Assembly (NCBI GenBank): GCA_903881215.1
Contig: CAIRSO010000879.1
Span: 1-35,735, forward strand
Source of the DNA: an uncultured Bacteroidia bacterium
Lineage (GTDB): Bacteria; Bacteroidota; Bacteroidia; Bacteroidales; Prolixibacteraceae
Direction: 5' to 3'
DNA length: 35,735 bases
Both the position numbers and the translations under genes were made by a program. The notes under the pieces are model-generated. The model saw nothing but the letters and a program-made list of their open reading frames with translations. It was not told the origin of the DNA and made no database searches. Of this stretch, positions 1 to 35,735 are shown piece by piece (the stretch's first letter is position 1; each line of letters starts with the position of its first letter).

Positions 1-3000
1 AAGTTTAATTTATTTACTTTATTCATGTTCATCCGCTTTGTTGGGAAGGAATATCCGAAGGAAAACTCTCTGAGGCTTATGGTTGTGGCATCATACATGT
101 ACTCACCAACAGCACTTCTCGAAACATTTGAATACCATTTTTGAGGATCGACAGTTGTAACTGGAGTAGACGTATTCTCAACCACTCCATTTATATGAAT
201 ACCACCATTGTCTCTGGCTTCTCCACTAACTTTCGAAACCCCGTAAAAATCAAGATTAGCCTCAGTTAATGACATTACTTTGCCTCCAAAACGTCCATCA
301 ATAAGGAAGCTTAAGGAAAAATTTTTGTAACTAATATTATTATTCCAACCTAACTGAAATTTCGGAGATGAGTTTCCCAGCAAATCTTTTGTACCGGATG
401 CAACAGGGATACCTGTTGCAGAAATAATTATGCGTCCCTCACTATCACGTTTTAGGGTTTGGCCATAAATATCCCCATAGGAACCTCCAACTTTAAGTAT
501 GTTGGCATAACCAGAAAGATCATCATTTATAACAAACTGATCAAAACCTTCAGCCAATTCCTTTACAAGGCTTTTATTTGCAGAAAAGTTAACAAAAGAA
601 CTCCACCGAAGGGCGTTTTTAGGAATAGGGCTATATCCAACTACCAATTCTACGCCGGAATTTTGAATATCACCACCATTTACGTAACGATAACTATAGC
701 CCGTTCCAGGAGGAACAGCTACAGTGAAAAACTGATTAATGGTATTTGTTTTGTAATAAGAAAAGTCAACACTAAACTCATTTTTAAAGAACTTGATTTC
801 TGTACCAATTTCAAATGCTTTTGACATTTCAGGTTTAAGGTCTGTAAACGGTGTCGTATTATTAAAAGCTATTATTCCACCTGAGTTAAGAGAACTAAGT
901 GGATTTGTAACATACACAGGAACCGTATTTCCTACTATAGCGTACGATGCCCTAACTTTTGCAAAGCTGATAACTTTGGGCAAGGAAACCACCTCATGCA
1001 ATAGACCTGTAAAACCAAAAGAAGGATAAAAGTATGAACCATTTGGCGTAAAACTCAGATTTGATGACCAGTCATTTCGACCCGTAACGTCAATACCCAA
1101 CCATTCATCGTAATATAGACTGAAATTGCCAAATAGAGCCTGCAACTGTTGATGCGACTCCGTAGAACTTCCAATGGAGGTACCGGTTTGCATCATCATG
1201 TTCTGCATGATAAATACATTGGGAATTTTTAGTACTGTTGAATTTGCATATTGTCCTTCATTATGAGAATCAGTTATACTAGCACCAATTACGGCATTAA
1301 TCTTAAATTTTTCACCGAATGAGTGAGTTGAGGTAAATAAGGCATCGGCATAATAAGTAGGATCCTCAGTTCTTGAAACTTCATAATAACCATTCAGGTA
1401 AGCATAATTAGGAGTTGTACCATAGTAAAGCTTGGTTTCGCTATTGTAGAGCGTTTTATCAAGATTTCCCCGGACCTGAAAATTCAGCCAACTTGCAATA
1501 TTATATTTCAATGAAAGCTTTAGCATGGTCCTATTTCGTTGATTTTCTCTAAGCATTCTGTTGGTTATCCAGTATGGGTTTTGACTCCCGCTTGAGGGCG
1601 TAATATACCAGTTTTGTGTATTTATGTTCCGGTCAGGATTAAATTTTTCAAACTCCTTGTATGGAGACAAATCCAATCCTCTTGGAAATAAATATAAAGA
1701 AGCAATACTTGTATATTGTGTTCCGGAGGAAGGAGGATTATTTATTTTCTGAAAAATTAAGTTAGCACTGGCTTCTACAATTAGCTTATTTTTGAAAAAA
1801 TTGGCAGATTCCCGTAAGAAAATATTATTTCTTGATAGGTTATTATTTTCTATTATTCCTTTGGATGTTGTATTTCCTAATGATAAATAGGTTTGCATAT
1901 TCTCATTGCCAGATGAGAGTGAGATAGTGTTCATAAAGGTTGTTCCTGTTTTAAAAAAACCTGAAATATTATCTGGGCATGACAGTATTGGAGCACCCCA
2001 GCTATCCTCGGCACTTTTTGCACTTTGCCCATATGAATTCTGGAGTTTGGGTAAATTAATGGCATTATCCCAGGAAGCAGTTGACGTGAAGTCAATTTTT
2101 GTCACACCTGCCTTTCCTCGTTTAGTAGTAAGTAAAATTACCCCGTTGGCAGCTTGACTACCGTAGAGTGCGGCCGCAGAAGCTCCCTTTAGTACATTTA
2201 TGCTCTCAATATCCTCTGAGTTCAAGTTTGAAATACCATCGCCATTATCTAAAGAATTAAACGCACTTGAAACAGATTCACTGCGATTGTTTGTCATAGG
2301 CATACCGTCGATTACATAAAGTGGTTGGTTATTGCGTTGAATAGATTTGTTGCCCCGGATTACTATTTTTACACCCCCTCCGACTCCGGAAGCTTTGTTT
2401 AGCGTAAGACCCGCGACCTTACCTTCTATGGAGTTCATTATATTTGGATTAGAAACTTTTGTTAATTCTTCACCTCCCACCTTCTGAACTGTATATGTAA
2501 GTGTTTTCGCACTTTTCTCAATACCTAAAGCGGTGACTACCACTTCATTAATTCCGATTGTTTCCTCTTCCAAAACCACATTAATTACGGTACTATTACC
2601 AATAGTGATCTCCTGTTTTTTCATTCCAATGAAGGAAAATTGCAAAGATGCATTTGCAGGAATATTTGAGATTGAATAAGTTCCTCCAGAATCAGTTATT
2701 ACCCCTGTTGCAGATCCTTTAATAACGACAGATACACCAGGAAGTAACGTGCCAGATTTATCGATGACTTTCCCGGTTACGGATTTTTTCTGCTGCGAAG
2801 AGTTGATTGAGGGAGATGAACTGTCGCCTTTGGGTTTTAAGACGATGAAGTTGCTATCCAGTACTTTGTACTCAACTCCTTCGTTGTTGAAGAGCAGGTT
2901 CATGATGTCGTCGATCGTTGCATTGGTGATCTCAACATCCACCTTTTTCTCTACGTTGACTTTTTTCTCTTCATAAAAAAACCGGAACTCACTGCTGGTC

Positions 3001-3194
3001 TCTATCCTGGTAAGGACATCCTTCACCAAAATAGATTTTTCGTTCATACTCATCCGCCAATTTTGAGAATAGACGGACGCGGCGCTTTGAAGCACCCCTA
3101 CCACCATTAAAATCAGAGATAATCTCATAATCAACAATCCCTTTCCGATCACCCTGTTTAGCTCAGGATAATCCTTTAATCGTTTTTTTTTCAT
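1..3194 (-). CDS. SusC-type TonB-dependent receptor with STN signalling domain (C-terminus cut by window edge)
   Basis: This is an outer-membrane TonB-dependent transporter that imports oligosaccharides and also signals. About 1064 codons are visible from the ATG at 3194, and the frame is still open at base 1. A signal peptide ends near residue 43 (VYSQ). An STN domain follows at about 48-120, the part that contacts FecR-type anti-sigma factors in transducing receptors. Then come a carboxypeptidase-regulatory-like beta-sandwich (about 138-210), a TonB-dependent plug (about 222-345, with PLYVIDGMPM at 291-300) and a long beta-barrel. The last visible part (SLREFSFGYSFP) is typical of a SusC C-terminal region, so probably only a few dozen residues are missing. 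It follows the anti-sigma gene by 115 bp. The stretch coding the STN domain is clearly more GC-rich than the rest of the gene. The imported glycan is not known. Confidence 0.96.
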   Translation of the reverse strand, partial: MKKKRLKDYPELNRVIGKGLLIMRLSLILMVVGVLQSAASVYSQNWRMSMNEKSILVKDVLTRIETSSEFRFFYEEKKVNVEKKVDVEITNATIDDIMNLLFNNEGVEYKVLDSNFIVLKPKGDSSSPSINSSQQKKSVTGKVIDKSGTLLPGVSVVIKGSATGVITDSGGTYSISNIPANASLQFSFIGMKKQEITIGNSTVINVVLEEETIGINEVVVTALGIEKSAKTLTYTVQKVGGEELTKVSNPNIMNSIEGKVAGLTLNKASGVGGGVKIVIRGNKSIQRNNQPLYVIDGMPMTNNRSESVSSAFNSLDNGDGISNLNSEDIESINVLKGASAAALYGSQAANGVILLTTKRGKAGVTKIDFTSTASWDNAINLPKLQNSYGQSAKSAEDSWGAPILSCPDNISGFFKTGTTFMNTISLSSGNENMQTYLSLGNTTSKGIIENNNLSRNNIFLRESANFFKNKLIVEASANLIFQKINNPPSSGTQYTSIASLYLFPRGLDLSPYKEFEKFNPDRNINTQNWYITPSSGSQNPYWITNRMLRENQRNRTMLKLSLKYNIASWLNFQVRGNLDKTLYNSETKLYYGTTPNYAYLNGYYEVSRTEDPTYYADALFTSTHSFGEKFKINAVIGASITDSHNEGQYANSTVLKIPNVFIMQNMMMQTGTSIGSSTESHQQLQALFGNFSLYYDEWLGIDVTGRNDWSSNLSFTPNGSYFYPSFGFTGLLHEVVSLPKVISFAKVRASYAIVGNTVPVYVTNPLSSLNSGGIIAFNNTTPFTDLKPEMSKAFEIGTEIKFFKNEFSVDFSYYKTNTINQFFTVAVPPGTGYSYRYVNGGDIQNSGVELVVGYSPIPKNALRWSSFVNFSANKSLVKELAEGFDQFVINDDLSGYANILKVGGSYGDIYGQTLKRDSEGRIIISATGIPVASGTKDLLGNSSPKFQLGWNNNISYKNFSLSFLIDGRFGGKVMSLTEANLDFYGVSKVSGEARDNGGIHINGVVENTSTPVTTVDPQKWYSNVSRSAVGEYMYDATTISLREFSFGYSFPTKRMNMNKVNKLN

Positions 3195-3273
3195 AAATTT
3201 GAGAACTTAAATAGTTAAACATTGTGCCCGTCAGACTGCAAATCAAGAGGCACGATAATTGATTATTGCACGG

Positions 3274-3304
3274 AACCGGGAAATGCTGCAAACATTTTCC
3301 GGTT
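3274..3304 (-). terminator. Strong hairpin directly after the anti-sigma stop codon; attenuator or processing site
   Basis: A 12-base arm at 3293-3304 pairs with 3274-3285 at 11 of 12 positions around a 7-base loop (3286-3292). The hairpin begins 5 bases after the fecR stop codon and ends about 80 bases before the susC start. Read on the minus strand it has no U-tract after it, so a classic intrinsic terminator is uncertain. Read on the plus strand it is followed by a T-rich run. It may limit read-through from sigma/anti-sigma into susC, or protect an mRNA 3' end. The structure is seen; the role is inferred. Confidence 0.55.
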
Positions 3305-3309
3305 ATTTT

Positions 3310-4290
3310 TTAATTCTTCGAAGACAACGTTACTGTGTCTCCCTTCCTGTTGTATTTGATGGAGGAGGCGAATTCCAATGCCTCAAGTATCGTATCCAGA
3401 TCAGCGTCACCGATTGTTCCGGTATAGACATGGTTTTGTACTTCATTGTCCCCGAAAACCACTTTTACATTAAACCTTCTTTCAATCCTTTTTGCCAGTT
3501 TCCCAATGGTTTCTTTATCAATTACCATGATTCCCCTGGTCCAGCTGGAATAACGCTGATCGGAGATTTTTCTTTTGGTGGATTCATGGGTGACCTTGTT
3601 GTAGGTGTAGGCTTCACCAGGACTTAAAATAACATTTCCGGACAGGTCACTGATTTTAACTTTCCCATTGGACAAAAAAGTGGTTATACAAGGATCATCT
3701 GAATAGGAAGTTACATTAAAGCTGGTGCCCAGCACCTCCACCTGGCTGATGGCGGTTTCTACGATGAATGGCCTGTTCTTATCATGAGTAACATCGAAAT
3801 AGCCCTCTCCTTCCAGCCTGACAATCCGTTGGCGTCCATCAAATTTTACAAATTTAAGATGGGTGTCGCTGTTGAGCTGTACTTTGGAACCATCCGGTAA
3901 TACGACCGTGGAGCGTTGTCCTTTGGGAACAATTATTTCGGAAAATGAATTGTCTGAATGTTTGGAAGAGTCAGATATATAATACCCTACTACCCCAGAT
4001 ATGCACATAAATAAGATGAAAACTGCCGCATATTTTGACAGGCGAATGAAAAAATTTCTTCTTTGTTCCTTTTCATTCAGGGATCTGATAATGTTCCAGA
4101 TTCTCTCTGTTTCCATTTCACGACTGATGGGATCCATCTCGTTTTCGAGGCCAGCCAGTATCCAGATATTCCGAAGCCGTGCGAGTTCATTTGTTCGGTT
4201 TTCTGATGCTTCCATCCACTCCTGAACAGCCAGGATTTCTATTGGAACTGCTTGTCCCGAGATGTAGTTAAATAATAATTGGTCAGTCAT
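3310..4290 (-). CDS. FecR-family anti-sigma factor
   Basis: This inner-membrane anti-sigma regulator should hold the neighbouring ECF sigma factor until the STN domain of the outer-membrane receptor signals substrate. The 326-residue protein has a cytoplasmic N-terminal part (residues 1-85, starting MTDQLLFNYISG), one membrane segment at about 87-105 (YAAVFILFMCISGVVGYY), a periplasmic FecR domain at about 115-215 (GQRSTVVLPDGSKVQLNSD, then GEGYFDVTHD) and a C-terminal DUF4974-like domain at about 255-322. Length and layout are normal for Bacteroidota FecR proteins. It starts 70 bp after the sigma gene and lies 115 bp before susC, the usual sigma, anti-sigma, receptor order. It looks intact. 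The specific signal is inferred from context only. Confidence 0.96.
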   Translation of the reverse strand: MTDQLLFNYISGQAVPIEILAVQEWMEASENRTNELARLRNIWILAGLENEMDPISREMETERIWNIIRSLNEKEQRRNFFIRLSKYAAVFILFMCISGVVGYYISDSSKHSDNSFSEIIVPKGQRSTVVLPDGSKVQLNSDTHLKFVKFDGRQRIVRLEGEGYFDVTHDKNRPFIVETAISQVEVLGTSFNVTSYSDDPCITTFLSNGKVKISDLSGNVILSPGEAYTYNKVTHESTKRKISDQRYSSWTRGIMVIDKETIGKLAKRIERRFNVKVVFGDNEVQNHVYTGTIGDADLDTILEALEFASSIKYNRKGDTVTLSSKN

Positions 4291-4360
4291 TTTGCTGCAT
4301 TTATATCCTTAAAACGAATATGCAGTCAAATACCCTTAGTCAGTTGGGTTTATTTTGAAA

Positions 4361-4996
4361 TTATTTTTGGTGTGCAACTGTTGGGGTCTTCGAAGTCAGT
4401 CCCCTGACCCACATCATGAAAAGTAGAAGGGATCCCGGCAGTCTTCGTTCAAGTGCTGTTTTAATGGCCTTCAGGGCTTTGGTAAGATGACTCTCCACTG
4501 TCTTTTCGGAAAGTTCCAGCAACTCAGAAATCTCCCTGTTTTTTAGGCCGTTGGTCCGGCTCAAAAGAAAAACTTTTCGGCATTGATCCGGGAGACCTGC
4601 CACTGCAAGGTTTATTTCATCCTGGAGTTCGGATGCGAAGATATTATCCAGAATGGGGTCCGATAATGCATCAAAATTTTCGGTTAACTGTCGGTACTCT
4701 TCCTGCCTGTCGGTTCTGAATTGCAAAACCAGGCGTTCTCTCCTGATCAGATCGATGCACCTGTTCCTGGTCAGCGTAAACAAATACGCATTCAGGTTGG
4801 TGTCTTCCTTTAGTTTGTTGCGATGGTCCCACAATACCAGGAAAACATCCTGAAGGATTTCTTTGGCGTTTTCCTGATTGTTCAGATAACCATTCGCAAA
4901 ATTGAATAACCTGGAATACCAATGATCCATGATCATCTTAAAAGCCTTTTCATTTCCGGATTTTAAGGCAAACAGATATTCCGGGCTCTCTTTCAA
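4361..4996 (-). CDS. ECF RNA polymerase sigma factor (FecI/RpoE type), TTG start
   Basis: This sigma-70 family extracytoplasmic-function factor probably switches on this locus when released by the FecR protein. Region 2 spans about residues 8-93 (EILQDVFLVLWDHRNKL, then NRCIDLIRR) and region 4 about 130-183 (LPDQCRKVFLLSR, then the helix-turn-helix REISELLELSEKTVESHL). A hydrophobic C-terminal tail (LLLFMMWV) is common in Bacteroidota members. The start is TTG at 4996, with an in-frame TAA immediately before it. The first ATG in frame is about 20 codons in, which would remove the conserved start of region 2.1 (LKSGNEKAFKMI), so TTG is preferred. A candidate promoter lies just upstream. Length (211 residues) is slightly above the usual 170-200 because of the tail. 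Confidence 0.95.
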   Translation of the reverse strand: MKESPEYLFALKSGNEKAFKMIMDHWYSRLFNFANGYLNNQENAKEILQDVFLVLWDHRNKLKEDTNLNAYLFTLTRNRCIDLIRRERLVLQFRTDRQEEYRQLTENFDALSDPILDNIFASELQDEINLAVAGLPDQCRKVFLLSRTNGLKNREISELLELSEKTVESHLTKALKAIKTALERRLPGSLLLFMMWVRGLTSKTPTVAHQK

Positions 4997-5021
4997 TTAA
5001 GTTGTTGTTTGATTGTGAAGA

Positions 5022-5049
5022 CAAAAATACAATTTTTGTTGCTGCTCAA
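5022..5049 (-). promoter_or_regulatory. Candidate Bacteroidota-type promoter for the sigma/anti-sigma/susC unit
   Basis: On the minus strand, TATTTTTG (5029 down to 5022) matches the Bacteroidota -7 consensus TAnnTTTG exactly. A TTG at 5049-5047 lies 17 bases upstream, in place of the -33 element; this spacing is at the short end for this promoter type. A start site a few bases downstream would give a leader of roughly 20 bases before the TTG start at 4996. No other gap between genes in the window has an exact -7 match, which supports a separate unit here. The match is seen; activity is inferred. Confidence 0.5.
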
Positions 5050-5131
5050 CAGTAAACGCTCATATAATCCTGAGTTTATCTGCCGTTCCAGTTCGCGTCC
5101 TGTCCGGGCTTGCCCGATAATGGTTTACTTT

Positions 5132-7534
5132 CTATTTCAGGAAACCATCCAGCTCCACTGATTTTCCCGGATTGAGATTTATCTGCGTGGTTTTTCCATT
5201 ATACCGAATTTTATAGGAGCCACCATGATCTGATTGGACGGAAACTTTGGTCAGTCTTCCATTTTTCCAGTCTAAGTTAACTGTAGCAGCTCCCCTGGCA
5301 CGAAGACCATGAACGAACCCATCCGGCCATTGTGCAGGCAAAGCGGGCAATAGATGAATTTCCCCGTTTTGTGACTGAAGGAGCATCTCTGCCATGGCCG
5401 CTGCACCGCCAAAGTTGCCGTCAATCTGGAAAGGAGGATGGGTGTCGAAAAGGTTGGGCAACGTACTTTTTCTGATCAGTTCGTTGAGGTTGTCAACGGC
5501 TTTTTCGGGTTCCAGAAGCCTGGCATAAAGGCTTACAATCCAGGCTTTGCTCCATCCGGTGTGACCGCCACCACTGGAAAGTCTTCGTTGCAGCGTTTTT
5601 TTTGCGGCATTGAAGAACAGTGTATCCTTTGGGGTGATCAGGTTCAGCGGGTACAATCCCAGCAGGTGAGACATATGTCGGTGTCCAGGTTCTACCTCTT
5701 CAAAATCTTTCAGCCACTCCTGCAAAGTGCCATTGGCAGCTACCTGCAGAGGAGGCAATTTCTTCTGCGCCTCCTTCACATGGCCAACCAGGTCAGCATC
5801 AACCGACAATATTTTCGCAGCCTGGATGAAATTATTGAACAATGCGTTGACAATATGAATATCCACGGTAGGCATATAGCACAATTGAGATTTCTCTTTG
5901 GTAGGAGAGTTTGGAACGAAGAATGAGTTTTCAGGTGAATGCGACGGATTGGTGACCAGGTAACCTTCCGGGGATTTTACAAGATAGTCCAGCACAAACA
6001 GGATGGATCCCTTCATCATCGGATAGGCCACATTTTTCAGGAAATTCAGATCTTCCGTGAACTCATAATGGTCGTACAACGGAAAGGTCATCCACGGACC
6101 GTCCAGCGGCGTGATTCCCCAGACGCCATCCATCACTCCGGTTACGCCGAACGGATCGGTGAGATGGTGCATCGTCCAGCCTCCGGCATTGTACATTTCT
6201 TTGGCGGTAACAGAACCGGGAACGGTCAGCTTGTTCATGAACCCGGCCAAAGGCTCGACAGTTTCCGCCAAATTTCCGGTTTCGGCCGGCCAGTAGTTCA
6301 TCTGCAGGTTGATGTTGGTGTGAAAGTCGGCATTCCATGGGGCGTCGTAGAGGTCGTTCCAGATTCCCTGCAAATTGGCTGGCAGCTTGCCCGGCGATCT
6401 GGAAGAGTTCATCAGCAGGTACCGTCCATACTGGTAATAAAGGGCAAGAAGTCCGTTGTCGGTCTTACCTTCCTTCATACGCGCCAACCGCTCATCGGTG
6501 GCAAGATTTCCCAGATCATCCCCACCAAGAGAGAAATTCACACGATCAAAAATGGATCGGTGGTCTTTGTTATGGATCTCTTTGAGCCTTTTCAAATTGA
6601 ATTTTGCCGCTTTCGAAAGCAGGCCGTTGCAAATAGCCAACGGATCAATGGAAGGATCGGTGTTGAGCAAATCCATGTTGTAATCGGTGGCCCCGGTTAT
6701 GATGAAGGCAATGTCCTTTACCGACTGAAGTTTAAAACCTGTTGATTTGTCTGTGGTAAACGGGTCGGTTATGCCATTTGCAGATAGCACTTTCATAGCC
6801 GCGGCGTAACGCATGTGCTTTCCGGCCGGACCTTTTCCGGGTAACTCAGCATCGATTATTTGTCCGGTGTAATTCGCAATGCCATCTTTGTTTTTGTATA
6901 CATTTTCGCAAAAGGGAGCCGTTGGAGTTGATTTTTTTCTTTTGTCCTTGTTCTCATTGGAACCATCAAATTCGCGGCAAAGCAACACTTCGGCATTAAA
7001 AGCCTTGTCTGCATGGATGCTGACGACTACGATATTCTGAGGTGCTGAAACAAACACTTCCTGGGTAACCTTGGTACCATCGATGGTATATTCCGTTTTT
7101 GCAATGCCTGTGTGGAGGTTTAATGATCTTTTGTAGGCAGATGGTTCGCCTTGCCAGGCATAGTTGATGAAAAGATTGCCCAAAGGCTGGTAGGAGCGAA
7201 CTTGAGGAGGGGTTCCCACCATGTATTTATTGGAAAGTTCCAGGGCCTTTTTGTACTCCTGCTGAAAAATGGCTTGCTGAATTTCTCCCAGATGGCCCTT
7301 TGCTTCCGGATTGTTGTTGTTGATTTTAGTTCCAGCCCAGACGCTTTCTTCGTTGAGCTGAATGTTCTCATGTTTGAAATCGCCATAAACCATTCCGCCA
7401 AGTCGGCCGTTTCCAACCGGCAAAGCTTCCGTCCAGGTTTTTGCAGGGTTTTTGTACCAAAGCTCCATACTGTTCGTTTGAGCAACAACATTCAAGGAGC
7501 AAAAGGCTACTATGATAAAAATTAATTGTCTCAT
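5132..7534 (-). CDS. GH95 alpha-L-fucosidase (or alpha-L-galactosidase), secreted
   Basis: This retained-length GH95 enzyme (800 residues) should remove terminal alpha-L-fucose, or alpha-L-galactose as some family members do, by an inverting mechanism. A signal peptide ends near residue 20 (LNVVAQ). The N-terminal beta-domain opens with the family hallmark WYKNPAKTWTEALPVGNGRL (26-45). In the (alpha/alpha)6 barrel, N407 and N409 (HTNINLQMNYW), E535 (SPENSF) and D705 (FQIDGNFGG) match the residues known to be catalytic in Bifidobacterium AfcA (N421, N423, E566, D766). Its ATG overlaps the stop of the preceding gene as ATGA, so translation is probably coupled. It ends the catabolic series, 135 bp before the sigma gene. 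Family assignment is firm; fucose versus galactose is not decided by sequence alone. Confidence 0.96.
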   Translation of the reverse strand: MRQLIFIIVAFCSLNVVAQTNSMELWYKNPAKTWTEALPVGNGRLGGMVYGDFKHENIQLNEESVWAGTKINNNNPEAKGHLGEIQQAIFQQEYKKALELSNKYMVGTPPQVRSYQPLGNLFINYAWQGEPSAYKRSLNLHTGIAKTEYTIDGTKVTQEVFVSAPQNIVVVSIHADKAFNAEVLLCREFDGSNENKDKRKKSTPTAPFCENVYKNKDGIANYTGQIIDAELPGKGPAGKHMRYAAAMKVLSANGITDPFTTDKSTGFKLQSVKDIAFIITGATDYNMDLLNTDPSIDPLAICNGLLSKAAKFNLKRLKEIHNKDHRSIFDRVNFSLGGDDLGNLATDERLARMKEGKTDNGLLALYYQYGRYLLMNSSRSPGKLPANLQGIWNDLYDAPWNADFHTNINLQMNYWPAETGNLAETVEPLAGFMNKLTVPGSVTAKEMYNAGGWTMHHLTDPFGVTGVMDGVWGITPLDGPWMTFPLYDHYEFTEDLNFLKNVAYPMMKGSILFVLDYLVKSPEGYLVTNPSHSPENSFFVPNSPTKEKSQLCYMPTVDIHIVNALFNNFIQAAKILSVDADLVGHVKEAQKKLPPLQVAANGTLQEWLKDFEEVEPGHRHMSHLLGLYPLNLITPKDTLFFNAAKKTLQRRLSSGGGHTGWSKAWIVSLYARLLEPEKAVDNLNELIRKSTLPNLFDTHPPFQIDGNFGGAAAMAEMLLQSQNGEIHLLPALPAQWPDGFVHGLRARGAATVNLDWKNGRLTKVSVQSDHGGSYKIRYNGKTTQINLNPGKSVELDGFLK

Positions 7535-9462
7535 TTTGAAATATTTAATTTGTATTTTTCCATAATTGGTTTTCCCACTTCTATTCCATCAATGTTAAAA
7601 AGAAAATTGGCCGGTAGTGGTGCCGGATTGTAATAATCCAATCGCTTTTTGTTCGCAACATCAGCTTTGACTCCCAGCCATCCTGCTTGCGTATTCACTG
7701 AAAGGTCTACAGTTCCGTTTTTCTCCTCTATCTTAACAGGTGCGCTCAGTACTTTTTCCCTGAATTTTGAAAAATCGGCATCACTTTTAATTCCCTCCTC
7801 CACCTTCCACCACATGGCTATCTGGGCTTTTCCATTTTCGGGATGCCGGAGCGTGAGTCGCAGGGCTTCCTTGTTTTTCAAACTGAAATTCTCTCTGTGC
7901 GACTCATATTTGAATCCGTCATTAAAAAGCGATGCCTTTACGCCCTTATCGGCATTGTCCCACAGTACCCTGAAAGCCAAAGCCACATCTTCGAAGCGGG
8001 CAAAAATGGTATTCGTACCATCAAGAGTCACACTGCTGCCGACTTCAGGAACCTTTGACTTCTTGGTTCCTATCCAGATCTCATCGAAAGCATTTGGCAA
8101 AATGATGGTTGAATTGAGGTATTTTTTGATGCAGTTGTGGTCTTTTTCGCCAAGAACCAGCATCACAAATTCCCCTTGGTTTTGGGCCGACTGCATAAAT
8201 GGCATCAGGTGCCGGGTCTTGCCCCATCCGCCATTCGGCGGATAATTGGCCGGCATCAGGTGTTTCATTTTATCACCCAACCCTTCACTTTGCCAGGTGC
8301 CGTAATGGTCGTCACGACCTTCCATCACGAAGGCGATATTGGGCATTTCAGGGTTTTTCGGACTGCTGAGATAGATGACGAAGGGCTTGTCGTCCGGACT
8401 GTAAGCCTGATTGGATGAGGCGATGGAAACCTTATCTCCGACAAAGTCGCAGGCATAGGCGTTTGCCAGACTGTCCCATCGCTGGACGATGAACCTGTTC
8501 TTGCGGTTCAGTAACTCTTTTTGTTGAGCGGTCAATCCTATTTTTTGAAGTTCATCCAGACAAAGCTGGTTAAAAAGCTGGTTGTTGTTATTAGCTCTGC
8601 CGAGGAGAGGATTCATATATTTCTCCTCCAGAAGGTCGCGGCTGAATACACGGTTGTAGTCGCGGCTGTGGGCGCCACCCAGGTATCCGCCTCGCTGGTT
8701 GTAATGAGAGCAAAGATCTGTCAGCAAAAAATTGAGTGCATCGGCAGCTTTTGCCTTGAGATCGGCATCCGTTGTAAAACGATGAAGCAAGAGGAGCGAC
8801 TCCAGATCGACACCGCAATAGGTTGGACTATCATATTCGCGATTTCCAAATTGGGCCACATGATTTAGCCAGATATCGAAACATTTGCGCCCTTCTTCCA
8901 CCACTGAAGGCTGTTTGTAGATCTGTCCCAGTAGAGAAAAATTCAGGATTTTCATCAGGTAGATGTTGGTATAACTGATGCGTACCGGTTGATTTCGTAC
9001 ACCCAGCAGGGCATAGGCGAAAATTTCATCCAGGGTTTTTTGGGCTTCCGGCGATAGCCGATCGTTGAAAAGTAATTTTATGGAAAGACCATACTGAACA
9101 CAAAACTGGACATTGTTGCCGTCGCCCATATCACCGCCTGTTTCATTCCAGCCCCAATAAATATTACCGTAGGATTTGGCTTGCGGATCAGTAATCACTC
9201 TTGTTTTCATCAGCTTCAAGGCCCATTCTATTTGCTGCGAATTGAGAAAACGCGCATCCAGAACATCCAGAATAAAAGCGAAACAATCTCTGACTCCTAT
9301 CTGTGGTGGCGTTTGCTGAAGTGCTTTCCACTGACGTTCCAGATTGGCAGTTCGGTCAGCAGGGTTTGGCATCACCGGAATTTTGGATGTATCAGACATT
9401 TGAGCTTGAACAGTAAAAATGCCAAGTATCTGGAGCAGGAGTATCAGAACAAAAGTTTTCAT
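7531..9462 (-). CDS. Secreted protein of unknown function, likely alpha/alpha-toroid plus beta-domain
   Basis: I do not recognise a characterised family. The 643-residue protein has a clear signal peptide (KTFVLILLLQILGIFTVQAQ). A helical N-terminal half (to about 300) is followed by a beta-rich C-terminal half, a layout like toroid-plus-sandwich polysaccharide lyases. Conspicuous motifs are NIYWGWNETGGDMGDGNNVQ (100-119), EYDSPTYCGVDL (199-210) and GGAHSRDYNRVF (252-263). The second motif recurs almost unchanged in the next gene upstream (EYNSPTYYGVTL), so the two are paralogs. The ATG overlaps that gene's stop as ATGA, and its own stop overlaps GH95 in the same way. Position inside a CAZyme operon suggests a carbohydrate-active enzyme; that is inference. 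Coding status is very secure, function is not. Confidence 0.9.
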   Translation of the reverse strand: MKTFVLILLLQILGIFTVQAQMSDTSKIPVMPNPADRTANLERQWKALQQTPPQIGVRDCFAFILDVLDARFLNSQQIEWALKLMKTRVITDPQAKSYGNIYWGWNETGGDMGDGNNVQFCVQYGLSIKLLFNDRLSPEAQKTLDEIFAYALLGVRNQPVRISYTNIYLMKILNFSLLGQIYKQPSVVEEGRKCFDIWLNHVAQFGNREYDSPTYCGVDLESLLLLHRFTTDADLKAKAADALNFLLTDLCSHYNQRGGYLGGAHSRDYNRVFSRDLLEEKYMNPLLGRANNNNQLFNQLCLDELQKIGLTAQQKELLNRKNRFIVQRWDSLANAYACDFVGDKVSIASSNQAYSPDDKPFVIYLSSPKNPEMPNIAFVMEGRDDHYGTWQSEGLGDKMKHLMPANYPPNGGWGKTRHLMPFMQSAQNQGEFVMLVLGEKDHNCIKKYLNSTIILPNAFDEIWIGTKKSKVPEVGSSVTLDGTNTIFARFEDVALAFRVLWDNADKGVKASLFNDGFKYESHRENFSLKNKEALRLTLRHPENGKAQIAMWWKVEEGIKSDADFSKFREKVLSAPVKIEEKNGTVDLSVNTQAGWLGVKADVANKKRLDYYNPAPLPANFLFNIDGIEVGKPIMEKYKLNISK

Positions 9463-11018
9463 TTTATGGGTGTTATTTCGAGTAATGGATCCTCGTTTTT
9501 CCAGGAGGAAGGAATTTGAAAGGTAATTTTCATCACGGCGGGATACTCTTCAGAAATGGCGCATTCCTCGTAAATGGTTGTCCGATCGGTTATTTTTAAG
9601 TAGCTTCTTTTCAGTTTGGATTGAATAAAAAGTTCCATGGCAGGGAACCTCCACATTATTTCGGTGAAGTTTTTTTCAGCAAGATCTTTTGCATATACAT
9701 ACACAGAGAAACGGGTGCTTTTCTCATCCGAACGGTAAATTTGCATGGTTGCATTGCTAACCCGAACGTTGATTGTTCCTTCACCTGGCACCAGCAGCCA
9801 CTCTATCACATTTCCGGAGCTGATCCAATGTATGGTGCCTGTTTTTATCTGGTTCCATGCTCTCCTGTTGCCCCACAGACCGCCCATCATCCAGTCCTCG
9901 TTGACGACTGCCGTGACATGCTTCAGGGTATCCCCGGCAATTTTGGAAGGAACAAGCCGATCGAGGAATCGAGGGGTGTCGAACTCTTTCAATTGTGGCA
10001 GCACATCTTTTGGAACAGAAAGTCCAAGGTGCATGATGGTAGAAATGTTGCTCAATTCTCCAAGTTTTTCCCCGGCACCTTTGGGTAAAGGAGCTAATAT
10101 CTCCTGATCAACTGCCAAAGCAATCCATATCGATGTGATGGCATAATATTTTTTCACATCCATACCATAAGCCCGGAAATAGGGTCCGACGAAATTTTTG
10201 AGCTTTGGGTTGTAGTTGGAGGCAATTTCGTGCCACATGGAACTTTCCAAAGTTGTTCCCATTTTTTTCAATTTCTCTGAGCCCAGCTCACGCCACAAAG
10301 CAATGGCAATCAAGGTTACACCGTAATAGGTAGGCGAATTGTACTCGCTGAAAGTCTGATGCCGCTGAAATAGTTGATAGATTTCAAGGGCCTTTTTTAA
10401 TCCGGATTTCTTTAGATCATCAATTTGAAATGCAGATCCCGCATAATCCATCAGGAAGGCACTCATGATAGAAATGTTGCTATAATCTGCTCCGACATCT
10501 CTTGTCCGGGCACCTTTGGCTGCACGTATCAACCCAATTTTTATATCAGTTAAAAGATCTGCAGGCAATATATCCTTGTAGCCTTCGTAGATCAGGATAA
10601 GATCACAGCCGATAAATTCCCTCCAGTTTTTGTCCAGCCGGTCGACGGAAACATTGGTTTTCCACATCCCAAAGTTTTCACTTTTTTCATTCGTATGCTG
10701 GTTCTTCAAAATCCATCTCAGAATTTCGATCGCGTTTTCCTTGTCGCCGGGTTTGTTTCTGAACAAAAGGGCCTGAGCAACTCTGGTAGCTCCCCTCAAT
10801 CCCGCATCGCCGGTTAAAAACTGTTTGACAGTTTTCCCGGCAGGAAATTCGGAAAATACAAATCCTTCAAATAGCGACTGCTGATACCCGTTTAGTCCCT
10901 GGTAGAAATATTTTCGGGCAACAATTTCATCATCGTCTGTGGGGATGGTTATTGCCTTACCAGAGCAAAACAAGCAGCAAAGAAGCAAGACAAATATGGA
11001 TGTTCCTATCTTTTTCAT
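9459..11018 (-). CDS. Secreted protein of unknown function, paralog of the adjacent downstream gene
   Basis: This protein of about 519 residues has no family I can name. The frame is open to an ATG at 11111, but that start would overlap the preceding gene by 80 bp and add a non-signal leader. The ATG at 11018 gives a proper signal peptide (MKKIGTSIFVLLLCCLF) and a 13-bp gap, so it is preferred. The helical body carries EYNSPTYYGVTL (215-226) and GPYFRAYGMDVKKYYA (268-283). These match EYDSPTYCGVDL and GGAHSRDYNRVF of the next protein, but the His of that second motif is Tyr or Phe here. A beta-rich C-terminal part follows (GGLWGNRRAWNQIKTGTIHW). Its stop overlaps the next start as ATGA. A role in glycan breakdown is inferred from the operon only. 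Confidence 0.88.
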   Translation of the reverse strand: MKKIGTSIFVLLLCCLFCSGKAITIPTDDDEIVARKYFYQGLNGYQQSLFEGFVFSEFPAGKTVKQFLTGDAGLRGATRVAQALLFRNKPGDKENAIEILRWILKNQHTNEKSENFGMWKTNVSVDRLDKNWREFIGCDLILIYEGYKDILPADLLTDIKIGLIRAAKGARTRDVGADYSNISIMSAFLMDYAGSAFQIDDLKKSGLKKALEIYQLFQRHQTFSEYNSPTYYGVTLIAIALWRELGSEKLKKMGTTLESSMWHEIASNYNPKLKNFVGPYFRAYGMDVKKYYAITSIWIALAVDQEILAPLPKGAGEKLGELSNISTIMHLGLSVPKDVLPQLKEFDTPRFLDRLVPSKIAGDTLKHVTAVVNEDWMMGGLWGNRRAWNQIKTGTIHWISSGNVIEWLLVPGEGTINVRVSNATMQIYRSDEKSTRFSVYVYAKDLAEKNFTEIMWRFPAMELFIQSKLKRSYLKITDRTTIYEECAISEEYPAVMKITFQIPSSWKNEDPLLEITPIK

Positions 11019-11031
11019 ACTCGGCTGAATG

Positions 11032-12765
11032 TTATTCGATGGTAAATTCAAACTCGCAGGGAGCATAATTGGTGAAATAAAGGCAGTCGGCCTGCAACTT
11101 AGGCAGGGCACCTCTTAACTGTGTCCATTTGTGCGTACAGATCCCCTGACCGATTTTTATCTCATCATTGCCTTTGCGGTAGATGGCATATTCGCCATTT
11201 TTTACCAGAAAAGCATTGTTGATCCCTTGTTTTTGGGTCACATTTGTGAGTGTGCCACCCATTCGAAATCCCAGCTCCAGGGTCACCGGTAAATTTTTTG
11301 GTCCGTCGACGGTAATTTTTACCCTTGCTTTTCCATTCTCTTCGGTTACCCGGATTTTTGTGTTCAGGTTTTGTACTTCAGACTGGACCCTTTCTGTCCT
11401 GGGCACTTTCCCCCAAGCCTCTCCCTCTGCAGGAATTTTTTCTTTTGGAAGCGGCTGGTAGTAAGGTCCGGTGATGCTGGAAGACAAGACATAACTCTCC
11501 CCTTCCTTTTCCATTTTCTGGCTCGTAAACTGCCCTTTGCCAAAAAAGGAAGCTGACAGACGAACAGCTTCGAGAGCGGCTTCCCCCTTAAAAAAAGTGA
11601 GGAAAGTAGTGTTGTTTGTAAGGATTGATAGGTCCACTTTGTCTTTCCTTATTCTGACGATATCGGAGTATTTAAAATACTGGTGGTAATTTGTCGGAAT
11701 AGGGATTCCTTCGGGTAGCTCTTTCAACAATGTAGCATCTTCCAGAAAATACGGCAACATATATTCCAGTTGAGCCGTCGGCACTGTATTTTCAATGTAT
11801 CTTACCATTCCGGCATAACGATCGTCTTTGTCGAGCAGTGCCATGTAGTTGTATGCCAGATAGTATCCATTCATATTACTTATCTGGTATTTGTCTTGCC
11901 TGTTGGATGATTCGGTGACGATTTCTCCGTTAGAATGCACGAAATAAAAAGATAGGTTCAGATTCTTGCGCACATCATCGTACAGGTTGGTGAGATTCAT
12001 TCTTTTCGCCATCTCGATAAGGCTTCTGTTGGTAATCGGCGTATATCCGGCAGTACTTCTTTCGTTGTACTGTCCGTCCGGATCGATGTCAATTTTTTCG
12101 GCCAGCCATTGTTCGACCCTGGCTTGATAAGCCGGATTGGGGAAAAAGCTTTGGAGCCAGGCCAGGGCACCGGATATGACCCAACGGTGATTTGGTGTAT
12201 GGACACCTCCTACAGAAAGCGCTTTTCCTGAGTTAAGCAAATACTGTTTCATTATAGCCGGAAAATCACCATAGTCCAGTTTGTTGTTCTTCAGCATGAT
12301 CGAATAAGCCAGTGCCAGCGGATAGATTGTGAATCCCAGGTCGGGAGTTGAGTGAAAATTGGTCGAGATCAGGTCGATGGTTCCATCTTCATGTTGCAGA
12401 TTGAGCAAACCGTTCGCTGCTAGAGTGAGACGCTGAAGAATTTCTTTCGATTTGTAATATTTTGACTCAGGCGAGACATAGCCACACATCAGATTTTGAA
12501 TGTAATGTGCAGTGCCTATCGGCGAAACCACACTATCTCCGTCAAATACAGCTCCCCAATACTGGTTTTCCTTTTCCATCCACTGGTTATTCATGGCGGA
12601 TGGAATGTTTTTGTCGTTGAGTTTTACCAATTCCGAGAGCAACTCCTTTTTGCTTTTTGTTGCCCCAAAGGCTGAAGCAGTGGACGTACAAAATAAGAAA
12701 ACCAGGACAAGGGTGAAGAGACCCATGGACATATTGGTGAGGAGACAGTGCTTTTGAATTTTCAT
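11032..12765 (-). CDS. Secreted protein of unknown function, lyase-like toroid architecture
   Basis: This 577-residue secreted protein is not assignable to a characterised family by eye. Residues 1-32 form a signal peptide (LFTLVLVFLFCTSTASA). About 40-340 is helical and repetitive, and 370-577 is beta-rich, again like toroid-plus-sandwich polysaccharide lyases. The most striking segments are GGVHTPNHRWVISGALAWL (186-204) and DGQYNERSTAGYTPITNRSL (230-249). They place Asn192, His193, Arg194, Tyr233, Glu235, Arg236, Tyr241 and Asn246 close together, and Asn/His/Tyr/Arg sets do the chemistry in toroid lyases. A lyase acting on Rha-GlcA or another uronic-acid linkage would fit the GH105 gene just upstream, but this is a guess. 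It lies 98 bp after GH105 and 13 bp before the next unknown gene. Confidence 0.88.
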   Translation of the reverse strand: MKIQKHCLLTNMSMGLFTLVLVFLFCTSTASAFGATKSKKELLSELVKLNDKNIPSAMNNQWMEKENQYWGAVFDGDSVVSPIGTAHYIQNLMCGYVSPESKYYKSKEILQRLTLAANGLLNLQHEDGTIDLISTNFHSTPDLGFTIYPLALAYSIMLKNNKLDYGDFPAIMKQYLLNSGKALSVGGVHTPNHRWVISGALAWLQSFFPNPAYQARVEQWLAEKIDIDPDGQYNERSTAGYTPITNRSLIEMAKRMNLTNLYDDVRKNLNLSFYFVHSNGEIVTESSNRQDKYQISNMNGYYLAYNYMALLDKDDRYAGMVRYIENTVPTAQLEYMLPYFLEDATLLKELPEGIPIPTNYHQYFKYSDIVRIRKDKVDLSILTNNTTFLTFFKGEAALEAVRLSASFFGKGQFTSQKMEKEGESYVLSSSITGPYYQPLPKEKIPAEGEAWGKVPRTERVQSEVQNLNTKIRVTEENGKARVKITVDGPKNLPVTLELGFRMGGTLTNVTQKQGINNAFLVKNGEYAIYRKGNDEIKIGQGICTHKWTQLRGALPKLQADCLYFTNYAPCEFEFTIE

Positions 12766-12863
12766 AACAGGACAAATTTTTTATGATGTGTGATAACTTT
12801 AAAACGGTACAAAATTTCTCCCCAACAGGGATTAAATGAGGACAGATAAACGATGAAACTTGA

Positions 12864-13997
12864 TTATCTCAACTTCTCAAATTCAAGATAGAACATGATG
12901 TATGCACCTATGGCATAATTGACACCTTCCTTAGTTTTTCTTCCGAAATAATAGGCACGATCGCCAATGCAAGTTCCCTCACAAACTTTGATTGGAATCA
13001 GGTATTTCCCATCTTGCTTGGTGGCATTTTGTTGCAATCCGGTATAGGCTTTTTGTATCACTGGCAGGAATGTTTTTTTACTCAGAACTTTTTTCTGAAT
13101 TCCGATGGTGATCCCATAAGCAAACATTGCGGTGCAGGAGCTTTCTACATAATTGGCCTGTTCATTTGGATATATTGGCAGTTGGTACCACATCCCTGTT
13201 TTTTTGTCCTGAAGGGCCGGCAGATTTTTGGTGATCTCCTTCAATTCTTTGGCAAAAACTTTGAAATAAGATGATTTTGATGGCACAGTATTCAACGCAT
13301 CAGCCAATGCCATTACTACCCAACCGTTGCCGCGCCCCCAAAATTCGATGCTTTTTCGCTCCGCTGTCATTTGTGCCCAGTTAAGCTGGCAGCAACGGTC
13401 TTTGTAATCGTCGTTGTCGTCATCGCAACCATGTACCCAGAGACCCCATTTTTTGTCGGCCAGCTTCTCTTTGTGGATCAGGTATTGTTTCAGCAACTCA
13501 TCGATGTATTTCTCATCTCCTGTGTATCGGTACATCTCCAAAAGAAACATGCTGATCATGTAAATGGTATCGTCCCACATTTCTACCGTTTCGGTTCGGT
13601 GCGATACACCGCCTGCCCTTGTTCGGGGCGTTGTCAGGTAGTCGGCATAAATCTTGTTGGCCTTTTCGATGTACCGCGGATCGCCGGTTATTTTTGCCAG
13701 GAAAGCCATGCCGTGCCCGGATGCCACTGCATTGGGATGCATGCCATTTGCGTCATTCATGGTAAGATCCATGGCTGTTTTGATGTAATCCAGGTATACC
13801 TTTTTCTCCGCTTCCGGTTTAGAATTGTACAGGTGAACCATGGAATTCAGCATGGTTGCTTGTCCCCAGTCCCATTTGTACTGGGTAGCCGGCATAAACA
13901 CTTCGCGGCCATAGACATCCAGCGAGTCGATGCGGGATTGGGCGTTCAGAATCCCGGAGAATAGAATTAGTCCTAAAATGGTGATCAGTTTTTTCAT
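12864..13997 (-). CDS. GH105 unsaturated uronyl (rhamnogalacturonyl) hydrolase, secreted
   Basis: This enzyme hydrates and releases the 4,5-unsaturated uronic acid left at the non-reducing end by a polysaccharide lyase. The 377-residue length fits GH105/GH88 proteins. A signal peptide ends near residue 20 (SGILNAQ). The (alpha/alpha)6 barrel carries ETVEMWDDTIYM (136-147), where D143 aligns with the catalytic Asp of Bacillus YteR, and FWGRGNGWVVMAL (219-231), also typical. An unusual Asp/Cys-rich stretch lies between them (HGCDDDNDDYKDRCC, 189-203). The gene starts 4 bp after the GH127 stop, so the two are surely co-transcribed. Its presence implies that a lyase works in the same pathway, most obviously the heparinase-like protein at 28050-30593. 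GH88 is the main alternative. Confidence 0.93.
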   Translation of the reverse strand: MKKLITILGLILFSGILNAQSRIDSLDVYGREVFMPATQYKWDWGQATMLNSMVHLYNSKPEAEKKVYLDYIKTAMDLTMNDANGMHPNAVASGHGMAFLAKITGDPRYIEKANKIYADYLTTPRTRAGGVSHRTETVEMWDDTIYMISMFLLEMYRYTGDEKYIDELLKQYLIHKEKLADKKWGLWVHGCDDDNDDYKDRCCQLNWAQMTAERKSIEFWGRGNGWVVMALADALNTVPSKSSYFKVFAKELKEITKNLPALQDKKTGMWYQLPIYPNEQANYVESSCTAMFAYGITIGIQKKVLSKKTFLPVIQKAYTGLQQNATKQDGKYLIPIKVCEGTCIGDRAYYFGRKTKEGVNYAIGAYIMFYLEFEKLR

Positions 13998-14001
13998 GAT
14001 T

Positions 14002-15957
14002 TTAGTAATTTGCCTTTATGTCATTAATTCTCGTTGGAAGCCAAACCTGCATTTGGTTACTTCCCCTGTTGCACCACGAATAGTAGGGGATAGCAGTAAT
14101 CTGACTAACAATTGTCCGGGCACTTAAGCCATCTGTACTAATTGTGAAAATCGGGACATCCGCTGTTAAAGCAACAACTTTTTCATCTACAACCGAATAA
14201 GGTTTTTCGACGATGGCGGCATTGCCTGGGAAAATAAAATCCAGGGCTTTCCCATTGTTATCAGCACCTTCAACACAATATACCAATGGTCCGCGTTGCA
14301 AGGCAACTCTTCCTTTGTCGGACTGAACTTCATTTCTGGCCACCACTCTTTTGGCTTCCATGCTCATGGAGTACTCTACTACATCACCCTTTTTCCATGT
14401 TCTGTCGAGGATAAAATATCCCTTTTCTTCGGTGGCGATAACCGGCTTGCCATTTACGGATAATTTTATGACAGACGGGGCTAAACTGGTGGCATCAAAA
14501 TTGTACAACCCTCCGGGAACTGCCGTTGCTGAACACCATCCCGGTTTGCGGATATGAAGTTTAAATATGCTGGTTTTCGAGGGGTTAACCAGAATCTTCA
14601 CTTGTCCATCAATGGGATAATTGGTCTCCATCTTCAGGGCTATTTCATTCTTGCCAAGGAGGATCTTCGTGTCACTTCCCACAAAAAGATTTACCCAGAT
14701 ACCGGTTTCATTTTTGGCATAAACATAATCGCCCAACGAAGATATCAAACGGGAAATATTGGAGGGACAGCAGGCACATCCAAACCATTCACTTCTTTTG
14801 TGATTTCCGGTTGAGGCCAAAGGATTGCCATAAAAGAACCGATCTCCACTGAGGCTTAATCCGCTGAGTGCGCCATTGTAAAGACTTCTTTCCAAAACAT
14901 CTGTGTATTTTGCATCACCGGTAAGGGTATTCATTCTTTGGTTCCAAAAAATCATACCGACAGAAGCGCAGGTTTCGCAGTAAGCCTGCTCGTTTGGCAA
15001 GTCATAGTCGATGGTGAAACCCTCATTTTTACCGGACGAACCGATGCCTCCGGTGATGTACATGTTCCGGTGTACCACATCTTCCCAAACCAGTTGCATG
15101 GCATTCATGTAGGCCGAATCATTTTTTGTGGCCCCTACATCAGCTGCGCCTGTATACAAATACATGGCCCGAACCGCATGTCCTGTAATCTGGGTCTGCT
15201 CTTTCAACGGTAGTTTATCCTGGTAATAATCCTGGGTTGCGGGATTACTGGAATAATAGCCATGGCCTCTTTGCTGTAAATACCAGTCGGCAAGGTCCAG
15301 GTATTTTTTATTCCCGGTATTTTTGTAAAGTTTTACCAGGGCGATCTCAATTTCCTCGTGACCAGATATCCAATGCCGGTTTTGAAGACGGAAGGTCGAA
15401 TCGATGTGATTGGCCACGCGAATGGCCACATCCAGGAACTTGCGCTTTCCCGTTGTGTTGTAATAAGCTATGGCGGCTTCGATCATGTGCCCTGCGCAAT
15501 AGTCTTCATGCTTGTCCATGTCGGACCATCTTTTCTGGTTTTTCTCGAGCGTAAAGTAGGTATTCAGATAGCCATCCGGCTGCTGGGCCGCAGCAATGAT
15601 ATCAATCCATTCGTCGGCTTTTTTCTCAAGTTCAGGATTCGGATTATTCTTCAGCGAATAGGCCATTGCCTCCATCGCTTTGTATACATCACTGTCGTCA
15701 AAAAATATCCCCTGATGTTTTTGACCGTCGTTTTTGGCCACATTGATGAAATTCTTAATTCGTGGAGTGGCCGTTTCTGTCTGATAAATACAGGCATTTA
15801 GCGTCTTTGTCGCCACCAGTGTCATTTTCGGTTTCCAAAAATTATCTGTGATATTCACTTTTGAAAAACTCACCGGCTCGAATTTGAGCATCGATGTCTG
15901 GGGAAAGGCAAGGAAGCCAGGCAATAGCATTAGGAGGCTAATGAAATTTTTTTTCAT
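14002..15957 (-). CDS. GH127 beta-L-arabinofuranosidase-like enzyme (DUF1680), secreted
   Basis: This retaining glycosidase uses a zinc-bound cysteine as nucleophile in characterised GH127 members. The 651-residue protein has a signal peptide (KNFISLLMLLPGFLAFPQ), an (alpha/alpha)6 barrel and beta-sandwich domains. The active-site set matches Bifidobacterium HypBA1. E312 is the probable acid/base, E328 and C330 lie in AYCETCASVGM, and C396/C397 lie in GCACCPSN, corresponding to E322, E338, C340, C417 and C418. Substrates in the family are mostly beta-L-arabinofuranosides, but some DUF1680 relatives act on other sugars of rhamnogalacturonan-II, such as aceric acid. It follows the Gfo/Idh gene by 133 bp and lies 4 bp before GH105. 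Family is firm; the exact sugar is not. Confidence 0.95.
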   Translation of the reverse strand: MKKNFISLLMLLPGFLAFPQTSMLKFEPVSFSKVNITDNFWKPKMTLVATKTLNACIYQTETATPRIKNFINVAKNDGQKHQGIFFDDSDVYKAMEAMAYSLKNNPNPELEKKADEWIDIIAAAQQPDGYLNTYFTLEKNQKRWSDMDKHEDYCAGHMIEAAIAYYNTTGKRKFLDVAIRVANHIDSTFRLQNRHWISGHEEIEIALVKLYKNTGNKKYLDLADWYLQQRGHGYYSSNPATQDYYQDKLPLKEQTQITGHAVRAMYLYTGAADVGATKNDSAYMNAMQLVWEDVVHRNMYITGGIGSSGKNEGFTIDYDLPNEQAYCETCASVGMIFWNQRMNTLTGDAKYTDVLERSLYNGALSGLSLSGDRFFYGNPLASTGNHKRSEWFGCACCPSNISRLISSLGDYVYAKNETGIWVNLFVGSDTKILLGKNEIALKMETNYPIDGQVKILVNPSKTSIFKLHIRKPGWCSATAVPGGLYNFDATSLAPSVIKLSVNGKPVIATEEKGYFILDRTWKKGDVVEYSMSMEAKRVVARNEVQSDKGRVALQRGPLVYCVEGADNNGKALDFIFPGNAAIVEKPYSVVDEKVVALTADVPIFTISTDGLSARTIVSQITAIPYYSWCNRGSNQMQVWLPTRINDIKANY

Positions 15958-16090
15958 AATATTTTCAAATTACACTTTATACAGGATATAACTGCGATAA
16001 TTATACACTTTTAACAAGATAGATTTGTTGCATTTTACCAGGAAGGACAGAAAGCTGATCAAGTTAACTGTCTCCTTTTGTTCTGAGCTA
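15958..16090 (-). other. 133-bp intergenic spacer before GH127, no clear signal
   Basis: This AT-rich gap separates the Gfo/Idh gene from GH127. On the minus strand it contains GTAATTTG close to the GH127 start, one base short of the TAnnTTTG -7 element, so an internal promoter is possible but unsupported. No convincing hairpin, repeat or small gene is seen. Confidence 0.4.
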
Positions 16091-17497
16091 TTACATTTTG
16101 TAAAACTGTTCCCAACCTTTCCTTGGCGGCGGACCAACCAACAATTCATTGCCAATCTTGCTGCTTGTGATCTCTTTTTTATCCTTGTCGAAAACCAGTT
16201 TTGTGTTTAAGCGTTGCGCCAAAACCCCCAATGCCATTACCTGACACAACGGTCCGGCGACTTCAAATGATGACCTGCATTTCTCTTCACCTTTGCATGC
16301 TTTGAGGAAATTGGCGTAATGGTTGGAAGGTGTTTCCGGAACAAACGGCAGCTTCGATTCCATCTCTTTTGCTTTTTCGGATGGGATGATCACAAGTGGT
16401 GCACTGTGGGAGCCTCCTTTGAAGGTTAGTTCCTTGCTGTAGATGATTTTTCCGGGGTACCTTTTGGTGTTAATGTTACCGGATGTTGGAGGCGGAATGT
16501 CTTTCGCCCTGACGGGTTCACCATAGAAATCAGGAAGCTTGGGCTGATTGTTAAACCCATCGTACCATTCCAACTCGAGGGCCGGCATGCCTTTCCTTTC
16601 GGGGAATTTAAATGATAAAGTGGAAGCCTGCGGAAAAATAAAGGTACTGTGACCGTCCATAAATACCGGATCGACTTCGTAAGGTAAACCCAATTGCAGA
16701 AATTGATGGGCTGTATCAAAAATATGTGCGCCCCAGTCGCCCAATGCACCATTGCCAAACTCGAACCACGAACGCCAGTCGCCATTGATGTACCCTTTGT
16801 TGAAGGCAAAATGGCGTGAAGTGGTAAGCCACAAGTCCCAATCCAGATTATCCGGGATTGGTTGCTCTGGAAGGAAATCCGACACTTTCATGCCATGCCA
16901 CCGACGGCCGTTGTTCATGAAGGCTGTAATCTTCGTGACATCCTTGATAATGCCGGCTTCGGTCCAGGCCTTGAACTGAAAATAGTTCTCCTCAGAATGT
17001 CCCTGGTTGCCCATCTGGCAGGCAACTTTGTGCTTTTTTTCACCTTTCATCATCAGCTCAACTTCATGGAAAGTGTGCCCCATGGGCTTTTCGGTATAGA
17101 CATGTTTTCCCTGCGACATTGCCAGCATCGTAATGGGGAAATGGGAGAAATCGGGAACTCCGGCGGTGATGGCATCAAATTGATTCCCCATTTTGTCGAA
17201 CATCTGTCTGAAATCCTGAAAGCGTGGAAGATCCGGAAACATTCCCAAAACTTCCTGGGTATTGGCCGACCCGACTTCTGTATCACAAAGAGCCACGATG
17301 TTGCAAAGGCCTGTTTTATGAAGTGATTTGATAATGTCTTTTCCCCGGTTGCCGATTCCGCAGCAGGCGAGGTTCACCTTATCGCTGGGGGCAACATATC
17401 CGAATTTTTTGCCGAATACAGCCGATGGCAGAATGGAAAATCCGGCTACAGCCGTAGTGGCAATTGCACTTGTTTTAAAGAATTCTCTTCTCTTCAT
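16091..17497 (-). CDS. Tat-exported Gfo/Idh/MocA-family oxidoreductase
   Basis: This NAD(P)-dependent oxidoreductase of 468 residues starts with a twin-arginine signal (MKRREFFKTSAIATTAVAGF), so it is probably exported folded with its cofactor bound. The Rossmann fold has GIGNRG at 47-52. The family motif EKPMG is at 136-140, where the Lys is catalytic in relatives, and GDWGAHIFDTAH at 253-264 supplies the second conserved Asp/His pair. Export of such proteins is known for glucose-fructose oxidoreductase and for GH109-type glycosidases, which cleave by transient oxidation. Inside a PUL it may therefore act as an NAD-dependent glycosidase or sugar-modifying enzyme; this is inference. Neighbours are GH27 (65 bp upstream) and GH127 (133 bp downstream). 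Assignment to a CAZy family is not possible by eye. Confidence 0.93.
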   Translation of the reverse strand: MKRREFFKTSAIATTAVAGFSILPSAVFGKKFGYVAPSDKVNLACCGIGNRGKDIIKSLHKTGLCNIVALCDTEVGSANTQEVLGMFPDLPRFQDFRQMFDKMGNQFDAITAGVPDFSHFPITMLAMSQGKHVYTEKPMGHTFHEVELMMKGEKKHKVACQMGNQGHSEENYFQFKAWTEAGIIKDVTKITAFMNNGRRWHGMKVSDFLPEQPIPDNLDWDLWLTTSRHFAFNKGYINGDWRSWFEFGNGALGDWGAHIFDTAHQFLQLGLPYEVDPVFMDGHSTFIFPQASTLSFKFPERKGMPALELEWYDGFNNQPKLPDFYGEPVRAKDIPPPTSGNINTKRYPGKIIYSKELTFKGGSHSAPLVIIPSEKAKEMESKLPFVPETPSNHYANFLKACKGEEKCRSSFEVAGPLCQVMALGVLAQRLNTKLVFDKDKKEITSSKIGNELLVGPPPRKGWEQFYKM

Positions 17498-17528
17498 TAT
17501 TCTCTATTTTTAATTTGTCGTTTCTTTT

Positions 17529-17550
17529 TTCACCACAATAGACACATAGG
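17529..17550. repeat. Possible degenerate copy of a widespread CTCTGTGTCTCTGTGGTGAA-like intergenic element
   Basis: Between the GH27 and Gfo/Idh genes, the minus strand reads CCTATGTGTCTATTGTGGTG followed by AA and more A. This closely resembles the motif CTCTGTGTCTCTGTGGTGAA that I recall as recurring between genes in many environmental bacterial genomes. Only one copy is present here, so its nature cannot be judged from this window. The similarity is from memory, not from a search. Confidence 0.3.
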
Positions 17551-17562
17551 TCTCATTAGATT

Positions 17563-19602
17563 TCAATTGACTCTATTTGCCGTTTGATTAACCGGAAATA
17601 TCCGAAGCATGATGACCCCATGATACCTGATTTCGGCAGCAAAAGAGTCGCTGAATTCGCCCAAATCCTTTTGTCTCCAGAGATCTCTCAATTTCAGAGT
17701 TCCGGTCAGTCCCAGCTTCTTGAAATCCAGCGTAAATTGTTTTGGCACTTCGTTGCCCCATCGAAAATAGGTTGGTGGAGTTTTGCCATAGTCGTCCGTG
17801 TAGAAAAGTCCGACTGCGATTGAGCCGTCCTCCAATGGTTTCCGCCAGATCTGCACGCCATTTTCATCGGCTACCAGGCGTGCCGGTTTGCCCAAAGGAT
17901 CCTGGTTCACGGCAATGACTTCATCGTTGGTGAGCAGATTGAGGGTAAAATCATCCAGCTGCTCGATTGGGCAACCGATCAGCAGAGGTGCTGCCAGCAG
18001 GCTGAAAATGCTGACGTGGCTGTATTGTTCATCCGGCGTTAGCTTGGTTGGATGCATCACGGAAGGACCCATGCTCACGTTCCCTAGCACCATCATGTCG
18101 GGATCATTCCAATGACCGGGACCCCCATAACCGGCCCATTTGTCAATGGTGAAAGCCAGCGAATAGAGACTTGTCCAGCTGTCACGAATATCCGGACCTG
18201 TACGCCAGGCATTGGTTAACCGGGCCCAGTCTGCAGCCTTCTCAAATGGGGCATTGTTTGATATGCTAAAAACGATGTCCCTTCCTGATTTTTTAAGAGC
18301 ATCCGACATGAGTTTGGTTGAGGTTACATCGATTTTCCAGTCGTATTTAAGGTAGTCGAACCCCCACTCGGCCATTTGAAGTGCATCATTTGTTTCGAAC
18401 CTGGACTTGCCGATTGGTCCGGATGAGCGCCTGTTTTTCTTGATGGGTTCATGTTTTTCGCCGCCTTTTTCAAAATCGGAGGATGCCCCCGGATAGCCGG
18501 CATAACTATAAACGTAAGGCGTAGAGTAGATGCCGGCCCTCAAGCCAAGGGAATGGATATACTCCACCATTTCCTTGATTTTCGGAAATTTTTCGTTTGG
18601 CTGCAATGCATTCAGTTTGCCTCCGCGGAAGCCTTGCCACGAATCATCAATGTTGATGTAGCTCCAGCCGTGGTTGTTCAAGCCCTTGCTCACCATGGCA
18701 TCTGCTGTGGCAATCACTTTCTCCCTATCGATCTTTTCAGCCCAGGAATTCCAGCCATTCCAGCCTATCGGAGGAGTTAAGGCAATGGTATCCCCAATGC
18801 ATATTTTAAGGATCACGGATGCCTCGCCCAACTCATTTTTCGCTTTGAGTGAGACAGGATAAACGCCACGTTTGGCCACTTTTCCTGTGATAATACCTGT
18901 CTGCGAGTCCAGCTTAAGTCCCCCGGGGAGATTGGATGCGAAAAATTCCATCGGGCGTTTCCCGGTAGTTGCAATTGAATAAAAAAATGGATTTCCGGGT
19001 GTTGCACCGAAGATTCTTGCAGAATTGATTCGAGGTGTTTGCGGAGGATCAGGTGTCAATGTTACTTTTTCGTCGGTATTTGGGATAAGCGCTGGAAGAC
19101 TGTCCCGAATCATCTCAAATTTCGCATTGGCCCAGTTGCAGTAGGTCATCTTATTCTTTAATCCTCCGATATCATCGATAGCCAAAAGTCCCAATCTCTT
19201 AATACCTCTCAGGTCGAGGGCAATCTTTTTTGCCGGATCGCCAACGCGCATTTCACCGCTTTCGAACAATATTTTCTTGTCTCCGACCACATAAAATTTT
19301 ATCGCTATATCCTTGTTCGCCTTGTCATCGGCTCCGACTTCTGCGGTAAATTTCAAGGCATTCCCGTTTAGAAGGAAGGGAAACACCGCGGGAGTGATTG
19401 ATCCAATCCCTCTTTGATAGGAAACACCGGCAATGTGAATGGTATCTGACATATAGCTGGATTTGGTTTTTACCGGACGGATTCCTTCCGAAAACGAAAC
19501 CATCGTCAGGTCATCCAGCCAAACTTCAGATCCTTTTTCTGCACATGATCCGAGGATAATGCAACAGATGTACAGGGCAAAAACCTTTGATATTTTTTTC
19601 AT
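17563..19602 (-). CDS. GH27 alpha-galactosidase-like lipoprotein with N-terminal NPCBM domain (copy A)
   Basis: This retaining exo-glycosidase is most likely an alpha-galactosidase; alpha-N-acetylgalactosaminidase or beta-L-arabinopyranosidase are known alternatives in GH27. The 679-residue protein has a lipoprotein signal with LGSC at 17-20. An NPCBM-type carbohydrate-binding domain follows (about 25-165, with IHIAGVSYQRGIG), then a putative Ig-like domain (about 190-270, with LPGGLKLDSQTGIITG), then the GH27 barrel from PPIGWNGWNSW (277-287). D421 in YLKYDW is the nucleophile, and R467/D471 in WRTGPDIRDSW match Arg227/Asp231 of human alpha-galactosidase A. It lies 3 bp after a close paralog, with near gap-free alignment over the whole length. 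The two probably act on different linkages or sulfation states of the same sugar; that is inference. Confidence 0.96.
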   Translation of the reverse strand: MKKISKVFALYICCIILGSCAEKGSEVWLDDLTMVSFSEGIRPVKTKSSYMSDTIHIAGVSYQRGIGSITPAVFPFLLNGNALKFTAEVGADDKANKDIAIKFYVVGDKKILFESGEMRVGDPAKKIALDLRGIKRLGLLAIDDIGGLKNKMTYCNWANAKFEMIRDSLPALIPNTDEKVTLTPDPPQTPRINSARIFGATPGNPFFYSIATTGKRPMEFFASNLPGGLKLDSQTGIITGKVAKRGVYPVSLKAKNELGEASVILKICIGDTIALTPPIGWNGWNSWAEKIDREKVIATADAMVSKGLNNHGWSYINIDDSWQGFRGGKLNALQPNEKFPKIKEMVEYIHSLGLRAGIYSTPYVYSYAGYPGASSDFEKGGEKHEPIKKNRRSSGPIGKSRFETNDALQMAEWGFDYLKYDWKIDVTSTKLMSDALKKSGRDIVFSISNNAPFEKAADWARLTNAWRTGPDIRDSWTSLYSLAFTIDKWAGYGGPGHWNDPDMMVLGNVSMGPSVMHPTKLTPDEQYSHVSIFSLLAAPLLIGCPIEQLDDFTLNLLTNDEVIAVNQDPLGKPARLVADENGVQIWRKPLEDGSIAVGLFYTDDYGKTPPTYFRWGNEVPKQFTLDFKKLGLTGTLKLRDLWRQKDLGEFSDSFAAEIRYHGVIMLRIFPVNQTANRVN

Positions 19603-19605
19603 AGT

Positions 19606-21615
19606 TCAAATTTTTTTCATTCTTATCATGACCACCCCATGGTGCCTTATTTCTGTCTCGAACAAACCGACAAAAGCTCCCAGATCCTTTTGTCGCCAGA
19701 GATCCCGGAGTTGGTATTTGCCTTTTAAACCAACTTTGGCAAAATCAAACGAATACTTTTTCGAAGGTTCATTGCCCCAGTGGAAGTAAGATTGAGGTGT
19801 CTTTCCAAAGTCTGCTGTGTAAAACAAGCCAACCGCTACCGAGCCATCTTCCAACGTTTTTGCCCAGATTTGAACGCCATTTTCATCGGCAACCAGGCGT
19901 GCCGGTTTGCCCAAAGGATCCTGGTTCACGGCTATCACTTCATCATTGGTGAGCAGATTTAGCGTAAAAGCATCCAGCTGTTCGATGGGACAACCTATTA
20001 GCAATGGTGCCGCCAGCAGACTGAAAAGGCTGACGTGGCTGTATTGTTCATCGGGCGTGAGTCGGGTCGGATGAAGGTCGGTGCCCGTGGTTACATTTCC
20101 GAGGATCAGCATATCGGGGTCGTTCCAATGTCCGGGCCCGCCATAGGGAGCCCACTTGTCGATGGTAAATGCCGAAGTATATAGGCTCAGCCAGCTGTCG
20201 CGAATATCAGGACCGGTGCGCCAGGCATTGGAGATTCTGGCCCAATCTTTCGCCTGAGCGAATGGCGCTGAATTGGATAAGCTGTACAAAATGTCCCTTC
20301 CCGATTTCTTCAAGGCCTCCGACATCCGCTCAGCGGAAACAAGATCGATACGCCAGTCGTATTTCAGGTAATCGACACCCCATTCTGCCATTTGCAGGGC
20401 ATCTTCTTTTTCGAATCTGAACTTTCCAACATAGCGATATGCTCTCTTGTTGGCCTTGATAGAATCAGGATATTCTCCTTTTTCAAAGTCGGATGAGGCA
20501 CCGGCATATCCGGCATAGGTCGAAATCCAGGGAGTGGAGTAAACGCCAAGTTTTAGTCCCATGGCATGAATGTCGTCAATCATCTCCTTAAACTTTGGGA
20601 ATTTCTCGTTGGGCTGGATGCCATTGAACTTTCCTCCCCGCTGACCCTCCCAGGCATCGTCGATGTTGATGTAGGTCCAACCATGATTGTTAAGTCCCAT
20701 CATCACCATGGCATTGGCAGAGGCAAGTACCTTTTCCCCATCGATATTCCTGGCCCAGGAATTCCAGCCGTTCCAACCGATTGGGGGGGTGAGTGCGACG
20801 GTGTCACCTACCACAATTTTCAACGATTTTGTGCCTACGCCGGATGCGCTTTTTGCTACAAGTGTTGCAAGGTAGGATCCCATCTTGGCAACTTTCCCTG
20901 TGATGATACCGGTTTTGGTATCCAATGATAGTCCGCCGGGTAAGTTCTTTGCCGAAAAAGTGATGGGTCTTTCACCTGTGGCAACAATGGTAAAAAGGAA
21001 CGGATTGCCTGGCGTCACCCCAAAAATTCCGGCCGAATTAATTTTGGGAGATTTGGCCGGGGCAGGAGTTAAAATGTATTTTTCTCCGTCGTTGGGAATG
21101 GGTTGAGGCATGTTTTCGCCTTGCATAACCAGCTTTGCGTCTGCCCAGTTTGAATAGGTTCGGCCATAACCCTCATCATCCAAATTTACTGTTACGAGAA
21201 GTCCCAGACGTTGAATCCCGGCAAGGCGAACATTCACTTTTTTCGGTAGATCACCAACCTTCATCGGACCGCTTTCGAAGAGGATTTTTTTATCGCCAAC
21301 AACAAAAAACTGAACATGCATGGATGTATTCCCCTTGTCATCGGCGCCTACCATCGCTGAAAATTGTTCGGCTTTCCCATTCAGTAAAAAGGAGAGTACC
21401 CCGACCGACTGAACCCCAACGCCCCGGTCAAACTTCTTGCCGGCGATACGGATAGAATCTCCACCCTGATTTTTCTTTGCAGAAACGGAAGGAATCCCTT
21501 GCGAAAAGGTTTGGATTTTTAGATCATCCAGCCAGATTTTGGTGGTCTTTTGGGTGCAAGCCCCAAAGGAGAGAAGGAGAATTAATGGGATGACGAAACG
21601 TATAGACTTGTACAT
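19606..21615 (-). CDS. GH27 alpha-galactosidase-like lipoprotein with N-terminal NPCBM domain (copy B)
   Basis: This is the second GH27 enzyme in tandem, with 669 residues and the same layout as copy A. It has a lipobox cysteine at residue 20 (LLLSFGAC), an NPCBM domain (about 25-165), a putative Ig-like domain (about 190-270), and a GH27 barrel from PPIGWNGWNSW (277-287) ending in a beta-domain. Nucleophile D420 (YLKYDW) and acid/base D470 with R466 (WRTGPDIRDSW) are intact. By eye about 60 percent of residues are shared with copy A, and more in the barrel. One stretch of 41 bases (19892-19932) is identical to 17873-17913. Only 3 bp separate the two genes, so they are co-translated products of a local duplication. 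The sugar specificity remains open as for copy A. Confidence 0.96.
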   Translation of the reverse strand: MYKSIRFVIPLILLLSFGACTQKTTKIWLDDLKIQTFSQGIPSVSAKKNQGGDSIRIAGKKFDRGVGVQSVGVLSFLLNGKAEQFSAMVGADDKGNTSMHVQFFVVGDKKILFESGPMKVGDLPKKVNVRLAGIQRLGLLVTVNLDDEGYGRTYSNWADAKLVMQGENMPQPIPNDGEKYILTPAPAKSPKINSAGIFGVTPGNPFLFTIVATGERPITFSAKNLPGGLSLDTKTGIITGKVAKMGSYLATLVAKSASGVGTKSLKIVVGDTVALTPPIGWNGWNSWARNIDGEKVLASANAMVMMGLNNHGWTYINIDDAWEGQRGGKFNGIQPNEKFPKFKEMIDDIHAMGLKLGVYSTPWISTYAGYAGASSDFEKGEYPDSIKANKRAYRYVGKFRFEKEDALQMAEWGVDYLKYDWRIDLVSAERMSEALKKSGRDILYSLSNSAPFAQAKDWARISNAWRTGPDIRDSWLSLYTSAFTIDKWAPYGGPGHWNDPDMLILGNVTTGTDLHPTRLTPDEQYSHVSLFSLLAAPLLIGCPIEQLDAFTLNLLTNDEVIAVNQDPLGKPARLVADENGVQIWAKTLEDGSVAVGLFYTADFGKTPQSYFHWGNEPSKKYSFDFAKVGLKGKYQLRDLWRQKDLGAFVGLFETEIRHHGVVMIRMKKI

Positions 21616-21675
21616 ATTTTATGTCTCAGGTAAAGTAAAACTTGAAAGTAGACAGGATATTAATTTTGAAAATAA

Positions 21676-23145
21676 TTATAAGATCGTATCGCCACCACTC
21701 GCCTTGTATATTCCAAAATTTGCAAGGGCAGGGGTATTGTTGGCATCCCTGATATTGATGCGGATTTTGCTGCCTGCTATAGGTGTAATTCTAAGCAGTC
21801 TTTTGAAACCGATGCTGGTGCCACTAGCAATGGTTTGCCAACCGCCTGGAAGCAGAAGCTGAATGTCGAAGGAGGCAATTCTCTGTCCAAAGCGAATGGG
21901 TTCCTGAAGCAAAATCCGGTCAAATTTTTTGGTGCTGTCGATGGCCATTTCCAGGGTCGCCTGCCTTTTGTCTTTTGCCGCTGCCCAGTAGCTGTTGGCA
22001 TCATTGTCAGTGATGTTTGCCGGACTGAATTTGGCATCTCCCGAATATTGATTGGAGGCTGTCACTTTTGCGTTGGCAACCATATTTTCCTTGAAGGTCT
22101 TGTCCAGGATTTCTTTGAATTTCTTCAGCGAAGCCACATCTTTATCGGCAAAAAGGCCATCCCGGTTAGGGGGCAGGTTCAGCAGGAAAACTGCATTGCG
22201 ACCAACCGACCGGTAGTAGAGATCTACCAGTTGTGAAGGGGTCTTGACGGTTTCATCGTCGGCGGTGTGGAAAAACCATCCCTTTCTGATGGAGACATCG
22301 CACTGGCCGATTACCCATGAAGTGCCGTAGAAATCGCCGGTGTTGAGGTAATCCTGATCGGCATCACCCACGGCGACTTTGCTTCTATCCAGCATGCTCC
22401 AGCAAGTTTCGCCGGCGATACCGCGCTCATTGCCGATCCAACGGATATCAGGGCCCGCATCGGAAAAGATAGAGGCACCCGGTTGTAGTTTGTATACGAT
22501 TTCACGGATTTCCTCCCAGGGGTAATAGCCTTTTTTGTCGATCTTTCTTGTCTCTTTGGCACCACCATAGTATCCATCGCCACCATTGGCACCATCGAAC
22601 CAAACCTCGGTGAGTTTGCCATAATTGGTCAGCAGTTCACGCAGCTGGTTCTTGTAATAAGTGAGATAGGCGGGAGTGCCGTATCCGGCATGATTCCGGT
22701 CCCACGGAGATAAATAGAGGCCTGCCTTAATCCCATACTTGGCACAAGCCTCCGTAAATTCCTTCACGATATCACCTTTTCCGTTTTTATACGGACTGTT
22801 TTTGATGGAATGCTCAGTGTAAGCACTCGGCCACAAACAGAAACCATCGTGGTGCTTAGCGGTAAGGATCAGCTCTTTGAAACCACCCTCCTTGGCTGCT
22901 TTAACCCACTGTTCGCAATCCAGTTTTTTTGGGTCAAACAAGGTTGGCGACTCATCGCCGTATCCCCATTCCTTGTCGGTAAAAGTATTCATGTTGAAAT
23001 GAACGAATCCAACTACTTCGAGGGATTGGTAGTCCAGTTGTTTTTGAGAGGGCACCACTTTATTGGCCGGAATGTCCGATGGATTTTTTTGGGCTGCGGC
23101 AGATTGAAGCAGCGCAAAGAAAAGAAGAAGGAATAGGGTTTTCAT
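21676..23145 (-). CDS. GH29 alpha-L-fucosidase with C-terminal discoidin-like domain, secreted
   Basis: This retaining alpha-L-fucosidase has 489 residues. Its signal peptide ends near residue 19 (LLQSAAAQ). The TIM barrel shows AKHHDGFCLW (96-105) and EVWFDGANG (180-188), whose D184 is the nucleophile. E240 in WIGNERG is the likely acid/base, 56 residues later, a spacing like that of subfamily-B (1,3/1,4-linked) fucosidases. From about residue 365 an F5/8-type-C (discoidin, CBM32-like) domain follows (VTASNQYSGDAKFSPANITD). The start codon is preceded by an unusual 9-bp tandem repeat and no Shine-Dalgarno sequence. Together with GH95 it points to a fucose-bearing substrate. The family is firm, the linkage preference is not. 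Confidence 0.96.
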   Translation of the reverse strand: MKTLFLLLFFALLQSAAAQKNPSDIPANKVVPSQKQLDYQSLEVVGFVHFNMNTFTDKEWGYGDESPTLFDPKKLDCEQWVKAAKEGGFKELILTAKHHDGFCLWPSAYTEHSIKNSPYKNGKGDIVKEFTEACAKYGIKAGLYLSPWDRNHAGYGTPAYLTYYKNQLRELLTNYGKLTEVWFDGANGGDGYYGGAKETRKIDKKGYYPWEEIREIVYKLQPGASIFSDAGPDIRWIGNERGIAGETCWSMLDRSKVAVGDADQDYLNTGDFYGTSWVIGQCDVSIRKGWFFHTADDETVKTPSQLVDLYYRSVGRNAVFLLNLPPNRDGLFADKDVASLKKFKEILDKTFKENMVANAKVTASNQYSGDAKFSPANITDNDANSYWAAAKDKRQATLEMAIDSTKKFDRILLQEPIRFGQRIASFDIQLLLPGGWQTIASGTSIGFKRLLRITPIAGSKIRINIRDANNTPALANFGIYKASGGDTIL

Positions 23146-23153
23146 AAGTTATA

Positions 23154-23220
23154 GTTTGAAATGTTTGAAATGTTTGAAATGTTTGAAATGTTTGAAATGT
23201 TTGAAATGTTTGAAATGTTT
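23154..23220 (-). repeat. Perfect 9-bp tandem repeat, 7 copies plus a partial, in the GH29 leader
   Basis: On the plus strand GTTTGAAAT is repeated seven times without a mismatch (23154-23216), followed by GTTT. On the coding strand the unit is ATTTCAAAC. The array fills most of the 93-bp gap between the GH28-like and GH29 genes and ends 8 bases from the GH29 ATG. Read as mRNA the array contains no G, so it should be unstructured. Perfect copies suggest recent expansion and a length that may vary between strains. The effect on GH29 expression is inference. It is not CRISPR: there are no spacers. Confidence 0.97.
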
Positions 23221-23238
23221 TATCATCCAATAAAACTA

Positions 23239-24825
23239 TTAGAAATTTTTCACAACCCCCTTCTCTTCGCTCACCGGCATCTTCAGATTATTCAGCTTTA
23301 TGCCGGAACTGTTGTTGAAGTATAGTACCGGCATCTCTTTGGCGGTAGGTATGTCTACATCCGTTAGGTCAATTCCCTTGACATCATCCATAACCATGGC
23401 AGGTCTGAAGTCAACTTCACGGTAGTTTAGTTTTACATTTTTCATTTTGATCCCTTCAGCATGGCGCAGGTAAAAGCCCCAGGCAGGTAACTCGCCGAAC
23501 ATTGAAAATTCAGGGTAGCCGGCAATATTTTCGGGTACCGAAGTGATTTCGCTGAGCGGTATATAGGCAATCTCCTTGCTGGCCCTGCCTCCATAGGTGA
23601 TCTCGATGTTTTCCAGTGTTATGTCCTGAACAGGGTTGTCAGGAATGCCGACAATGGAGGAAGGTATCAGGTTGTAAGGTAAAAACGGGTGACCGAAAAT
23701 GTGAAAATGGCCGGGCCGTTTGGGCATTTTGTCCTCGCCGGGATGGAGATGGTCCGGCGGACCTTCAATCGGATACCCCTGATCCGGCTTGTACAGCGGG
23801 ATGTCGGCTTTCAGATTAGCGATGTAAACGCCATTGAGTGTTCCGGCTTTTTGATTCTTGTTTCGTTGCCCACGACGGATAAAAATGGCATTCCCTGTAT
23901 TTTTTGCCGACACATTTTGAATATCAATATTCTCAAGAAAGCCTCCATCCACAGATTCGATGGCGATGGCCGACCGGTAAGTATCAAAGACTGTCAGGTT
24001 ACGAACTTTGATATTTCTAAATCCACCCGAACCGGCAGTCCCTATCTTAAAGCCATTGGCACTGGATCGTACGGTACAGCTGTCTATGAATACATTCTCG
24101 CAGAAGGAATTTGGATTCTCCGATTTCAGGCAAATAGCATCGTCGGAAGAATTGATGAAGCAATTGGTGATTTTTACATTTTTGGAATCCGTGATATCCA
24201 GTCCGTCGTTGTTCCAATAGGCAGTACTTTGAACCTTGATCCTGTCGATGACAACATTGTTGCACTCCCTGTAATCCTGTACCCAGCTGGATGCATTTTT
24301 GAGGGTGATACCGGAAATGTTTACCTCTGTGCAGTTGCGAAAAAAGATGATAAGTGCTCTGCCGGCATCCGGCCTCTTAAACAACCATAGTGAATCTTGT
24401 TTCAGTTCACCGTTTCTGAGTTTTCTGAAAATATCGAGCATAAGTTCCTGCCCCTGACCGTCAATGATTCCTGATCCGCTGATGCTGATATTCTTTTGAT
24501 CTTTGGCATAAATCAGCGCCCGACGGGTACCGGTACTGGTATAATCATCTACTTTGTTCGTTCCCAGCAGGCAGGCACCGGCTTCTAAATGAAGATTCAC
24601 ACCTGATTTCAGGAAAAGTGTTCCTGTCATAAAGTTTCCCGGAGGAACGATCACCTGTCCGCCGCCCGAGGAGGACACCTCATCTATGGCATTTTGAATT
24701 GAGGCGGCGTTGTTGGTGATGCCATCCGCTTTGGCACCATAAGTAGTAATAATATGCTCATTTTTCTGGTTGCAGCCGATTGCTGAATAGAGCAAAAGGG
24801 AGTACAAAAGCCATCTTGTTTTCAT
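23239..24825 (-). CDS. GH28-like right-handed beta-helix lipoprotein, non-canonical active site
   Basis: This polygalacturonase-superfamily protein of 528 residues has a lipoprotein signal (LLLYSAIGC, Cys18). The fold is opened by ITTYGAKADGITNNAASIQN (26-45), and beta-helix repeats run to the end. Catalytic Asps of GH28 are present at NNDGLDITD (D207) and SSDDAICLK (D228/D229). The canonical GHG is replaced by ANG (256-258) and the RIK motif by RSA (284-286), as in a divergent GH28-related group. It may therefore be an exo-hydrolase on galacturonic acid, rhamnose or another sugar, not a polygalacturonase. It lies 117 bp after a sulfatase and 93 bp before GH29. Fold and superfamily are secure; substrate is unknown. 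Confidence 0.9.
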   Translation of the reverse strand: MKTRWLLYSLLLYSAIGCNQKNEHIITTYGAKADGITNNAASIQNAIDEVSSSGGGQVIVPPGNFMTGTLFLKSGVNLHLEAGACLLGTNKVDDYTSTGTRRALIYAKDQKNISISGSGIIDGQGQELMLDIFRKLRNGELKQDSLWLFKRPDAGRALIIFFRNCTEVNISGITLKNASSWVQDYRECNNVVIDRIKVQSTAYWNNDGLDITDSKNVKITNCFINSSDDAICLKSENPNSFCENVFIDSCTVRSSANGFKIGTAGSGGFRNIKVRNLTVFDTYRSAIAIESVDGGFLENIDIQNVSAKNTGNAIFIRRGQRNKNQKAGTLNGVYIANLKADIPLYKPDQGYPIEGPPDHLHPGEDKMPKRPGHFHIFGHPFLPYNLIPSSIVGIPDNPVQDITLENIEITYGGRASKEIAYIPLSEITSVPENIAGYPEFSMFGELPAWGFYLRHAEGIKMKNVKLNYREVDFRPAMVMDDVKGIDLTDVDIPTAKEMPVLYFNNSSGIKLNNLKMPVSEEKGVVKNF

Positions 24826-24942
24826 ACTATAATAATTTGTTTTTAAAGGCAGTATGGAACTCCATGTTGATGAAAATTATTATCACACTCTTGGGCGTTG
24901 TGAAGCAACATGTTCGTTTCATAGTCTGTTATCGTATTGTAA
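24826..24942 (-). other. 117-bp spacer between a sulfatase and the GH28-like gene, no clear signal
   Basis: This AT-rich gap has no exact TAnnTTTG promoter element on the minus strand and no hairpin beyond a 4-bp stem (ATGG/CCAT). It could hold an internal start or processing site, but nothing supports one. Confidence 0.35.
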
Positions 24943-26394
24943 CTAGTCGTCTGAGTTTTTTTTCTTTGATTTTGCCTTGATGTTCTTAGGCGGATAGAGG
25001 ATTTCGGCATGAACCTTTTCAAGATATGCCAAAAGCTTAGCCTCCAGCTCCTTCGCCTTGTCCGGTTTGGATTCAGTTAAATCATTTAATTCGCCCGGAT
25101 CGTCCTTCAAATTATAAAGTTCAATCTTCTTAAGATTCCAAAATTTGATCAGTTTAAAGTCGCCGGCACGAATGGCCGAATGAGGCTTTCCAAAGTAATG
25201 AAATACCAGTTCTTCCCCATTTCTGACAAATTGACCTTTGTTCCCATTCTCCAGCAGAGGCCGGAAACTGGTGCCATCCAGGTTGGAAGGAAGCGGATTT
25301 TTATTTCCGGCCAGATCGGATAATGTTGGCAAAATATCCCATCCTGTAACCGGGATATCGCATTGACTTCCAGGTTTGATTCCCGGACCTATTACCATGA
25401 AAGGCACCCTGATGCCACCTTCGTACAAGGTCCATTTTCCCCCTCTCAACGGAAAATTGTTGCTGGGAGTTTTAAAGACGGATGGATGATCAAACTTATT
25501 ATTTACCGGAGGGATAGCCTCAACACCTCCATTGTCGGTCATCAGGATCAGATAGGTATGATCGGCAATTCCGAGTTCATTAATTTTGTCGAGAAGGGTG
25601 CCAATCGAGCCATCCAGATTATCGAGCATACCGGCAAATCCCGGATTGTTGTGAATCTCCCCTTTCTTTTTCTGAAGGTATTTTTGATAGGTTTCTTCCC
25701 TGGTTTGGAAATCGACATGGGTCGCATAATGGGAAACCTGGAGGTAGAATGGATGGCCGGTTTTTACCTGACGCTCCATAAAATTGACTGCCCTGTTGGT
25801 GATGGTTCCCATTCGTTTGGGATCATTGTTCAGAAACAGATCGGTCCATTTTGTTTCCTTTGAAGAATTCATATCGCCATTATTATTTCCCGTGTCTCCA
25901 TCGCTTTCATCATAGCCAATGTCTTCAGGGAAAATATCGGACCGCAAATCCCATTTACCATAATGAGCCGCTCTGTAATCGGAAGAGACCGATTTCAGCA
26001 TTTGTGGTATAGCCAAACCCTTTTTAAAATCGGGATGATAATTTTCTTTAAAAAGCAAGTCTCCCTGACGTGCCGGAGTTTGGCCAAACTGAATGCTTCT
26101 GCGGGTTGGACAACAGAGTGCGCACGGAGCATATCCGTTTGAAAACCGAACTCCCTGGGAGGCCAGTCTTTCCATGTTCGGAGTTTCATAATAGTCGCTA
26201 CTTGAGTTGGTCATCCGGTTGTCCATCCTTTGTGAGGTGCTTGTCCAGCCAAGATCGTCGCAGAGGATAAAAATGAAATTAGGCTTTTGAACCGGTGGAG
26301 CTGAAATAGCGGCAAAAGAAGGAACAATAGAAAGGGCTATCGCTGAAAGTCCGGCGGGATAATTGGGAAATATTTTGGGTAATAATCTGCTCAT
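24943..26394 (-). CDS. S1-family sulfatase with CCPTR active-site motif
   Basis: This formylglycine-dependent sulfatase of 483 residues should remove sulfate esters from the glycan. The N-terminus (SAIALSIVPSFAAISA) looks like a signal peptide. The metal-binding CDDLGW is at 45-50. The signature CxPxR is CCPTR at 94-98, so Cys94 is the residue converted to formylglycine, and a second Cys follows it directly. HYGKWDLRSD (GKW at about 161) and the later LMTDNGG and GGKWTLYEGGIRVPF segments are standard S1 landmarks. The C-terminal subdomain carries DDPGELNDL. It is unlike the other three sulfatases in detail, so a different sulfate position or sugar is likely. The activating maturase is not in this window. 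It lies 33 bp after another sulfatase. Confidence 0.94.
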   Translation of the reverse strand: MSRLLPKIFPNYPAGLSAIALSIVPSFAAISAPPVQKPNFIFILCDDLGWTSTSQRMDNRMTNSSSDYYETPNMERLASQGVRFSNGYAPCALCCPTRRSIQFGQTPARQGDLLFKENYHPDFKKGLAIPQMLKSVSSDYRAAHYGKWDLRSDIFPEDIGYDESDGDTGNNNGDMNSSKETKWTDLFLNNDPKRMGTITNRAVNFMERQVKTGHPFYLQVSHYATHVDFQTREETYQKYLQKKKGEIHNNPGFAGMLDNLDGSIGTLLDKINELGIADHTYLILMTDNGGVEAIPPVNNKFDHPSVFKTPSNNFPLRGGKWTLYEGGIRVPFMVIGPGIKPGSQCDIPVTGWDILPTLSDLAGNKNPLPSNLDGTSFRPLLENGNKGQFVRNGEELVFHYFGKPHSAIRAGDFKLIKFWNLKKIELYNLKDDPGELNDLTESKPDKAKELEAKLLAYLEKVHAEILYPPKNIKAKSKKKNSDD

Positions 26395-26427
26395 GGCTGG
26401 TCGTTTTGCTTGGTTGGTTGTGCCTTA

Positions 26428-28017
26428 TTACTGATATTTAGGATTGTATTTTCCTTTTTCCTTGAATCCGGGAAAATTGCGCATGGCCCCGAAACGGGGA
26501 TAGGAATCGAACAAGTCGCCTTTCCCGGTTAACCTGGGATCACCTTGTACTTTCAGCTCTTTTTCAAGTGTCTGTCTTAATTTCTCTTTGATAGGGAAAT
26601 ATTCCTGATTAGTTGCAAGATTTTTTGTACAACCCGGATCGGTCCGGATATAGTAAAGTTCTTCCTCGGGTCGTTTTTCGTAACCGAGCATGAACTGAAG
26701 AGGATATTTAATACTTTCCTCAATTAACATCAGCTTCGTAGGGGAGTCATCAATATCCTGGTAGCCAGGCCACAAGCTTTTTTCATTATCCGATAAAGCT
26801 CCAGTCTTTGCAGATTCAGGGGCAGGATCACCTGCCGGCCAACGGTCCGGTTTAAGATTCAGGATAAAAAGATAGTCGGCGGTTCTGATGGCTCTTGCTG
26901 GATAACCCAAATTATCCGGTCTGGCATGGGAGTGTCTTTCCCTTCCCGTTAAAATATACTCATGTAAAATATCTGCCTTTTTTCCTTTATCCGGAAAAAG
27001 TACCCGGGAAAGACTTTTCCCTGTCATCTCCGGAACATCCTTTATTTTGGCAATTTCAAGAAAAGTAGGTGCGAGATCGATCAGCCCAACCAATTCCTTT
27101 ACCACCCTTTCTCCGGAAATTTTCTTCGGCCAGCAAATTGCCAGCGGGACATGCGTTCCATATTCACGAAGATTGGCTTTCGCGGAGGGGAAGGCCATTC
27201 CATTGTCAGCCGTCACTACGATGATGGTATTTTCCAGTTCTCCTTTTTCGCGGAGAAATTGAATCATTTTGGCCAGTTGGGCATCAAACCATTCAATCTC
27301 AAAGTAATAATCAAGGAGGTCGCTTTTTACCAGATTCACATCGGGCAAAAAGGAAGGGACAAGAGCTTCAGGGAGTTTTTTTCCGGCCTTTATTCCTGAT
27401 CCATCCTCGTAAACCCTGTGAGGCTCATGTCCGCCATACCAGAAAAAGAAGGGAGCGTTATCCGTTTTAGCGGCATAAAAATCCTTGAAATTTTCGAAGT
27501 AATCGTTTATGCTAATGCCGGTGGCAGGGACAGAATTAAGAAATTTGGTATTGTATTCCGGACCGACAGGATTACGGGACCATCCTGCATCTTTAAAATT
27601 TCCGGGAGCCCAGGGTTTACCGGTAAATCCAATATGGTAACCTGATTTTTCAAGAAGGTCGGTAAATACGGTAAATTTTTTAGGAAAATAGCTGCTATGT
27701 GTACCCGCCTCTTCCAGTTGCCAGATATTTCTCCCGGTAAGGATTGCTGCCCTCGACGGACTGCACTGCGGAGCCGCCACAAAAGCGTTGGTAAAAAGGA
27801 CTCCCCGGGCAGCCACCTCATCAAATGCCGGTGTATGTATTCCTTTTGTTCCGTAAGCCGAAGCATAAGGAAAGGATTGATCGTCGGCAATGGCAAAAAG
27901 TATATTGGGACGCCCGTTTTCGGGTTTTTCAACTTTGGGATGTTCCATGGCAAAGATCCCGCCTGCCAGAGCTGAAAAAGTTACCATACATCCCAATGAT
28001 CTCCTCCGGTTTAACAT
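26428..28017 (-). CDS. S1-family sulfatase (CSPSR motif)
   Basis: This S1 sulfatase has 529 residues. A signal-like N-terminus begins MLNRRRSLGC and ends near AGGIFA. Metal ligands are at AIADDQ (D45/D46), and the formylglycine Cys85 sits in APQCSPSRAAILTG. FTGKPWAPGNF replaces the usual GKWHLG, as in sulfatases of the heparan N-sulfatase/choline-sulfatase-like branch, and TADNGMAF supplies the second metal pair. The long C-terminal part ends in DPGCTKNLA and a basic tail. It lies 32 bp after the lyase gene and 33 bp before the next sulfatase. The exact S1 subfamily cannot be set by eye, and neither can the sulfated position. Confidence 0.95.
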   Translation of the reverse strand: MLNRRRSLGCMVTFSALAGGIFAMEHPKVEKPENGRPNILFAIADDQSFPYASAYGTKGIHTPAFDEVAARGVLFTNAFVAAPQCSPSRAAILTGRNIWQLEEAGTHSSYFPKKFTVFTDLLEKSGYHIGFTGKPWAPGNFKDAGWSRNPVGPEYNTKFLNSVPATGISINDYFENFKDFYAAKTDNAPFFFWYGGHEPHRVYEDGSGIKAGKKLPEALVPSFLPDVNLVKSDLLDYYFEIEWFDAQLAKMIQFLREKGELENTIIVVTADNGMAFPSAKANLREYGTHVPLAICWPKKISGERVVKELVGLIDLAPTFLEIAKIKDVPEMTGKSLSRVLFPDKGKKADILHEYILTGRERHSHARPDNLGYPARAIRTADYLFILNLKPDRWPAGDPAPESAKTGALSDNEKSLWPGYQDIDDSPTKLMLIEESIKYPLQFMLGYEKRPEEELYYIRTDPGCTKNLATNQEYFPIKEKLRQTLEKELKVQGDPRLTGKGDLFDSYPRFGAMRNFPGFKEKGKYNPKYQ

Positions 28018-28049
28018 GGTTCTTAATGTTTTATATTTTTATTCACAAA

Positions 28050-30593
28050 TTAATATTTTCTCATGGCTTTTAGAATGGAAGCCGGAATTTCATCTGATGC
28101 CTCCTGAAATATTTCCTTTCCATCTATCACTTCCAGCAACTTTGAACTCTCGTTTTTCTGTCCTTTGTAAGTTTTTGCTCTAAACAAAAGATCACCTCCT
28201 GAGACCAGCGAGGCACTGTTGTCAGACTTCCACACTTTGATACCCGCCGGTTTTGATGAATTCATTTCAGCTTCTATTTTCCAGTCACCTATTGTGAAAG
28301 AGGAATTCTCCTTATCGGTAGTAATCTTCTCAAAAGTGCTATCCGGCTTGACCTGAAATATCGCCAGATAGCGCATCGATTTTGTTTTCTCTTTGGATAT
28401 AGCTTTGAAATGCCACTGATTTTTAAAAACCATGGTGTCTCCCTCTTCGTCTGTTTTATTTGTCCAATTGTCTATTGGAATCGTAAACTGATCGGTTACC
28501 TGATAATCAACTGGCGAGGAGGCATAGAGTGATACCCTTGCATAAGCTGCATCATTTTTTGCCAGGATAGATTTTGTTTTAGGATCAATCGCCAATCCGG
28601 TATCGTTGTGAAGCAACCAGCTCCAGCCGGCATTGTGGTCTGCCTCCAGTTCATCATAAATCACAATGGTGGATGGGAGAAGCATGAGGTAATGGCGCCT
28701 GAAAAGTTTCATCCCGAGATCGGTTTTCACTCCATCCACGGCTCCTGAATAGGCATTGGAGGCATCGCCAACGGCATAAGACAGTTGATTGCCGTGAAGG
28801 AAACGGGGTATCCATCCGTAAGCTGCGTCGCTGAATGGCTGTCCTTCGCCATCAATTAAAATTCCGTTGTGACCCTGCGTATGTTTGTACCAACCCAGAA
28901 AATGCGGATCGCCCATGGCCGGTCGGTAGCCTGTATTGTAAAAAAGTCTTTTCCCTCCATAGGCTATATTAAACGTGTTTTGATCGGCATGGGCGTGTGC
29001 CATTGGTCCATAGGGACTGCTTCGCAAGGACAGCATAAGGTCTGTTTTGGCATTTTGCATTGTTGTATGCATGTAAGCAACGCCAATATCAGGAAAGCGT
29101 GCCGCCTGTGGAAGGATAAATTCTTTTACAGTTGCAGGATGTTTCATTTTAAGTCCGCTGCGAATTCTAAACCAGCGAAATTCTTCGTCATCGGCAATCT
29201 CTTTCCCGAGGCTTTTCGCGATGGTTTGAGCATACCACCCTGCATAAGGCAGATTTGACAATCGTGCCATAGCGTCTGCATAACCCGCATAATTGATAAT
29301 GGGAAACTGATATCTTTCCCCGTCATTACAGAACCCGTCTGAAACAGATTTTGGCGGGAAGGCATAGATCAGCCATCGTGGATTGTTTTGAAACCAGTCT
29401 TTAGTCATGAAGTCGATACCGGAAAGATCTTTGAAAATCGATGAAACATCGATCAACGAAAGCGTATTCATGCCGAAATAGGAAGTGCCGTTAAACCAGG
29501 CACCATCTTCTTCGCCCATCTTTGGTGACTGGGCTATCCATAGTTCGTAAACATATTCAATCCATTGGTCAGGTTCGGGAATCTCCCCTTTTAAGGCCAG
29601 GGATGTCTGTAGTAAATTGTGAAGAATGTGTTGCCAAACATGCATGGAGGAAGAGCGGCTTTCCACTTGATTGATCCATAGGTTATAAAACTGAGAGGCT
29701 CGTATGGTGGTATGACTGATAATTTGCTCTCTTTCTGCTGCCGATAACACATCCCAAAAAGTATCTACTCCGATGGCAAGGCCGGACATGATACCGGCAT
29801 CACCGAAATTATTGGTATGAGAAGGTCCGTTGGGATCCCATTTTGAAATCTCCAGCATCCAGGTTTTAGCAGTATTGAAATATTTTTCATCTCCTGTTAA
29901 AAGGTAGGCTTGAGAAAGTGTAATGATCACCTTATGGATATTCCATCCCGCCCATTTACTTGAAATAGAAGCTATTTTTTCGTTTTCAAAATTATCCTTT
30001 CCCTTAAAGGAAGGCAGGGCAGATGATTCAGAGGGGGCAGGTTTGTTCAAATAGCCATCTGCTTCCCTGATCAATAAAACTGCTTCTTTGTAATTCGCGG
30101 CCCTTTTCCTTAACTCGTCAAGTTCTGTTTTTTTGATTAAAACCCTTGGATGAGCCGAGGTGATTTTTGTTTGAAGCTTGTGGCTATCGGGTGTGACAAA
30201 TACCCGTGTGGAGGATTTAATGACAAATGAATCGGGCTGATTCCATTTTTCCTCATTGACCCTGTATTGCCAGTACCATAAACCTGGTTCAAGCTTTTTG
30301 TGCGGATTGAAAATAGCATAGGGGATTCTGTTCCCGGTTATGACATCACCGCTGAAATCTCTTGTGGAGGATATTCTTACGCTATAGCTGGCTTTTTTCT
30401 TTGTCGGCCACTGCAGGCTTGGTGAATTGAAATTTGGTTCCTCACCTGCCGACGGCGATGTCCAGATCCTTATTTTTGGGTAAATTGCCCCACCACCGGG
30501 TTTATCGGAGGGTGTATTTTGGATCTCCTGAGCTTGGAGGGAATTCAGTACAAAAAGCAGTATCGGGAGTAATAACAGATGCTTGCCAATCAT
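28050..30593 (-). CDS. Heparinase II/III-type polysaccharide lyase (DUF4962 + Hepar_II_III_C), secreted
   Basis: This large secreted protein (847 residues) probably cleaves uronic-acid linkages by beta-elimination. A signal peptide ends near residue 22 (VLNSLQAQ). An Ig/Fn3-like N-terminal section of DUF4962 type spans about 35-150, with GLWYWQYRVNEEKW. An (alpha/alpha) toroid spans about 150-480, with WQHILHNLLQ (320-329) and FNGTSYFG (367-374) supplying candidate His, Asn and Tyr. The beta-sandwich begins near 500 with the hallmark MAHAHADQNTFNIAYGGKRL (531-550). Similar layouts occur in several lyase families for heparan, chondroitin, alginate and related polymers, so the substrate is not fixed. 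It sits among four sulfatases, and the GH105 gene downstream would process its unsaturated products. Spacings of 15 and 32 bp imply one transcript. Confidence 0.9.
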   Translation of the reverse strand: MIGKHLLLLPILLFVLNSLQAQEIQNTPSDKPGGGAIYPKIRIWTSPSAGEEPNFNSPSLQWPTKKKASYSVRISSTRDFSGDVITGNRIPYAIFNPHKKLEPGLWYWQYRVNEEKWNQPDSFVIKSSTRVFVTPDSHKLQTKITSAHPRVLIKKTELDELRKRAANYKEAVLLIREADGYLNKPAPSESSALPSFKGKDNFENEKIASISSKWAGWNIHKVIITLSQAYLLTGDEKYFNTAKTWMLEISKWDPNGPSHTNNFGDAGIMSGLAIGVDTFWDVLSAAEREQIISHTTIRASQFYNLWINQVESRSSSMHVWQHILHNLLQTSLALKGEIPEPDQWIEYVYELWIAQSPKMGEEDGAWFNGTSYFGMNTLSLIDVSSIFKDLSGIDFMTKDWFQNNPRWLIYAFPPKSVSDGFCNDGERYQFPIINYAGYADAMARLSNLPYAGWYAQTIAKSLGKEIADDEEFRWFRIRSGLKMKHPATVKEFILPQAARFPDIGVAYMHTTMQNAKTDLMLSLRSSPYGPMAHAHADQNTFNIAYGGKRLFYNTGYRPAMGDPHFLGWYKHTQGHNGILIDGEGQPFSDAAYGWIPRFLHGNQLSYAVGDASNAYSGAVDGVKTDLGMKLFRRHYLMLLPSTIVIYDELEADHNAGWSWLLHNDTGLAIDPKTKSILAKNDAAYARVSLYASSPVDYQVTDQFTIPIDNWTNKTDEEGDTMVFKNQWHFKAISKEKTKSMRYLAIFQVKPDSTFEKITTDKENSSFTIGDWKIEAEMNSSKPAGIKVWKSDNSASLVSGGDLLFRAKTYKGQKNESSKLLEVIDGKEIFQEASDEIPASILKAMRKY

Positions 30594-30608
30594 AGTATAA
30601 GATTGATG

Positions 30609-31961
30609 TTAACGCTTGTTGTTCTTTTCCCAAAGAAGGTATTGGGATTTTAATTCTTCTACAATACCCGGGTTCAACGAGGAAAGATTGTTCATCTCAC
30701 CGGGATCTGATTCCAGATCGACCAGAAAGAGCGAATCACTTTGAGTCAATAGCCCCTTTTTGCTTGTATCCACGGGGTTTCCGAGCAATTTCCATTTGCC
30801 TTTACGGGCTACCCACATGTTTTTGCCAAAAGCCCAGCAATAACCATTGGCATGCAGTGATTCAGTTTCTGAATTGTTTATGACAGGCACTAAACTTTTT
30901 CCGTCCAGCGTTTTAGTCTCCAGTTTGATATGGCAATATTCGGCCAGGGTCGGCATCCAGTCGGTATTCACTGAAAACTGATCTCGCACCTCTCCTTCAG
31001 GAATTTTGCCTGGCCAGCTAATCATTGACGGAACCCTGATACCACCTTCAAAAAGACAGGCTTTTGCTCCCCTGTAAACACCGGCACTTCCCCCACCAAA
31101 ATGCGCCCGCTCTTCGGTTGAATAACCATTGTCGGACTGGAAAATTACAATGGTGTTTTTAGATAGTCCAAGGTCTGAAACCTTCTTCAGCAGCAAACCT
31201 ATCTTGTCATCGAGTGTTGAGACAAAAGCAGCATAGAGATCGCGGGGGTAAGGAACGCCCTTGCCCTGATAATACTCCAGCCATTTAGGATCGCCCTGAT
31301 AAGGATAATGCGGCATGTTGATGGCAAAATAGATGAAAAAGGGATTGTTCTTGTTTTGTTCTATGTATTGCCCGGCTTCTTTGACCATCAAATCAGGAAA
31401 ATATTCGCCCGGGTAAAAAACTTCTTTCCCGTTACGGTACAAATCATGCCTGTTGGGGCCGTTCCAGTAAAAGAAATGAGAGTAATTGTCGATACAGCCA
31501 ACCAGATGGCCAAATGAATAGTCGAATCCCTGCGCATTTGGACTCATTTCAGGCTGATAACCCAAATGCCATTTTCCGATATGGGCGGTTTTGTAACCTG
31601 CACTTTTAAACATTTCGGCCATGGTGTGCCGATCACCCGGAAGGCCTGCATTGCTTTTCAAATCGGCACCTGCATTTCCCGGTACACCTGCCCTTTGGGC
31701 TGTTAATCCGGTTAATAAAGAAGCTCTGGAAGGTGAACAAACCGGTGCAGCGTAAAATTGAGTAAAACGAATTCCACTTTTTGCCAATTTGTCAATATTG
31801 GGGGTTACCAGATCTTTAGCTCCATAACAATTCAAATCAATTGCTCCCTGATCATCCGAATAGATCACAATTACATTGGGCCTTTCCTGCGCATAGCAGA
31901 ACGAAGCGCCAATAAAAAAGGATGTTAATAACGAATGTTTTAAAATTTTGCCTGTTTGCAT
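30609..31961 (-). CDS. S1-family sulfatase, arylsulfatase A-like (CSPSR motif)
   Basis: This secreted S1 sulfatase of 450 residues has a signal peptide ending near residue 25 (GASFCYAQ). D36/D37 in IYSDDQGA bind the metal, and Cys75 in APVCSPSRASLLTG is the formylglycine site. K130 and H132 in HIGKWHLGYQPEMSP and the second metal motif FQSDNGY are canonical. The protein ends with SDPGEMNNLSS and a short helix. It most resembles the arylsulfatase A branch. It follows another sulfatase by 12 bp and precedes the lyase by 15 bp, so it belongs to the same transcript. The sulfate position it attacks cannot be told from the sequence alone. Confidence 0.96.
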   Translation of the reverse strand: MQTGKILKHSLLTSFFIGASFCYAQERPNVIVIYSDDQGAIDLNCYGAKDLVTPNIDKLAKSGIRFTQFYAAPVCSPSRASLLTGLTAQRAGVPGNAGADLKSNAGLPGDRHTMAEMFKSAGYKTAHIGKWHLGYQPEMSPNAQGFDYSFGHLVGCIDNYSHFFYWNGPNRHDLYRNGKEVFYPGEYFPDLMVKEAGQYIEQNKNNPFFIYFAINMPHYPYQGDPKWLEYYQGKGVPYPRDLYAAFVSTLDDKIGLLLKKVSDLGLSKNTIVIFQSDNGYSTEERAHFGGGSAGVYRGAKACLFEGGIRVPSMISWPGKIPEGEVRDQFSVNTDWMPTLAEYCHIKLETKTLDGKSLVPVINNSETESLHANGYCWAFGKNMWVARKGKWKLLGNPVDTSKKGLLTQSDSLFLVDLESDPGEMNNLSSLNPGIVEELKSQYLLWEKNNKR

Positions 31962-31973
31962 ACTTACTTGTTT

Positions 31974-33377
31974 TTATTTAATCGTAAATTTCAGGTATGG
32001 ATCGTTATTTTTATTGGCCCAATCGATCAGCTCTTTTCGGCAGTTTTTTAACTCTGCCTGATATTTTGGGTCGTTAGCCAGGTTAACCATTTCCCCGGGA
32101 TCGTTCTGCAAATCGTAAAGTGTTTCTCTCTGTTCACCTTCGTTGTATACCCAGTATTTAAACCTGTCATTTCGTAACATCCGGCCTTCCGGTTCAGGTT
32201 TTTGTCCGTTTACAGGTTCCCCCTGAGTCAGATGATCTGATACTACGATGGATTGACGACCGGTAGGGACCGTTTTGCCCGTTATCAGCTGTTTTAAGCC
32301 TATGCCGCGGTTGTTCTTAGGAATAGTAATGCCGGCAAATTCGCATAAAGTGGGCATCAAATCAACCCCGGTTTGAACTAGATAATCAGATTTTCTGGAC
32401 TTCATTCCGGGATAACTGAAGATAAACGGCACTTTTGACGCCTCCTCATAAAACACAGTTTTCTGATTCCAGCGATGTGCGCCCTGGCAATCTCCATGAT
32501 CGCTTAAGAAAACGATCAGGGTATTTTTATCAAGACCTGATTCACGTAAGGATTGAAGTACCCGGCCAATTTCGCTATCCACTTTTTCAATCATCCGGTA
32601 ATAAGCCCAGATGTACTGCCGCCACTTTTCATCCGAGAAATCTCCAACCGGAAACATCTTGCTATTCTGCACGGATGTTCTCATCAGTTTCATGATATCG
32701 GTTTCGTTTTTCGATGGATTTGCATTGGCTCTCAGCGGCGGACACTGATCTGCCGGTGGAGCATCTCCAATTGCTCCATCAGGCAGTTTTTGGTTCCGTG
32801 GCCACTGACAGATATTATGAGGATTCATAAATGAGACGACCAGAAAGAAGGGATTCTGATGTTTCATTTTAAAAAATTTATTTGCCTGGTCAGGTGAAAT
32901 ACTATCGGTTCCATTTCCTTTTTTTTCAGGTAAATAGGTAAATCCATGTGATTCCGCTTGATTTCTGTCGTATGGTAAATGCCATTTTCCCACATAACCG
33001 GTTTCGTAACCTGCATTTTTGAAGATAGTTCCCAGGGACGGAAATTCATCGGGATCAAGTAATTTATCCTCATTGGTCTGGATGCCAAGTTCATGAGGAT
33101 AACGACCGGTAAACATGGAACCTCTGGATGGAACACAAAGCGGATTCGCACAATAGGCATTGTTGAAACTTACCCCATGTTCGGCCAGATAATCGATGTT
33201 GGGGGTTTTCAGGTATTTGGTTCCCATATTAAAACTCGTGGATTCGGCTGAAAGCTGATCAGACATGATGATGAGAACATTAGGCTTTTTTGTCAACTGC
33301 TGAGAATAAGCTCCTGCCGACATCAATACTGCAAAAACAGAACATCCCAGAGCCCTTTTATTTACATTGTTTTTCAT
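31974..33377 (-). CDS. S1-family sulfatase (CVPSR motif, DQ metal site)
   Basis: This secreted S1 sulfatase of 467 residues has a signal peptide through about residue 26 (VFAVLMSAGAYSQ). The first metal motif is IMSDQLSAE (D40, with Gln in place of the second Asp), as in the choline/iduronate-sulfatase-like branch. Cys81 in NPLCVPSRGSMFTG is the formylglycine site. VGKWHLPY and SDHGDCQGAH complete the site. It starts 2 bp after the rhamnosidase stop, so translation is probably coupled to that gene, and it ends 12 bp before the next sulfatase. It is clearly a different subfamily from its neighbour. Specificity is not predictable by eye; a role on sulfated rhamnose or a uronic acid next to the GH106 substrate is a guess. 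Confidence 0.95.
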   Translation of the reverse strand: MKNNVNKRALGCSVFAVLMSAGAYSQQLTKKPNVLIIMSDQLSAESTSFNMGTKYLKTPNIDYLAEHGVSFNNAYCANPLCVPSRGSMFTGRYPHELGIQTNEDKLLDPDEFPSLGTIFKNAGYETGYVGKWHLPYDRNQAESHGFTYLPEKKGNGTDSISPDQANKFFKMKHQNPFFLVVSFMNPHNICQWPRNQKLPDGAIGDAPPADQCPPLRANANPSKNETDIMKLMRTSVQNSKMFPVGDFSDEKWRQYIWAYYRMIEKVDSEIGRVLQSLRESGLDKNTLIVFLSDHGDCQGAHRWNQKTVFYEEASKVPFIFSYPGMKSRKSDYLVQTGVDLMPTLCEFAGITIPKNNRGIGLKQLITGKTVPTGRQSIVVSDHLTQGEPVNGQKPEPEGRMLRNDRFKYWVYNEGEQRETLYDLQNDPGEMVNLANDPKYQAELKNCRKELIDWANKNNDPYLKFTIK

Positions 33378-33379
33378 AG

Positions 33380-35735
33380 TTAAAATTGTTTTTCAAATTT
33401 GGATTGGGGTATAATCTGAACAGGACCCAGGAGACCTGACTCCAGGCATCCGCTTTCCCGCTCAGTTGCGCCGTTGTGCCACCACCGGCTGACACAATTG
33501 CTCAGGACAGCATCGGGAACATCCCAGAATTCCTTGTTCGCACTCAAATTCGATACGATGATGGAAACAGTATTATTGCCCTCCTTTACATATTTGGTGA
33601 TATCCGTAGGAAACTCACCCCACGGGCAGTATCTAACCAGCTTGTGATTGATCCAGATTTCTGCAAACCAATTGATCTTTCCCGGATCTAAAATCAATTT
33701 TATATCTGCATCAAAATATTCTTTAGTCAGTTTAAATTCATGAGCATAGATGCCTCTTCCGGAAAACCAGCCGAGTCCAAAAGAAGCCCAATTATTTAAT
33801 GGCACAGTAATAGGATTCACTACCGCCCTGATGGGTTTGCTTAGCCCATCACTTAATTTCTGGAATCTGGCTTTAACCGCCAGAACAATTTTTTGTCCCT
33901 TATCCTTCTCCGGTATGGCCAATTTCCCATTGGCAGGAGCAACGACCCCTCCGTTTAAATAGTATTCACAAGTACCTGGATCAGATGATAATAACAATTC
34001 GTTTGTACCTGTTGGCAGGACTTGTCTGTACCATGCATCGATTGGGAATGGCTGTTTTTGAGAGTCAAACCGGATACTGCTCCAATCTCCAAGCGGCGGT
34101 TTTCCAACCATAAAAGCCTTGTCCCATGTACTTGCGTAATCCTCTTTTACACTCCAGCTGTCATTGGTATTCAGATGAACAATTTCTTTACTGGTATGAA
34201 TATTCCCTTCGGCAATTAACCCATTGTGATAGGGCACTTTTACCAGAATCTGATTTTCCCCAGGCTTTAAGAACTTACTAATATCATAGTTCTCAATTGT
34301 TTGAAAAAGACTATCCCTTCCGACACTAGATCCGTTTATTTCCAGTTCATACGAGGGGTCAGCTGTAATTTTCATATTTGCCTGCAAGGATTTGGCCGAA
34401 AGATGGAAGGTCTTACGGTACACCACATCGCTTCCTCCTAGTGTTTTTGAACGAAAATCCCTGTTGTTGTGTATGATCCTGTAGCTATTCCATGAACTTA
34501 AATATCTCTCTCCGCCTTTTTCCGTGTTAAATTTATCGGCAATTTTAATAGTAGGCCAATAGCTGTCGTCCATGTTAGGATTGGCGTAATTGGTACCGCC
34601 CGAATTAATATCGGTAAAGAATTTCATGATCGGGATATCAATAGTGTCCCTGACAATATGATCCGTCCATTTGTCCACTTCTTCCGTATTGAAAGGCATG
34701 AATGTCCAGGAATTATTCAGGGCTAAATTGCCTAACGTAGATGTTGCGGGCAGCTTGATTAGTTCACTTTGCCTGTTTAAATTCATAACTTCTGCAAACT
34801 GTGGCTCATTGGCATTCCCTATTCCCACGATGGTGGGTTTTCCTAGTTTGAAAACAATCGAGGCATCTTTTAAACTCGTTTCGCCAATCATCATTTTTTG
34901 ATCTCCGGCTATTCCTTTTTCAAAAGCCAGGAAGAAGGCTTCCCTGGGTTTAAAGTCAAAAGAGAAGTACAACCTTTTTCCGTCAGATGAATAATTTGTA
35001 ACCTCTTGACTCTCTCCGGTTTCAATATTCATCTTATATGGTTTCCCATAATTCGGGATGGAAATTACAAAATAATTTTGGCTGGTACTTTCGTTCATCA
35101 GGAGGAAACGCATTGCTTTATCTTCCGTCTGACGTTGATGAAAGCGAAGATCACTCTTGCTTCCTGAAATCACTTCCACCTCCTTCGTGATCTGGCTGTT
35201 GATCATCTCACTTATACTTTTGAGATCTTTAATCCGATAAGCCCTTTTGACATTGCTACTATCAAATAACACATTAATTGTCTGTTGAAGCTCCTTGTCT
35301 TTCCCCTTGGGGTCAAACTTTGGAATATTTCCCGTTGCAATTACCTTTCCCCCTGATTGACGGAATTTTTCTATCTTCCTTGCAACATCCGTTGACATGA
35401 CCGACATTGGAGGAATAATGAGTATCTGATAATCTTCTTTGCTAATATTAATCTTGCTGTCCTTAATCGTTGAATTCAATAGTACATCGGGTGAAATTAT
35501 ATCATAATCAATTTGATTAAGAAGCAGAACTTCCTGCAATTTGGTGTATTCCGTTCCGGAAATTTCACCAACATAACCAGCCGCCCATTGTTCTTCTGTT
35601 GGATATAGAATTGCCACATGACAAATGTGATTTCCTTGCGAAACCATGTACGAAACTCTTTTCCCATAGTCTGCCAGGGGTTTGAAATATTTCCAGTAAG
35701 GATTTGTATAAAACCAGGATGGAGGCCAGTCTTCG
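33380..35735 (-). CDS. GH106 alpha-L-rhamnosidase, C-terminal part (N-terminus outside window)
   Basis: This probable alpha-L-rhamnosidase has 784 residues visible. The frame stays open to the right edge: an ATG at 35647 is internal, because the codons before it read SWFYTNPYWKYFKPLADY, a typical GH106 segment. Next comes a Rossmann-like amidotransferase-type section (CHVAILYPTEEQW, then IIPPMSVMS and GGKVIATGN). Several beta-sandwich domains follow, resembling the galactose-binding and jelly-roll modules of GH106 and GH2 (DDSYWPTIKIADKF, YRKTFHLSA, LEINGSSVGR and the closing AEIWINHKLV). Family members are usually around 1100 residues, so roughly 300 are missing, including much of the barrel and probably catalytic residues. 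It is the most upstream gene seen, 2 bp before a sulfatase. Confidence is lower for the exact activity than for the family. Confidence 0.87.
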   Translation of the reverse strand, partial: EDWPPSWFYTNPYWKYFKPLADYGKRVSYMVSQGNHICHVAILYPTEEQWAAGYVGEISGTEYTKLQEVLLLNQIDYDIISPDVLLNSTIKDSKINISKEDYQILIIPPMSVMSTDVARKIEKFRQSGGKVIATGNIPKFDPKGKDKELQQTINVLFDSSNVKRAYRIKDLKSISEMINSQITKEVEVISGSKSDLRFHQRQTEDKAMRFLLMNESTSQNYFVISIPNYGKPYKMNIETGESQEVTNYSSDGKRLYFSFDFKPREAFFLAFEKGIAGDQKMMIGETSLKDASIVFKLGKPTIVGIGNANEPQFAEVMNLNRQSELIKLPATSTLGNLALNNSWTFMPFNTEEVDKWTDHIVRDTIDIPIMKFFTDINSGGTNYANPNMDDSYWPTIKIADKFNTEKGGERYLSSWNSYRIIHNNRDFRSKTLGGSDVVYRKTFHLSAKSLQANMKITADPSYELEINGSSVGRDSLFQTIENYDISKFLKPGENQILVKVPYHNGLIAEGNIHTSKEIVHLNTNDSWSVKEDYASTWDKAFMVGKPPLGDWSSIRFDSQKQPFPIDAWYRQVLPTGTNELLLSSDPGTCEYYLNGGVVAPANGKLAIPEKDKGQKIVLAVKARFQKLSDGLSKPIRAVVNPITVPLNNWASFGLGWFSGRGIYAHEFKLTKEYFDADIKLILDPGKINWFAEIWINHKLVRYCPWGEFPTDITKYVKEGNNTVSIIVSNLSANKEFWDVPDAVLSNCVSRWWHNGATERESGCLESGLLGPVQIIPQSKFEKQF

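Follow-up and report, generated by a model that had tools for sequence, protein, structure and literature searches.

Tandem secreted proteins of a Prolixibacteraceae carbohydrate locus point to an undescribed toroid-plus-beta-sheet family, most likely of uronide lyases

Results

Two coupled genes of an uncharacterised family lie next to a GH95 gene

We analysed a window of 35,735 nucleotides (contig CAIRSO010000879.1 of assembly GCA_903881215.1), from an uncultured Bacteroidia bacterium of the Prolixibacteraceae, whose features are collected in Table 1. The first-pass annotation had singled out two neighbouring reading frames, here termed A and B, and both were confirmed, as was their translational coupling: an ATGA overlap at 9462-9459 joins B to A, and a second of 4 nt, at 7534-7531, joins A to the GH95 gene. 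A longer, GTG-started frame for B extends to 11111 and would overlap the upstream gene C, whose end at 11032 leaves 13 nt to the B start. The signal peptides ascribed to A and B correspond to hydrophobic, signal-like N-terminal stretches, judged by eye. The window also encodes a GH29 protein, a GH106-like protein and sulfatases.

Table 1 Features of the window discussed in the text.
Feature	Coordinates	Strand	Remarks
GH95 gene	5132-7534	minus	overlaps A by 4 nt
Protein A gene	7531-9462	minus	ATG start, 643 aa; candidate uronide lyase
A motif G263-A-H-S-R267-D-Y269	8656-8676	minus	G, R, Y invariant
A motif E209-Y-D-S-P-T-Y215	8818-8838	minus	Y215 candidate acid/base; E209 invariant
A N166 codon	8965-8967	minus	candidate carboxylate neutraliser
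Protein B gene	9459-11018	minus	ATG at 11018, 519 aa; diverged homologue of A
B motif G278-P-Y-F-R282-A-Y284	10167-10187	minus	
B motif E225-Y-N-S-P-T-Y231	10326-10346	minus	
Protein C gene	11032-12765	minus	577 aa; probable third toroid-lyase-like protein
GH88/GH105-type unsaturated uronyl hydrolase gene	12864-13997	minus	YteR is the closest solved relative
Two tandem NPCBM-Melibiase_2 (GH27) genes	17563-21615	minus	type fused to A in L076, L082
PL15-like exolyase (DUF4962 + Hepar_II_III) gene	28050-30593	minus	context

A and B are distant homologues without a curated family

The proposed paralogy of A and B was borne out by BLASTP (25% identity over 117 aa, E=1e-6, for this single pair) and by a profile of 24 relatives, built without any A-clade or B-clade row, which matches B at 6.7e-44 and A at 5e-20 (Z set to 5000). 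Of the other proteins in the set of 19 encoded by the window, this profile picked up C alone, at a non-significant 6.4. That the A3 profile matches A and B follows from its construction and was given no evidential weight. The tree of relatives, in which some of the deep forks between large clades are weak, assigns A and B to different clades, and we therefore rejected a recent tandem duplication as the origin of the pair.

Neither protein matched a family in Pfam or NCBIfam at E up to 0.1, nor did the relatives scanned, including three non-fused ones, in keeping with the earlier description of the family as uncharacterised; C gave a single chance NCBIfam match, far under the cut-off. Against the PDB, phmmer searches with A, B and two relatives returned chance-level rows or nothing, and profile searches with A-led, B-led and C alignments stayed at chance level. 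A text-based search of open-licence PMC papers found no description of the family. Novelty is judged here against Pfam, NCBIfam and PDB. Relatives occur in Bacteroidota, Bacillota (including Paenibacillus), Planctomycetota, Verrucomicrobiota, Chloroflexota, Armatimonadota and Latescibacterota. A plasmid collection held no match to A, and a search of it with a Paenibacillus relative found one unannotated Streptomyces place.

Structure models of A and B share the fold class of toroid lyases

Confident models (pLDDT 91.7 for A and 89.9 for B) predict an alpha/alpha toroid followed by an antiparallel beta domain in both proteins, the toroid of A spanning approximately residues 24-320; the helical N-terminal and beta-rich C-terminal halves first read from the sequence reappear in these predictions. 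Toroid lyases lead the Foldseek lists of both. For A, the best 31 rows comprise 30 toroid lyases, of PL8, PL12, PL15, PL17, PL21, PL35 and PL39 types, and one uronate epimerase, with E-values from 2.1e-10; for B, the best seven rows are all toroid lyases, with E-values from 2.7e-7. TM-scores of A against the solved lyases in its best 31 rows are low (0.30-0.46 over the query, with one of 0.26), and the match is therefore limited to the fold class. VIA-align with A found hyaluronate lyase at Z 12.6 (rmsd 5.3, 481 residues aligned). The absence of a family from VIA-align lists was given no weight as evidence.

An invariant residue set resembles the Asn...Tyr pair of toroid lyases

Both motifs reported as common to A and B were located in each protein. 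The first, EY[ND]SPTY[YC]GV, reads EYDSPTYCGV in A (209-218) and EYNSPTYYGV in B (225-234), and the second takes the form G-x-[HY]-x-R-x-Y at A263-269 and B278-284. In the family alignment, E209, Y215, G263, R267 and Y269 (A numbering) do not vary in any of the 63 rows, and the N166 column holds Asn in 58 of them. The column of H442, in the beta domain of A, holds His in 45/63 rows of the alignment, and its segment is absent from B. On sequence grounds, the invariant set together with N166 resembles the Asn...Tyr pair of toroid lyases. Counted along the sequence, the Asn-to-Tyr spacing is 49 residues in A (N166/Y215), 50 in B and 49 in C, next to 53-60 in eight published lyases (PMC12088678, PMC11848413 and PMC12915356).

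In profile-profile alignment to PL12 by hhalign, N166 of A fell on the Asn of that family and E209..Y215 on its E..Y motif (P=2.8e-4); the A profile reached P=3.3e-5 against PL8, and P 0.0069 or worse against nine decoys. Profiles of two other family clades on their own showed no signal with PL8/PL12 (P 0.29/0.11 and 0.014/0.032), and profile support for kinship with PL8 and PL12 is accordingly marginal. A PL17 profile of 3 sequences was uninformative.

Protein C is a probable third member with greater divergence

The tandem pair originally described consists of genuine homologues, and probably belongs to a set of three toroid proteins, C-B-A, of which C had been overlooked. C conserves N192-H193, E235, S237, Y241 and R289, matching the key residues of A at nearly equal spacing, and its sequence makes it a probable third protein of this structural class, more divergent than A and B. 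Its hhalign match to PL12 (P=2.3e-4) is only modest, because a chance match to an oxidoreductase reached P=0.0016, and comparing the A and C profiles gave no significant match (P=0.027, 27 columns). A match of the C profile to PL8 (P=1e-4) was discarded, as the region differs from that of the motif.

A loci recurrently encode unsaturated-uronide processing

The strict coupling to a fucosidase, which the first-pass annotation had emphasised, holds in the window and was rejected as a family trait: a GH95 orthologue is present in just 9/43 A loci. A GH105-type gene was found in 25 and a GH27 gene in 32 of these 43; among well-flanked A loci, the counts are 15/19 for GH105-type and 17/19 for NPCBM-GH27, and in two loci (L076 and L082) A is fused to GH27. 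Against a lyase reading, 2/19 well-flanked loci have neither a GH105-type gene, nor GH27, nor C. The neighbour upstream of C is far closer to YteR of GH105 (6.5e-39) than to 5noa, a PL27 member (1.8e-15), and a PL27-like identity was rejected on this basis.

All seven Paenibacillus relatives examined adjoin either a PL22 oligogalacturonate-lyase gene (6/7) or a GH88-type gene (1/7). At distant loci, where many contigs are short, a window-derived profile detected a GH88 gene in 3/37. Within the window's own genome, PF07470 genes lie on 3/3 contigs with family members, compared with 12/881 contigs overall and 2/25 sulfatase-bearing contigs without a member. Part of this neighbourhood pattern reflects a general tendency of carbohydrate genes to cluster.

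Discussion

The first-pass annotation had left open whether A and B represent a new glycoside hydrolase or a new lyase family. The toroid-plus-beta fold of the models, the candidate active-site residues, the unsaturated-uronide-processing neighbours and the lack of any curated match together favour the lyase side, and we consider that the best reading. Of the two outcomes that the first-pass annotation had named as refuting, a confident match to a characterised CAZyme family and a predicted fold with no active-site pocket, neither arose in the searches and models used here. We propose that A, B and, more tentatively, C belong to a secreted, undescribed toroid-plus-beta-sheet family active on uronates, which probably cleaves uronides by beta-elimination. 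The substrate would be a uronic acid-containing (oligo)saccharide. In A, the uronate carboxylate would be neutralised by N166, Y215 would act as acid/base at C5-H and the glycosidic oxygen, and E209, R267 and Y269 would hold both Y215 and the substrate in place. Cleavage would leave the product with a 4,5-unsaturated uronate for removal by the GH105-type hydrolase of the nearby upstream gene; the GH27, GH95, GH29 and GH106-like proteins and the sulfatases may take off other sugars and sulfates.

C, B and A may divide this labour, and B may have diverged into a non-catalytic or substrate-binding partner of an active lyase A. Besides lacking the H442 segment, B has Tyr where A has H265, and it is rare: orthologues of at least 57% identity occur in 3/140 genomes, the window's own included, each time directly between C and A (the window, L044 and L048). 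The model of B nevertheless retains both domains in the same two-domain arrangement as A, and N181, E225, Y231, R282 and Y284 are kept in 5/5 B-clade rows, which makes loss of catalysis unlikely, if still worth considering.

We regard it as rather improbable that A and B are glycoside hydrolases built on a toroid scaffold, as in GH8, GH88, GH95 and GH127, with E209 as acid or base. E209 is indeed invariant, GH127 stands at Foldseek rank 8 for B, and single-domain toroid hydrolases top the VIA-align list of B (GH8-type, Z 15.5 over 268 aligned residues), with PL35 behind them (Z 13.9 over 402). The full-length, two-domain matches, however, are lyases; the Asn/Tyr/Arg/Tyr set equals the Glu in invariance; the profile alignment places a PL12 Glu at this position; and no second invariant acidic residue is listed in the 63-row alignment.

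Uronosyl C5-epimerases would use the same fold and tyrosine/carboxylate chemistry, reprotonating C5 and keeping the glycosidic bond. Human dermatan sulfate epimerase 1 (6hzn) is among the Foldseek matches of both A (rank 17, 5.6e-8) and B (rank 11, 2.5e-4), and toroid lyases share catalytic apparatus with this enzyme, according to PMC11848413. Yet the degradative character of the locus, which encodes sulfatases, glycosidases and a GH105-type hydrolase, suits product processing better than polymer editing, as do the PL22 genes adjoining cytoplasmic-looking relatives, and we hold it quite improbable that A, B or both are epimerases. A purely binding or structural role, with the residue pattern due to fold packing, is most improbable of all: toroids also occur in complement C3d and transcobalamin, both lower in the structure-match lists, but polar Asn, Glu, Tyr, Arg and Tyr residues are invariant across several phyla and A is fused to a glycosidase. 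Complement protein, transcobalamin and terpene synthase rows were set aside, the helical toroid being the only common part.

We see an even chance of a broader proposition: that A, B, C and their relatives form a superfamily of toroid uronate lyases that is large and so far unrecognised, comprising several new PL families, with an N...E-x-x-S-P-x-Y...R-x-Y site independent of the usual beta-domain His. In Bacteroidota its members would be secreted and arranged in tandem, and in Paenibacillus they would serve in the cytoplasm as lyases of oligouronides, encoded next to PL22. Lyases open the acidic polysaccharides of algae and plants, and any newly found lyase family brings within reach glycans for which neither cleavage nor analysis is possible at present. 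The A/B family occurs widely, has no name in Pfam or NCBIfam, and is directly testable, since it offers a clear candidate active site and genomic partners. If correct, the lyase reading would add a branch to the history that toroid lyases and GAG epimerases have in common.

Among known systems, the lyases of PL12, PL15, PL17, PL21, PL33, PL35, PL39 and PL40 are alike in the predicted two-domain fold and have their Asn and Tyr at spacings (53-60 residues) near that of the candidate pair in A and B (49-50), PL12 additionally in its aligned E..Y motif. They differ in their identity to A and B of about 10%, with no Pfam or PDB sequence match, and in a beta-domain catalytic His (a Tyr in PL17, by one account) that is not invariant in the A/B family, which for its part carries an invariant G-x-x-x-R-x-Y motif following the Tyr helix. 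PL8, containing chondroitin AC, hyaluronate and xanthan lyases, shares the predicted fold and the Asn...Tyr...Arg order; Tyr234 and Arg288 of chondroitinase AC are 54 residues apart (PMC8733870), and Y215 and R267 of A are 52 apart. Unlike PL8, which has a His there, A has Glu209 six residues ahead of the Tyr, and neither A nor B matches Lyase_8 models. Human dermatan sulfate epimerase 1 shares the predicted fold class but is an epimerase rather than a degradative lyase, and has no sequence match to A or B. GH105 (YteR), PL22 oligogalacturonate lyase and NPCBM-GH27 are different families without sequence match to A or B; as recurrent genomic partners, they probably act in the same pathway as the A/B family.

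Locus organisation

The window is one contig (G000:C879) of a fragmented assembly, G000, comprising 881 contigs (85% complete, 5% contaminated). Its main genes lie on the minus strand and comprise an anti-sigma/ECF-sigma pair, GH95, A, B, C, a GH105-type hydrolase, GH127, an oxidoreductase, two NPCBM-GH27, GH29 and GH28, together with four sulfatase genes and genes for a PL15-like exolyase and a GH106-like protein. The positions of A and B, and the ATGA overlaps that had been described between A and B and between A and GH95, were confirmed in the sequence. The PL15-like protein also matches oligoalginate lyase 3a0o (1.2e-38); being closest to 6lja and 3a0o, it provides the locus with an already recognisable lyase. 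The GH127 protein, with sulfatases beside it, is a relative of a rhamnogalacturonan-II enzyme.

Coordinates of features in the window and on other contigs (L, stretches of other contigs)
Feature	Location	Coordinates	Strand	Remark
A (643 aa)	window	7531-9462	-	
B (519 aa)	window	9459-11018	-	
C (577 aa)	window	11032-12765	-	
GH127 protein	window	14002-15957	-	NCBIfam aceric acid hydrolase NF049879, 439.8 bits, well under cut-off 950
DUF4962 + Hepar_II_III protein (PL15-like exolyase)	window	28050-30593	-	nearest PL15 exo-heparinase 6lja, E 9.3e-111
Second tandem pair and third, more distant member	L209 (G000:C22:1-16000)	3853-5733, 5761-7539, 12160-14385		
Distant member	L208 (G000:C155:1-12000)	5067-7013		motifs ENHQ, EYYSNVYY, GRAY
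Run with distant member	L208	154-8139		
GH95-like, DUF1961, 560-aa run	L044	14235-19178		560-aa protein, 17499-19178, without Pfam match
A orthologue of G339	L045 (same contig as G339:C5)	10001-11899		one in-frame TAA
Large proteins (725, 729 aa)	L059	2-2176, 2164-4350		no Pfam match
Large protein (1231 aa)	L112	11370-15062		no Pfam match

An unnamed family that includes A and B

The Pfam comparison proposed in the first-pass annotation was run on A and B and found no family match; NCBIfam and PDB sequence searches with both proteins also returned none, as did profiles of their family against PDB sequences. A and B match each other weakly in pairwise comparison (25% over 117 aa) and fall in separate clades of a 52-protein tree. 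A profile built from 24 relatives, none of them A-clade or B-clade rows, retrieves both B (6.7e-44) and A (5e-20). As judged from sequence profiles, both are members of a single family that has no name.

Pattern scanning of the genome_contigs collection yielded 389 stretches, 320 of them encoding relatives, and the best 80 of these 320 were used for locus comparisons. Forty-three (L044-L086, including partial ones) encode orthologues of A, 58-75% identical to it; most come from MAGs of Prolixibacteraceae, Chitinophagaceae and Saprospiraceae. The remaining 37 are distant and spread over several phyla. Among 140 genomes of the window's family, near full-length A occurs in 11, B at ≥57% identity in three (G000, G274 and G275, with G274 additionally encoding a 37% paralogue of B), and matches to C in 22 (E up to 0.001). 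In one of these 11, G339, the in-frame TAA splits the A orthologue into two ORFs of 395 and 247 aa. The earlier proposal, made for two genes, is extended to a probable third in the window and to several phyla.

Gene neighbourhoods

Counting genes within the flank present at each of the 43 A loci, which are common in descent and so not independent, we found NPCBM-GH27 in 32, a GH105-type gene in 25, C in 21 and a GH95 orthologue in nine. Across the 19 loci with at least 4 kb on each side, the first three are found in 17, 15 and 14 respectively; two (L063 and L075) have none of them. A single ORF joins A sequence to NPCBM-GH27 in two MAGs (L076, 1933 aa; L082, 1023 aa, truncated where the contig stops).

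Further support, separate from that of the A loci, comes from distant clades. At six of seven Paenibacillus loci an oligogalacturonate-lyase gene lies about 20-45 nt after the relative (called by Pfam on L098, the others being 73-92% identical to the L098 gene), and at the seventh a GH88-type gene precedes it; no signal peptide was evident by eye in the Paenibacillus relatives. A GH88-type gene also directly adjoins the relative at L112 and L117. Taking all 37 distant loci together, however, the window-derived profile found a GH88 gene in no more than 3; many of the 37 lie on short contigs.

Within G000, PF07470 genes occur on all three member-bearing contigs (C879, C22 and C155), on 12 of 881 contigs overall and, among the 25 contigs that carry sulfatases but no family member, on 2 (raw contig counts). 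The members on C22 adjoin GH35 and a GH42-like gene. On C155, a GH88-type gene starts 43 nt past the distant member, which is preceded by genes for a GH95-like protein, DUF1961 and a 550-aa protein with no name; this last has a weak match of its own (1.1e-5) to one of the family profiles. L044 has a comparable run. G000 also carries PL8 and two PL12-type genes on one contig (G000:C247; L172, L189, L200), and two PF05426 alginate-lyase-type genes adjoining sulfatases (G000:C352; L184, L186).

Predicted fold

AlphaFold models of A (pLDDT 91.7, pTM 0.90) and B (pLDDT 89.9, pTM 0.89) are confident. Of the top 31 Foldseek rows for the A model, 30 are toroid lyases and the other is human dermatan sulfate epimerase 1. 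With B, the top seven rows were all toroid lyases (chondroitinase 9o3q, PL33, two PL35, PL12 and two PL15), GH127 ranking 8 and human dermatan sulfate epimerase 1 ranking 11. VIA-align ranked hyaluronate lyase first for A (Z 12.6, rmsd 5.3, 481 aligned) and single-domain GH8-type toroids first for B (Z 15.5, 268 aligned), with PL35 at Z 13.9 over 402 residues spanning both domains. TM-scores were low, hence this fold comparison gives a match to toroid lyases at class level and no family assignment. The earlier proposal of a new hydrolase or lyase family is thereby narrowed, on predicted models, to a lyase-class fold.

Candidate active site

In an alignment of 63 rows (28 from the A clade, 5 from the B clade and 30 from elsewhere), E209, Y215, G263, R267 and Y269 (A numbering) are invariant, S212 and P213 are kept in 62 rows and N166 in 58. 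The A profile aligned by hhalign to a PL12 set (P=2.8e-4) with N166 on the PL12 Asn and E209..Y215 on its E..Y motif, and to a PL8 set (P=3.3e-5) with Y215 opposite a Tyr nine residues past a His. Nine decoys, made up of three reversed alignments and six other families, did no better than P=0.0069. Profile-level support for kinship of A with PL12 and PL8 is marginal, since two other family clades alone gave P of 0.29/0.11 and 0.014/0.032 against PL8/PL12.

Searches with C found nothing at a curated Pfam/NCBIfam cut-off and no PDB match. Its invariant residues (19 rows) include N192, H193, E235, S237, Y241 and R289 (C numbering); N and E are 43 residues apart and E and Y 6 apart, just as in A, with a Y-R spacing of 48 vs 52 in A. 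The C profile matched PL12 at P=2.3e-4, with N192-H193 on the PL12 Asn-His and E235..Y241 on the E..Y motif. Direct A-C profile comparison was not significant (P=0.027), and a value of P=0.0016 came up in one comparison with an unrelated profile, which makes C a probable rather than a proven member of the toroid lyase-like class.

Comparison with known lyases

Taken together, the most economical reading is that the A/B family, with C, represents candidate beta-eliminating uronide lyases, whose product would be handed to GH105-type hydrolases, and that C, B and A may share out the work on a single sulfated heteropolysaccharide that contains uronate. The enzyme set suggests, as putative substrate, a uronan with rhamnose, fucose and galactose.

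PMC12088678, PMC11848413 and PMC12915356 give Asn/Tyr pairs for PL33 (N238/Y291), PL35 (N192/Y246), PL12 (N240/Y294), PL39 (N186/Y239), PL15 exoHep (N336/Y390), PL17 (N201/Y258), PL8 (N183/Y242) and PL40 (N245/Y305). All of these families but PL8 also depend on a beta-domain His or Tyr. The nearest such His candidate in A, H442, is His in 45 of the 63 rows, and B lacks the segment that holds it, which counts against simple transfer of the known lyase mechanism. In these eight families, Asn and Tyr lie 53-60 residues apart, compared with 49 in A, 50 in B and 49 in C.
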